Of a stretch of DNA of 64,000 nt, positions 1-64,000 are shown in pieces. The stretch is from contig JAMXDE010000021.1 of assembly GCA_026770025.1 (NCBI GenBank), forward strand, positions 124,001 to 188,000, read 5' to 3'. The notes beneath the pieces were generated by a model. That model was not told the DNA's origin. It did no database searches and saw nothing but the letters and a program-made list of their open reading frames with translations. Position 1 is the stretch's first letter. Every line of letters begins with the position of its first letter. Both the position numbers and the translations under genes were made by a program. The DNA comes from Craspedostauros australis (lineage: Eukaryota; Bacillariophyta; Bacillariophyceae; Mastogloiales; Achnanthaceae).

Positions 1-1983
1 GTGGGTATGCAAGGTCGTTCGAAGATGATGTTGCTTGCTGGATGAAGACTTGTCTGTATTTGTATTTGCGTTATACAAGTGAACCTCCTCCTCTCTTCGC
101 CGTGAATGTGATGACAACAAGAGGACAAAAGACGCAGAGTGATGACAACATCGATGTTGGTCGCGACGTTGACACCAACAACGAAGGAAGTGGAGACATG
201 CGACACGTTGACAAGTCCAGGGAACGAAACAAGTGCGAAACAAACGTGAAAGGACAATGAACGAACTGGCATTTGTAGCACAGAGACCATATCATGTACA
301 ATAGGCTAGATGATTAATATAGATTTGAAGTAGAGGACAAAGGATGTTGAACACACCCGCACTGCACATTGGAGAGTACTCCAACTGCCATGGCAACAGA
401 ACCAATGGATCTGGGACTTGCAACAGCATGGTGGCACCCATGCGGATCAGCATCAGCCTCGTTCGGCGGAGCAATTGGCACAGAAGCAAGCGTGCAGTGG
501 CCTACGTGTGGATTCTGCAGGTCTGCGATCTCGCCATCGTGTCTCATACCCCATTTCTGCTTTCCATGACATTGACAATGGCATTGAATCTGCTGCGGCT
601 GGTGTTAGTTCTCTACGAGTACGTGACTATTATTCCACAGCCAATCCCTTTGTTGCGCTCACACAAACATTCTGCGTACATACAAACGACGCATTCACGT
701 CCACGATCGTGGACAACAGAACAAGGAGTGAAGATTCATTGGATGCTGCAGTCTTGCCTCTTCGAAAAGAGCACGCCAAAACACTCCCACCAAAAGATGG
801 TTCCTATGATCGAATCAGACAAGACCGAAACATAGAGAGCGTCGCCGAACATCAAGGACGGCACACCTTGCATCCTCCACCTTTGACGGAGGCCACAAGA
901 CCAAGGAAAGTTGGAGGAACTCAAGAACATTGGACCTTGATGGTGGATTGAAGGATGCCGAGATTCAAACAGCAACAAACCACAAGACACATCATGTGGT
1001 GTGGTTGACAATTTTTGCAACACAACACCTCGCGAGATGAAATGTGGCGGGCATCTGGCGACCGATCGCCAATGATATGCCGATTCTTGTGCATGGTTTG
1101 AAAAGTGCGGACACGCGTTGGAGATGAGAGTTAACGGCCGTAACCGAAATGCCAATCCCAGCAGAAGCTAATTACGCCGTCGCGCGCACGGAATTTTTGT
1201 TGGTGGCAGCAATCAACGCATTGAGTCGTTTGTGTTCCCCGAAATACTAGAGCATTGCTGTTCACAGCGGTGCGCCATGGTGACAACGATCAGATCATTC
1301 TTCATGAAGGTTGTCGTTCTTGTTTTTGTGGTGATGCGGGTGTGAGTATTCGTGGAATACAGTCTTGCCATTAATACGAGTATCCGGAGGAGTGTTGTTG
1401 GACTCTCTTCATTCCCTTTCCTTGGTCCGTCTTCATCTCAGTCTCCATCTCAGTCTCCGTCTCATCGTCTGCATCGGAGACATCGAAGTGCACCAACACA
1501 ATCGTCGCAACAAGTGGAGCTTGACAAGGCCAAACCATTGACGGTGTTGACAACAGCACTGACAACAACAACAACAGCATTGCATTGCGATCCTCAAAGG
1601 CAGCCGCCGGTGGATATAGCAAACATACATCCGAGTAGAGGGCATACGACTCTTTTATACTCCATCTGCAGGAGGAGCAAGAAGCGAGATCTCAACAGAA
1701 GGACGGTCCGTGGAATCATTGTCTTTGAGTGCATTGAAGTGTATGCCACTCAGCACTCTGGCTCCAACACCAACACCAACAACAGCAACACCACCAACAG
1801 CAACAACAACGACACCAGTGGACGCATTGGAGTCGACGCGGAGTCCCATTTGCCGTTGCACGTGAGACGCTTCGCATCCTCTTGTTGCTCGCACATACGA
1901 ACTCGTGGTGAGCAGTTGCTTCACCCAACCGTCACGTTCATTCTTGTACAGGTGCACAGTGAATCAGAAAGTGAAAGTCGACC
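1..1983. other. left-edge non-coding region and 5' flank of the WW gene
   Basis: I see no supportable gene here. Two overlapping open frames near 344-951 lack any recognisable motif and have neither a clear start context nor a partner exon. From about 1430 the sequence is rich in CAA/CAC triplets (about 1760-1815), which fits a 5' UTR or promoter of the gene starting at 1984. The sequence around that start, ACCATGG, is a strong initiation context. Confidence 0.4.
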
Positions 1984-4900
1984 ATGGTGTCTCAGGTTTT
2001 GACCTTCAAGAGGGATTCGAAGAGCAAGAACAAGAAGAGCAAGAGCAAGAGCAATGACATCAACCGCAGCATCTTGAACAGAGACGATGAAGACGAGAGT
2101 GTGCAGCTGCTGAAGAAGACCCAGAAGGAGGCTTACTTTGAGGAGAACAGCAACAACATCGTCGGAGGCAGCGGCAAGAAGAAGGGACCCCTGGCAAAGC
2201 TCTTCAAGAAGAAGAATACAGCGACCAAGGCCGAAGAGGAGTACGTTCCTCCCACCCCGCCCACCTCGCCCACCTCACCAACCCCACCCAGCTCTCCAGA
2301 CTCAACGCAGACGCCGGAGCTGCTGGAAGCACCCGCCTCGCCCCTCAACGTCACCGTGGTCACCGGAACGAAGAGGCACACGCCAACCGGGACGCGGCCC
2401 GTCTACCCCATCAACGACGCGCAGAGCACCATTTCCGAACTCACCTACCCCCTCAACACCCCCAATCGCAGGGTGGGCTTCGATCCCAGCACGAAGCAGA
2501 CGCCCACCAACGCCAACACCCCGGCCACCAGATCCCTGACTCCCTCCAGCGGCCTGCACTCCACCTCTGCGTCCAGCCGGGCTGGTGTGGAGTCGGAGGA
2601 GGACGTCGACGCTCCCGCATCCACCTTCTGCGGAGCTCGCAACGAGGGGGGCGATGCCATCTCAAGCACCATGTGCTACTTCGATGGGATCTGCGCACCG
2701 GCCTCAGCAACCAAGGCAGCGCCGCACGTTGACGAGAGTTCGGTGCCGTCGCCCAGCGTCAGCACATCGCAGGGCGACAAGAGCACCTCGCGTCCGGTGT
2801 GGGGGAGGATCCCGTCCGACGATGAGGATGATGACACATTCGACACGTCTGCTGTGGACGATTCCACCTACCGATCGCAGGACCAGACCAACAGCAACTC
2901 CAGCGGACAGCATGATAGCCTGGGTCGCAGGTACACCAACGGCAGCAGCAGCCCCTACTCTCGTTCTCCCAACAGAACCAATGGGAAGGCCTACCGATCC
3001 GAACCGCAGCCGATGCATGAGAACTTCGAAGTCATCCTTGATGCCTCTGCTATGACAACCAAGAAGCCGCCGCTCAGCACTCCGCCCACAACTCCGCCGA
3101 AGCCGGAGACGGCAGCGCCGCCGGAGTCACAGCCGGAGCCTCAGTCACCACCAAGGACTCCGCGTCAAACTCCACCACAGCCAGTTGCTGCCGTCAAGAA
3201 GCCCGGGCCTGCATCCAAGAAGCGCAGCTGGTTCTCCAAGAAGAAGGCTAACAAGGCGCAGGAAGAAGAGAAGAAGGAAGAGCACGTTGACAACGCGGGG
3301 GCTGTAGCAGCCACAGCCATGGCATCCTCCACAGAGTCAAAGTCAAAGGCTGTCTCGCAGTTCCAATCCACGCAAGACAAGCCGGAGGCCGAGTCAAGCA
3401 AGCCGAAGGGGTCGTTGGCAAAGCGCCTCAGCAAGGCCATCAAGAAGGCTTCCAACAAGAAAGCTGCGGCCACCACCACCGCCGCTGCTGCTGCTGCTTC
3501 GAACAAGGAGGAGAATTCGGGAGGTGCTGGTCGCAACAAAAAGTCAGAAGAGAACTGGCGAAAGTCCAAGTCTGGCTCTGCGCAGACCATGCGGATCATC
3601 AAGGAGACGGACGCACCAACGAAGGAGAAGAAATCAGCCGAAGCGACATCTGGCGCGAAGTCAAACTCAGTCCCGCAGGATGCCAACGATGCCGGCAATG
3701 ACAGCGAGGCCAAGAAGCCTGACAACGACAACAGCAAGGCGCGAGCCGCTACTGGTGTCGCAGCAGCAGCTGCAGCCGGTGTCGCCATCGCAGCCGCTTC
3801 CAAGACCTCGTCCTCTCAAGATGACGACGCAACCAAGGAAGCGAAGTCGCAGAAGCCAGCAACAACATCAACCAAGAACGCTGCCACCAAGGCGGAAGCT
3901 GCTGAGGGCAACGACAAGAAGCAAAAGACTGGACGCAACAAGCCCTGGAAGGCGCTGTCGCGTATGAAGTTCATGTCCAAGAAACGCAGCAAGGATGATT
4001 CGGATGTCAAGTACGGCGGCGCCACCCCTTCACCAGCCGCTGCCGCTGCCGCTCCTGCCTCCAAGCCATTGTGGAAGCCCGTCGTGGATCCCAACACCGA
4101 CCGCACGTACTACTACCACCGCAAGACGCGCGAAACGACCTGGATCAAGCCGCAGGAGCTCGTCGACCGCGAGGCCAAGATCGCCGAAGCGAACGGAGAA
4201 AAGCCAAAGGACGCAAAGCAGCAGGATCAGAAGAATGTGAACGACTCTGCTCGTTCCGCACGCACCCTGGATGCTAAGGAAACCAAGCGAACCGGCAGAA
4301 CCAAGACCGCCACTCCCACCAAGATGCGTGGCGAACGCAGAGCCGTCTCCGAATCGCCCGTTCCAGTTGCTCGCAAAGCATCGAAGAAATCCATCGAGCT
4401 GCGTCCAGACAGCGCGGTCGAGGAAACCAAGACCGATGCCGAAGACAACGCCGCCACGAAGGAGCAAGAACAGTCCGAAGTCGCCAAGCCAGCGACGCCA
4501 ACATCAACGCCGGCGCCGACACCAACGACGACGGTGACCACGACCATTATGGCCACATCGCCCTCGCCCCCGCCCCAGCCAGAACCGGTCATTGCTCCTT
4601 CGCCCGTCAACAAGACCGATGATATGTGGGAAAAGAAGAAGGAAGTCACCAGGCTGTTGGACGCGATCCCCGCATCGAACCGTGACAAGGCGGACGATAT
4701 GATGAGCAACCACCCTGGCGAGGTCGAGTATCAGTTACAGTTCCTCCAGGATTTGCTGGAGGCCAAGCCATTCGACGAGCCAGAGACCGACGCACCGATG
4801 GACGAGCCGCACTTCACCTTCGCCGCCTCGTCCCTCAAGGCCTCTGATCCTATGAACAAGCGTGTGATCACAGGATTCAGCAGGACCAGCGCCACGACCC

Positions 4901-5829
4901 GGTCAACCGTCAAGACGGACAAGACGGACAAGATCCGCAACACGTGGAAGGGACCCAGAGGAGGCATCGAGACGATTTCCGAAGTCCAATCCACCACCAC
5001 CAGCATCACCAGCGGCCAGCAAGATGAACCTGTGACACCGTCTTCCGGTCTCGGCCTGCTCAACAGCAACGGCCGGGTCCCCAGCAGAGTTCCCATCGTC
5101 CATCGCAACCGTGAGCTGAAGGTGGAGGACCTCAGCGATTCGAGGCTGTTATCGGAAACGTACGAACGCAACGGGCGCGTGATGAGGGGCCGTGGAATGT
5201 CCGAGGATGGGAGTGGCATGGATGGAAGCGGTTTCTACAACTCGGAGGCAGACACGTACGGTGATTCCGTCTCCGCCCTCAGCGAGAATGAAAACGACTA
5301 CTCCGGCAGGAGGGACAACTTTGAAGGTGCCCGCCGTCGTGCGCTCGAGGATGCCATCGAACGAGAAGATTGGGAGCTTGCCGCAGCGCTCACTGAGGGC
5401 ATGCGCGGCACCGAATCGACTGGAGATTACACCAAGGCTCACGGTGCCTGGAAGCAGAGCGCGATCGATAAGTTCATCGCGCAAAACAACTGGGACGCCG
5501 TGTCCACCTACATCGCGCGTATGCGGAACAAGGCCAAGTCGCCCGGCCCGGACAGCGATGAGTTGATCATGAGCCCAAGCGCCAACCATACCGTCCGATC
5601 TCCTGCGCCGGCAGCAACGCTCGGCGTAGTGCGAGCCCCGTCCAGAACGAAGAAAGGAGCACCGAATCAGCAGAAGCAGCAGCAAGATGACCAAGGCGCT
5701 CCTCAGCCAGCAGCATCGCTTGAGAAACGAATTGGATCGCGGTCACAGCTACAGCACCGCGAGATCACTTCCGACTCTAGCTGGACGAGCGAGGATTCAT
5801 ATGATACCTACGATTCCGAGTTCACCTAA
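1984..5829 (+). CDS. large disordered WW-domain protein with DW repeats
   Basis: A 1281-residue protein in a single uninterrupted frame. The N-terminal 80 residues are lysine-rich (RDSKSKNKKSKSKSND). Most of the chain is low complexity: proline/threonine/serine tracts, acidic patches, and alanine or lysine runs around 440-650. One folded unit is clear at about residues 694-728: LWKPVVDP..RTYYYHRKTRETTWIKP, which has both signature tryptophans, the central YYY and the terminal proline of a WW domain, so it should bind proline-rich ligands. Near the C terminus (about 1110-1190) two related helical units, LEDAIEREDWELAAALTEGMR-like and IDKFIAQNNWDAVSTYIARM-like, resemble the DW-containing repeats frequent in diatom proteins. 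No catalytic domain and no signal peptide are visible. A scaffold or adaptor role is inference. It is convergent with the SDR gene downstream. Confidence 0.88.
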   Translation: MVSQVLTFKRDSKSKNKKSKSKSNDINRSILNRDDEDESVQLLKKTQKEAYFEENSNNIVGGSGKKKGPLAKLFKKKNTATKAEEEYVPPTPPTSPTSPTPPSSPDSTQTPELLEAPASPLNVTVVTGTKRHTPTGTRPVYPINDAQSTISELTYPLNTPNRRVGFDPSTKQTPTNANTPATRSLTPSSGLHSTSASSRAGVESEEDVDAPASTFCGARNEGGDAISSTMCYFDGICAPASATKAAPHVDESSVPSPSVSTSQGDKSTSRPVWGRIPSDDEDDDTFDTSAVDDSTYRSQDQTNSNSSGQHDSLGRRYTNGSSSPYSRSPNRTNGKAYRSEPQPMHENFEVILDASAMTTKKPPLSTPPTTPPKPETAAPPESQPEPQSPPRTPRQTPPQPVAAVKKPGPASKKRSWFSKKKANKAQEEEKKEEHVDNAGAVAATAMASSTESKSKAVSQFQSTQDKPEAESSKPKGSLAKRLSKAIKKASNKKAAATTTAAAAAASNKEENSGGAGRNKKSEENWRKSKSGSAQTMRIIKETDAPTKEKKSAEATSGAKSNSVPQDANDAGNDSEAKKPDNDNSKARAATGVAAAAAAGVAIAAASKTSSSQDDDATKEAKSQKPATTSTKNAATKAEAAEGNDKKQKTGRNKPWKALSRMKFMSKKRSKDDSDVKYGGATPSPAAAAAAPASKPLWKPVVDPNTDRTYYYHRKTRETTWIKPQELVDREAKIAEANGEKPKDAKQQDQKNVNDSARSARTLDAKETKRTGRTKTATPTKMRGERRAVSESPVPVARKASKKSIELRPDSAVEETKTDAEDNAATKEQEQSEVAKPATPTSTPAPTPTTTVTTTIMATSPSPPPQPEPVIAPSPVNKTDDMWEKKKEVTRLLDAIPASNRDKADDMMSNHPGEVEYQLQFLQDLLEAKPFDEPETDAPMDEPHFTFAASSLKASDPMNKRVITGFSRTSATTRSTVKTDKTDKIRNTWKGPRGGIETISEVQSTTTSITSGQQDEPVTPSSGLGLLNSNGRVPSRVPIVHRNRELKVEDLSDSRLLSETYERNGRVMRGRGMSEDGSGMDGSGFYNSEADTYGDSVSALSENENDYSGRRDNFEGARRRALEDAIEREDWELAAALTEGMRGTESTGDYTKAHGAWKQSAIDKFIAQNNWDAVSTYIARMRNKAKSPGPDSDELIMSPSANHTVRSPAPAATLGVVRAPSRTKKGAPNQQKQQQDDQGAPQPAASLEKRIGSRSQLQHREITSDSSWTSEDSYDTYDSEFT

Positions 5830-6153
5830 ACAGTGAGCGTACGGACGTCCTTGTACTCGTATGTATGGTGCTCAGTGACGCACATTGACCTACTCAACTC
5901 CACTATACCGCGATGTGGAGTTCAGTGATGTTCAATCTAAGTATAGTAATAACAACATTGATATTAAGACTGTAAGCATTGCAAAAACAAACTGATCGCT
6001 TTGATGTTGCTCTGCTGTGGGAGCGCCGAGGGCCGGTCGCAGAGGAATGCCGTGCTTGAATCTGTCGTCTTACTTCCTGGCATCTTCTGCTCCTGCCAAG
6101 TTCTGTGTCAGTCGAGGACGCATGCGTTTTCCTCTCAACTCACATGTGATTAA
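5830..6153. other. convergent intergenic spacer
   Basis: This 324-bp stretch separates the 3' ends of the WW gene (+) and the SDR gene (-). It should hold both 3' UTRs. A/T-rich stretches (TATAGTAATAACAACATTGATATT, split around 5940-5965) may serve in polyadenylation. No gene is seen. Confidence 0.4.
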
Positions 6154-7374
6154 TCAGTCCTCACACCGTCCATCCTCGCCACTCTGCCGTTGCATCTGTC
6201 TCAATTTACCGATCGATGCGGGATCGTACAGATCCAAACCTGCCTCCCACAAGGCGACACGAGTTGGGCCAGCAAACCGTCGCAATATCCAGTTGGCCAA
6301 CCCTGGCATCAGCTGATGGAAATACAGGAAGACGAGGGTGGGTTGCTGCGCGATCCACGTTTCGCCGCCAGCATAGCTGTACGAAGGAACTGGTCTCTGG
6401 TTCATGGCGCTGGCCTCATCATCGTCATCATCACTTTTCGCCAGTTGCCGCCGCTGCTGCCGGTGTTGGCTGGATCCGTGCATGGCGACAGTGGAAAGAA
6501 TGAGACGAGCGCACCGTGAGGGAGACATCTTCTCGCCTTTGCTTGCCTTGTAAAGTGGCGTTGCGACGGGACCCGGGCATGGCAACGAAATGGTCAGATC
6601 TGGACGTTCCGACGCCAACGAGTGGAAGTATCCCTGCACCGCATGTTTGGAAGCTGCGTACGATGCCGACAGCGGGACAGCGAACTTGCCCGCCACCGAC
6701 GATGTGACGCAGATGTGAGGCGGGGGTATTCGTTGGCGTTGCTTTCGTGACGAGTCTTCATTCTTCGACGATGCTGCTATCAATGCCTGCGTCCAGTGAA
6801 TTGGGGCAAGGGTGTTGATTCGGAACAATGCATCCGTTGTTGCTCGTTCTGCTGCCGCTGCTGGTTGCTGCTGTCCTATCCCAGCATTCAATATCACGAG
6901 ATCCAAGTCGCCAAGCTGCTGCACGATTCTCTCCATCTCATCCTGCTCGCAATCCATCTCGACGGGGAGAATGCTCACACTGTTGCTGTCGTCGAAGTCT
7001 GCACGAGTACCATCCTCCATCATTTCATGTCGTTGCGCGGGATCGCCATTGGCGCACTGGCGAATCTCAATGCAAGATCGTTGCACATCGCTGAGACGGC
7101 TCAGATCACGTCCCGACAGAATCAAATGCGCGTCGCAGGCTGCCAGTTGCTCTGCGAGCTCGCGGCCGATTCCAGAGGATGCACCAGTGATCCAGATGCG
7201 TTTGCCTTGGAAGGACTGTGTGTGATTCGCCAATAATCGATCGTAAAGCCACAACGACGGATTCGCATCTATCAACGCAAAGGAAGCGGCCGTCGCGACA
7301 AAGAGTGCGGCAGCGGTGGTCGTTGCGGTGACCGCAGATGCTGCAGCAGCCATGGCCTTCGGGATGATGATCAT
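6154..7374 (-). CDS. short-chain dehydrogenase/reductase, DHRS7-like
   Basis: An NAD(P)-dependent oxidoreductase of the SDR superfamily, 406 residues from the ATG at 7374. An N-terminal hydrophobic, alanine-rich segment (about 8-35) suggests a membrane anchor or ER signal, as in DHRS7 proteins. The Rossmann signature TGASSGIG lies at about 63-70. NAG (in LVILNAGIG) follows, and the catalytic set is SSVAG plus YAASK, so the active-site Ser, Tyr and Lys are all present, followed by the PGPV loop. The chain is longer than a classical SDR because of serine/glutamine-rich inserts near the C terminus. An in-frame upstream ATG at 7530 would add 52 polar residues; I prefer 7374 because it puts the hydrophobic segment at the N terminus. 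The substrate cannot be told from sequence. It is divergent from the STIMATE-family gene. Confidence 0.9.
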   Translation of the reverse strand: MIIIPKAMAAAASAVTATTTAAALFVATAASFALIDANPSLWLYDRLLANHTQSFQGKRIWITGASSGIGRELAEQLAACDAHLILSGRDLSRLSDVQRSCIEIRQCANGDPAQRHEMMEDGTRADFDDSNSVSILPVEMDCEQDEMERIVQQLGDLDLVILNAGIGQQQPAAAAERATTDALFRINTLAPIHWTQALIAASSKNEDSSRKQRQRIPPPHICVTSSVAGKFAVPLSASYAASKHAVQGYFHSLASERPDLTISLPCPGPVATPLYKASKGEKMSPSRCARLILSTVAMHGSSQHRQQRRQLAKSDDDDDEASAMNQRPVPSYSYAGGETWIAQQPTLVFLYFHQLMPGLANWILRRFAGPTRVALWEAGLDLYDPASIGKLRQMQRQSGEDGRCED

Positions 7375-8344
7375 GTTCACGATCGTGTGTGAACAACACG
7401 GTTGTGGTGGATGTTGTATTATGCGATAGCTGCTGGTTGTGGAGGGTGGAAGAATCCTGTGTGCTGGTATGGCATGTGTGCTGTTGGTTGTTGGATCTTT
7501 GTTGGCGTCAGAAATGATCTTGGGCATCATGACTGCGAAACGTCACAGGACCCGAGGCGCGCTTCCGCTTCTATTTTGATCCTCCAACATGCATCATCCT
7601 CCACAAAGCGTGCCTACAATGGAGTGGGCAGCACTGATAATGTGCTTTCCAGACATTTGCTAGTGTCGAACGTTCTCACTTCATAGTCGTAGGTGTTATA
7701 TTCCAGACCATAAATTGGTTGGAATTGCTGGGTAGCCAACTCTATCTCCCCACATACCGCGAGCAAGTGGAGGTCTCAGGAATTCGGAAGCTTCCCTAAC
7801 CTCTCGTATTAGCCTATTTTGTTAACATCGTGGTTGGCACGGACGTTAAAACGTCCGTTCGCCAACTTCACACCCCACGTTATGTGCGCGAGGTTCACAA
7901 AGACGATATTTTTTGAACCGTTGGTAGCAAACTGAGAGAGAAGAATGAACGACACACGACCACCAGAGGGAGCGAAGCCAAACGAAACCGATGAACTTGT
8001 TCATCAATGCGACGACACAAGCAAACAGAGAAACACAAAACCAAGGCAGAAGGAAGTGAAGCACTCCGGAGAGTAGAGTGACTTCCCTGCATCCACCAAA
8101 GTCAACTTCATCATCAACATTCTCAGTGGTTCTGATTGCATCCGTATTGCAACCAGCATCCGCTCTACTCCATCATCTACCCATCCATCAAGCTACCTGC
8201 ATTGGCGTTTGACATTGATTATCATCAACAAGTCAACAAGGACGAGCAGAGGCTGATTGTAGACGTTGGAATTTCTCTCAACGCAGCCACCAAAGACAGA
8301 CAAGTGGCAACCTTGCTCGGAAGCACTGAACGGCATCATCAATC
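7375..8344. promoter_or_regulatory. shared 5' region of divergent SDR and STIMATE genes
   Basis: About 970 bp between two divergent start codons, so both promoters must lie here. No open frame with recognisable content is present. The stretch before 8345 (about 8100-8340), rich in ATC/CATC, looks like 5' UTR. Confidence 0.45.
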
Positions 8345-9517
8345 ATGGCCGACGACGACCAAATTACCGAGGAGCAAGCCCAGCAAATCTGCAAGATCTA
8401 TGATGAGGATGACTTCTTCACCGTGATCGTCCAAATGATGCTGGCATTGTTTGCCTTGCTCTCGCTTTGGTTCAAGAGACAGACGGAAAAGCCGCGACGC
8501 AAGTTCTACACATGGTTTTTGGACATCAGCAAGCAGGGTCTTGGAGCATGCTACGCTCATGTATTGAATATGGTGAGACGAGATGGACGTGGGATGCACG
8601 TGCTGAAAACTGTGATGTAGTGGGAGCGAAATCAACGGAGAGCAATGCCGACCCACTGGCACACCCGTTGCCGCACAGCGTGGTTGAAGCAAGTGCGGTC
8701 GTACCGACAATGGAGCAGAGTAGAGCAGAGTACTCAAATCTACTCTACTCTCTCCAACTCGATATCCGCAACTTGCGCAGTGCAGTGCCGCACGCAATGC
8801 ACAATTCTTCTGACTTGATTTCCACACTCTTCCTTTTCGTAATTTCTGTTTTCCCCTTTCACCCCTCTCGTATTGCATCTTGGACAATAATATCAGGTGA
8901 TTGCTGCAGTCATCATCGGCAACATCCGCGGTGATGGTCAGCTCGATGATCAGTGCGCCTGGTACGGAATGAGCTACCTCATCGATACCACCCTGGGCCT
9001 GGTCCTGGCCATTCTGTGCGTGCAGGGCTTGGACAGGTTCGCGCAAGAATTCGACCTCGCATCATTGAAGAATTCTGGCGTCTACGAAGGACCGCATGGT
9101 CTCATACATTGGGTGCACCAGGTGATCGCATGGATTTTGATCCTGACGGTTGTCAAGATCGCCATCTACGCATTCATGGTGCTGACATCTGGATTCCTTG
9201 CCGACATCGGCGCGTACTTGTTCCTGCCGCTGCAAGGCAACATCCGATTTGAGCTGCTGTTCGTGATGATCTTCTTCCCAGGCGTGCTGAATGTGATTTA
9301 CTTCTGGATCGCGGATTCGTATCTGCAGGCGAAGAGTGGACACGCGGGGGCCCACGAGGAAGAGCCAAGCACCGAGATGCAGAACAAGAAGGAATCGTTG
9401 CTGACGGAGACGGAACGTACCACTGCTATCGATCCGCCACCTGTGGGTCAGCCAAAACAACCAACCTGGACGACCGTTGATGGCGCGAACAGCACGCCGC
9501 AAACAAACGTGGTCTAG
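8345..9517 (+). CDS. STIMATE/TMEM110-family membrane protein (two exons)
   Basis: Two exons, 8345-8572 and 8897-9517, joined in phase 0 across a 324-bp intron that starts GTGAGA (8573) and ends TATCAG (8896). They give 282 residues. Exon 1 carries the hallmark WFLDISKQGLGACYAHVLNM; exon 2 begins V-I-A-A-V and contains CAWYGMSYLIDTTLGLVLA, then further hydrophobic segments and the conserved FW.AD.YL near the end. In animal STIMATE (TMEM110) the same order of motifs occurs in an ER membrane protein that supports STIM1-linked calcium entry; fungal and protist relatives are annotated as vacuolar membrane proteins. About five membrane segments are visible, followed by a polar tail of about 50 residues. 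The splice join is inferred from motif continuity and GT-AG sites. Confidence 0.87.
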
Positions 9518-10502
9518 GGAGGGACAGAGAGAGAGCCAGCAAATGCGATATAGAGTAAAGTACGACACCCCGATGCTTTGAATGGAACACGAAGAGATCC
9601 AATCATGTGAAGGGTAGCCTCTGATAGAGATATCTAGCTTTTGAGAAAGGAAGATGAAGTGACCATGCTGGGAGATCTTGTAGGGAGAGCATTGGCATCA
9701 TCATCAAAAGCAGTAGCGCAACTGATATGCTACTCCTCCACTCTACTCTGTTCTATATTGTATTCGACAACATCAGGAACCTCTCTCCAGAATAGCGAAG
9801 AGCATGATATCAATACTCCACTCTCTGTTCACAGCATCATGGAGTACTCTATGTATATCATTGTTATCACGATCGCACCCTATCTATCCATTTGTTCCTT
9901 AACATGATTTCCTAGTTTGAGATTGGAGGTTGGTCGACGTGGCTGTGCGTTGGGGAACTGCCCAATGTGCGCCACAGCACAAAACGCACGTTCAAAATAT
10001 GACGGTCAATCGTAAGCGTGGACCGGCCGGCGTATGTGCTTCATATTAATATTAAGACACGAATACTGTTTAATTGAAACAACAATGCAAATGGAGGGAG
10101 CTGTCGTGTCCCGCCAACACATGAATGAGTCCGCAACGAAATTCGAACTAAACACAAATCGTGACACACACAAACACGAACAACGGCACAAACCATCCGC
10201 CAACCAAGGACGCGGAGATTGAAAAGGAGAGCAACAACACACCAAAAGCCACAGGCAAGAGAACGTTGGCACACAAACCCATTTCATCGCATCGCATTTC
10301 ACTGCATCAAGAGGAACAGCATCATCAATCGCCAGCGAGGGATAGGTTACTTCTCCAACTCTCAGAGCCAATCCACACATCCAGTTCTTCAGAATAGTTT
10401 CCAAGTCGATAAAAGTCAAGCAAATCGATTGAAAGACGGCAGCAGTCGCAATCGCAGAAACAACATCGGCAAGAAGAAGACCACAGAACAACGAGCACCA
10501 AG
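9518..10502. other. intergenic region
   Basis: About 985 bp between two co-oriented genes. It should hold the 3' UTR of the STIMATE-family gene and the promoter of the next gene. Short frames here have no recognisable content. The octamer palindrome GAGTACTC occurs at 9842. Confidence 0.35.
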
Positions 10503-11528
10503 ATGGGCTCCATCATGTCCCGATACACCACCTTGTTGGCTGGTTCCCTGTGTGGAGGATCCACACGAAAGCTCATCGCAGGATGGTGGTACGTGCAAGC
10601 AAACGAACAAACGGAAATGGAGCACAGTGCAGCCCAGCTCAGCCCAGTAGGGTAGATCTCGTGGCGGTGGCGAGCTGGCCAGCGATACTTGGAGGAGTTT
10701 TCGAGATTCATGATGCCATGGCTGTTGATGTGTTTGGCGTTTGCGGAGGTATCATGTGGTGTGATGTGATCCTCCAAACGATGATCGCGGATGATCACTC
10801 AATCATGTACTCATTCAATTGTTCTCTCTTGCTCCACATTCTCAACGCATTTCTCCATCCAACAGGTATTCGATATTAGCAATGACGGCTGCGCTGATGG
10901 TGATGTCCTTTGCTGTGATGGGATCCAGAGGCAACTCGGAGCTCTTTCTTTCCATCTGGTCCGCGTTGCTGTTGATGGCTCTCAGTATCGGGGGGACGAT
11001 GATCATGAGGAAGTATCACAATAGCATGGCAGTCGGCTTCTTCATGGGTGGGGTCGTTGCCATGTCCCAACTCTTCTTCTTCCTGGCGTTGCTGTAAGTT
11101 CCCACTTGGATCATCACGTGGGACATGACGTGTGATCTGTGACGCGCCTGGTGAAAGCTGCGGCAATACAACCAGGTGCTGCAGGATGTTGTGTTTTGGC
11201 ATCTGGTGACCCCCAATCTCACACCAATCGTCTATGCTCCACTTCACTCCACTCCACCCTTCTCTGCAAACACCTTCGTTTGATGTCCGGTTCATGCAGT
11301 TACTTTGGACATTCCAAGGACCACACAATGTTCGGCGAGAGCCCCAAGGAAGAAATAGCGATGGCACTGCTGTCGCTGCTGCAGTGCTTCCTTCTTGGTT
11401 CGTTCGCGGCAATTCTTGGCGCCCACAGATCAGAAATCATGGACTCGTCGTTGACTCCTGGCATGGATCGTGCCATGAGCACTGACCAGAGCGAATCTTA
11501 CGAGCCACCATTCCAACGCAGACCGTAA
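10503..11528 (+). CDS. orphan four-helix membrane protein (three exons)
   Basis: I do not recognise the family. The model is three exons: 10503-10588, 10866-11093 and 11300-11528, with introns of 277 bp (GTACGT..ACAG) and 206 bp (GTAAGT..GCAG). The joins restore one frame of 180 residues. Four hydrophobic helices are visible: about 31-46 (YSILAMTAALMVMSFAVM), 55-70 (LFLSIWSALLLMALSIGG), 82-105 (MAVGFFMGGVVAMSQLFFFL, then ALL) and 125-143 (AMALLSLLQCFLLGSFAAIL). The C-terminal tail is polar (STDQSESYEPPFQRRP). Helix content, in-phase joins and good splice sites support a real gene. The first exon is short and its start (GSIMSRYTTLL) is the least certain part. Confidence 0.68.
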
Positions 11529-13103
11529 CTGCAACCGGGACTGTGCACGAGCGCGAATACGAGTGTGAACGCAGAATTCACAGGATGGGAAGGTGGTGCA
11601 ATGCCAAACAGGTCAGGGTGATGGATGGATGGATAGATGGATTATCGAATGAATGAAATGAACAAGTACATGAAAAGAAGCAGGGAAAGAGATGGAACAC
11701 GGACGTGATGAATCGGAGACTAGAGCTGGTGCACATGCACACTCCCCGTCTATTCCGAACAAGACCGATGGCCGTCGCACGCCATTGGAAACGAATGGAA
11801 TCATGCGGGTGGAGCGGTGAATGGGAAGCCATTGCGTTGTATCATCGACGAAACTGTGAAAGGGGGAAGATGAGATGGTGGTCTTCGTGAGCGAAGGATG
11901 CACTGAATGCTGGGGAAACAGCACGTGAGACGACTCAAAGTCTATTCTGTGGCGCTCTGTGTTACGATGTCGCATCGTGTGTCTATGATTGCCTTGGAGC
12001 CGACAACCCTGGCAACTTTGCGGACAAGGATCCATCGCCTTCGTTATACTCCCTCATATAGTATTCGCAATGAACGAGGACCAATGAGCATGGACGGATC
12101 GCAACAACGCCGCGCTTCTTGGATCGAATGGGACGGGCAACGCAACCTCACAGCAAAGCCAGATGAAACAGCACGTCGCACTTCTCCCAACGAGATTTGT
12201 TCACACTTTCAGGATTCCTGAGGAAAAGGCGCAATGCATTGCGCTGTAATGCCATGCAATGTGTTGGACCCTCATGTCTCTCTGTTGGCTACACCACAAT
12301 AGGATGTTAATTTGTAAAGCTTAAGACTACTCAACGAACGCTCTCATCATGCCTGGTTGGTGAGAGTGGGTGGACAAAGTTGGCGCGATGAGGGAGACCC
12401 GGACTCGTGAGTCAACCGTGATTCGGCATTGTTTGTCAACACAACGAAACGGAAGTGTCGCATGCGACATGTCAGAACGCAATCGTGTGATAATCGAATC
12501 TCATTCGAAGATGTCGAATGTGCTTCCCTTTGTTGAGTTTCAAATTTCGGCTCCATCGCGCACGACGCGCCACGGTGGCGCAGGCGCATCGACATGTTGA
12601 TGTCGGCGGTCTTTCTGTCAAAGTGAGGACTTCTTGCCGCATTGGGGGCACACGCAGAGAGAGCGCGGCATGGGGCCATGCCATCATTCTCGGCAGAACA
12701 AATCCATCTTGCTACCAACAGCACAAGAATTGAAAGGAAGAGCAATCTGAAGCACAAGGCGAGAACCTTCATTGCAATGAATGCGAGACATCAGTGATCA
12801 CATCATATCGCATCATATCAGATCAGATTGGGTAGGCGACTTCGTGTTCTGTCGACCATCACTGAAGCAGAAATTCAAGTAGCGCCCTGACGAACAGTAG
12901 TGATTCGCTACTGCTGCAAGGTCTGGCACACACAAGGAGAGCAAGCAAGAAAAACTCAGTTGGAGATTCCTCAGAGCAAGTCAGAACAGGAGACGCATAA
13001 TACGCATAAGTTGAAGACACAACAGAAGACGGAAGATACAACAGGAGACACATAATACGCATAATACGCATAAGTTGAAGACAGAAGCAAAGAGGCACCT
13101 GTG
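11529..13103. other. intergenic region with one weak small-ORF candidate
   Basis: About 1.57 kb. On the minus strand at 12347-12772 a 141-codon frame opens with a convincing signal-like N terminus (MKVLALCFRLLFLSILVLLVARW) but continues as unremarkable, composition-poor sequence, so it is either chance or the first exon of something not otherwise visible. Tandem 'cataatacgcataagttgaagaca' units occur at about 12990-13085, just upstream of the zinc-finger gene. Confidence 0.3.
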
Positions 13104-15878
13104 ATGATGTCAACGACAAGACCACGAGGCGCCTCGATCGCGGGAACGACGGTGAACACGTCGATCCCTTCTGCGGCCGCAAGAACCAGACCGCGGTCGT
13201 CGTCCGTGGCCAGCCTGGGACGCGTTCCGACGTACTCCGCGGCACTGGATATCGCCATCGACGCGTACGCCACGAGAGTCATCCAGCGCAACTCGCCGCC
13301 CGAATCCATGGTGGACACGAGCCTGGGGCCTTACATCACGGCCGTGCTGCGTCGCGCCAACATGGACAACGAGCACGAGATTCAGAACATCCCGGAGTAC
13401 GAATCGCTGCTGGAGCTGCTGCAGGATCAGTGCAACATGCCCAGCAAGACGGCGAAGGCGACGCTGGAGACGATCGCAAGGGCCATCTGCACGCACATCA
13501 TCCCGGACGACACCCTCTACGGATCCTTCCAGTCCTTCCAGTCGCTCGGCGACGCTCTCAAGGAGGCAGCCGCGGAGGCACAGATTCTGGGATACAACAA
13601 GATCAACATCGTCAATGGAATCATGACGACGCCACCAGGCAAGGGAGCCATCCAGAGGGACGTGGCCTTTGCTGCGGGCATCATGACGACGCCCAACTCC
13701 AGGCACACTGGCAAGACCATCACCACCGGTGGGGGTCACGATTCGCCTTCGCAGATTCCGCTGTCGCCGATGGCCGTCACGAGCACACCGTCGTCCCATC
13801 AAAGCATGGGCTGTTTGGACGTTGGAATCACCACGATCAATGGCATCATCGGCACTGCTGCCAACGGAACTCCCAGTGTCAATGACAACGCACGCAGAAC
13901 CGCACACGAGCTCATTGATCGCAACGAGGTCCTCCCCAGCGCCACGATTCGACCTTACACGCCCAATCCTGCTGGTGGACCCTCGCCATTGAAACCCGAT
14001 GCGCTCATTCCTGTCGATCTCCTCGGTGCTCTCGATGACCCCTCGCCTCACATTTCGCGGCATCGAAGTCGGTTGGATCAGGCGCGGGCGGAACAAGAGG
14101 CAGCGTTCCCACCGCTCGGAGCCGTCGTCGCTAGGGCATCCAGGAAGGCGGAAAAGGCATCGCGCGTCAAGAAAAATGGCGCTGCGTCCGCTTCTCCTGG
14201 CATGGATGCCTCCGCCAATGCTACTGCCGGCAATGCAGCCAATGGACACAACGGTTCTGGAAAGAACAATGGCAAGGCATTGACCGTGATAGCCAACACT
14301 TCCGCCAACCACCTCTCCACTCCAAACAGCCAAACCTCCACGAAGAACAGCAACGCCGAAGCCAACAAGGACCTGGCTGCTGCGCTCTTCAAACCAGCAC
14401 GACCGCGCCAGAACAGCATCACGGAGTCCACAGCCACTGCCCCATCACCCGCCAAATCACCGATGGCGCCCGCGCCAAATACTGCAGCGGGATCATCCAT
14501 GTCCTCCGGTCTTTCAAGCTCCATGAAGATGCACAACGACACCAGAACGTCTGCCCAAATTACGGGTTCCGCCTCCAATGGCAGTCTCAGCACCGCAGGC
14601 AGCGGGATCAGCGCCACCATCGGAACTCCGGCTGATCAACCATCATCTTCATTCAACGGCGAGCGTTCTTCCAGTCCGCAACACCACAACTATCTTCAAC
14701 ACCAGCAGATGGGGTCGGCGGTCGACATGCTACTCACCATGAATCATGACCTGTGCGAGCAGGCTGCGAGGGACGTCGTCCAGCTCGTCAATGGAGACGT
14801 CAACGTCGCGCAGTACATCATCAACGCGGCGTTGCACGCACCTCCCATCTGCCGTCACATGCTCCACGATGGTTGCTACCGAAGTGACTGCGCCTTCAGC
14901 CACGACGTCGAGGGACACACATGCCTCTTCTGGCTGCGAGGACGCTGCGGCAAGGGCCCCAACTGCAAGTTCAAACACGGCTTCCATCACAAGCTCCTCG
15001 AGGGAATGAAAAAAGAGATGCCCAACAACTCAACCCCTGGAATCAGGACCGTCCCGCTCAACTCGACAATGTCCTCTGGCGGCATCACTCCAACCATGTC
15101 ATTATCATCCGCATCAAGACGGATTCCGACGACCACATCATCGACCCCGCCATCCGCATTTGCGAATCCGTACGCCTCGCCGCTGTTATCATCATCCGCA
15201 CCGGCAGGTGGGGGCTTCTCTGCGGGATACGGTCTTCCATCTTCGGCAAACAGCCGCAGAGTACCTCCATCGTGGCAGACGCCACCGGTGAACAACAACG
15301 ATGCATTCCCAACGTTGGGAGCAGCAAATAGCCAACCGAGTCCTGCGACCGCAAAGAACGGCGGACTTCGCTCCAAGGCTGGCTCGCAGAAATCATTCTC
15401 GTTCGCCAACATCGCATCGAAGGGATACGATCGATCGAAGAAGTTCACAAACAATCCGAATCGAGGTGACTTTGCATCATCATCATCATCATCACCCGCC
15501 GCCACAATTCGTATCCCGCAGGATCTCTGGAATCCACATGAGAATCGTGACGCCTCTGCATTTTACATTGCCGATCCCATCGAGAGATACAACACGGTGG
15601 CCGCAACCGTCAAACGCGCCGACGTCATCGATCTGCACTTCCAATCGACCAAGACATTCCCCGTCGTACTGTCCAAGGTCCTGCCCGATAAGTTGTCGAG
15701 ACGAAAGGAGGTGTGGATCGTCACTGGCACTGGACATCATGTCGGCAGCAAGACACATCAGAAAGGCGGCGGTGCTCTCGAGCGTGCGGTCGCCGGGTGG
15801 CTGGAAGCGGAAGGATATCGGTACAACCGCGGCAGAGATCGCAATGGTCTCGGCGGTGCGCTGATGGTAAAACGATAG
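13104..15878 (+). CDS. CCCH zinc-finger protein with C-terminal Smr domain
   Basis: A 924-residue protein from the first ATG at 13104 (the frame is open one codon further upstream, at a GTG). An N-terminal helical unit (about 70-150: SLGPYITAVLRRAN..YESLLELLQDQC) is followed by a long Ser/Thr/Ala/Asn-rich stretch. At about 530-580 a CUE/UBA-like helical segment (AVDMLLTMNHDLCEQAARDV) precedes two CCCH fingers: CRHMLHDGCYRSDCAFSH and CLFWLRGRCGKGPNCKFKH (about 580-625). The C terminus (about 820-920) is an Smr domain with DLHFQ and the VTGTGHH turn and a following basic stretch. Smr domains bind or cut nucleic acids; CCCH fingers usually bind RNA. CCCH-plus-Smr proteins are known in fungi and plants, and an mRNA surveillance or decay role is inference. 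It converges with the diacylglycerol kinase gene. Confidence 0.9.
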   Translation: MMSTTRPRGASIAGTTVNTSIPSAAARTRPRSSSVASLGRVPTYSAALDIAIDAYATRVIQRNSPPESMVDTSLGPYITAVLRRANMDNEHEIQNIPEYESLLELLQDQCNMPSKTAKATLETIARAICTHIIPDDTLYGSFQSFQSLGDALKEAAAEAQILGYNKINIVNGIMTTPPGKGAIQRDVAFAAGIMTTPNSRHTGKTITTGGGHDSPSQIPLSPMAVTSTPSSHQSMGCLDVGITTINGIIGTAANGTPSVNDNARRTAHELIDRNEVLPSATIRPYTPNPAGGPSPLKPDALIPVDLLGALDDPSPHISRHRSRLDQARAEQEAAFPPLGAVVARASRKAEKASRVKKNGAASASPGMDASANATAGNAANGHNGSGKNNGKALTVIANTSANHLSTPNSQTSTKNSNAEANKDLAAALFKPARPRQNSITESTATAPSPAKSPMAPAPNTAAGSSMSSGLSSSMKMHNDTRTSAQITGSASNGSLSTAGSGISATIGTPADQPSSSFNGERSSSPQHHNYLQHQQMGSAVDMLLTMNHDLCEQAARDVVQLVNGDVNVAQYIINAALHAPPICRHMLHDGCYRSDCAFSHDVEGHTCLFWLRGRCGKGPNCKFKHGFHHKLLEGMKKEMPNNSTPGIRTVPLNSTMSSGGITPTMSLSSASRRIPTTTSSTPPSAFANPYASPLLSSSAPAGGGFSAGYGLPSSANSRRVPPSWQTPPVNNNDAFPTLGAANSQPSPATAKNGGLRSKAGSQKSFSFANIASKGYDRSKKFTNNPNRGDFASSSSSSPAATIRIPQDLWNPHENRDASAFYIADPIERYNTVAATVKRADVIDLHFQSTKTFPVVLSKVLPDKLSRRKEVWIVTGTGHHVGSKTHQKGGGALERAVAGWLEAEGYRYNRGRDRNGLGGALMVKR

Positions 15879-16014
15879 CAGTAGGATGCCCATTGGATTG
15901 CAAGTGCAACGTGAACTACTGTATTGAAATCAAAAGCTCTACTTGATTGGATTGTATGGTGAAAGTTACTTGGTGTCTTGGAATACTTCTGCAGCGCTCT
16001 GCAATGTTTGCACA

Positions 16015-19000
16015 TCAAAACATGACGGGCTTGTCCTTGGTTTGTTGGAAGGTGTTGGTGCTGCCTATGGCGCGCTTCAGCGATCCCATGATGTTGTCTT
16101 GCGACTTCACACGGCGTTGACGGATCTTGCTTTCGATGCGCCGACTGAATTCTTTCATCATCGTGGCGTGCACATCTTCGTTGATGTAGCTCTTCTCCTG
16201 TGCCCAGTCCAGAAGATTGGCCATCTCCGTTTCCACGCCAATGTTCTCGTTCGCCGATCGATGCAGCATGATGGCGGCATCTCTCTTGCGATGCACGTGT
16301 AACGTGCAGGCATCCTGACGCCATGGTTCGCCATCGATCTGGACTGGATTCTTGCGTTTCATCACGATGCGCGCCTCGCGGCATTGGCAGAGACGGTTGG
16401 CGTGGCTGAGACCCACACGGATCTGGCCCAGATGGAAGGTCCCGCGCACGGTCACAATGTCCAGCAGTCCATCCTGACAGCTACTGGGGCGTTCGCAGGA
16501 TGTCACGTGGTGGTATCGCTCCTCCTCGCTCAGATCGAGGTACCGGAGGTCTTCGAAGCTATCGATTCGGTCGAAGGCGGAGTTGCGCTTGGGGATCTTG
16601 CCAATCGAACCCAGGCTCCAAGAACGCTTCAACTGTCCACGGCGATCGACCTTTTGCTGCTGCTGTTGCGGCTGGTGCAACTTGGTGGCAGTGGCCCATA
16701 GCGGCATGCCGCCAGCGTAAGAGTCGATGTTGAGCATGATGATACCCTGCGAGTCCGGAGGCAAGGGAACTTCCACTCCATCCGCAAACAGCTGGATGTC
16801 GTAGGGCAGATTGATTGATGTTGCCTTGATGGCCTCCTCGGCACCAAAGAGTCCGTACCACACCTTGTTGATGAGCCTCGAGAAGAAGAGTTGCGGTTTG
16901 CTCTCCCGTAGCTGTTGAGACACAAGGGAGTAGCATTATCCATGGTGATCGGAGTGTATGCAGTAATAAATATGGCAACAGACAAGAGTGAGGATGACGA
17001 TGGACATGGATACGCGCAAAGCCACGAGTGAACGGACGAGCACAATGCAGCAGACTATCATTTTGTCCATTCGTGCTGACGCGAAAGAAGCAAGAGTTGA
17101 TCGCGCATTCATATCATGCATGGCACCCTCCCGTACGAGTGCGATGGCGCAATGCAGATACTTACCATGTGGACTTGAAGCACATTTTGCGCGTCTGCGC
17201 CAACCCCCATGTAATTGAAGAATGACTTGACCGACTTGACCTTGCCTTTCTTGTTGACGATCGACACCTCCCAACGATCGAGCCAAGACACGTAGCTGTC
17301 ATTGACCTGATCCAAAATATCGATCAAGGAATCATTGTTGTATCCGCCACCCCAGCCATGGATCCTGGCAAGGTCGTTGCCGGTACCCAATGGCAGAATC
17401 GCAATGGGAGGCCAACGCGGTAGATTCATGCCCTCGATACTGCTGACCACCCAACTCACAGTGCCGTCTCCGCCGCACACCATGATGCGGAGGCGTGTGA
17501 AGCACGAGAAGGATTCCAGGACGGTTTCTGGTCCGCCGTTTGCCAAATCCCAAACCTGGATGGGATTGAGCAGGCCCTTCAATTGGTTGAGTAGGAGATG
17601 GCCCTGCTGTGCACCAGAGCGCGAGTTGACAAAGACTAGCAGGGGCGTCCAGGATGGGTCGGGCAAAAAGTCATCCCCGATGATGTATCCATTCTTATCC
17701 GGAACAGGCACCTCCACTGCCATCTGGCGCAATGCTTGCTTGGAGGAAGCCGGTTCGAAGTAGTATCCCGACGAATCTCGGTATTCACCGTTGGACGTGC
17801 TGTGGATTTGAGGTGCTGGTTCTTCCGCAACCTCGTGTCCCACAAGCTTGAGTTTGAGGGGCTTGCCAGAGCGGTAGCTTTGCAGCGCGTCCTTGGATTT
17901 GGTGAGGTTGGGCATCTTTGGACGTGGAAGATGAGCGGAACGCGATGTCGCCCTTTCGGCTGGCAAAGACGCAGCAGAAGAGGACTGGCTCCCTTCCTCA
18001 TCTGATGGAGTTTGGTACCAACTGCGGATGCTGGATGGTGGTGCTTGGTCTTCTGCCGTGGGTGTCGTGGGTGGAGTCGTTGTTCCATGCGTTCCTGGTG
18101 GTGCAGCTGGGGTATCCATGTTTGTATTTGCACTTGCATTTGTGGTTGCTGTCTCGTTAACAATCGCGGAGTGATAGTAAGCGTCGACGAATGCACCAGT
18201 CTTCTTCTCCTCCTCCTGACTCCAGAAGTGGTAATCACCGTCAAGGGACAAAGAATCCAAGCTACGGTTGGCCCTCGTGTCAACTGTATCATTTTCATCA
18301 TCCATCGTGGTTTGCAGCACGGTTGGTATGGGACTATCTTTGTTGAGGGACGCCTTTTCACTCTGCTTGGCCTTGCTGCGTTGCACAGCTGACGATGCAT
18401 CTGATGCTCGGCCCGATACAGTGGCTGTCGCACTTGTTGTTGCAGACACGGGTGCAGATTGACTTGGCTTCGAGTCTCGCCGAGTCGACACTGTCTGAAG
18501 GCTGACAATGTCCGATTCGTCATCATCAATGTCGTCGTCAACGCCAGCATTGTCCGACGATTGCGTTTGCGGTTGACGGCGTCTGATGCAGGCCTGCAGC
18601 CAGTTCATGATGAAATCCCCCGTCGCCATGTAATCATACTTGAGGAAGGACACGACGAGCATCGCGAAGTGGCGCATGTAATTCACAAGCCGATTGACAG
18701 GATGATCCTCATCATCGATCTCTTTCTTCTTTGCGCTGTCATTGCTGGCTTTCTTCGATTCCTTGTCCCGCAGCTTGTTGATGCGCAAGAGCAGCAGCTG
18801 CTGCTGGGTCCTCGCCACCAGCTTGCAGTTGGGTGGCAGAACGAGCTTTTTGTATCCGGAATTGAGAATGGACGGCCAGTTCTTTTCAAACTTCTCTTCC
18901 TCCGTCTCCTCGTCATCTTCGAAGCATTCACCGGATGGCAGGAACCGGTTGAAGTGCTCCTCGCCCTCCGAATGCGTTCGCATGGTCCTGCGAGCGTTGT

Positions 19001-19418
19001 GCTCGTCCGCATCGTGACGATGGTCGGTAAGGAAGGCATGATTCATAAAGCCATGAAAGGATGAGACTCTCCTGGTGCGATACGTGCGACGCATCCACGA
19101 ACTGTGCTTCTTGAAGTTGCGCTTGAGCTTGGCGCGGCCGTAGATCAAGTAGTACAGCACGGTGGCGACCGCAATCGTGATGGTGAGCTTCTGCATGTCC
19201 AACCAAAAGAGTCCCTCCGTCTCTCTCCAACGCTTGAGGAAGGGAAAGATGGTGTTGATGAAGACGTCGGCGTCATGCACGATGCTGTCGACGTCGTTGC
19301 GGATGTCCTCGTAGATGATCTCCGCCGCCGTCTGCACCAGCTGCTCCACCGCCTCGATGAGCTCCTCATCCTCCTGCAGGGCCTCCGCGGAGGTCTCCAC
19401 GTCCGTCAGAACGCTCAT
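16015..19418 (-). CDS. diacylglycerol kinase (two exons)
   Basis: The lipid kinase converts diacylglycerol plus ATP to phosphatidic acid. Exon 1 runs 19418-17166 and exon 2 16911-16015, joined in phase 0 across a 254-bp intron (GTAAGT..AACAG), for 1049 residues. The N terminus is acidic and helical with one membrane segment near 83-98 (LTITIAVATVLYYLIYG). A long polar linker (about 120-560) precedes the DAGK catalytic domain: LLVFVNSRSGAQQG, the ATP loop CGGDGTVSWV at about 645-653, and LPLGTGNDLARIHGWGGGY. The accessory domain lies in exon 2 (FNYMGVGADA at the end of exon 1, then GIIMLNIDSYAGGMPLW and VQIDGEPW), split by a Gln/Arg/Ser-rich insert. No C1 domains are seen, which differs from animal types. 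The tail is basic and helical. Confidence 0.92.
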
Positions 19419-20171
19419 ACTGTCGTTGCTGTTGCTTCTGTCGCTGCTTTTCGTGCTTGTCTTCTTGGGCTCGTTGCGCTATGCAGCCCACCCACACTCC
19501 GTCGCTCAGACACAGCAACAGCCGCAGGTCCAAAGTCACCCGTAGTTGAAACTGATGACAGCTGGCGTCAACGGACCTGAGCTGAACTGCAAGGTTAGCG
19601 CAGCAAAAGGAAAGCAAGTCTCACAATCGCACCGCTCGTTGTCGTTTGTGCGGTGCGCACGCAAAGTAGAGCAGAGTAGAATAGGAGTCGTATCTGAAAA
19701 CAAGTCTGAAATGACTGTGTCTCGGAGTTGCATCCGGCTTGGTTTCATAAACTCTCTCTCTCTCTCTGCTTGCCTTCGTTTGAATCGAAACACTGCGACG
19801 ACGGTTTGATGCCCTCCCGATGGCTGCTTCACCACATGAACGGGAGGTTCCTACTTGTGATTGCAGACAGAGCTGCGCAGAGGGTGGAGATGTTGAAGAT
19901 CAAACCCGAGAGCTGAGCTGAGAGCAGAGTGGGGCAACGTGGTCTCGCCACTTTTGTGGCAATTGCGTGTTTTCTGACAGTCTCCCACCGAAGTTCACGA
20001 AATGGAAATAGGGGAACAAAACGAGAACGAGCAAGCGAAGTTTTTGCGTGGAGAGAATGCACCCGTTGCTCTGCATACACGACTGCTTCAGTACATTGTG
20101 AGAACCAGAACAACCTATTCTCGGATGAAGTGACAGACCGTATCCACGACTAAACGTCATTCCCGCCATTT
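19419..20171. other. spacer with the kinase promoter and the 3' region of rluA-like gene
   Basis: About 750 bp from the start of the kinase gene to the end of the pseudouridine synthase gene, both on the minus strand. A CT repeat (about 19748-19764) is present. No gene seen. Confidence 0.35.
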
Positions 20172-21959
20172 TTACGCGAACGCGACAGACACGACACCGT
20201 GTTTGTCCACGATGAACGGATCAACCGCGACCACCTTCCAGTCGTCCTTCTCTTCGTGCAGCCCCGCTATGGACAGCGAGTGAGCATGCAAGCACATGCG
20301 CGAGGAATCTGACGATCTTCGACCTGCTGCGTTGCTGTTGTTCTGGGTGGTGGAATTCGACATTGCTTCATCTTCCTGCCGCACATTTTGGTAGGTGGCA
20401 TCACCCAGAATGGGATGTCCGATCAACGCGGTATGCACCCGCAGCTGGTGCCGCCGTCCCGTTCTTGGAAAGAGTTCCACCTTCGTCACGGAACGACCAT
20501 CGATCTCGCCTTCATGCACGATCCTGCACTTCGTGAGTGAAGGCTTGTAATCCAACCGATCGCTTCCCTTCAATCTATCGAGCTGCGGCATTGAAATGAG
20601 CTGGTCCGTCGCCATCCCTTTTTGTTGCATCGTGTCGAGTTCGGGATGTACTTTCATTTCAAACACATCTCCGTCTTGTCCCAAAGATGCGGCGACATAA
20701 AACGTGTCCTGGTCGTTGGCATCGCTGCGAAATAGGGTGGGAAACGATGATGGTTCGGTTGCGCTGGCGTTGGCATTGACATTGGTTGCATCTTCTATTC
20801 TCTGCTTCAGGATTTGGTTGTGCTTGTCGGCTGCGGTTGCAAACGCCACTTTCCAGGAAGGGTCATGCTGTATCAATTCCTTCCACTTCAAAGCCATGCA
20901 AGTATCTTCGGGGATGTCTTGCACGGACTTCCATATCTCGGTCCAATCGTCATCGGATAGCAGGGGCTGTTGCTGAGACGCGGAAGATTGTCGTCTGCGT
21001 TTCTTTCCGACGTTGACGTGATCATTCTGCGCTGAAGAGGCTGTTTGTCTGTCCCCCAGTTGCTGTTGCTGTTGCTGCTGCTGCGCCTTCTTCTTCCTCC
21101 TCTTCTGGACCACGGACTTCCATTTGTTGAACAGAGCATGCTGTGGTAGAAAGCCTTGAAACGTATCCTTCTTGCGATTATGCCGCGACCGCCGGTACGT
21201 GGATTCGATCTGCGCCAACGTGCTCTCGATCTGCGATTCGGGCACCACTTCGAGCCTGGACACAAAGTCGCGTTGGAATATGTGTCCCTCAAGCAGGGCC
21301 AGGTACGTCTTGGAGACGCGACGACTCTCAAAGGCTCGCATGGCCTGCGATGCGGAGATCTGACTGCGTGCGACGAGCAGCACGCCGGACGTCGCGTAGT
21401 CCAACTGATGGCAGGGACGCAACGCGTTGTCGTTGAGGTCGTTGTGCTGATGCAACTGTTGAACTTCGGCGAGCAGGTGCTTCGATTGTTCCGGCGTCGA
21501 TAGAGTGTCGTAATGCGCGGGTAGTCTCTGCATCAGCGATGGGGTCGGATACCAATACGTGAGCAATTTGTGAACCGTCGATGGGTACTTGCCGTCCATT
21601 CGCAAATCGGCTGGTTTGTTGAGCACCAAGTAGTTGGAGGATTCGTACAGGATGTTCTTGTCTTGGGAGACTATCGTCAGGAGATCGGACAGTGAGCATC
21701 GATCTGGCGATCCCCAGCACGGATTGTCGATGATGGCATCCATCTGCTCTGAATGAGTAGTGACTGCCTCTTTTGTTGGTGTTGCGAATGTCGGCTGTGT
21801 GAAACTGCGGGGCCACGACCGTGTTTGGGTGTTTGCTCGTTCGGAGATCAGTCGTCCACCCGACAGCGAAGACGCCGACGTGGCCCACAGCTTTGATAGA
21901 CGGAGTCTCGATCTGGAGACCACTGTGGTGGGAACACGAGCAACTCTCACGTGGAACAT
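20172..21959 (-). CDS. RluA-family pseudouridine synthase
   Basis: Isomerises uridine to pseudouridine in RNA. From the first ATG (21959) the protein has 595 residues; the frame is open eight codons further to a GTG. Residues 1-40 are basic, Ser/Arg-rich and free of acidic residues, which fits an organelle transit peptide. Core motifs: YLVLNKPADLRMDG; the catalytic loop CHQLDYATSGVLLVARS (the RLD-type aspartate is present, with Gln in place of the usual Arg); KTYLALLEGH; and the C-terminal substrate motif LFPRTGRRHQLRVHTALIGHPILGD. A polar insert of about 150 residues (about 260-410, including a polyglutamine run) separates the halves. The closest recognisable type is RPUSD1/RluA. No S4 domain is seen. 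It is divergent from the thiouridylase gene. Confidence 0.88.
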   Translation of the reverse strand: MFHVRVARVPTTVVSRSRLRLSKLWATSASSLSGGRLISERANTQTRSWPRSFTQPTFATPTKEAVTTHSEQMDAIIDNPCWGSPDRCSLSDLLTIVSQDKNILYESSNYLVLNKPADLRMDGKYPSTVHKLLTYWYPTPSLMQRLPAHYDTLSTPEQSKHLLAEVQQLHQHNDLNDNALRPCHQLDYATSGVLLVARSQISASQAMRAFESRRVSKTYLALLEGHIFQRDFVSRLEVVPESQIESTLAQIESTYRRSRHNRKKDTFQGFLPQHALFNKWKSVVQKRRKKKAQQQQQQQQLGDRQTASSAQNDHVNVGKKRRRQSSASQQQPLLSDDDWTEIWKSVQDIPEDTCMALKWKELIQHDPSWKVAFATAADKHNQILKQRIEDATNVNANASATEPSSFPTLFRSDANDQDTFYVAASLGQDGDVFEMKVHPELDTMQQKGMATDQLISMPQLDRLKGSDRLDYKPSLTKCRIVHEGEIDGRSVTKVELFPRTGRRHQLRVHTALIGHPILGDATYQNVRQEDEAMSNSTTQNNSNAAGRRSSDSSRMCLHAHSLSIAGLHEEKDDWKVVAVDPFIVDKHGVVSVAFA

Positions 21960-22365
21960 ACCGATGATCACATGAGTGGGCACTCCCTGCTCGTGTTCAA
22001 GTTGATGGTTCAGGTTAGTTGCGCAGTGTTGCTATTTGGCGTTGGTGTTGGCGTTGATGCGTCTTGTGTCGGCGATGATGTGTTGATGTGTTGATGTGTT
22101 TTGTGGTCCGCTGAATCGTGTCCATCGGATTTGGGAATGGCAACACAAACTCGAAACGTGTCACATCAATTGTTCTCTTTGGCGAAGGGTTGGCACACAC
22201 GTCTGCCGCCAACATCTCCGAGCTGCGACGTGTGCACGAGTACGCGTGTGATGTCCGCATCAACATCAACATCAACATGGGAGAGCAGTAGCAACAAGGA
22301 TGTGAATGAGGGCGTGAAGAATCGCGTCCACGCATCTTGATACCAAACTTTCGCCAATTGTGACG
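21960..22365. promoter_or_regulatory. bidirectional promoter region of two RNA-modification genes
   Basis: 406 bp lie between the ATG of the pseudouridine synthase (minus) and the ATG of the thiouridylase (plus). It must contain both promoters. 'Gttgatg/catcaac' triplet-like repeats occur at 22030-22095 and 22255-22275. No core element is distinct enough to name. Confidence 0.5.
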
Positions 22366-23778
22366 ATGACAAGCGTCGCGAACCAAGCAAGACGACGGAT
22401 AGCAGTCGCCATGAGCGGAGGCGTGGACTCCTCCGTCGCTGCCTACCTCGTGACGCAGAGCAAGATGCACGACATCATTGGCGTGCACATGTCCAACTGG
22501 GACTTCCAGCAGGAAGACCCCGACCGTCGTTTGCCCGATTGTCTGGAGCAGGAGTGGAAGGACGCGCAAGCAGTCGCCCAGCATCTGGCCATTGACATTC
22601 AGCACGTCTCGTTCACGGCTGACTACTGGAATCAGGTCTTCCAGCCCTACTGCGATGGCCTGTCATCCGGGATCATGCCGAATCCCGATGTGGACTGCAA
22701 CCGCTACATTAAATTCGGGAGTCTCCGGGAGCACATTGCGAAACGTTTCGGCAAGGATACGTTTCTGGCAACGGGTCATTACGCTCGCGTATGGGATCCT
22801 CATTCATCCATGGCAACGGCAACAATGACCACATCAGCGACCAATGCTAGCGGTATCCCGGAATGCTTGGAGCGATGTTTTGACGAGGAACCGGATGTTG
22901 CGGATCTGCTGCGCAACACGGAAGAGCCTCTGCTACTTGCAGCTGTCGATAAGACGAAGGATCAATCCTACTTCCTATGCGGCGTGCAACAACCTTCCTT
23001 TCGCAACGTCACCTTTCCGCTGGGCAAATACTTGAAGAAGCCTGCACCAAACTCGCCATTATCAGCGTCAGTGCAGAGCCCAGTGCAGACCGTCCGAAGC
23101 ATCGCAGAAGAAGCAAACCTTCCCACGGCGTCCAAACGAGAATCCATGGGAATTTGCTTCATCGGAAAGCGCACTACGTTTGGTGACTTCGTGCAACAGT
23201 ACATGGCACCAACAGACACAAATGGCAACGACACTACCCCCACATCCGGAAAACTCATCAGCGTCGACGACGGCAGCATCGTCGGCACATTCGATCCGCA
23301 CAATGACACCAAGCTCATGTACGCGACGACGGGACAAGGCGCCAAAATCCCGGGAGCATCACAACGATGGTTCATCGTGACGAAGACGTCGCCTTCGGAA
23401 ATCTTCGTGTGCCCCGGCACGCATCATCCAGCGCTGTACGTTGATACGATACGCATACGCAACATGAATTGGCTGCTGCAAGATGATCCCCATCAATTGA
23501 CGCGCGCCAAGTGCCGCATACGGCATCTGCAGCCGTTGGTCGATTGCGAATTGCGGTGGCGGGACGGAGACATGGAGGTCACATTCGATAAACCATTGCG
23601 CGGTGTGGCGGCGGGGCAGATTGCGGCATTTTACATTGGTGGGGATGGATTGGTCTGTCTGGGAGGTGGCCAGATTGCGCACTGCGGTCCCACGTATCAT
23701 GAGCAGGGCAAGTCGTTGGTGACGGACGAGTTGCATCCTTCCGGTCAGAACGATAAATCTGTACGATCGTCTTCGTAA
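22366..23778 (+). CDS. mnmA: tRNA-specific 2-thiouridylase (MnmA/TRMU family)
   Basis: Transfers sulfur to the 2-position of wobble U34 in organellar tRNA-Lys, -Glu and -Gln. The protein has 470 residues from the first ATG. The PP-loop AMSGGVDSSVAAYL is at about 15-28. Then come IGVHMSNW, the segment IMPNPDVDCNRYIKFG with the first catalytic cysteine, ATGHYARV, the persulfide cysteine in KDQSYFLCGVQQ, and SKRESMGICFIG before the central barrel. All motifs expected for the family are present, and the length is slightly above bacterial MnmA because of small inserts (for example near 150-180). A short N-terminal extension makes organelle import possible but not obvious. Next to a pseudouridine synthase on the other strand, it forms an RNA-modification pair. 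Confidence 0.94.
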   Translation: MTSVANQARRRIAVAMSGGVDSSVAAYLVTQSKMHDIIGVHMSNWDFQQEDPDRRLPDCLEQEWKDAQAVAQHLAIDIQHVSFTADYWNQVFQPYCDGLSSGIMPNPDVDCNRYIKFGSLREHIAKRFGKDTFLATGHYARVWDPHSSMATATMTTSATNASGIPECLERCFDEEPDVADLLRNTEEPLLLAAVDKTKDQSYFLCGVQQPSFRNVTFPLGKYLKKPAPNSPLSASVQSPVQTVRSIAEEANLPTASKRESMGICFIGKRTTFGDFVQQYMAPTDTNGNDTTPTSGKLISVDDGSIVGTFDPHNDTKLMYATTGQGAKIPGASQRWFIVTKTSPSEIFVCPGTHHPALYVDTIRIRNMNWLLQDDPHQLTRAKCRIRHLQPLVDCELRWRDGDMEVTFDKPLRGVAAGQIAAFYIGGDGLVCLGGGQIAHCGPTYHEQGKSLVTDELHPSGQNDKSVRSSS

Positions 23779-23994
23779 CATATCGTTCTGCAGTTCTATT
23801 TCTTTGTGATTGTGTATTCGGAGTATTTCTCCTTGTCCCATAAGGTGGAGTCCACCAAACATGTTTGAAGATATGACGCGAAAGCCATTGCATGTTGCTG
23901 TAAAATATTGCTACGTTAGTCGCAATCTTAACTGCTGTGCCATGCTCTTCCAGAGGGACCAAGGACACAGCATGCTGATAGTCGGATTGGTCGC

Positions 23995-24992
23995 TTAGAA
24001 TTCTGGCTCTTCTTCCTTGAAGAAATTTCCGACGAGAGCGGCGATCATGAGGACACCCAAGGCTGGCTGAACGAATGCCTCGAAGTTGTCTGATTATGAT
24101 TTGCAGTGGTGTCACAATGGAATTGACGCGTCGAACATCATCATGAAATGGGTCGTTGCAACAGCGAAATGAACGTAAGTTTTGGTGGTGAGATGGTATT
24201 CAACGCACTCCGTCTGGAAGGTTTACTTTCGCACCGCTGTAGCGGGACATACACAGTACAAGTACAAGTACAAATGCAAGCACGTCATGACTGGCAGAGT
24301 AGCGTAGGTGTCTTGTTTCACAACTAAGACACAGGCTTGCCCTCCATCCTCATTCGATGATCGACGACTGTTGCACGCTTTGACTTACTATTGAAGGCAA
24401 TTTGGACCGTATCGTCCCGAAGCACCGAGCTGCAGAAGATGCCCAGGAGGAACCAGAGCAAGAATCCGCAGACAATGAAGAAATCGACCGTCACGATGGT
24501 GGACAGAGCATCGCGGATCTTGGCCTTGATGTCGCCACCCTCTTCCGTCGACATGTCGTCCCCTTGGCGCTCTTTCATGAGACGTGCATCCTGCAGCAGC
24601 ATTTCGAGGCTGTCATCCGAGTTCATGTTTGATGCCACCGACCGAGCGGCTGACCTCTGCGCTTGTCGCACCTCGTCCATGGTTGGCTTCTGTAGCACTC
24701 GTTGGACGGACAGTTCCACAGCAGCGTCTTCGCGTGGCTTCAGCACCGGCGTCGGATCAGCAGCAGCAGCAGCAGCAGCAGGTGGGGCTGGAGACTCCTC
24801 CTTCGCCGCTTCAGATCCTTCCCCGTCGACAGCAGCTCTGCAGATGAACGGTCTGCGCTGCATCACCGCCGCTTGTCGGAGCCCACGGTTGAGAACTGAT
24901 GGTCGCTGGTGAGGTTGGCCATTCAGGAAACCGTCCACAGCGTTCGTGGCGCACAGAAGTGCTGATATCAGCAGAAGTAGCTTGGAACTCAT
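23995..24992 (-). CDS. putative plastid-targeted single-pass membrane protein (two exons)
   Basis: Exon 1 is 24992-24389 and exon 2 24089-23995, joined across a 299-bp GTAAGT..TCAG intron with phase 1, for 232 residues. The joined C terminus reads ..TVQIAFN, then FEAFVQPALGVLMIAALVGN and an acidic end (FFKEEEPEF). The VQPALGVLM segment is one I associate with plastid membrane proteins of diatoms and relatives. The N terminus (SSKLLLLISALLCATNAVDGF) is a signal peptide with a Phe at a plausible cleavage site, the kind of bipartite leader used for complex plastids. Residues 60-140 are Ala/Pro- and charge-rich. A second hydrophobic helix (DFFIVCGFLLWFLLGIFC) lies near 170-187. Without the second exon the frame runs into intron sequence and ends in an unrelated basic tail. 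Function is unknown. Confidence 0.78.
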
Positions 24993-25572
24993 CCTGGAGA
25001 TCTTCCCTCGGCTTGTTACTTGTATGGTGGGTGGCGTTGCTATGAATTCCGCAGATATCGCTGATGTCACGAGGCAGCGATTTGATTTTGTGTCAAAAGA
25101 GAGGTGGATGGCAATGGTGGTGATGGCTGTTTGTCGCACCTCGTTTGTCAAAGAGCGTTGGTAGTTTTGGATTCTACAAGATACACGCGACTGATTCGTG
25201 ATTCGCAGCGCTCTCTCCTTTGTGTGGACGTCATGGAGCGTGTTGTGGGAATGTCCGTTTCGATCATTGTAACGAACGAATACTGTCGACGTACACACTC
25301 TCACGTGAATAGTTTACGCTTCGGTGCAGATGCTCTTGCGATGTCAAGATGCACACTCATGTGATGGAAAGATTACCTGCCGGTACGGTGTATTCGTGTC
25401 CATGCATCCGTGCATGTTCATCGTGATGGGTTAAGTATGAATTCAGTTGTGTCGTTGGTGCTGTTTTTGGCGTTGCACTGAGAGTCTTCATCAGGCAGTT
25501 TCCGATAGCGTTTCTAATTGATTGTTGCACTGATGTGCTTGCCGATCACCAGACTTGACGTTCGTCAGTCAT
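24993..25572. other. intergenic region
   Basis: 580 bp between two minus-strand genes: the promoter of the plastid-protein gene and the 3' flank of the first hydroxylase gene. No gene seen. Confidence 0.35.
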
Positions 25573-26358
25573 CTATCGAACTGGGGACGCAGCAGAGGTT
25601 GCTTTCGGGTTGTTCAAATCCGACTTTGAACCTGCGTTGAGCGTGCTGAGTGCATTGTTCGCAACCTCCACAATGTAGTCGAAATCAAATGTCGGCGATG
25701 AGTAATGACACTGCTGCTTGCGGTGGTGCTCCAAATGGTCGTGTGTGGTGACCCACCATTCCGGCAACACACGCTGTGCCCAAGCTTCGAGCTTTGGCGT
25801 GTGAACGAGAATATTGCATGTGGACAGGATCCCCGCTCCGATGGTGAGCGACAGTTTGTCCAGTGGGAAGATAAGTGTTGTGATGATGAATGGTGTGACG
25901 TACGCCATAGAGTATTCTGTGAACGACACAGCGTTGGCTGCGCTCGGCGGGGCGTAGACGTTGAACTGATGGTGGAACTTGTGGTATTTGTAAAGCGCGG
26001 GGTATTCGTGGAACGCCTTGTGGATGACGTAGTACTGCGCTCCGTGTCCCAAGAGGACGCAGACCACGCTGAATATCTGCCGATGAATGTCCATGCCTTG
26101 TTCATCGATCGCAATCATGCAAGAGATGATGAAGCCTGGAACACCCAGAAGGAAGAGGTAGAGGAAGTTGGCTGCAATTGCCCTCGCATACAAGTCTTTC
26201 CCATTGGGCTGAGACAGCACTCCCTTCACGGTGTCGATGCACCACACCTCCATCGCAACTGTAAGAATGATCGTACCAGCGAGAAGCTGGGCGGCATCCT
26301 TGCCATGATCGCTGATTGCCTGCGTCACCAAATCTGAAACCTCTTGGATGTTCATCAT
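25573..26358 (-). CDS. fatty-acid hydroxylase/sterol desaturase superfamily protein, copy A
   Basis: A di-iron membrane oxygenase of 261 residues (first ATG at 26358). The histidine clusters are HKAFH, HKFHH (within about 112-130) and HDHLEHH (about 206-212), matching the HxxxH / HxxHH / HxxHH pattern of the superfamily, with hydrophobic segments at about 26-48, 62-84, 92-108 and 150-185. The exact substrate (fatty acid, sterol or alkane) is unknown. It is in tandem with copy B (27029-27817), and the two are almost identical over the last two thirds but differ over the first 60 residues. A third partial copy lies at the right edge of the window. Confidence 0.86.
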   Translation of the reverse strand: MMNIQEVSDLVTQAISDHGKDAAQLLAGTIILTVAMEVWCIDTVKGVLSQPNGKDLYARAIAANFLYLFLLGVPGFIISCMIAIDEQGMDIHRQIFSVVCVLLGHGAQYYVIHKAFHEYPALYKYHKFHHQFNVYAPPSAANAVSFTEYSMAYVTPFIITTLIFPLDKLSLTIGAGILSTCNILVHTPKLEAWAQRVLPEWWVTTHDHLEHHRKQQCHYSSPTFDFDYIVEVANNALSTLNAGSKSDLNNPKATSAASPVR

Positions 26359-27028
26359 GCTCACTGCTGCAATTGATGACGGTTGCTTCGTCTCGTAACG
26401 CTCTGCTTAGGACCTTCCCGATTTTATTCTTTTCGTTCTTTGCGGAGTTGGCAGAGTGGGTCTTTCTGCCTCTGTGCATTCACTCTCAGCTCCATGATGG
26501 GATGGTATCTATCCGCTGCCCATCCCATCTCTGTGGTTGCTTGCGCGTTCTCTTGCTCTCGAAGTGTTGTGGCAACAAACACTTCGGTCATCGCGGATTT
26601 GTGTTCGGCCTTGGGACCACTTCGCGCGCGAATCAACAAGTACGATGACTCTTGCGCGGTCTGTCCACCTACCCGTTTGCGCGCCAAATTGAGAAACTGC
26701 GAGAGTCTCGACAACGAACCGAGGAGGGAGACGAATGGGAGGAAACCAACATTGCAGTAGTCGTAAAGTCCCAAGACCAAGACCAAGACCAAGACCAAGA
26801 ACAAACCACACACAGAAAACGAAAGCATCCTTTGACCCATCCTACTGCATAGTATTTCCTGTAACGTGTGTATGTCTATGTTTATGTTCATGTTTATTAA
26901 TCTATAATATCATCCAATGGAATGCCGAATCTCAATGAGTGTTCAGTGATTTGTGTGCAAAGGTCTGTTCCGAGTCGTCGCAATGCCCTCCTGTATCGTT
27001 CAAGCACAAAGCTGATATCTTTCATCAT
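26359..27028. other. spacer between tandem hydroxylase genes
   Basis: 670 bp holding the promoter of copy A. A tandem 'caagac' hexamer repeat lies at 26771-26805. No gene seen. Confidence 0.35.
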
Positions 27029-27817
27029 TTATCGAGCTGGGGACGCAGCAGAGGTTGCTTTCGGGTTGTTCAAATCCGACTTTGAACCTGCGTTGAGCGT
27101 GCTGAGTGCATTGTTCGCAACCTCCACAATGTAGTCGAAATCAAATGTCGACGATGAGTAATGACACTGCTGCTTGCGGTGGTGCTCCAAATGGTCGTGT
27201 GTGGTGACCCACCATTCCGGCAACACACGCTGTGCCCAAGCTTCGAGCTTTGGCGTGTGAACGAGAATATTGCATGTGGACAGGATCCCCGCTCCGATGG
27301 TGAGCGACAGTTTGTCCAGTGGGAAGATAAGTGTCGTGATGATGAATGGTGTGACGTACGCCATAGAGTATTCTGTGAACGACACAGCGTTGGCTGCGCT
27401 CGGCGGGGCGTAGACGTTGAACTGATGGTGGAACTTGTGGTATTTGTATAGCGCGGGGTATTCGTGGAACGCCTTGTGGATGACGTAGTACTGCGCTCCG
27501 TGTCCCAAGAGGACGCAGACCACGCTGAGTATCTGCCGATGAATGTCCATGCCTTGTTCATCGATCGCAATCATGCAAGAGATGATGAAGCCTGGAACAC
27601 CCAGAATGACGAGGTAGAGGATGTTGGCTGCAATTCCCTTCATGTACAAGTCTTTCCCCTTGGGCTGAGATAGGAGCCCCTTCACGGTGTCGATGCACCA
27701 CACCTCCATCACAATTGTAAGAATGATCGTGCCAGTGAGAAGCCGGGCAGCATCCTTGCCATGATCGCTAACTGCCTGTGCAGCCACATCTGAAATGTCC
27801 TGGATGAGTTTGTTCAT
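27029..27817 (-). CDS. fatty-acid hydroxylase superfamily protein, copy B
   Basis: 262 residues with the same histidine clusters as copy A: H114xxxH118, H127xxHH131 and H207-D-H-L-E-H-H213, plus four hydrophobic segments. Homology to copy A extends into the 3' flank at the stop codon. The N-terminal third matches the partial copy C (63557-64000) better than copy A, whereas the middle matches copy A better than C, which suggests conversion between A and B. It is divergent from the DEAD-box gene at 28479, an arrangement kept in the inverted duplicate. Confidence 0.87.
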   Translation of the reverse strand: MNKLIQDISDVAAQAVSDHGKDAARLLTGTIILTIVMEVWCIDTVKGLLSQPKGKDLYMKGIAANILYLVILGVPGFIISCMIAIDEQGMDIHRQILSVVCVLLGHGAQYYVIHKAFHEYPALYKYHKFHHQFNVYAPPSAANAVSFTEYSMAYVTPFIITTLIFPLDKLSLTIGAGILSTCNILVHTPKLEAWAQRVLPEWWVTTHDHLEHHRKQQCHYSSSTFDFDYIVEVANNALSTLNAGSKSDLNNPKATSAASPAR

Positions 27818-28478
27818 TGTTTCCTTCTCGCGATTGATTATTGTTGTTCCGATTGGTAGTTGTATGAGCTTGTTGTGAACCTTTCCGATTGTCTTCTTTT
27901 CGTTTTTATGTGAAGTTGACGGAGGGGGGTCACATCTGGTTCATCATCTCGTTGGCTCCCGCATCATCTCGTTGGCTTCCGCATCATCTCGCTGTGTGGT
28001 GCTTTCGCTTTCTGCTGGTTAGTTGTTGACCTTTACCATGTAGGATGTCTATTTCACTGGTCCCATGTCTGTCTGGTGGGATTGGACTCTCGGAGTCTTG
28101 TGTCTGCATACACGATCATCATGGAAACGTGTTCCTCTTCGTGACGCTTCAAGTGTGAATCAACAAGACTCAATGATCTTCGCGCGGTCTGTCAACCTGT
28201 CCTTCGCGCGCGAAATTGAGCAACAACCACCAAAACCGCATGGAGGGAATGATTACCAGAACATGAAAAGGAGAGAAGTCCAACCAACAACACCATCCAG
28301 TCCTGTTCTGTTCGCCGTCGTATTGATACGAGTGATGAATGGCACCGTCAACAAAGAACCTCCACAAGTGCAACAAGCGCCACCTGCAGTAGATACATTG
28401 TGACCAATAGTAGTACGACAAGAACCGGGGTAAGAGACAATACACTATGCTCTAGAGTACTCCACGGAGAACGGCATC
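27818..28478. promoter_or_regulatory. divergent promoter region of hydroxylase B and helicase (left copy)
   Basis: 661 bp between two divergent starts. It contains an imperfect tandem repeat of about 20 bp (GCATCATCTCGTTGGCTTCC-type) at 27945-28000 and the palindrome GAGTACTC at 28455, 24 bp upstream of the helicase ATG. The whole stretch is conserved in inverted orientation at 62881-63556. Confidence 0.5.
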
Positions 28479-30083
28479 ATGGGATCAAGCGACAAGAAAT
28501 CCAAGAGCAACAAGAAGGTCAAGAAGGTCAAGAGGTCGAGCAAGGCAGAATCCAAGCCTCGAGAGAGAAAGGTGGAAGAAGATGTGTCCGACAAGGAGAC
28601 CAAGCTGGCCGCCGCTGCCGCAGATGGCAACGATACAAGCAACGATGCAAGCAACGATTCTGGCAAGAGCGCAGAATCGGCGGCAGAAGAAGACAACGAC
28701 ACAGGGATCATCACGACGACCAAATTCGAAACGCTTGGCGTTTGCGAGCCACTGTGCAAGGCGTGTGATTCGTTGGGCTGGAAGTTCGCCAGCCGCATCC
28801 AAGAGAAGGTCCTGCCGGAAGCTCTGGAGGGCAGAGACATCATTGGTTTGGCGGAGACAGGATCGGGAAAGACAGCGGCGTTCTGCCTGCCGGTCCTGCA
28901 GGACCTGCTGAACAATCCTGTGCGCGGTGCTGCGTTCGCGGTCATGCTGGCACCAACACGTGAGCTGGCCTTTCAGATCCACAAGGTCGTCGATGCGTTG
29001 GGCACGACCATCGGGGCCACCAGCGTGTGCGTCGTGGGTGGGGTGCCCATGACACAGCAATCCATCGCGTTGGGACGCAATCCGCACATCATCGTTGCCA
29101 CGCCGGGACGGTTGCTCGATCACCTCACCAACACGAAGGGCTTCAATCTGCGCAAGCTTAGGTATCTCGTCCTTGATGAGGCCGACCGCATGCTTTCGTT
29201 GGATTTCGAGCAGGAGCTGAACGAGCTGCTCGAGGTCATTCCGTCGGAGGGCCGCAAGACGCTCCTCTTCTCCGCGACCATGACGTCGAAGGTGCAGAAG
29301 CTGCAACGAGCGGCGCTCAAGGATCCCGTCAAGGTGGAGGTATCGACCAAGTTCTCCACCCCCAAGCAATTGCTGCAGAACTACCTCTTCATCCCCGCCA
29401 AGTACAAGGACTGCTACCTGACCTACCTCATCCACGAACACGCCGGGCAGTCCATTTTGGTCTTCGGGGCCACATGCAACAACGTCCAAAGATTGGCGCT
29501 GATGCTGCGCAACCTCGGTTTCCCGGCAATTTGCTTGCACGGTCAGATGTCGCAGCCGAAGCGTTTGGGTGCGCTGCACAATTTCACAACGGGCGACCGA
29601 TCCATCCTCATCTGCACGGACGTGGCCAGCCGTGGTTTGGATATCCCGCAGGTGGATGTGGTCATCAACTTCGATCTGCCCGGACATGGAAAGGATTACA
29701 TTCACAGAGTCGGACGCACGGCGCGTGCTGGAAGATCCGGAAAGGCCATCGCGATGGTGACGCAGTACGATGTAGAGGTGTACCAGCGATTGGAGCATCT
29801 GCTCGGCAGGAAGCTGCCCGAATACAAGCTGGATGAAGAGACGGTGCTGGTGCTGTTGGAACGCGTCAACGATGCGCAGCGGTTGGCGACACGGGAATTG
29901 AAGGAGCAGCTGGCAGCCGCCAAGGGCCACGGAGGTCGCCGAAAGCGCAAGCCTGGACGCATGGGGTCGGAAGAGGACGGGCTGGAAGGCATGATCCAGA
30001 ATGAAATCCACAAAGGGTATTCGGGTGGCGGTCGTGGCCGCACGATTGGCAAGCAAACCAAGAAGTACCGACACAAGAAATAA
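28479..30083 (+). CDS. DEAD-box RNA helicase, DDX47/Rrp3 type (left copy)
   Basis: An ATP-dependent RNA helicase of 534 residues. In yeast and animals its closest type (Rrp3/DDX47) acts in the nucleolus on 18S rRNA maturation. A Lys/Ser-rich, acidic N terminus (1-80) precedes the Q motif region (FETLGVCEPLCKACDSLGW, about 86). Then come AETGSGKT (about 125), PTRELAFQ, TPGRLLDHL, VLDEADRML, SAT, ICTDVASRGLDIPQVD and HRVGRTARAG (about 408), so all helicase motifs are present. The C terminus is basic and Gly-rich (GGRRKRKPGR.., GGGRGRTIGK). A second full-length copy lies inverted at 61294-62880. Confidence 0.95.
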   Translation: MGSSDKKSKSNKKVKKVKRSSKAESKPRERKVEEDVSDKETKLAAAAADGNDTSNDASNDSGKSAESAAEEDNDTGIITTTKFETLGVCEPLCKACDSLGWKFASRIQEKVLPEALEGRDIIGLAETGSGKTAAFCLPVLQDLLNNPVRGAAFAVMLAPTRELAFQIHKVVDALGTTIGATSVCVVGGVPMTQQSIALGRNPHIIVATPGRLLDHLTNTKGFNLRKLRYLVLDEADRMLSLDFEQELNELLEVIPSEGRKTLLFSATMTSKVQKLQRAALKDPVKVEVSTKFSTPKQLLQNYLFIPAKYKDCYLTYLIHEHAGQSILVFGATCNNVQRLALMLRNLGFPAICLHGQMSQPKRLGALHNFTTGDRSILICTDVASRGLDIPQVDVVINFDLPGHGKDYIHRVGRTARAGRSGKAIAMVTQYDVEVYQRLEHLLGRKLPEYKLDEETVLVLLERVNDAQRLATRELKEQLAAAKGHGGRRKRKPGRMGSEEDGLEGMIQNEIHKGYSGGGRGRTIGKQTKKYRHKK

Positions 30084-30434
30084 GGATAGAAGCAGCCAAT
30101 ATGCATGTTAGGGTGGAATGGAGCTGCGTACGCATGCGTCGCATGGATCCCTTCGCATGTGCTGCGCAGATCACTTCACGTACGATGTTGCTGCTGTTGA
30201 TGCCAACGCTCACGTGGGTCGATACGACTAACAAAACAGTACACCGTCAGGGTCATGTTCCAAGGTGCGTTTGTGTCATGAGCACATAATGACATACTGG
30301 ATACTACGACTATGGATGAGACAGCAACCTTCGCGCACTTGTGGATGCAAAACACTGATTGCGAGCCCTGGTTGAATTGGGCGGAGTCGAAGGAGGAACA
30401 AAAGGGGACTTGTCCAAAACATATTGAGTAAAAG
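30084..30434. other. helicase 3' flank up to tRNA-Asn (left copy)
   Basis: 351 bp between helicase stop and tRNA-Asn. It is largely conserved in the right inverted copy (60950-61293), with a diverged, length-variable stretch near 30270-30300. No gene seen. Confidence 0.45.
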
Positions 30435-30507
30435 CTCACCATACTGGGATCGAACCAGTGGCCTTGCGATTAACAGTCGCACGCTCTGCCAACTGAGCTA
30501 AAGGTGA
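30435..30507 (-). tRNA. tRNA-Asn (GUU), left copy
   Basis: A 73-nt cloverleaf. D arm GCTC-AGTTGGCA-GAGC; anticodon arm TGCGA-CTGTTAA-TCGCA with U33 and anticodon GUU; variable AGGCC; T arm ACTGG-TTCGATC-CCAGT. The acceptor stem TCACCTT/ATGGTGA has one T-T mismatch. The gene sits at the inner end of the inverted duplication, and its copy is at 60877-60949. Confidence 0.9.
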
Positions 30508-30892
30508 TCACATCAAATTTTTGGTGATGGGGCGCATCACAATCAAGTTTATGATGTTTGATAACGCAAGATTGAGAAGTTTGCGTACAACCCGCAGTCG
30601 TTCCAGATACCACACCGGAGTTTTCAATAAGAAGATGGACATGTATCCCTACTAGCACCGCTTCAGATCAACTCTTAGAAACCGGGCCGCATGTTGCTGC
30701 ATCCGATGTGAAATGTGGAATGCACCGTGAAGGTATTGCATATCTTGGGACATGTGTTATGTGACTCATTCCATGCTCTCTGGGGAGCGAATACTGCGTT
30801 GGAGGAATGTATATTTATTGTATGCCGCTGAGTCCAGCTTCGTACGTTGGACATATGCTCATGTATCTTCCACCGTCTACATCGCCACCACT
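30508..30892. other. unique sequence beyond the duplication breakpoint
   Basis: 385 bp with no match to the sequence upstream of the right tRNA-Asn copy. No gene seen. Confidence 0.35.
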
Positions 30893-32110
30893 CTATTCCC
30901 AATTGGACGCTTCCAGCTGTCCGTAGAAGGAGGTATGCGGGATGTGCAATACAAAGAAGGAACATAGATGCAGGAACATCGCGTATCCAGTCAGCATCAG
31001 AATGTCGTTGCCGTGATTCACATCTTCCATTTCGCACAAACGCAGCAGCGACTCACCCGTGGGGAACAGCTCACTGTCGAAGGTGCGGCCATCAAACTCG
31101 GTCTTCGTGAAGGAACGCCATGAGTGTATATGTGCATGTGGAAGGCGACGTAATGTGTCCATTGCAAGCGGTCTGGGAAGTTGGATGGCATGATTATGGA
31201 GTCTTGGAACAGCACGGAGAAACCAAACCACCCCGCCACAAACGCCATGTTGAGGAGGTACCAGAAGGGATAGTTGAACTCGAGCATCGCCATGATGATG
31301 AACGAGGCAAGGAATGCCAGCAACCCGGTGCCTGAGATCAAAGCAAGACCTTGCAACATGTGGTAGACAATGGGATAGTAGTAGTCATTGAGCAGCTCCT
31401 TGTCAACGATGCCGTGCATGATGACCATGAAGGGCAGCACGGCGACGCTCATGAAGATGACGAAAGTCACGCAGTAGAACAGCACCGCCGCACGCGAAAG
31501 AATGCTCTCATGGTCATTGCGTTCACCGAGCTCCCAAAACAGCGCGCCAACCATCAATACCAGCATCGAGTGCATTGCATGACAATGAGCGCGAAGAAGA
31601 TGCCTGGGTTGAGCCAGAGGTGTTGAGCCAGAGGTCGAGAAAGTACCGGTATGTCAATTCCATCACGGCCGCTAATCTGCCCGGACGGAAAGTCTCCTGC
31701 TGCTCCTCGTGCACCAGCTATTGTAGGCTGCAGGTGCACGATGCGCGCGTGCTTTCGTACTTCACACTGAAGCAGCTATCACCATCGACGAATGCCTCGC
31801 CATTCTTTGCTGGATCATTCTGTGGTCAATCACTGAAGAGCTTGGCTCATTTGTGGACCGTCTTCTTGTGGATGCGGGATTCATCGATGACCATGGTGGC
31901 GTAAGGATCGGCATGATTCCATCTATCTCGTGCGGGTGGGCCTTGACCGTGAGAAATTCTTCATGCACCGCCGGCTGCCTGTGTACATCAACAGCCCCTT
32001 GCTGAGCAGCACGGCATTGTTGATAAGGTGTCAGACGAAGCTGAAGCTGGAGGGCTGGTGGATGGTGAGGATGACGCGCCGTCCCGCAGCTGCGCGTGTG
32101 TATTCATTCT
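30893..32110 (-). pseudogene. decayed ABCG-type ABC transporter
   Basis: The minus strand carries the C-terminal half of an ABCG (white/PDR-like) transporter broken over three frames. In order: the H-loop region RVILTIHQPSS at about 32046-32084, the linker to the membrane domain (ATMVIDESRIHKKTVHK, about 31850-31905), LTYRYFLDLWLN (about 31640), then VLMVGALFWELGERND with several membrane helices (31575-31150), and TEFDGRTFDSELFPTGESLL to HTSFYGQLEASNWE at the end. Frame changes are visible near 31150 and near 31570-31620, where a short tandem duplication of 'ttgagccagagg' occurs, plus in-frame stops around 31830-32020. Walker A and the ABC signature are not seen upstream. It is a pseudogene of a host gene, not a splicing artefact, because breaks fall inside conserved helices. 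Confidence 0.75.
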
Positions 32111-34087
32111 TCTGACTCCGGACCGCACCTGCATCCTGACAGGCGCACGTTGTGGCTCACGTAGGATCGCACCGTAAAGAATCCGCGCAGTCGGTCGTCA
32201 TGTGGAACGATTGCCTTGAATCCTGGCATACTGCACGATACCTACTGATATGCGACATTATCAATCGCGGGGAACATCATCCGCATCCCCGAGCCGATCC
32301 AGCATCCCTTGCGTTTAATTTCGGCTTCTCAGCATCCACAGTAGCTGATGGCTCCCATCATCTGGCACAGTTTGTTGACAACCATGATCGCACTCACAAT
32401 CATGATTGCGATGATGCTGTGGAGATGCGCAACTGTCGTGCTGGGTACGATCTAGATCAGACCGATCCATTGGCAAGCGGATACACGAGCGGACGAGTCG
32501 CCGGAGACGACACCGATGCCACAACTGAGCGACAGCATTCCAACTATCAATGAGGTTCTTCGAGCTGTTGATGGTGACCGAATCGACAATGACGCTCCGA
32601 TAGAGGATTTGCAGAGATGATCACAGAACAGACGCTGCAGCTGGAGGTGCGACGCCTAGGTCGTACATGCGTTTCATTCCGCGCTGGTGCGCTTTCGCTG
32701 GTGTCGTTGGGATCTTGGTTGTGCATGGTGTATGATCTGCTCCATCCTGGAGGTGACATGGAATGGAGCTACACAAGAAAGGAGCCATAGTGTGGTCGTT
32801 GGCGGCGACTTTCATGCAAGGTCGTCTCTCGCTTCCATCGTGCTTCGTCCATGCTTTTGTCATGACCTCTGAACGTTCTTCCGCGGCGTGGTGGCACTAC
32901 AGATGCATTCATGTACACTCTCTATCCTCCATCCTTCATTCCCAGATTGCTCGTTTGGGGCCATTTCAATCTTGATCCACACGATGCTCGCATTGCTGCG
33001 GAAGGATCCCTGCTCGACGCAAGTGGTACTCTGTTGTCATCATGTCGATGTTGATGCTGATGTCGATGTTGGCTGTGTCCACACATGATGCATGACACCA
33101 ATTCAAAGATCGCATGAAGAGAAGGAGGATCGCTGATGGTGTCTCCAATCTCTTCACAAACACATTGGTCTTGTCGATGTCGGCGAGCGTCAGAGAAGAA
33201 AGCCACCAAAGCGGTCACCAACAGTCACAAAGAATCTCAAGGGGTTATCGAATGTCTCTCTGTCTTCGCCCAACGGAGATTCTTCGCCGGGGTGACGAAC
33301 ATTTGTTCACAACATGTAACGCAACTTGTGCAGAGTTGTGTTGTGTTCCTCACGCAAATGCTTGTGAGAGTGAAGTGAAGAGTCACAAACTCCGACACCG
33401 ACACGAAACAGCTCCTACTTTGAAGAGCAGGAACCCTCCGCCGGCAGCTCCAGAGTCAGGGTAGCACGTTCGCAATTGTTGAGTGGTGCAGCTGCACAGT
33501 AGACTGTATAAGCGTTGGAGTGTTCATGCCAAAGCTGCGCTCACAGGGGCACAGGCCTAATTCACCCATCATTGTAAGTCGCAAGAAGCGATACTCTACT
33601 CCAAGATACATATTTCAAGACCACTATAAACCGTCCTCCCGCTGTGTGCGCCCGACCAAAATTCGAAGAAGGTGTTTCGTTCTGCAAAGCACATTCAGCT
33701 CTCGTTCCCTACAAGGCTTCGACAACCTGATTGTGTTTGCATCACAGAGGCGACGATCACGGAAGACCCTTCCACCCGAACAGTTGGCGAGTCTTTTTCT
33801 CCCTCCTTTTTTGCTGGGAAGGTGCAAACCCAGATACCGATTCATCGCTTGCGTTCTTGCGTTGAAGGGATCAAGATCCTTGATGTATTTTCCGTTGCTC
33901 TACTCCAGGGCTGTTGTTTTGCGGAATGGGTTGTGGTGGTTGCGTGTTGCGTGCGAAAATACATAAAGTGTGTACCCTTTTGGAAATCAGACCGCGACAG
34001 GGTGCCCTCGTGGCACACACGAGAATTGCGGATCAAGAAGAACGACAGATGATGACCTGTGGAGATGAGCAAGAGCGGCGTGCTCCA
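32111..34087. other. intergenic region without recognisable gene
   Basis: About 2 kb. Several frames of 60-150 codons exist on both strands (for example 33520-33966, +) but none shows a domain, signal peptide or splice partner. 'Gatgttgatgctgatgtcgatg' triplets occur at 33043-33070. Part of 32111-32560 may be further transporter debris. Confidence 0.3.
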
Positions 34088-34454
34088 TGTCTGCTTGTCC
34101 TAGTCGTATCATACACTCTGCTCGTACGTATTATTGGTCAGGCCCAATGGATGGTGTATGTCAGGGAGGGTCATCCTGCACCATAAATGCTGGGCATCGG
34201 CATCGATTCACGGAGTCTTTCTGTCCAACGGTGATGTCACCAGTCGCGAAGGTTCGAGGTTGTGAAGGTTCCCTGTCTGCTTGTCCTAGCATACTGGCAT
34301 GCGCTTTGCTCGGACGTATTATTGGTCAGGCCCAATGGATGATGTATGTCAGGGAGGGTCATCCTGCACCATAAATGCTGGGCATCGGCATCGATCCACA
34401 GAGTCTTTCTGTCCAACGGTGATGTCACCAGTTGTGAAGGTTCGAGGTTGTGGC
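34088..34454. repeat. tandem duplication of ~186 bp upstream of a secreted-protein gene
   Basis: Two head-to-tail copies, 34088-34273 and 34274-about 34454, each starting TGTCTGCTTGTCC and containing TATTATTGGTCAGGCCCAAT and CCATAAATGCTGGGCATCGG. Copies differ at roughly 25 positions. The second ends about 200 bp before the ATG at 34658, so it lies in the likely promoter. Confidence 0.8.
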
Positions 34455-34657
34455 GGAGCTTTGGCCTCCTTGGTGTCATGCCATCCTCGTACCAGGTTGC
34501 CTCATGCACAACATCGAAGACGCAAACAAAATGGCCCAAACAACCAACAAATCAAACTCTTCATCTCATAAATTCATCCAAGTTGTCAACCAATAACACC
34601 AAACAAACAACTATCAACCCTGAACGATCAATCACCAACCACCAAGTACCGACAACC

Positions 34658-37564
34658 ATGATCCACGCCAAGGCAGCCTTCGTCGCCTTTCTCGCTCTTG
34701 CCGACATGGCAACGGTCGACGCCGTGCTCCGCGGCAACAGGACTCCCGTGGATCCAACCAAGGAACTCCACATGATGATGATGACGACCCGCATCCTCAA
34801 GAACGCCGGCGGTGACACGAACACCAACAAGGGCAACAAAAACAACCAAGTGCCACCCACTGAAAACCCGGCTGTTGCAGAAACAACCGCGCCAACCGCA
34901 TTGCCTACTGGGCCGCCAACAGGCTTGATTTCGGAGATGCCCTCGATGGCACCTGTCGCTCAGCCAACCGCGTTGCCGACCTCTCAACCGACGCTCCTGC
35001 CAACTGCCAAACCATCAGCTGCCCCAGTGGTCTTTGATTCTACCGTCAAGGTCATTTGCAAGCCGGATGGCAATACCGCCCTCACACAGCAAGAGGTAAG
35101 CGCCAAGACCATCATCTGTAACTCTGCCAAGCCATCCTGCCGCGAAGCCATCAGCGCCGTCAAGGAATCCGAGCAACTGCAGAACTTCTTCGCGTGCGCC
35201 GGAGACCTCGGTGAAGGAGCTGCACGCAAGCTCTTCAACAAGTACGCATCCAGCGACGTGCTTGCTGGCCAATTGGCCGTGGTCGCTGCCACCAACGCAA
35301 TCCTCGTCACCGAACGACCAGACGCAATGAAGGCAGCATGCGCGGCCATCGCTGCGATGCAATCGCCTCCTGTCGCAGACCCATGCTGCCAAGGATCCTC
35401 TGGATGCACCTCAGTCACCGGTTCCGCCTCCATCTCTCCTCCATTCATGACCGTCGCCATCACATCATGCACTGGCGGCAGCGCATGCAAGGATATGGGC
35501 CCCAACCCGCTCATTCTCGATTCCTCCTGCACTGGAGACAGCGCATGCGAGTTGATGAACGAAAATGAAATCAATCCGTCCATCACAGGAGTCACCTTCA
35601 TCGGTGAGATGGCATGCACCACTCCTCACTCTTGCGAGGGAGTGGGACGCCGCTCCCATGGTGATGTGACTATCCATTCTGGTGCATGCGTTGGGTCAGA
35701 GGCATGCAACTCCACTGGCCGCCGTGTGGAGCAATCAGCACCATCATATCGCTTCCGCAGCCACATCGACATTGGCCCGAATGCGTGCGTAGGCGCCAAC
35801 GCCTGCAAGGATGCCCATTCCACTGTCAACCATGGTGCTGGTGGCAAGGCTGCAGGCAGCCTGACCATTGGTGCTGGTGGTTGCGCTGCTGATGGCTCAT
35901 GCGAGAAGATGGGCTTCAGTGACAGGATGAGGACGGATATCATTGTCCCTCCTGATGGATGCGGCAGTTTCGAAGGCTGCAGAGGATGCATGACGAAGAC
36001 GGAGTGCAGCCCTAATGAATTCTACTTCATCAGCAACGTGGACGGGGCCTGCCCAAAGGGAGGCAGCAGCTCTGGGGGCAATCCTACTGGTGACAAAGTG
36101 GAGGAGTACTGTATTGGCAAGGACACCTTGCCCACAGACTGTCCGACATTCTCTCCAACTCCTTTCCCAACACCTCTCACGTCCAGTCCAACCAGCGCCC
36201 CATCCAACTCGCCGTCTCGGACGCCCTCATATCTTCCGTCACACAGTCCATCGCAAGTTCCGTCTGAGATGCCGTCAGATATCCCGAGCTCACTCCCGTC
36301 AAGCAGTCCATCGCAAGTCCCGTCTGAGGTGCCGTCTGCACAGCCCTCCGACCTTCCGACTGAAGAGCCGACCGAACAGCCCACCAACCTTCCGTCCGTA
36401 CAGCCTTCCGTACAGCCGTCCGAGGAGCCATCCGCACTCCCATCCACCCAACCATCTGACATGCCATCAACAAGCTCACAGCCTTCGCAACTGCCTACAA
36501 GAACAAGTAGTCCGACGCTTCCCCCCCCGGCATCCTTCACCGTAGGATGTCTCGAAAAACCGGGTGACCACACAACAATGTTCAATTCCGTCACTGGCGA
36601 TGTATTGTGCGATGATGCAACAGGCACATGCGCGGACTTCGTCTCCATGGTTGATGCTCTGGCTGAAGGGAAGCGCAAGATGATCAAGAGCATCTTTGGA
36701 TGCAATGATGCAGACCCTCCACAGCCCGTGATGGTGGAGGTGGCGCAGGCACGCTTTAACAAGATCAAGAACGACGAAAATGTGATCACCGCATTGTTGG
36801 CCATCGTGGACGAGGGCAAGAAGCTCTTCACTGGCAGCGGGCCTGTGGTGACGAAGGCATGCGGTGTGGAATGCTGCACCGGTGATAATGCTTGCATCAC
36901 CGACCCTTCTAATAGTGGTGTCACGACGGTGAGCTCAAGGTCGTGTACCGGAAAAGACGCTTGCTTTTGGGTACATCCCAACGCAATCATCCTTGACAGT
37001 TGCAAGGGAGACAATGCCTGTTTTCAACTGCACTATTTCTTAAGTAAGCCAGCTGCTGGTATCGAAGTCGGATTCAGTGTGATCGGACCAAGAGCTTGTG
37101 TTGCAGAGCAGAGTTGCAGTGGGATTGGAAGTAACACATTTGGAAATATGCGAGTGGAAGAAGGATCATGTGATGAAGCATTTTCATGCTTTGGCCTTGC
37201 GGTGCGCAAAAGGCAACAGTTGTCTCCACCCCAGACGCCGATCGTGGCAAGTGTCTTCATCGGAAAGAATGCGTGCCAAAAGGGGAGTGCTTGCCTCAGA
37301 TTGCATCGCTCAACGAACAAATATGAAGGAAGCGTGATCATCGAAGATGATGCCTGCTCGGGCGAGAGCACGTGTTCCCAACTTGGCGAAAGTATCAGTG
37401 CAGCCAATGACATCATCATCAGAACAGGAGTCTGCACGACAGCCGCCTCCTGCACCAAGTGCGCCCAAGGATCACTGTGTACGTCAGCGACAGAAACGTA
37501 CGTAATTGACGATGCAGCCACAGACTGCCCTGGACCATCCCCATCAGCCTGTCAAGAACTCTAA
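34658..37564 (+). CDS. secreted cysteine-rich protein with PT-rich linkers, two modules
   Basis: 968 residues from the ATG at 34658 (the frame is open further upstream, but this start places a signal peptide, HAKAAFVAFLALADMATVDA, at the N terminus). Layout: signal peptide; Pro/Thr/Ala linker (about 66-124); module 1 (about 126-490) with a helical part and then repeats of ACxGxxAC type (SCTGGSACKDMG, ACVGSEACNSTG, ACVGANACKDAH); a long PS/PT linker of PSxxPS units (about 494-624); and module 2 (about 627-960), which repeats the same plan (GCLEKPGD.., CTGDNACITD, SCTGKDACFW, SCKGDNACFQ). Secretion to the cell wall or surface is inferred from the signal peptide and linkers, which are common in diatom secreted proteins. 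No enzyme domain is seen. Confidence 0.87.
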   Translation: MIHAKAAFVAFLALADMATVDAVLRGNRTPVDPTKELHMMMMTTRILKNAGGDTNTNKGNKNNQVPPTENPAVAETTAPTALPTGPPTGLISEMPSMAPVAQPTALPTSQPTLLPTAKPSAAPVVFDSTVKVICKPDGNTALTQQEVSAKTIICNSAKPSCREAISAVKESEQLQNFFACAGDLGEGAARKLFNKYASSDVLAGQLAVVAATNAILVTERPDAMKAACAAIAAMQSPPVADPCCQGSSGCTSVTGSASISPPFMTVAITSCTGGSACKDMGPNPLILDSSCTGDSACELMNENEINPSITGVTFIGEMACTTPHSCEGVGRRSHGDVTIHSGACVGSEACNSTGRRVEQSAPSYRFRSHIDIGPNACVGANACKDAHSTVNHGAGGKAAGSLTIGAGGCAADGSCEKMGFSDRMRTDIIVPPDGCGSFEGCRGCMTKTECSPNEFYFISNVDGACPKGGSSSGGNPTGDKVEEYCIGKDTLPTDCPTFSPTPFPTPLTSSPTSAPSNSPSRTPSYLPSHSPSQVPSEMPSDIPSSLPSSSPSQVPSEVPSAQPSDLPTEEPTEQPTNLPSVQPSVQPSEEPSALPSTQPSDMPSTSSQPSQLPTRTSSPTLPPPASFTVGCLEKPGDHTTMFNSVTGDVLCDDATGTCADFVSMVDALAEGKRKMIKSIFGCNDADPPQPVMVEVAQARFNKIKNDENVITALLAIVDEGKKLFTGSGPVVTKACGVECCTGDNACITDPSNSGVTTVSSRSCTGKDACFWVHPNAIILDSCKGDNACFQLHYFLSKPAAGIEVGFSVIGPRACVAEQSCSGIGSNTFGNMRVEEGSCDEAFSCFGLAVRKRQQLSPPQTPIVASVFIGKNACQKGSACLRLHRSTNKYEGSVIIEDDACSGESTCSQLGESISAANDIIIRTGVCTTAASCTKCAQGSLCTSATETYVIDDAATDCPGPSPSACQEL

Positions 37565-38051
37565 TCATCACATACACAGTCACACATACCAGCATGCTCT
37601 CGCTCGTACTCTCCCCGCATTTTCCTATGTTGTGCTGGCAAAGCAGAGCACTCTATGACGATGATGTCAACTTTGGCTCGGCTTGTGTCTTCTGCACTGT
37701 CTCAGTCACTAATCGAGTGAAGGATACTGTGTTGGTGCCAAATGTCTCTTTGTCGTTGTTGCTGCTGTCGCTGGTGTTTTTTTCGTGTGGAATTGCACGA
37801 GATCGTCATCCCCAATCGTCACCACCGCCAACACACAAACTGCAGCAAAACCCAGAAACAACTGACCTGGCAAGCACAGGAACATAAATAAAGATCACAA
37901 CACTAGTGACAGTGGTGCCAGAAACGGCGGGAATGGCGGCAACAGATACTCTACAGTGGCACACACAACATGTACAAAGGATGTGAGAGACTGCGTCGTC
38001 CGTCATGGTCCGTTCCTTGGGAATACATCCTCATGATGGCGACTAGAGAAG
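37565..38051. other. 3' flank of secreted-protein gene
   Basis: About 490 bp. No gene seen; short frames only. Confidence 0.3.
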
Positions 38052-38816
38052 ATGGGCAAGATCCATTTTCATGAGGCTGCTGGCATTCATGAGAAGAATG
38101 GCATGTATATGCTGATGGTGATGGCGGCTATGGCCATGATGGCGCTTTGGACAATGAATCGTTCCCTGCAGTTCTCTGCATTTCATACCATCAACGACCA
38201 GGCAGATTTGATGTTGACCCATCTGTCTCATCCTAGATGATCACCACCCAATACCAACATGCAGCTGCCCATGCAACATTTGCACCATCTCTTTACACAG
38301 CTGTCCCAACAAATCCAAGTGTACTTGCAATGGCATGTTGAGATGTGTTCCAAGTTCCCAGACGACACCATCCATGCCATTCCTCATGCACCACCCTTGC
38401 TGATTCGTCACTGTCGCAATTTCTGCGGTGGTTTGCATGATCGTCTGGGACAGCTGGAATGGGACATCAATCTTGCATATCGCACTGGGGCGTGGATGGT
38501 GTGGTGGGAAAACCATGCATCAGAGAAGTACTTGCTGCCAGTGACAAGTGAGATGAGTGCTGCAGATGAATCTGCCCTGCCGTTGCTCAATTGGACAGTG
38601 CTGACATCGCTGCGCACCACAGCGATGTTGCACAAAGATCTGTTGATGCCGCTGTCCCATTTGATCCTTCAGAAGGAAGTCAATGTAGAAGCACCCAACT
38701 GGTCAGTCAGGATTGACCAGGTGATCCAATGCACTGCAACTACTTGGCACGATCGTAAGGTGCTGGTGTGCAAACTGATGGCAAATGAAATGAACCACAT
38801 CCTGTGTTTGACTTGA
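38052..38816 (+). CDS. hypothetical ORF with one in-frame TGA
   Basis: Two open stretches in the same frame, 38052-38240 and 38259-38816, are separated only by a TGA codon at 38238. Both have similar composition, rich in His, Met, Leu and Trp (HLHHLFTQLSQQIQVYLQWH; AYRTGAWMVWWENHASEKYL). The first has a Met/Ala hydrophobic helix (MYMLMVMAAMAMMALW). I do not recognise the family. No good splice sites flank the TGA, so this is either a decayed gene, two ORFs, or a remnant of a mobile element next to the copia insertion. Confidence 0.35.
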
Positions 38817-38819
38817 GAA

Positions 38820-39640
38820 ATTGGTAGTAACGTAGGAAGAACATATCCTTCAGCAATTGATCAGATCGAGAAGGAGGCGTTCACTGTAAACTCTGTTGGA
38901 ACTTGAATGCCATTGCAAACTTAAGAGTTGTGAGCTTACACTCTGACCTTTGTTCATGTCCATGCTGTTGCTCCTACATTCCTATGCTCTGCATGCATTG
39001 GTTAGAATCTTTGCATTCTTAGGTTCAACCAACTCAGGCTAGTAGCTATCTCACAGTACTGTCATTCTTTCATGGTACCTTGTCTACGGCACCCAGTATT
39101 TTGCACATTCTCATTTTCGTTTCTCGTTGAGCCATCGGCTCATGATCTGATCATTTCATGGTTCGTGTTGGTTCAGGATACGATTCAAACGCACAACCAA
39201 GCTGGAACACAAGAGAGAGAAAGAGCTGTGTGGAATGAAGCATAATGCTACTATTGATGATGCCGGATGATGTTGCATCATGCAAGATGATCCAAACCTT
39301 CAAGGAACATGACAGACGACAGAGGATGAGGGAGTTGTTGTGATTTTGGGTGTGAAGTTGGTGATGACACCATTTGATGATTGGCATCTTACGCCTAGTC
39401 CCCAGTCACAGATACTGGACGACTCGGTGGATTCTGACAATTTCGCCGAAACCGCTCCAACCCACTTGTGTCTCAACTAAGGAGGTATGACTGGAAGAGA
39501 ATGAGACAGGTCACGGACGAACAAGTACTGATCTAGCCTCCTCTTGACATGCCCTGAAACCAGATTGAATTACACATCTGGATTCTGACACCAAGACGGA
39601 TCCTGACGTGTTGCAGTGGCGAGGATTGCAAGCAGAGAGA
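38820..39640. other. left flank of the copia insertion
   Basis: About 820 bp with no recognisable gene. It ends in GCAGAGAGA directly before the left LTR. It may be the left end of the YR element found right of the copia element, but I see no terminal repeat that proves this. Confidence 0.3.
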
Positions 39641-40345
39641 TGTTGGAAATCCGGGGTAACCCAGCCTTATTAGTTATATCTGGTTACCTATTCCTATTGT
39701 TGCATTCTCAGAACTGTGAGCATAACATCTTCATCTCTTTCAATTCCATTTGCCATAGCATGTATAATCCACAGTAACATCGTGAGATACTGCTGTGTTC
39801 ATCATGTCATGCAGCATGTACTTCATGTACATCTCATCATGCATCTCTTCATGCACTTCATATATTTCAGTAGTTTCATTTCGCTCAACATTCATGCGGC
39901 ACATTTCCGCAGTCATGCATCCATCTCGTCACAGGTTTCGTCCTTGATCTCTTGACACCTTTTCTTACGATTGGTGTCAAGCTTGATGTCCTTTCTGAAT
40001 TGTTCTAGTCCGCGAGTGGCACGTGTTTCGGTTCTCCTGATGGGGTGATCACAGACCTGCTGGTCATCGATGTTTCTCCTGTGACGTCGTTGTTTGGATC
40101 GTCGCGATGTCATGCTTGATGTTGGGACATCCTGTTTTTCGATGTCGTGGCTTTTCTTGATTCAGAGAGGACAGGCTTGTTTTCTTGTCAAGACTGAGAT
40201 CAGTCACGTTCGTCTTGAGTCACGGGTGTGATGAATAGGACTCAAAGGTGTGATCAACAAGAGTTGACTTCAGTCGTGATTGATAATTTTGGGAGGTGCG
40301 GCAATCATGGGTATCTTGACAAAGTCGTACCCTCGATTCCTAACA
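39641..40345 (-). repeat. copia LTR (3' LTR in element orientation)
   Basis: A 705-bp direct repeat, identical by eye with 46578-47282. It begins TGTTGGAAAT and ends GATTCCTAACA on the plus strand. Confidence 0.9.
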
Positions 40346-40356
40346 CCCTTCCATTG
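40346..40356 (-). other. polypurine tract of the copia element
   Basis: Minus strand AATGGAAGGG directly abuts the 3' LTR, the expected place for the plus-strand primer. Confidence 0.6.
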
Positions 40357-40959
40357 TCGCATCGACAACATATCATTCTGACTTCATACTCCCTTGACTC
40401 TCATCACCATTACTTCTCTCTCTCTTTCTTTCTTCACCTTTACTTCCCTCTCTCTCACCATCGTCATCAATCCATTGCTAACCACAATCAGATGGTGTGG
40501 CTCTTGTGTTTTCAACCCGATGTTGTTCATCAGTTGAGTCTGGAAGCGGATCTCATTTCCAGCCTCCTATAGTACAACGTGCTCTGCCTCCGTTGAGCTG
40601 AGTGTCATACTGTGCTGTGCCCTCGATCTCCAGATGATCGGCACTCCTTGTAGTAGGACGATATGTCCTCCCATGCTGATGCGATTGTCCTTGTCACCAC
40701 CGAATTCGTTGTTGGTGTAGATCACAATCTTTCATGCATCGTTCTCCAATGGACTTGGCTTCATCCGTAGTCCATATTCTTTCCTGTCCGACATGCACTT
40801 CATGATCCTCAGCATTTCCTTGTATGCTGCAGCTGTTGGCTCCATCCAACATCTTGGTCAGATCTCGCGTTGCATTGGTGATGTCGGGTTGGAAGTGCTT
40901 CATTTGATATAGCAGCATACCTACTCCACTTCGGTATCTGCTGTATCGGTCTCTGTCCA

Positions 40960-42305
40960 CCTTGGGTGAATCGCTATCCCTCTTGGATGCTTTGCCCTGG
41001 TGTTCCTGGTGTACCGTACCATTGCAGTTGCATCACGTCGTGGTTGGATACGATCTTGCAGCTGATGTAGTCTTCCAGATCATCCTCCACCTTGATACCG
41101 AACCGCTCTGCTTTGATATCTTCCATGAGTTTCTTCAACTCCTGTTCATCCTTGATGCATAGGCAGTCGTCGACATGGGTTCTGATCAATAGCAGTCTCC
41201 CTTCTTTGATTCCGAATCAGAAGGCATGGATCAACCCGACTTGGTCCGAATCCCAATTTGAGTAGGATGTCGACCAGCTTCTTCCATTGTCTTGCCCTTT
41301 GCACGAGTCCGTTGATCGTCTTCTGGATGGTTGCCATGGTTGGCGCGGTATCGGGACCTCCTGACTCGCCATAGGTGTCGTCCTTGCGTTACTGGAGGAC
41401 AGGCTATCCTCCTCGCGGTAGTACAGGTGTCAATCACGTCCGTACCCTTAGTCATAGTCATAATGACATGGCATATAAAGGTGTGACAAATAGTCTCCGA
41501 ACATGTGACGAATAGTATTCAAAGCTGTGACGAATAATGTTGGGAGGTGCGGCAATCACGGGTATTCCGACAAAGTCGTACCCTTGATTCCTAACATGCT
41601 CCATGCCCTTCCGGCAAAGCATGTAGACCTCCTCTTCGAGATCTCCATGTAGAAATGCAGTCTCAAGGTTGATAGTGGTGCTGTCCAATGTTCAGTAGCA
41701 TCTTCATTGTGAGCATTCCGCGGTAGGTTGCGTCATGCATCATGGGTGTGTTGCGTTGAGGAGTCGACTCCTGCGATCTGCGAGTATCCGCATGCAATGA
41801 GTCTGGCGATGAATACGCTGTTCCTCTTCTCCTTGAATACCCCCTTTGTCTTCACGCATCGCCGATCTCTTGGCATCTCACTCTTCTTGATCTTCTGCCA
41901 GACTCCTCGTCTGACCATGTTGTAGAACTCCTTATTGATGGCATCTCGCCATTTCTTTCGCTTCGCTGGATCCGCATGATCCCAGTATTCTCCAAATGTG
42001 GTGGGGTCCAACATCATAGCCGTGTATGCATGCTTCAGACGTCTTAACCCCTCTCTTGTGGTTGCTGAGGTCTTCTCTGTTTCCTCAGCTGACTCACCAC
42101 CTCCACTGCTTGAATCTGTGTCGGAGTGGTGTTCTGGCATGTTGTTGTGCGGTGCCAAGCCGCGTAGCATCCGTGGCATCCTTGCCACTGATCTCATGGG
42201 ATAGTACTCGAGGTCCGTGCCTTCAGAAGCTTGCCTCCGAGTCACTCGTACTTCGTCCCTTCCATTCGTCAGGATCCACATGATCCTATCATTCCTTAGG
42301 CGCAT
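40960..42305 (-). mobile_element. copia reverse-transcriptase relic
   Basis: Minus-strand fragments hold the N-terminal RT region (WRDAINKEFYNMVRRGVW, then ARLIACGYSQIAGVD), the AFLHGDLEEEVYM segment and the VDD-containing active-site segment, in the correct order 5' to 3' along the minus strand. The region is fossil and broken into several frames. A remnant of an LTR end lies within it (about 41460-41604). Confidence 0.75.
41460..41604. repeat. LTR-end remnant inside the copia interior
   Basis: GGGAGGTGCGGCAATCACGG through GATTCCTAACA resembles the right end of the 705-bp LTR (40285-40345) with several differences. It marks an older LTR fragment nested within the element interior. Confidence 0.65.
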
Positions 42306-45300
42306 ATAGACTCGGCATCATTCCAGTGTTGATGTGCACGAATCTCTCTCGCTGTCACGTTCGCTCTCAACATCCTGACTCGCAGCGATGAAGTCAATCA
42401 CTCTCATCCTTCATAGGATAGCATCAATCCTCGTACCTGCGACGTCCTTGTTGATGATTGACCCGTCTTGGTCGAAGTTGGGTCCGTCTGTTGCCACTGG
42501 AGCAGTCTTCGTCTCCTGTGCAGTTGCGTAGTCATCGTCATCTCCTGATTCTGATGCTTCGTTCGTCACCCTCGTTGGGTGTTGGCACATTGTAATAAGC
42601 TGCCAGCTCTGTTGTCGTGTTGCCTTGCAACCGCGTTGTCGATCGCCTTCATCCTTTTCTGGATAGCATCGATTCATCATGCTGCAGCTTCTTCGTCATG
42701 GGAGTTGTTGGTGGCCTCCTGCCATTCATCCTTCATTCATCTGAGGTTCCTCCCTTCCGGCTCTGTCATTCGATTCTTCATCCGACATGCCCGCGTCTCT
42801 CTCATTGATCGTATATCGACGTATCTAGACTCACTGTATCTGGAGTCTGCCTTCCGTGGCTCACGCTCTCATAGCTGTCTCCTTTCCAGATCCGAGTCTC
42901 TCTCGTCGATTTCATTCTCATCGCACACCGATCTCATATCTGTGCTTGTGGTATCTCGCCGATCATTCGGCGTCCGGTTCTTCTTGATCATCTCCCATGC
43001 TCACGCCATGGCTATATCACTGAACCGTACTATCATGGCCTCCCGCCATTCATTGCTCTTCTCGGGATCCACATGACCCCGTCATTCGTCAATTGTGGTT
43101 GGATCCAGCATCATTGCGTCATTTGCTTGCTCGGATCCCTCTTTGTTCTGTTGATAGTTCAATGCTTGGTTCGCAGTGATGAAGTCACCCAGACTCATCC
43201 TCTCATGAGTGGTGTCATTCATCATACCTGCGATATCTCTGTTGAATGTTGACCCATCAATATGATGGTTGGGTCCTCCTGTCGCCGGTAGTGTGGTAGT
43301 CGTCTCTTGAGTGGTGTCATAACCCTCATCATCTTTCTGATTCTGATTCTCCACTTGATCCAAGTTCTCGCTCCTCCTTTGGATGGGTGTATTATTGTAC
43401 CCCGCGAGAGCATTCAGCATCCTCGGCATGCGCGCAACAGGTCTTGCGATTGGGACCGTATTTGGTTCGCCTTCGACCATATCGTCTCGTCCCGTCTCAT
43501 CGTCCCTTCCGGATTCATCGTCGTCGTTATCGTACGATTCATTGTCCCCTTGGGTAGGGAGCAAGTCATCTTGCCCGCGAGCAGCGTCTTCTGTATCTGT
43601 ATCGTCTCTGGCTCTTCTGCTCTGATCAGCGTCGTCAGTCTCCATGCTTTGGATGGTATCCGATCGTCGCTCCCAAGTCACTCATCTATTTGGGGAAACA
43701 TTCCCCGATGTAGAGTCGTCATTTCCCAGGTCTATCAGTACTGACCTGTTGGCGTTCTTAATACTCTCAAATCGCCCATTGACTGATCCATCCATGTCAT
43801 GTCTCTCATGATTAGGATTCTGGTCGTTGCCAGTAATAGAGCCCAAACGTAATGGCTGTTGTCTTGTTGGCTGTTCTTTAGCTGTAGGCAGAGGCTTGAC
43901 TGGCAAGCGATCCGGACGAGAGTCTTCTGTTCCACAAGTAGTCAATTGAGAATACTGGTAGATGGTGAAGAAACGTGCGGATTATGAGATTAGTGCTATG
44001 GTTCTTTTCTTCGAGGGGAATCTCCTGTGATGTCCTGTATGACAATGCATGTGGGTTGTGTAGCCCAAGTACCGTGGGTCGAGATCCGTCGTCTGGGTTC
44101 TGTGAGAGACAATGGGCGATGATGCTCGTTGTTGTGGCTTTGGTTCCGTGCGTCGGCGTTTTGGCGATGGTGGGTGTCAGAAACTTGGTTATCGGAACCC
44201 CATTGGTTCCTTGACACGAATTCCGAAGATCCGCTTCAAGGTTCCGGATCTGTCTCCAAACGTGGGGTTCGGCGAAGTGTCCGTTCGATCTACTGGAATG
44301 CTGACGAGTCGGAGGATTCGTAGTCTCTCTCGCTAAGGTGGTTACTAGTTTAGCTCTATTAGCCAGATTCATCATGCGGTGCATACCGCTTGCGTGCGAC
44401 CCATGTATCCAATCAGCATCTGTTAGATCGGGGCGGCGTTATTGTTTTCCAGCATGTCGTTGATTGCGTATGCGTTGCGAATCACATCGAGTGTGCTCCG
44501 CACGCCAATCTCATGCATCATCTAGTGCAACGCGCGTGAGTGCACGCACCTGCACGGTCAACTTTCGAAGTCATCGATCGCATCATAGTAGATCGTCGAA
44601 GATTCAAAGTACACATCATTGGCAAACATCATGTTGCTCAATGGTTATCGAACAGAGAGGCAGATCGGATCTGCGTCCATGAGCAGTCCTCTGCACTCCT
44701 CCCTTTCCGCTTTGGTCCACAGGATTGCTCCTCTTGGACCATCCGGAATCTGAATAGAGAATGGGAGTTCTGGGCAGTCCATGCACCATGCATTCAATGG
44801 TCTGCGCTTAAGGCGCAACGGACATCGTGCATTGTTCATGTCCCAGTGCGACGCCTCATCGATCTTCCTGTCGGGGAAGCTCCAAATTGGAGTGAGATTA
44901 TGTACCGGCACTTGGATGGCGCGGTCAATCTCCTCGTCCACGTTCACTCCATCTATTTCTATTTCGTTCTCGTCTGTGTCCGCTTCGGTTGTTACGCCTT
45001 CGTCGAAATTGGTATCCTCCTCGTTGTCGTGAGTACGGCCGCCTTTCTCTTTATTCTTGGATGGAGAGAGTTCTCGGTTGATCAACTCTTCGTGGTCGAT
45101 CGTAGATCCGTAGTAGCCAAGCACTCCCAAAGTGTACTCGGCTGTCTCCTCCCTGGTCAACTCGTAGTCGTTGACTGGTGTTCCGCTGTTGAAGTCGGAG
45201 ACATCATCATTGTCAGTTATCACGAGTATCCATCGTGTAGTTTCCCGTGGTCACATTGTTGTTTTGTTGTTCGCGATTTCGGTGATGACCACGAATTTCG

Positions 45301-46577
45301 CGTTGGTCACATTTTTGATGTCGACCGCGTTTTTGTTGTTCGCGATTTCGGTGGTGACCACAAATTTCGTGTTGGTCACATTTTTGATGTCGGCCACGTT
45401 TTCGTTGGTGGCCGCGCACATCAGCTCGTCAATGATGAGGAGCGATGTTATCCATCCTGTCAATCGCGACGTTGGTCGACTCACCCTCCTGCATCGCAGC
45501 CTTTGTTTGTCATCGCGGTTGCTCTGCCTCTTGGCATCACCGCTATTCTTGCTTTTGCCTTTCATTGGCAAGCGTTGATCCGTCATCTCACTGTCGTGGG
45601 CATCACGGTGCGGACAGTTGGTCCCAAACCGATCGATCCGTAGTCAGCGTTTTCTCACTCTCACTGTTGTTGCCTCGTGCGCGCTTATAACCGTTTTTGA
45701 TACGGTGGCGGTCGTAGATGAGGCTTACAGCTTCGTGGATGTCTTGAATCATCATCGTGATTGATGGCGAGGATACCTCCTGTTCCTCGGCTTTCGTCTC
45801 GAGCGTGGGATCGAAGCGCGGTCGGACCTCCCGTCCACCTTGTTGCAGCACTGTCCCTTCTCATCGAAGCATGCACTTCCTGTGTTGCTATTTTTATTGT
45901 TGTCGCCAATTCATGGCTGGTAGGTTACATCCTTATCTCCGCGATCATATCGCAGCAGTATTCGCAGCCAGCACTCGAACCTGTATCACACGATGGCCAA
46001 CAGCGCCATGTGATCATCTCGGTGCTTCCATTGCTGCTCCTCGATTGCATCTCGTTGAGCTCCTTCAGCTATCTCGCCTTCATGGCGCAGTCTGCTGAGT
46101 CTGATGCGTCCGAGAGCGTGGCCAGCTGCGTTCGAATCTCTTCTTGCGTGCAGCTTGCTCTCGTGCTCCAACCTAGCCGTGAAGGTCTCCGTGCCTTCCT
46201 CGACTTCATGGTCCCATGACCATGGACAGTTCTTCCAATGCGTGTGTCGAGCGCCTCCTTGCTTCCAGTAGTACATGCAGTGCTTGCGCTTACCTCAGCT
46301 GCGGTCTCCACTCTGCTGGTGGACTCGCGGGGGCGCTCGATTCGATCATCATCATCATCTCGACGTCGTCGCTCGTGTGGGGGTTGCCGTGCCGTTCTTG
46401 GCGTCCATTGGCAAGGAGCACCGTGCTCCAGAGCGTCCTGCTCTCCTTTCTCTCGACACAGGGGACCATTACTTGCGATAGTCTTCGGTGTGGTTGATGG
46501 TCATGTCGACGATGGTGATGTTGGCTAGTGTTGGTGGTGATGGAAACGTTGGATTTCAATCAACACGTTTCGAAACG
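42306..46577 (-). mobile_element. copia interior, gag-to-integrase side (fossil)
   Basis: Minus-strand coding debris upstream of RT. A block at about 43080-43680 repeats the theme seen at 42000-42240 (ARMPRML..LAxxNN..., then AMMLDPTT), so the linker before RT exists twice. The 5' part (44.6-46.3 kb) is polar and charged, as expected of Gag. Broken throughout; no intact domain. Confidence 0.6.
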
Positions 46578-46582
46578 TGTTG
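46561..46582. repeat. perfect 22-bp palindrome at LTR/interior junction
   Basis: CAACACGTTT followed by CGAAACGTGTTG reads the same on both strands and overlaps the first bases of the LTR at 46578. It occupies the place where a primer-binding site is expected in the minus-strand element; I could not match it to a tRNA. Confidence 0.85.
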
Positions 46583-47282
46583 GAAATCCGGGGTAACCCA
46601 GCCTTATTAGTTATATCTGGTTACCTATTCCTATTGTTGCATTCTCAGAACTGTGAGCATAACATCTTCATCTCTTTCAATTCCATTTGCCATAGCATGT
46701 ATAATCCACAGTAACATCGTGAGATACTGCTGTGTTCATCATGTCATGCAGCATGTACTTCATGTACATCTCATCATGCATCTCTTCATGCACTTCATAT
46801 ATTTCAGTAGTTTCATTTCGCTCAACATTCATGCGGCACATTTCCGCAGTCATGCATCCATCTCGTCACAGGTTTCGTCCTTGATCTCTTGACACCTTTT
46901 CTTACGATTGGTGTCAAGCTTGATGTCCTTTCTGAATTGTTCTAGTCCGCGAGTGGCACGTGTTTCGGTTCTCCTGATGGGGTGATCACAGACCTGCTGG
47001 TCATCGATGTTTCTCCTGTGACGTCGTTGTTTGGATCGTCGCGATGTCATGCTTGATGTTGGGACATCCTGTTTTTCGATGTCGTGGCTTTTCTTGATTC
47101 AGAGAGGACAGGCTTGTTTTCTTGTCAAGACTGAGATCAGTCACGTTCGTCTTGAGTCACGGGTGTGATGAATAGGACTCAAAGGTGTGATCAACAAGAG
47201 TTGACTTCAGTCGTGATTGATAATTTTGGGAGGTGCGGCAATCATGGGTATCTTGACAAAGTCGTACCCTCGATTCCTAACA
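46578..47282 (-). repeat. copia LTR (5' LTR in element orientation)
   Basis: A 705-bp direct repeat of 39641-40345, with no difference seen by eye. Confidence 0.9.
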
Positions 47283-47447
47283 GAGAGAAAGGATGCAAAC
47301 AACAGAAACATCGCATCACTCTCACAACAGCAGCATCCATCACATCGAGCATCAAGCAAGCGCGCGGTTTCGTGGTTGATCATCGAAAACCCGTCCTTCC
47401 TTGCTGTGAAAATTTTCCTTTCCCCTCCGCCCGTCTCTCTTCCCGCC

Positions 47448-49094
47448 ATGACGGTCTTCGACTTCGGGTCCGTTCGCTCTGCCTCTCGCTCGTCTCCTTC
47501 GGGTGGTGGCGGTGGCTCTGCGACCCCCGCTGGTGCCCCTTTGGGTGCTCCTGCTGGTGGGTTGTTTCCGCCTTCTGCGGTGGCGTCTGTTACTGGGGGG
47601 GGGTTGGTGATGGCGATGCGGTGGTGTCGTTGTTGTGGGTCGAATCTGTGGGGTCCATCTGTGGTGGTATCATTGGGGGCTCAGAGGAGAAGGGCGCTGT
47701 GCGCTTCTGCACTCGCTCTCTCTGTCCAACGAAGAGCCATGTCGGGAACAAGGCTCCCCTGCGCGATGGGAGCTTCTACGTCCGCACCATCAAGGCCGAC
47801 CAGGCACGATTGGCGCCCTCCATCGACGCGTCATGGTTGCCTGTGTCCATGACCAAGGAGGACCTGCTGTCTGAGCTCAAGGCTCCCGCAGTGTGGCGTG
47901 CCTTTCTCCGCGACCTCGCCACCTCACGCCTCCGTGTCGAGGCTGGCGAGGATGTACCGATCGTCTCAGTTGACGATTTCGCAGCTGTTGAGGACTTGGC
48001 ATCCCCTCGTCGCCTCGCTCTCCGCATCAGCCCACGCGCAGACGAGGTCTCCTCCATCAAGCTGCAAGAGCTGGACATCGTGGCACCTCTGCCAGACGAG
48101 TACCGAGTCTCAGACGACACTGACCCTGCCATCGCTGGCGCCGTCGTTCTGATTGAGAACTGGGAACAGGTCCGCTCCAACTTCGCGCAGCTGGAGAAGA
48201 TTGTTGCTGGCATCGAGAAAGGCCAGGGCGCCGTTCGCAACGCAGTTGCGGATGACATCAGCGCCGTCATGGCCAGCCTGCAGCGTCTGCACACTCAAGA
48301 TCAGCTCCTCAGCGCTCGCATGGGCGAGGGAGCCAGTGCTGATGAGACACTCAGTGAGCAAATCCTTGGCATCCGATCTGCAGTGGAGATGACCCACCAG
48401 AAAGTGCTCGACTTTGAGCGCTCTGGTGCGGCCAGATTCGCGCGTGAGTGGGCCACCCAGCTTCCCACTCTGCGCTCATCGCTCGACGAGCTCTTCACTC
48501 ATTACAGCAACTCGGTCAATGCCATCGTTGGTCGCCTGGATTCCCTGGAGTCCAAGCCATCCTTTTTGCCGGGGCGGTCCTCTCCTTCTCGTGGAGTCTC
48601 CTTTTCTCCCATCGCTTCTGCCGCATCCATCGCAACCAATGCAGACCTTCTACCATGACCTCGTGTCGGCATCCAACTTTCAGGCCGCCTCGGCTTGGAA
48701 CTTGGTCGGCCGATGCGTCTGCTCCGTCTTTGACGAGCTACATCTGGTCCGATCTGACTCCAGTTTGGTCGCTGGCGAGATGGCGAGCCTCGACAACAAG
48801 GCCAAGGTCCTGTAGTCCGTTCTCCGCTGTCATCGCATCATGGACTCGCTCCTGGAGGTCGAATTCCATGGGCATCCTGCCCTTGCTCGGGCGCTGTCCA
48901 TGTATCAGCTCTCTGAGCGTGTCGACAGGTCCGAGATGGAGAAGCTGCGCGATGAGCTCAAGCTTGTCAAGTCGCTGGCACAGGATGCCATGGACGAGGC
49001 TGAGCGCAGCGGCAAGAAGGCTGCTGAGGCCAAGCGGGCTGGTGCCAACGCGAAGAACGAGCTCAACCAACAGAAGAAGAAGGGCAGTGACTGA
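47448..49094 (+). mobile_element. Gag-like region of the YR element
   Basis: It starts with TVFDFGSVRSASRS and a Gly/Ala/Pro-rich stretch, followed by a long helical, coiled-coil-like part (LEKIVAGIEKGQGAVRNAV; MTHQKVLDFERSGAARFARE) and a final charged helix (SEMEKLRDELKLVKSLAQDA). No zinc knuckle is seen. A structural role is inferred from position. Frames are not continuous. Confidence 0.5.
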
Positions 49095-49109
49095 GACACA
49101 GCTCCTGGG

Positions 49110-52100
49110 TTGGCTGTTGCGGTGGATGGTGTGGATTCCAGACCATCCTTGCACGGCATGACTCAGGGCACAGTTGGGCGTAGGTTGCGGCGGGCTGATT
49201 GCTGTGCGGGCGTCGTTGCTTTGCGATGCCCGGCTTGGGTGTTCGATCTTGACTCGCTGGGGCTGTCTGTCGGCTTTATCGCCGGTTGGTCTGGCTCTGA
49301 CGAGGATGGCGCGATCATCCGGCAGCTGCTTCCATTGGTGGTGCTGCAACCAGCAGCACCATCTGTGGCGCAGCTCAACAGCGTTAATCTGCTACTAGCC
49401 AAGCATTCCATCACCAAATCCCTCTTCTCTGCTGTTGATGCCAGTTCTCTCATTGTGGTTGCTTCATCGCATCGCTCTCGCTGGCTTCCACCTGGTTGGT
49501 CGGCGAGGTCTTGGCGCGTGGAGCACTCACAGGTCGGTGGCGTCACCGATGCCGTAGGCTCTCCGACTGTCTTCTGGCGATGCTCTTCGCCTCCACACGG
49601 CCCCCTACAGATTCATTCGGTTCCTCGCACTCTGCACTCGGTGCTGGACGACAAGCAATCGTCTCAGCACTGGCATCCTCCTCCACCCAACCTCAATGTT
49701 GGACCTCTTCGCGTCGTCCGCGTGGACGCCGTGAAGGTGTATGGTAAACCTGTGCTGCATCCTGGTGGTCTCATCCCGATCGGCTGCCTTCGGTCGGAGT
49801 TTGTGCTGGCGCCTTCCGTGTTCGGTCGTGGCAGGTGGTGTGCTTGCCAACTTCGGTCGTTCGAGCGTCTTCGTGCGCTCGACTTCCCTGATACGGTTGC
49901 TCTCACCCTTCCTTCTGCTTCTGCTTCTGCGCTCCCAGGCAAATTGTTCTTCTCTGTTTTGTCCCAACTTTGCACATTCAACGAGGGGGGTACTTTTCTT
50001 TTCGATTCTTCTTCCTTTGCGACTGGCTGCCGTCCTGTCAGTTCGCCTCCATCTTCCGCCGGTCGCGGCTTGAGTCCGTCTGCAGTGGTATTCATTCCTG
50101 GATCCGCTGCAATGACATCTTCCGCTCACCGTGCTACTATCAACTCTACGTCTCTACCATCGCCATCTAGCGACTCCAAGCCAACCACTTCATCGCTCCA
50201 CACAGTCAACTCTGTCTCTCCTCCTGCCTCGTCATCTGCCAACGACAACTCGTCTTGTACTCCTGATTCCACAGAATCATCAGCAGCCAGTCACCCTCCC
50301 ATCAAGACATGGGTGGCTCCATCAGAACTTCAGCGCAGCGTGCTGGAGGAGGCAGAATGGAACCGGCGCGCTCAGAAGGCTACCAAGTCCGACGACGCAT
50401 CCATTCCCACTCACCTCTGGATGGATCAGCTGGTCAAGGGTTCTGCAAATCAATGGGATACGGCGGATATGCAGAACCTGGAAGCCGGATGCAACGGCCT
50501 GAGGAGATGGATGTTGGGATGGTGGAGTCGGCGCGTCACCACCTCCTTCTGGAGATGGTACTGTCAGCATTACCTCTCCCCGTGTCGTGTCACCACCAAG
50601 GTTGTTGCTGTTTCAACTGATGGCATCTACCGATGGAACCGGAAAGGCAGGGCAAGGTATGCAGCATGGCGAAGACAGAGGCGACAGTCCTCACCTGATA
50701 TATTCGATGCTGCTTGCGATGCAATCGCTCGAGCGTGTCGCTCCACTTGGTGGAATTGGGACGACGGATCTCGCCCTCTGTTCTGGAGGTGGGCCAAGGA
50801 ATATCAGACTATCATTCAAGAGGGTCTGCCGGTACACTTTCAATCGTCGCCGCCAAGCTACACTCAACCGCAACGCAACGCCAACGATCCCCACATTCGA
50901 GACATGACGGCAGCCAAGCTGTGCAAGGTCCGACAAAAGCGATACATCATCCCAGGCACTGTTCACTCCCTCACTTCGTTCTTCGGGGTACCGAAGGGAG
51001 AGACCGACATCCGCATGGTGTATGATGCAACTGCAAGTGGCCTCAACGACGCTGTCTGGGTGCCTGGGTTCCCACTCCCGACTCTGGACACTCACCTACG
51101 AGCTGTGGGCACCAACACCTTCATGGCTGACAACGACATCGGAGAGATGTTCCTGAATTTCATGCTTCATCCATGCCTGAAGCGGGTCTGCGGTGTCGAC
51201 ATCACACACTATCTGACTGAAGAGGACCCCAAGGCTGGTAACAAGCTTGTTTGGGAGCGATGGGACCGGGCAGCAATGGGCTTACAGTCTTCGCCTTATC
51301 AAGCTGTCCAAGCCATGCTCTTTGCCAAAGAAGCTATCCTGGGGTCCCACACTGATCCGCTCAACATGTTCCAATGGAGCCAAGTCCGGCTGAACCTCCC
51401 TGGATCGGTGAACTACAATCCATCTCTTCCTTGGGTTTCGAAACTGGACACCAATGGCAACATTGCAGCAGATGCCTTCATCTACGTGGACGATGTCCGT
51501 CCTACTGGAGGCTCACAAGACATCTGCTGGCGAGCTACCAAGCGAGTGGGACACATGCTGGCCTACCTCGGTATTCAGGACGCGGCCAGAAAGCGTCGAG
51601 CTGCTGCCAGGACCCCTGGTCCTTGGACTGGGGCAGTGGTGGTGGCCCATGACTCAGGTGTGTACGCCACGGCAACACAAGAAAAATGGGACAAGGGCTG
51701 CGATCAGGTGGCCTCTGTCCTGGCAGATCTTGTGAAGAGTGACACCATCGAGCGAAAGAAGCTGGAACGCATACGAGGATTCTTGAACTACCTTTGTCAG
51801 ACCTACAAGCCAATGACACCCTACCTGATTGGATTCCACCTCACCATAGATGGATGGAGAGAAGGAAGGGATGCAGACGGCTGGAGAATCCTCAACTACA
51901 TCAATCAGACAACATCAACACATGTCGCAACAGGTGATGCCACTCCTCCACCTGAGTACGTCAAGCCTGCTCCGCGTCTTGCTTCCGACCTTGAGGCTCT
52001 TCATCAGTTCTTCGCACCATCAGAGCCACCACTTCGTCTTATGCGGCCTGGTCATTCCATTCAAGCCTGGTACGGTTTTGCAGATGCATCACAAGCCGGA

Positions 52101-52751
52101 TTTGGCGCTTCCCTTCAGATTGGCAATGACATTGCCTTCCAGTACGGCGAATGGACCTCAGAAGAAAATGAAGCCAGCACATCAAACTGGCGTGAGCTCA
52201 AGAACTTGGTCGAAGCCTTGAAAGAATGGACTGCCAAGTTCAAGCTGGAAGGGAGCGAGGTGTTCCTCTTCACGGATAACTCCACAGCTGAGAGTGCGTT
52301 TTGGAAGGGAAATTCAACTTCCAAACGCTTGGCGGACCTGGTGCTTGAGATGAGACCGCTTGAAATGAGGTCAAACATGATCTTGCACGTCATACATGTC
52401 AGTGGAGATCGGATGATACTTCAAGGCACAGACGGATTGTCTCGGGCTGATCACAGCACCGGCGTTATGACTGGACAGAGCATGCTGCAACACATCCCTC
52501 TCCACTTGCAGCCATCAGATCGAAGAGGCAATCATCTCAAGGACACCATGAGAACATGTATGGAGGGAATCGAATACGAATGGCTCACCCCTGAAGGATG
52601 GTACAGTACAGGCCAACGGCAAGGCAACTTTGTATGGGAATCTGCTCCTGCAGCTGCGGATGCGATGGTCGATCAGATTGGCAAAGCTCGGCACAAGCGA
52701 CCCCAGAACCTGCACGTGGTCTGCATACCCAGATTGATGACTGGTCGGTGG
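49110..52751 (+). mobile_element. RT and RNase H frame of the YR element
   Basis: A long open frame up to the TRIM insertion. The first third (to about 50110) is polar and lacks known motifs. From about 50900: FFGVPKGETDIRMVYDATAS, NDIGEMFLNF, RAAMGLQSSPYQAVQ and the active-site FIYVDDVRPTGG, an RT of DIRS/Ngaro type. RNase H follows from about 52060: WYGFADASQAGFGASL, NWRELKNLV, LFTDNSTAESAFW, and QGTDGLSRADH, a signature stretch of this group. The TRIM interrupts the frame immediately downstream. Confidence 0.82.
52748..52751. repeat. target-site duplication GTGG (left of TRIM)
   Basis: GTGG at 52748-52751 recurs at 53415-53418, directly outside the TRIM. Confidence 0.75.
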
Positions 52752-52958
52752 CTATTAGAGCACTATCGAAAAATCACGAGGGGAGAGCAAAAGCAAAGTA
52801 CCATGCCGGGATTCGAACCCGGAACCTCAGTTAGAATTACTGGTGCTCTACCGTTGAGCTACAGGCGATGCGATTGCTGATCCGAACACAAGTGAAATTT
52901 ATAGATAGTGGGGGCTACGGGAGTAACGTACTTAGCACTATTCGATTTTGTGCTGATA
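52752..52958 (-). repeat. TRIM LTR (3' LTR in element orientation)
   Basis: A 207-bp repeat with near-inverted ends (CTATTAGAGCAC and GTGCTGATA). It carries the tRNA-like unit at 52799-52868. Confidence 0.85.
52799..52868 (-). ncRNA. tRNA-like sequence with Pol III boxes (in 3' LTR)
   Basis: On the minus strand: A box TAGCTCAACGGT (52850-52861), D stem GCTC/GAGC, T arm CCGGG-TTCGAAT-CCCGG with perfect B box GGTTCGAATCC (52809-52819), and a TTTT run (52789-52792) as possible terminator. The anticodon stem CAGT/ACTG closes a seven-base loop AATTCTA, giving UUC at the anticodon position but A instead of U at position 33. The acceptor stem pairs poorly. So it is tRNA-derived, not a working tRNA gene. 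Confidence 0.7.
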
Positions 52959-52966
52959 CTCCCCTA
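52959..52966 (-). other. TRIM polypurine tract
   Basis: Minus strand TAGGGGAG directly abuts the 3' LTR. Confidence 0.6.
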
Positions 52967-53194
52967 CGCTACGACCGTGGACCACCCGCTCAAGAGCACT
53001 ATGACGGAAAGTTGTCATCTCCCGCGTCTCCCCATCTCGGGGCACCCTCATTGCTGGGTGGCTAATACTGCCAGACGAAGTGGGAGTGCTGCCGTAGCAG
53101 ACAAGCGTGAGACTGGGTCGAAATCCGGTGATCGCAACGCGCCCACGAAGGCGTGTTGTGCAAGGTTGTCCTAACTCAGCGATGTAGAACTAGC
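52967..53194 (-). other. TRIM interior with consecutive hairpins
   Basis: Non-coding. Plus-strand hairpins by eye: ATGAC/GTCAT (53001-53018), CCCC/GGGG (53030-53042), CACCC/GGGTG (53043-53060), CTGC/GCAG (53089-53100), ACTGG/CCGGT (53112-53129) and a 9-bp stem CAACGCGCC/GGCGTGTTG (53135-53158). Such regularity suggests a folded RNA, possibly for packaging or dimerisation. Confidence 0.5.
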
Positions 53195-53207
53195 TGCGAC
53201 TGTTAAT
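53195..53207 (-). other. TRIM primer-binding site (half-tRNA-Asn)
   Basis: The plus strand TGCGACTGTTAAT is identical to tRNA-Asn(GUU) nucleotides 27-39 (60903-60915). It abuts the 5' LTR with no gap. Drosophila copia is primed by a tRNA-iMet fragment ending at the same nucleotide, 39. Confidence 0.72.
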
Positions 53208-53414
53208 CTATTAGAGCACTATCGAAAAATCACGAGGGGAGAGCAAAAGCAAAGTACCATGCCGGGATTCGAACCCGGAACCTCAGTTAGAATTACTGGT
53301 GCTCTACCGTTGAGCTACAGGCGATGCGATTGCTGATCCGAACACAAGTGAAATTTATAGATAGTGGGGGCTACGGGAGTAACGTACTTAGCACTATTCG
53401 ATTTTGTGCTGATA
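53208..53414 (-). repeat. TRIM LTR (5' LTR in element orientation)
   Basis: A 207-bp copy of 52752-52958, with its tRNA-like unit at 53255-53324. Confidence 0.85.
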
Positions 53415-53418
53415 GTGG
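53415..53418. repeat. target-site duplication GTGG (right of TRIM)
   Basis: Matches 52748-52751. Confidence 0.75.
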
Positions 53419-53440
53419 CGGAGGAAGCTGTTGCGGTTGA

Positions 53441-55042
53441 GTGACTTCTACTTCAAGGTTGAACGGTGTCGTGAATGGCCTGCTCACCTGCTGGAGCCTT
53501 TGTTTGTCTTCATTTGTCTTCCTTATCTCTCTTGGAACCCCAGACTCGACGAACAACGCAAGCTATTGGAAGAACCAAATGAGGTTCTGCTGCAGCGAGG
53601 TGTGTGGGAAGCTGATCCAATCAGGTGCAGGCGTGTTCTGCGCGAACTTCTCCAGTCCGCGCGGGCCCTTTGCCCCCTGTAGGTCAGCTTGGTGCGGCTC
53701 GTGCTATGGCGAGATTGGAGACAAGAACTTTCCTGTCCAAACTGCCAACGACGATGACGGTATCGATCTCACTCCGGATATCGACAAGACTCGCTTCCGA
53801 ATAGCCCGAAACGGTGACCATCTTATGGTGCCGTTTCAGTGCGATCGCTGTCACTTCCGCAATATCATGCTCCGCGAGCCACTTAACCACAGACAACAGG
53901 ATCGAGAGATGCTTGTCTACATTCGACGAGCCAACCTCGACGCCTTTTGGAGCAGAGAACCATCCACTGTCGCGGCAAATCTTCGCGAAGCCCGACGCAT
54001 GGAAGCTTTTGCGGATCGGTTGAACATCCCATCCATCAGCGCTCCAATGGGGCCCTTCCCGCTTCAAGACTCGTGTGGCATGGCTGGAGCAATGGCAGTA
54101 CTCGACAGGTCCTTGGATACAGGTCGCTATGCGACCAATGTTCAATGGGAGACCTTTCGACGCACCAGGTCGGCCATCACCAATATTCACCAAGCGGGGG
54201 TTGCTGGACTTGGGGAGTCTGTCATGGCATATGAGAGGTCCCGCATGTGGATGTCAAGTGTGCCGTCGCATCAGTTCTGGTTCACTCGATTCATGGAAGG
54301 CACCCACAGGAGAGTGGGGCAGATCCGCAAGCCAGCTCGTGCCTACACCATTGACGAGATCCATGGGCTGGAAGCTCTGTTGGAGCAAGAGTGGAGAATG
54401 GACAACGATCACTCCCGACGCAAGAGAACCGCAGAAGTGGCTATGCTTACAATTGTGGCCTTCTGCACCGGGCTGAGGGGAGAGGAGATGCTACAAATCG
54501 ACCTTCTTGCTACCTCTTCGAGTCTCAAGCATCTTCAAGATACGAAGCTTCCGCACGCACGGCTTGCCATCATCGGTCGCACCAAAGGCAACAGGCATGA
54601 CGGAGCACGATTCGACGTTCCATGTGTGAAGACAACTTCAGGCACCGGATTACAACCCGGCACATGGATCAAGCGAATGGTGCGACAAGTCGAAGGTGCG
54701 GGACTTCGTAATGGCAAGCTTTTGACGGGGAAACTGAATCCACCGAGGCTCCTGGAGTTTCGGGACGACGTATATGTGGCGCTGGAGGCCTTGCAGGCCC
54801 AAGGCATAATCGATACAGAGGTGGATATCCGAGACAAATACGGTCTTGACCGCTCAGCTCGCAGAGGGTCCACTTCTCACGCGATCAACATGCGTGTTCC
54901 AAGAGATATCATCATGGCAAACAACAGATGGCGAACCGAAGCCAACTCAGTCTCGGGAAACCCAAGACTGGACATGGTGGACACCTACTCAGCACTGGAG
55001 TCACTGCTTCCTGCTGTATTGGAGTACTCGAAGCAGATGTGA
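53441..55042 (+). mobile_element. tyrosine recombinase of the YR element
   Basis: A 533-codon open frame. It has a cysteine-rich part (WCGSCYGE; CDRCHFRN) and then a helical domain. The catalytic domain (about 300-533) contains FCTGLRGEEMLQIDL with the first active-site arginine, RGSTSHAINMRVPRD as the HxxR-like region, and DMVDTYSALESLLPAVLEYS with the candidate tyrosine. It replaces integrase in YR retroelements and would insert the circular DNA by recombination. The frame looks whole. Confidence 0.8.
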
Positions 55043-56023
55043 TCCATCTGCGGGGACGACGAGGGGGGAGAGAACGGCTCCATTGTGCCAGCACACACAC
55101 TGCCACACTGGAGCTGATTCAAGCTAGGTGCCATCATCTTCGCTCACCCAATATTGACCAGAAAAGGACAACCATGGGAACTTGACGCTGTCGTTCCAAA
55201 TGGCTAATCCAGGAAAATATATGGGCACGTATCTGGAATCGAACTACATGTTCTTCCATGCGTTGCGAAGCTCTGCCTGCCACCAATGGCGTGAGGACTC
55301 GGTCGACTGATTGTCGGCCGGTCCACAACTACCCCCCACGTTAGCACTTCAATACAGTAGAGTAATAAGTATACTCCTATGTATTGACGTACCACCGTGT
55401 GACAATGTGAAGGAAGCTGCACAGGTCGCAATGAACACACAGGATGACCAACATGTCAACATGAAAACACGTCAACATCGACGAATTCCGTGAGCACGGT
55501 TGGGTTCGAATTGTTCGTGTGACAACCAATTGTTCAACGAGCATCGTGACCAACGGTTCAACTGGGAAGGCTATGGTATGTAATGCAGGCGCATTGGCTT
55601 GGTTTTGACGAACATTAGTGTCCTTTTGCTATAAACATGCAAATAGTGTGTCCTTTGTAGACAAATGCGATTCGCTCCTGAGAATTAGCGTGTTCGTGTT
55701 CCACGCTTTGAGTTGCTCTGATTTTCTTTCGCCGTCGCAACCGCACACCATGAAACCTTTTCCGCAATTGCTTCCACCATTCGAGTACTCTCAAACAGTT
55801 GACCGCAATAGAATGCGACTTGACTCTATTTCTAAACAATAATTGTATGTTATGCAAATACTATCGGAAAGTGGGGTCGTTGTGCTCTACTCTATTCATC
55901 AGCATCCGTGGGCGGAGACAGACAGAGAGCCCCAGCGCAGTGCTCATGTTGAATTGTGTTGTGATGTGTTGTCCCTTGTGTGCACTCCAAATTGTGCTCG
56001 TCCATCCATTCTGTTTTTTATTT
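55043..56023. other. right flank of the YR element and spacer
   Basis: About 980 bp. A B-box-like GTTCGATTCC on the minus strand (near 55232) belongs to no foldable tRNA. No gene seen. The right end of the YR element must lie here. Confidence 0.35.
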
Positions 56024-56575
56024 TCAGGCCGAAGCCTCAACCTTCTTCGCCCGCTTCTTCGGCGCCCATGCCCACGTGAATTCGGCCTCGATCGGTGCCT
56101 TCCCGCTGTCATCTTCAATGGTGCATTCCACGATCAGATCGCCCTTATCCTCGTTCTCAATTCGCTCGATCTCCGCCTCCGACAACCGCGCCACGACACG
56201 CAGATCGCCATGGCACCGCCGCACATAATCCACCTTCATGCGCTTCAGCAGCGGCATGTGGCTATCGCGTACGTGCATACCCACCAAGACGCCCGTCGCG
56301 CTCTCGCTGGCCAGCGCCATGGAACAGGCGTGAAGACCGCCGATGTGGTTGCGGATCCACGGACGGTTCTTCACGAGGACCTCGGATTCGGTGCGCTGCA
56401 AGCGTTCGATGCGCAGACCTGAGGCGCCGGCCAAGGGAACGGTCGTGCCGAAGAGGGCAGAGTAACCCCAAGGGTGCAGGGAGGATGGCAGCCAGGATTC
56501 CATCTTGCGGACGGCCGAGGCCATGCGGTTCAGTGGCTGCCGCAGGGTGGCGGGGTTGGGGATGCTGGACGGCAT
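56024..56575 (-). CDS. hot-dog-fold protein, DUF4442-like
   Basis: 183 residues from the ATG at 56575. The frame is open a further 60 codons, but that extension is a Glu/Arg repeat reading through a CT tract and is unlikely to be coding. Core: MESWLPSSLHPWGYSALFGT, RIERLQRTESEVLVKNRPWIRNHIG, then GLHACSMALASESATGVLVG and VDYVRRCHGDLRVVARL, the pattern of DUF4442 proteins, which share the hot-dog thioesterase fold. The expected N-H-x-G-x-x-H-A stretch (RNHIGGLHA) is present. The C terminus is Lys-rich (PKKRAKKVEASA). Acyl-CoA thioesterase activity is possible but unproven. Confidence 0.8.
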   Translation of the reverse strand: MPSSIPNPATLRQPLNRMASAVRKMESWLPSSLHPWGYSALFGTTVPLAGASGLRIERLQRTESEVLVKNRPWIRNHIGGLHACSMALASESATGVLVGMHVRDSHMPLLKRMKVDYVRRCHGDLRVVARLSEAEIERIENEDKGDLIVECTIEDDSGKAPIEAEFTWAWAPKKRAKKVEASA

Positions 56576-57096
56576 ATTGTTTATTGTTGGGTTGCACTGT
56601 TGCGACGTGGGAGCGTGATCTTGGATCAGAAAATGGGACTGTCCTCTCTGCTGTCTTTCTCCCTCACTCCTCTCTCTCTCTCTCTCTTCCTCTTTTTCTT
56701 CTTGTCTTCTTCTCTGTTGAGCTTCGCTTGGGTCGATGAGCGCTTGGCTACCCACTGGCGAATGCGGTGAGTGATGGCGGAGATGGTGTTGAGATTGATG
56801 TTATGGTCACAACTGATGACTGTCTTCATGCTCCGCTCTGGTGTGTTCTTCCTCTTGCGTTGCCTCTGTTGTTGTGGCTGTCATTCCGTGTTTTTGTGTT
56901 GTTCCTTCTCGTGTTCGTGACAACAAAGGTGTCAGTGACGCGACGAAGCCAAAAAGGTATCTTTGCTCACTCTTGACATCTCAAATGCGAATTCTACAGA
57001 CAACGATGATGCTCTCCAGAGAGAGAGAGAGAGTTGATGGTTCTTATCCGACACTACGTACATAGGTGTATGCATTACTCCCAATAGCTCAGTGCG
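56576..57096. other. spacer with CT/GA repeats
   Basis: 521 bp. CT repeat at about 56670-56690 and GA repeat at about 57018-57034. It holds the promoter of the DUF4442-like gene and the 3' flank of the next. No gene seen. Confidence 0.35.
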
Positions 57097-58272
57097 TCAG
57101 CACTGCGAGCACACGTCGGTGTAGTACTTGGTGCGATCGTCTGCTGGCACGTCCTCGCACCCAGGCTCCCATGCGAGCGGGAAATGGTGCTTGTCGCAGC
57201 AGCAGTCGTCTTCTTGTGACAGCTTGGCCGCAAAGACGGTGGACGACGGGTACCGGTCCGGCGAGCAGTACCATCGACCGCAGGGGTTGCTTTCCAAGCT
57301 CTCCACGGTGCCTGGTGTATTTGGTGCTGGCTCCAAGAAGCCCCATTCGTCCTTGGCGGAATCGTATACTTCCACCCAATTGTGATTTCCCTTCGACGCA
57401 TCGCCGTACCATGCCGCCGTTCCCGCAACTCTGGCTGGGATGCCGACTGCCCGCAGCGCGTTGGTGAAGAGGATGGCCGTCCCCGTGCAGGACGAGTACC
57501 CGAACGCGATCACGGACATGGGATCGAAGATGAGCGGTGTTTGGCCGCTGACGAATCGGATGGGCTGGCCGTTCCTTCCCAATCGGTCCCAAACAACGGT
57601 ATTGACCCATTTCACGACCGATGTCACATTCCAGTTTCCGGTGGCGACGTACTCCTTCCACAGTTCCGCCTGCGTCACATTGAGCACGTCCACCAACAGC
57701 GGACGCCAGTTGGTGCGCGCTTCGTTCAGATTGGCATAATTCAGCACGTAGTTGAAGAAGGTGGACTTGGACAATGCATCCGTCCATGGGTACATCACCT
57801 TGGCATCCAGCGCCAGTTGGATGGTCGGTCCCACCAATCCATCATCCAGCCCGTCCGTGCCATTGCTGCGATTGTCTTCAACGGGAAATCCCAAGGTGTG
57901 CAAGAACGCTTGGTCAAATTCCATGACGTGGTTGCGAAGGAATTCCAAAGCCTCCTGCTGCGCCTCGTCTCGCGTTTGCCACGTGCAGCACGGGGTGTCA
58001 GTTGGATTGGCGCCATTCGCCGCAGATAGGCCGCGACGTTCGGAACGGCCAAGCCGGAGCGAATCCTCGTCGCATGGAGCGCGTAGATCGTTGCTCGGCG
58101 GTTCAACGATCCATGCGAGGTGTGTGCTGTTGCTTCGACAACAGCAATCGCACTTGAGATTGGCGTTGCTGTTCACAGCATTTGCTTCCGGTGTGGTGGA
58201 GGACCCTTGTGCCGCTCCATTGGCCAGCGCCAGGAAGGAGACGAGGAATCGCTTGCCTGTCAGAGGCCACAT
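57097..58272 (-). CDS. secreted transglutaminase-like protein
   Basis: 391 residues. The N terminus is a signal peptide (WPLTGKRFLVSFLALANGAA). A Cys cluster CDCCCR (about 41-46) follows. The transglutaminase-like core (about 230-320) shows the nucleophile cysteine in FGYSSCTGTAILFTNALRAV, then GIPARVAGT, the histidine in GNHNWVEVY (about 296) and the acidic residue in DEWGFLEPAPN, the Cys-His-Asp order of the fold. The C terminus has more cysteines (DDCCCDKHH; ..TDVCSQC). Relatives act as cross-linking enzymes or peptidases; here, export is inferred from the signal peptide. A single exon is enough. Confidence 0.86.
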   Translation of the reverse strand: MWPLTGKRFLVSFLALANGAAQGSSTTPEANAVNSNANLKCDCCCRSNSTHLAWIVEPPSNDLRAPCDEDSLRLGRSERRGLSAANGANPTDTPCCTWQTRDEAQQEALEFLRNHVMEFDQAFLHTLGFPVEDNRSNGTDGLDDGLVGPTIQLALDAKVMYPWTDALSKSTFFNYVLNYANLNEARTNWRPLLVDVLNVTQAELWKEYVATGNWNVTSVVKWVNTVVWDRLGRNGQPIRFVSGQTPLIFDPMSVIAFGYSSCTGTAILFTNALRAVGIPARVAGTAAWYGDASKGNHNWVEVYDSAKDEWGFLEPAPNTPGTVESLESNPCGRWYCSPDRYPSSTVFAAKLSQEDDCCCDKHHFPLAWEPGCEDVPADDRTKYYTDVCSQC

Positions 58273-58930
58273 GTTGTTGATGTTGTTCTTGCTGCTGCTG
58301 GTGCTTCTGTGTTGTGGTGAGATTATTACTCGTACAATGTGCTGCTATTCTTATCGTGGTAATATAATGGTTGTGAGTTTGTGTGTGTTGCAGACTTTGT
58401 GGGAACGAGAGGCATCACGCAGAGAGTGAGGGGCCTGTGTCTGTGTTTTGGGAGTGGCGAACACGATGGAGTTTGCGACAGACCGAATCTTTCGACGCTG
58501 GGCTGGATCGTTGTGTCACACGAGGTTTCTCTCTGTGTCCTTCTTTCTCGATCCCTCTCCATGTCTGTGTCCCCTTGATCGTGGATTCGCTTCCGATGCA
58601 CATCAACACCATGACAACCGTCGGATGAGTGACATCACCGCATCAGTGAACATGACCTCTGTTCTGCTCTACGGTCTACATCATACTCGTACCATACGAG
58701 CTACTGGTATGACACCTTCACGAATGCATGTGACCATGCACTTCTGTTCTGTTTACGGTCGTACGTACGACTAGAGAATATGGTATGTGGGAGATGCAAT
58801 GACACCAATGTGCAGACTACTACTCGTACCGTATGTACGATACACTTCAGCGATGCAACGACTCATGATTCTGATCCATCTGTCAAGACCGATACGTCAT
58901 CCTCTATCCCCGTCGCTTCTGGCATGGGTC
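58273..58930. other. 5' flank of the transglutaminase-like gene
   Basis: About 660 bp. Repeated CGTACGTACG/GTACGA motifs occur around 58690-58840. No gene seen. Confidence 0.35.
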
Positions 58931-59144
58931 TTGATGTTGGTCTGGCTGAAAATCTCCGAAGCGTCACCTTCTCTCCTGATTCCGGTACCTTTGACGGACC
59001 CCTTGATGTCGTCGGCCATCACGATCGACACCATCTGCAATCATGTGCGACTTCGGGTCTGCATGCCTTCGCCGCACAACACCGGCTGTGCCAGACTCCA
59101 TCTTCCTGTGCATGTGCATGTCGATATCCACAATCCTCGCGCTT

Positions 59145-60101
59145 TCATCGCCACCGTGAGCCTGTATCTTTGTCGTACCAGCACCATCTGCGCCAACTTC
59201 CAGATATTCCAATCTTGGCTTTCGGAGATCTGCCACCTTGATGGAACAGCCCCATTCGCAGTGGAATCTCACGGTCTGCGCTATTCACCTGCAGGTTCAC
59301 TGGCGAAGCGTGTTCTGCAAGGTCTCGGTATCTTAGCGAGCATTCGTGATGGAAAGTGCCGCAGCAAGACCACAGTGTTCGCTCCTTTCGTCGGATGATG
59401 TTCCGGGCGACCTTGATCTGATGTTTCAGCGCGAACTTGTGCTTGGCCTCCCTGGACCTTTTAGTAGTCAACAACGGGGCAATGCAGCAGATGAAAGTCC
59501 CCCGTGCGAGCATGACAGCAGACTCCAAGCAGTAGCTCTTGCCATGACCCGAAAGCTTGTCGCACAGCTTGATCATTTGATGCGCCAACTCGTATCTGCA
59601 GAACATCGTTGCCAGCATGGCGAGGCCGGAATCTGATGGAGGGCGTTCTCGCCCTTCTCATCCCGCGCAAGAGCGCTTGCTGAAAATGGTTCAACCAGAG
59701 TCTTCACGAAGGCCGGATGCCCTTCTGCGCATGCATCATGGAGTGCTGCCTTACTGTCCTCGTCTTGGAGGTTGGAAGCCGCTCCATGTGACTCCGCCAG
59801 GTATTTCACGACATCAAAGTTGTCCTGTGCGCATGCATAGTGTTGCGCAGTATCTCCATCCATTCTTTGGGCATTGATGTCCGTTCCAAATGACTCCATC
59901 AACTGTTTGATCGTTTCGAGCTGACCGTAGGAGCATGTGAGGTGGATGGGAATCTTGCCATGCTCGTCCTTGATAATGTCGATGGTGGTTTGTGAAAATT
60001 CACTCTTCCATGCGTTGAGGGTATCCACACCTCCTTCTCCTTGTTCCGCGGCATGTAGGAGACCCTTACCAGTAATCGATGCCTCTGGTGTACTATCCTA
60101 T
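59145..60101 (-). pseudogene. ankyrin-repeat gene remnant
   Basis: The minus strand encodes consecutive ankyrin repeats: GKGLLHAAEQGEGGVDTLNA, then GKIPIHLTCSYGQLETIKQL, GDTAQHYACAQDNFDVVKYL, SKAALHDACAEGHPAFVKTL and a degenerate GENALHQI (60078-59640). After that the reading continues in another frame (LATMFCRYELAHQMIKLCDK, about 59618-59560), so a frameshift lies near 59640. No ATG precedes the first repeat; the frame opens at a stop near 60101, where ACATAG could be a splice acceptor. It is a broken or partial host gene. Confidence 0.6.
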
Positions 60102-60876
60102 GTATCGCCTGGGGTCGACTTGAGTGAAAGGAGAGGCGGTGAGGTTGAGCTTCGGGATGATCCGACTTGGTGGTTGTAGTTGTGGTTGTGGTTGCGCACT
60201 GGTCAGGCGAAGAGCCCAACCAGTGGGAGGAGAATGAAGATCATGATGAAGCTGGTGTGCTGGAATGCACGGTTGCTCGAATCAGATCAATGCGACGGGT
60301 TTTTTCAACGTGATTGAGTAATTGCTTGGCTGACTGCAGTTGCTTCGGCGCCCTTGTGTGGTGCATAATGAGGCGCTCACATTTTCTTGCGCGGTCGGTG
60401 GTGGTATCCCGTGCTCCACCTCGCATGGCGTGCATCAGATGGCATGGTATTATACACTATCCGCGTCGTGTGTACGTTGATTGTCGTGTCATGATGGGCT
60501 TCATTTCACACGCATTCTTGCCGCGATACGATGTGCGAGCAGGCGCCTCCGTGGTGACTCCATCAACTTTGGCATCAACATCAGGGTGGACATCATCTCG
60601 AGCGTGAGCGTGGGCATGAGCGTGGACGTAGCCAACTGTGGAAGAGATTGTTGATCGTGGTCACAGGTGTCGACGCCAATCGCTTCATCCAATCTTGGAA
60701 AGTGGACACAACCCAACATGTCTGAGCGACGCGCAACCCAAAGTGTCGGAACCGACATTTTCCCAGAATTGTTGCCATCGTCTGCGCGACAAGAATCAAC
60801 AACGGGTTTGTGTCCGGTGATTCGGAGTTAGTATTATTGTACCATATTTTCACCAATCTCGGCGGAAAATTGACAT
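60102..60876. other. unique sequence up to the right duplication breakpoint
   Basis: About 775 bp with 'gagcgtgagcgtgggcatgagcg' triplet-like repeats near 60598-60622. No gene seen. The sequence directly left of 60877 does not match that right of 30507. Confidence 0.35.
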
Positions 60877-60949
60877 TCACCTTTAGCTCAGTTGGCAGAG
60901 CGTGCGACTGTTAATCGCAAGGCCACTGGTTCGATCCCAGTATGGTGAG
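60877..60949 (+). tRNA. tRNA-Asn (GUU), right copy
   Basis: The same 73-nt cloverleaf as at 30435-30507, anticodon GUU at 60910-60912. It marks the inner end of the right arm of the inverted duplication. Nucleotides 27-39 (60903-60915) match the TRIM primer site. Confidence 0.9.
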
Positions 60950-61293
60950 CTTTTACTCAATCTGTTTTGGACAAGTCCCCTTTTGTTCCTCCTTCGACTC
61001 CGCCCAATTCAACCAGGGCTCGCAATCAGTGTTTTGCATCCACAAGTGCGCGAAGGTTGCTGTCTCGTCCATAGTCGTAGTATCCTTTTTGTACTCAGGA
61101 CACAAACGCACCTTGGAACATGACCCTGACGGTGTACTGTTTTGTTAGTCGTATCGACCCACGTGAGCGTTGGCATCAACAGCAGCAACATCGTACGTGA
61201 AGTGGTCTGCGCAGCGCATGCACAGGGATCCATGCGACGCATGCGTACGCAGCTCCACTCCACCCTAACAATGCATATTGGCTGCTTCTATCC
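60950..61293. other. helicase 3' flank (right copy)
   Basis: 344 bp, inverted counterpart of 30084-30434 with small differences. No gene seen. Confidence 0.45.
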
Positions 61294-62880
61294 TTATTTC
61301 TTGTGTCGGTACTTCTTGGTTTGCTTGCCAATCGTGCGGCCACGACCACCACCCGAATACCCTTTGTGGATTTCATTCTGGATCATGCCTTCCAGCCCGT
61401 CCTCTTCCGACCCCATGCGTCCAGGCTTGCGCTTACGGCGACCTCCGTGGCCCTTGGCGGCTGCCAGCTGCTCCTTCAATTCCCGTGTCGCCAACCGCTG
61501 CGCATCGTTGACGCGTTCCAACAGCACCAGCACCGTCTCTTCATCCAGCTTGTATTCGGGCAGCTTCCTGCCGAGCAGGTGCTCCAATCGCTGGTACACC
61601 TCGACATCGTACTGCGTCACCATCGCGATGGCCTTTCCGGATCTTCCAGCACGCGCCGTGCGTCCGACTCTGTGAATGTAATCCTTTCCATGTCCGGGCA
61701 GATCGAAGTTGATGACCACATCCACCTGTGGGATATCCAAACCACGGCTGGCCACGTCCGTGCAGATGAGGATGGATCGGTCGCCCGTTGTGAAATTGTG
61801 TAGCGCACCCAAACGCTTCGGCTGCGACATCTGACCGTGCAAGCAAATTGCCGGGAAACCGAGGTTGCGCAGCATCAGCGCCAGCCTTTGGACGTTGTTG
61901 CATGTGGCCCCGAAGACCAAAATGGACTGCCCGGCGTGTTCGTGGATGAGGTAGGTCAGGTAGCAGTCCTTGTACTTGGCGGGGATGAAGAGGTAGTTCT
62001 GCAGCAATTGCTTGGGGGTGGAGAACTTGGTCGATACCTCCACCTTGACGGGATCCTTGAGCGCCGCTCGTTGCAGCTTCTGCACCTTCGACGTCATGGT
62101 CGCGGAGAAGAGGAGCGTCTTGCGGCCCTCTGACGGAATGACCTCAAGCAGCTCGTTCAGCTCCTGCTCGAAATCCAACGAAAGCATGCGGTCGGCCTCA
62201 TCAAGGACGAGATACCTCAGCTTGCGCAGATTGAAGCCCTTCGTGTTGGTGAGGTGATCGAGCAACCGTCCCGGCGTGGCAACGATGATGTGCGGATTGC
62301 GTCCCAACGCGATGGATTGCTGTGTCATGGGCACCCCACCCACGACGCACACGCTGGTGGCCCCGATGGTCGTGCCCAACGCATCGACGACCTTGTGGAT
62401 CTGAAAGGCCAGCTCACGTGTTGGTGCCAGCATGACCGCGAACGCAGCACCGCGCACAGGATTGTTCAGCAGGTCCTGCAGGACCGGCAGGCAGAACGCC
62501 GCTGTCTTGCCCGATCCTGTTTCCGCCAAACCAATGATGTCTCTGCCCTCCAGAGCTTCCGGCAGGACCTTCTCTTGGATGCGGCTGGCGAACTTCCAGC
62601 CCAACGAATCGCACGCCTTGCACAGTGGCTCGCAAACGCCAAGCGTTTCGAATTTGGTCGTCGTGATGATCCCTGTGTCGTTGTCTTCTTCTGCCGCCAA
62701 TTCTGCGCTCTTGCCAGAATCGTTGCTTGCATCGTTGCCATCTGCGGCGGCGGCGGCGGCCAGCTTGGTCTCCTTGTCGGCTACATCTTCTTCCACCTTT
62801 CTCTCTCGAGGTTTGGATTCTGCCTTGCTCGACTTCTTGACCTTGTTGTTGCTCTTGGATTTCTTGTCGCTTGATCCCAT
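61294..62880 (-). CDS. DEAD-box RNA helicase, DDX47/Rrp3 type (right copy)
   Basis: 528 residues, nearly identical to the left copy (28479-30083). Differences are concentrated in the low-complexity N terminus: the Lys-rich run is shorter, the alanine run is longer and one NDTS-like unit is missing. The helicase core from the Q motif to the C terminus shows no difference that I can see in the translation, and all motifs (AETGSGKT, DEAD, SAT, HRVGRTARAG) are intact. Both copies therefore look functional. Confidence 0.95.
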   Translation of the reverse strand: MGSSDKKSKSNNKVKKSSKAESKPRERKVEEDVADKETKLAAAAAADGNDASNDSGKSAELAAEEDNDTGIITTTKFETLGVCEPLCKACDSLGWKFASRIQEKVLPEALEGRDIIGLAETGSGKTAAFCLPVLQDLLNNPVRGAAFAVMLAPTRELAFQIHKVVDALGTTIGATSVCVVGGVPMTQQSIALGRNPHIIVATPGRLLDHLTNTKGFNLRKLRYLVLDEADRMLSLDFEQELNELLEVIPSEGRKTLLFSATMTSKVQKLQRAALKDPVKVEVSTKFSTPKQLLQNYLFIPAKYKDCYLTYLIHEHAGQSILVFGATCNNVQRLALMLRNLGFPAICLHGQMSQPKRLGALHNFTTGDRSILICTDVASRGLDIPQVDVVINFDLPGHGKDYIHRVGRTARAGRSGKAIAMVTQYDVEVYQRLEHLLGRKLPEYKLDEETVLVLLERVNDAQRLATRELKEQLAAAKGHGGRRKRKPGRMGSEEDGLEGMIQNEIHKGYSGGGRGRTIGKQTKKYRHKK

Positions 62881-63556
62881 GATGCCGTTCTCCGTGGAGT
62901 ACTCTAGAGCATAGTGTATTGTCTCTTACCCCGGTTCTTGTAGTATTGGTCACAATGCATCTACTGCTGGTGGTGCTTGTTGTACTTGTGGAGGTTCGTT
63001 GCTAACGGTGCCATTCATCACTCGTATCAATGCGACGACGAACAGAACAGGACTGAATGGTGTTGTTGGTTGGACTTCTCTCCTTTTCATGTCCCGGTAT
63101 TTGTTTCCTTCCACGCAGTTTTGGTGGTTGTTGCTCAATTTCGCGCGCGAAGGACAGATTGACAGACCGTGTGAGGATCATTGAGTCTTGTTGATTCACA
63201 CTTGAAGCGTCACGAAGAGGAACACGTTTCCACGATGATCGTGTATGCAGACACAAGACTCCGAGAGTCCAATCCCACCAGACAGACATGGGACCAGTGA
63301 AATAGACATCCTACATGGTAAAGGTCAACAACTAACCAGCAGAAAGCGAAAGCACCATACAGCGAGATGATGCGGGAGCTAACGAGCCGATGGGGAAGCT
63401 AACGAGATGATGGGGAAGCTAATGAGATGATGAACCAGATGTGAGCCCCCTCCGTCAACTTCACATAAAAACGAAAAGAGAACAACCAGAAAGGTCCACA
63501 GCAAACTCACACAACTACCAATCGGAACAACAATAATCAATCGCGAGAAGGAAACA
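62881..63556. promoter_or_regulatory. divergent promoter region (right copy)
   Basis: Inverted counterpart of 27818-28478 with GAGTACTC at 62897 and the CTAACGAGATGATGGGGAAG-type tandem repeat at 63375-63435, which has a changed unit composition. Confidence 0.5.
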
Positions 63557-64000
63557 ATGAACAAACTCATCCAGGACATTTCAGATGTGGCTGCACAGGC
63601 AGTTAGCGATCATGGCAAGGATGCTGCCCGGCTTCTCACTGGCACGATCATTCTTACAATTGCGATGGAGGTGTGGTGCATCGACACCGTGAAGGGGCTC
63701 CTATCTCAGCCCAAGGGGAAAGACTTGTACATGAAGGGAATTGCAGCCAACATCCTGTACCTCGTCATTCTGGGTGTTCCAGGCTTCATCATCTCTTGCA
63801 TGATTGCGATCGATGAACATGCCCTGGACATTCATCGGCAGATACTCAGCGTTGCTTGCTTCCTCTTTGGGCACGGAGCGCAGTACTACGTCATCCACAA
63901 GGCGTTCCACGAATACCCCGCGCTGTACAAATACCACAAGTTCCACCATCAGTTCAACGTCTACGCCCCGCCAAGCGCAGCCAACGCTGTGTCGTTCACA
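63557..64000 (+). CDS. fatty-acid hydroxylase superfamily protein, copy C (cut by window edge)
   Basis: 148 codons from the ATG, still open at the window end. The N terminus matches copy B (NKLIQDISDVAAQAVSDHG); histidine clusters HKAFH and HKFHH are present. Residues 87-107 differ from both A and B (DEHALDIHRQ and SVACFLFGHG versus DEQGMDIHRQ and SVVCVLLGHG). It is the continuation of the right arm of the inverted duplication. Confidence 0.85.
   Translation, partial: MNKLIQDISDVAAQAVSDHGKDAARLLTGTIILTIAMEVWCIDTVKGLLSQPKGKDLYMKGIAANILYLVILGVPGFIISCMIAIDEHALDIHRQILSVACFLFGHGAQYYVIHKAFHEYPALYKYHKFHHQFNVYAPPSAANAVSFT

What the first reader, a model, noticed from the sequence alone, without database searches (positions are those of the whole stretch)
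52752..53414. TRIM-like LTR element carrying a tRNA-like Pol III unit in each LTR
A 663-bp non-coding insertion has 207-bp direct repeats, a primer site, a purine tract and a 4-bp target duplication, the parts of a TRIM. Each LTR holds a tRNA-derived unit with a perfect B box, an A box and a T run in the element's own orientation. Plant Cassandra TRIMs carry 5S rRNA sequences in their LTRs; I know of no described family that does the same with a tRNA. Pol III transcription of the LTR, or mimicry of a tRNA for RNA processing, are possible consequences (inference).
Basis: partly seen in the sequence, partly recalled or inferred. Interest (0 to 1): 0.88.

Follow-up and report, generated by a model that had tools for sequence, protein, structure and literature searches.

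The report
Mini-retrotransposon with tRNA-like terminal repeats
A 0.66-kb jumping element in what looks like an algal genome carries a piece of a tRNA gene in each of its end repeats; the arrangement is real, but this kind of element (Helenus) was described in 2024, so the possible news is only the host group.

Summary
Two identical repeats of 206-207 bp flank a 249-250 bp interior. The element lies on the minus strand. The best boundaries are 52753-53414: LTRs of 206 bp (TAT...ATA), a 5-bp target duplication GTGGC and, directly at the LTR, a 14-nt complement of tRNA-Asn nt 27-40, an anticodon-loop ('half-tRNA') primer site as used by some Ty1/copia elements. Without the insert the interrupted ORF runs on in frame for 87 codons (supportive, not proof). 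Each LTR holds a decayed tRNA-like unit in the element's direction (Rfam tRNA, 35.4 bits) with A and B boxes and T runs.

TRIMs with tRNA-like sequences in their LTRs were named Helenus by Kojima (PMC10886601, 2024); most fungal ones share the anticodon-loop primer site and 5-bp duplication. Its host table lists fungi, animals and one lycophyte. The window looks like a diatom or another stramenopile (inferred, unproven), so this may be the first in that group. Copy number and Pol III transcription could not be tested: no whole genome is held. Verdict: new member of a known kind; interest low to moderate.

The parts
52753..53414 (-). whole element, 662 bp under the 5-bp target-duplication reading (52752-53414, 663 bp, under the 4-bp reading)
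   Evidence: repeat pair, empty site in frame
52748..52752 (.). target duplication, left copy, GTGGC
   Evidence: sequence
53415..53419 (.). target duplication, right copy, GTGGC
   Evidence: sequence
53209..53414 (-). 5' LTR, 206 bp, TAT...ATA
   Evidence: boundary inferred from inverted termini, primer-site position and 5-bp duplication
52753..52958 (-). 3' LTR, 206 bp, identical
   Evidence: boundary as for the 5' LTR
53195..53208 (-). primer-binding site GATTAACAGTCGCA, complementary to tRNA-Asn(GUU) nt 27-40
52959..52965 (-). short purine tract AGGGGAG next to the 3' LTR
53260..53319 (-). tRNA-like unit in the 5' LTR (Rfam RF00005, 35.4 bits, model 6-65)
52804..52863 (-). tRNA-like unit in the 3' LTR (Rfam RF00005, 35.4 bits, model 6-65)
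53307..53317 (-). A box TAGCTCAACGG, 5' LTR (3' LTR copy: 52851-52861)
53265..53275 (-). B box GGTTCGAATCC, 5' LTR (3' LTR copy: 52809-52819)
53225..53248 (-). T4 (53245-53248) and T5 (53225-53229), possible Pol III terminators; 3' LTR copies at 52789-52792 and 52769-52773
53354..53359 (-). TATAAA upstream of the tRNA-like unit; 3' LTR copy at 52898-52903
60877..60950 (+). tRNA-Asn(GTT) gene whose product fits the primer site (second copy 30434-30507 on the minus strand)
49110..52751 (+). interrupted ORF, part left of the insert; RT and RNase H motifs seen by eye, no database match
   Evidence: no credible hit and, for 50610-52751 only

Best explanation
It is a non-autonomous LTR mini-retrotransposon (TRIM) of the Helenus type. 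Shown from sequence: identical LTRs, a primer site for a tRNA-Asn half, a short purine tract, a flanking target duplication within an ORF, and a tRNA-derived unit in each LTR in the element's direction. Inferred: RNA polymerase III starts in the 5' LTR from the A and B boxes, reads through the T runs there and stops in the 3' LTR, giving an RNA of roughly 540-560 nt with a repeat of about 85-105 nt at both ends. A Ty1/copia-type element would supply reverse transcriptase and integrase, priming from the anticodon-loop half of tRNA-Asn. The tRNA-like unit probably came from a tRNA-derived SINE or tRNA gene that entered an LTR, and serves as a promoter, not as a tRNA. The stated confidence is for the structural reading as a Helenus-type TRIM; the Pol III step alone I put at about 0.65.
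For: 207-nt identical repeats; outer target duplication; ORF open for 87 codons across the empty site in the right frame; 14-nt tRNA-Asn complement exactly at the junction, against 0 of 127,978 masked positions with 12 nt; tRNA covariance match in each LTR above the gathering score; A and B boxes, 1 chance pair in 100 random windows; the same anatomy in fungal Helenus, mostly with anticodon-loop primer sites and 5-bp duplications; half-tRNA primers found only in Ty1/copia in a plant survey (PMC6317226, passages); a decayed Copia-type element (RVT_2 trace, E 0.00066, 19.8 bits against a cut-off of 31.6) in the same window.
Against: Only one copy is known; no other copy or solo LTR was seen in the window, and no eukaryote genome could be searched. 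The open frame across the empty site is not rare in this window: 1832 of 8972 sampled positions are open as long. T4 and T5 runs in the 5' LTR could end a Pol III transcript at about 85-105 nt, before the interior. The TATAAA upstream would suit Pol II as well. The Copia-like element in the window has another interior start and shares no word longer than 10 nt with this element on the same strand, so the partner is unknown. The purine tract is only 7 nt. Kojima's list of anticodon-loop primers names tRNA-Tyr, Ile, Asp and iMet; tRNA-Asn-GTT is named as a primer elsewhere in the same section, without saying which part of it.
Confidence: 0.85

Rival explanations
1. A Pol II-transcribed TRIM whose LTR happened to receive a tRNA-derived SINE or tRNA pseudogene; the unit is passenger DNA with no role in transcription. 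(This rival shares the structure of the best explanation and differs in the promoter step only.)
For: TATAAA ends 36 bp before the A box and could seat Pol II; the acceptor stem is decayed, 4 of 7 pairs; T runs follow within the same LTR.
Against: A and B boxes and the D and T arms are intact and in the element's own direction; Kojima reports conservation around these boxes in Helenus families.
Confidence: 0.25
2. A tRNA-derived SINE of about 207 bp that moves alone; the pair is a chance tandem of two SINEs.
For: A tRNA-like unit with A and B boxes is the usual SINE head; only one pair is known.
Against: One target duplication flanks the whole 0.66-kb unit; the repeats are 100% identical; a tRNA primer site abuts the first repeat.
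Confidence: 0.03
3. The LTR makes a tRNA-like RNA that is processed as a tRNA or acts as decoy or primer.
For: D and T arms fit the tRNA model and T runs follow.
Against: No ARAGORN call there at default; with the LTR alone none at 100, 95, 90 and 85% of its thresholds, and at 80% one poor call on the other strand, after which the script stopped; acceptor stem 4 of 7 pairs; the primer site fits tRNA-Asn nt 27-40.
Confidence: 0.05

Closest known systems
Helenus (Kojima 2024, PMC10886601), fungal branch
   Same: TRIM with a tRNA-like unit with A and B boxes in each LTR; anticodon-loop primer site in most fungal families; tRNA-Asn-GTT named as primer once (part of the tRNA not stated in the text); 5-bp target duplication; most families' tRNA folds judged unfit to work
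   Different: Host looks like a stramenopile alga, a group absent from the paper's Table 1; sequence similarity to published Helenus families not testable (supplements not open to look-up)
Cassandra (plant TRIM; as described in PMC10886601)
   Same: Pol III promoter from a small-RNA gene in each LTR
   Different: Cassandra carries a 5S rRNA sequence, this element a tRNA-like one
Ajax (nemertean TRIM, PMC10886601)
   Same: TRIM with a small-RNA promoter in the LTR and 5-bp duplication
   Different: 5S rRNA-derived; [quoted passage not shown]
Ty1/copia elements with half-tRNA primers (Drosophila copia and Ty5; plant Osser, Bryco, Gymco-II, Bianca)
   Same: primer site fits the anticodon-loop half of a tRNA
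   Different: those are autonomous coding elements and use other tRNAs (plant ones: Met or Ile halves); this element codes for none of the proteins

Membership tests
Helenus / TRIMp3 | short non-coding LTR element with two LTRs (screened under 1000 bp; families 311-1263 bp) | tested here: met
   662-663 bp, identical LTRs; stops in all six frames, longest open stretch 89 codons
Helenus / TRIMp3 | tRNA-derived sequence inside each LTR with A and B boxes | tested here: met
   Rfam tRNA 35.4 bits in both; boxes
Helenus / TRIMp3 | primer-binding site and polypurine tract at the ends of the interior | tested here: met
   14-nt tRNA-Asn complement; the purine tract is short, 7 nt, and was not tested against chance
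Helenus / TRIMp3 | target duplication of 4 (animals) or 5 bp (fungi, plants) | tested here: met
   GTGGC on both sides; 4-bp reading not excluded
Helenus / TRIMp3 | multi-copy family with solo LTRs and conserved boxes | not testable with these tools
   no own genome; only one copy in the window
Helenus / TRIMp3 | transcription by RNA polymerase III | not testable with these tools
   sequence only; also not validated for published Helenus according to its author
Helenus / TRIMp3 | sequence kinship with a published Helenus consensus | not testable with these tools
   consensus sequences are in supplements and Repbase; no look-ups of supplements are allowed
Cassandra | 5S rRNA-derived sequence in the LTR | tested here: not met
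   cmscan of the element at E up to 1 gives only tRNA
tRNA-derived SINE | single unit flanked by its own target duplication | tested here: not met
   GTGGC flanks the pair; interior with primer site between the repeats

The most novel reading that the evidence does not exclude
A Helenus-type TRIM born independently in stramenopile algae, far from fungi, animals and plants, with a double promoter in its LTR: a TATA element plus A and B boxes. Pol III would make a short RNA of about 85-105 nt that stops at the LTR's own T runs, and the full-length RNA would come from read-through or from Pol II, so that the choice of polymerase sets mobility.
Probability: 0.2. Interest if true: 0.6.

Novelty: new member of a known kind. 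Interest (0 to 1): 0.36.

Why it matters
If the host is a diatom or relative, Helenus-like elements extend to a further eukaryotic supergroup. That would support Kojima's view that Pol III-promoter TRIMs arise repeatedly, and warn that tRNA counts in algal genomes can be inflated by such LTRs. The anticodon-loop primer site again ties this design to Ty1/copia machinery.

Tried and rejected
Chance repeat or tandem SINE: rejected by the single outer target duplication, identity of the repeats and junction primer site. 4-bp duplication with 207-bp LTRs: not excluded, but less fitting than 5 bp with 206 bp. Copia-like element of the window (39641-47282) as partner: no shared word over 10 nt on the same strand and another interior start. 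Functional tRNA: see rivals. Naming the parent tRNA of the LTR unit: given up, since no eukaryotic tRNA set was at hand; I only weighed recalled sequences while thinking and use none of them. A primer site in the opposite (plus) orientation was not tested against a tRNA set.

Copies elsewhere: exact patterns gave 0 matches in viral contigs (4 patterns) and genome contigs (2 patterns), and blastn gave none in plasmids and phages; these collections are of viruses, bacteria, archaea and plasmids, so they say little about a eukaryote. A relative of the interrupted ORF (piece 51000-52751) in viral contigs: one stretch matched a pattern, none was confirmed. Families: Pfam gave nothing up to E 5 for 49110-52751 and only a chance-level hit (E 0.13) for 53441-55042; PDB gave chance-level hits for 50610-52751 and 53441-55042.

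Controls that were mended: the first primer-site control counted the tRNA genes themselves (65 of 63,950 positions) and was replaced by the masked one; the line 'identical DNA: False' compared strings of unequal length and was corrected.

Full report
What is there. The window has two identical 207-nt direct repeats at 52752-52958 and 53208-53414; blastn finds them nowhere else in the 64 kb. All six frames of the element carry stops; the longest open stretches are 89 codons (plus strand), 83 (minus) and 76 (plus) and were not tested for homology. The same 5 bp, GTGGC, stand on both sides. Cutting out the insert with one copy of the target leaves the frame of the ORF that begins at 49110 open for 87 further codons to a TAG, while the other two frames of the right flank stop after 6 and 7 codons. 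As a control, 1832 of 8972 sampled positions of this gene-dense window are open for 87 codons or more in the frame looked at, so the open frame supports a single insertion but does not prove it.

Orientation and ends. The element lies on the minus strand. Next to its 5' LTR stands GATTAACAGTCGCA, complementary to nt 27-40 of tRNA-Asn(GUU), whose gene occurs twice in the window. With both tRNA genes and the element masked, 0 of 127,978 positions on both strands match 12 nt; 11 of 127,982 match 10 nt and 3 of 127,980 match 11 nt. Only this tRNA was compared, as the window holds no other. The match begins at the last base of the 207-nt repeat. Reading the LTR as 206 bp puts the primer site directly at its end, gives inverted termini TAT...ATA and turns the target duplication into 5 bp (52748-52752 and 53415-53419). 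The purine tract next to the 3' LTR is short: AGGGGAG.

The tRNA-like unit. Rfam's tRNA model matches both LTRs on the minus strand, 35.4 bits against a gathering score of 29, model positions 6-65 of 71. D arm and T arm fit; the acceptor stem forms 4 of 7 pairs. ARAGORN at default calls only the two tRNA-Asn genes in the window; on the LTR alone it gives nothing at 100, 95, 90 and 85% of its thresholds and at 80% one poor call on the other strand. A box TAGCTCAACGG, B box GGTTCGAATCC, T4 and T5 runs and an upstream TATAAA occur in each LTR; the A-box pattern also occurs once by itself at the end of the interior (52961-52971). The A+B pattern at tRNA-like spacing, chosen after seeing the sequence, is found at 4 places in the window, namely the two LTRs and the two tRNA genes, and once in 100 first-order Markov random windows, both strands.

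How it likely works. Shown: structure, target duplication, primer site, promoter-like boxes. Inferred: Pol III starts about 10-18 nt before the A box; to make a template for reverse transcription it must pass the T4 and T5 runs of the 5' LTR and stop at those of the 3' LTR, giving about 540-560 nt with terminal repeats of about 85-105 nt. The T runs in the 5' LTR are the main weakness of this scheme; Pol II from the TATAAA is the main rival. Half-tRNA primers were found only in Ty1/copia lineages in a survey of plant elements (PMC6317226, passages), and fungal Helenus is tied to Copia by the same kind of site, so a Copia-type helper is likely. A Copia-like element with 705-bp LTRs lies at 39641-47282 (RVT_2 trace E 0.00066, below Pfam's cut-off), but it has another interior start and shares at most 10 nt in a row with this element, so it shows only that the superfamily is probably present.

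Comparison with what is known. Kojima 2024 (PMC10886601; [quoted passage not shown] Most fungal families have primer sites for the anticodon loop of a tRNA and make 5-bp duplications; the text lists tRNA-Tyr, Ile, Asp and iMet for the anticodon loop and names tRNA-Asn-GTT as a primer chosen once, without saying which part. The author predicts a working tRNA for only a few families and finds no complement between the LTR's tRNA-like unit and the primer site. The present element meets each structural feature that could be tested. The paper's Table 1 lists fungi, metazoans and Selaginella, and its text has no occurrence of diatom, stramenopile or oomycete.

Is it in print for algae or stramenopiles? 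Searches for Helenus with TRIM terms (1 paper, Kojima's), TRIMp3 (4 papers, of which the other 3 are on other subjects by title), TRIM with diatom and tRNA-derived (1 paper, PMC4247016, whose passages concern trimmed tRNAs and tRNA fragments), tRNA-like with LTR and box B (15 of 100 listed) and non-autonomous LTR with stramenopile and TRIM (15 of 1,300 listed) showed none; the last two were capped listings of which I saw titles and abstract starts only. Subscription journals and Repbase reports are not covered. Maumus 2009 on diatom LTR elements (PMC2806351, passages) has no occurrence of tRNA or TRIM in its main text.

Host. No record names it. Long uninterrupted ORFs, a protein with PSxxPS-type repeats (34346-37564) and a presequence-like start in 24324-25304 suggest a diatom or another ochrophyte; this rests on recalled traits and reading by eye, about 80% in my estimate. 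The claim of a new host group hangs on it.

Verdict. A real and well-formed element, a member of Helenus by its structural definition, known kind. The extension to stramenopiles is a modest novelty that a genome search could settle.

Noticed in passing
39641-47282: LTR element with identical 705-bp LTRs (TGTTAG...CCAACA on the minus strand), GAGAGA on both sides, and decayed Copia-type coding pieces; RVT_2 trace only, below Pfam's cut-off.
   Followed up: partly
27374-30507 and 60877-64000: Inverted duplication of about 3.1 kb, 95.6% identical, reaching the window's end, with a tRNA-Asn gene in each copy and a DEAD-box helicase-like ORF in each (by eye).
   Followed up: no
49110-55042: The insert splits an ORF with a YVDD motif and RNase H-like motifs (by eye); the next ORF (53441-55042) looks by eye like a tyrosine recombinase. 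Together they resemble a DIRS-like element, but no Pfam or PDB match supports this.
   Followed up: partly
25569-26460 and 27025-27928: Direct duplicate of a fatty acid hydroxylase-like gene, 91% identical (Pfam match tested for the first copy only); a further inverted match, 84%, at 63446-64000.
   Followed up: no
34084-34452: Direct repeat of about 183 bp, 91% identical, that overlaps the start of a PSxxPS-rich ORF (34346-37564).
   Followed up: no
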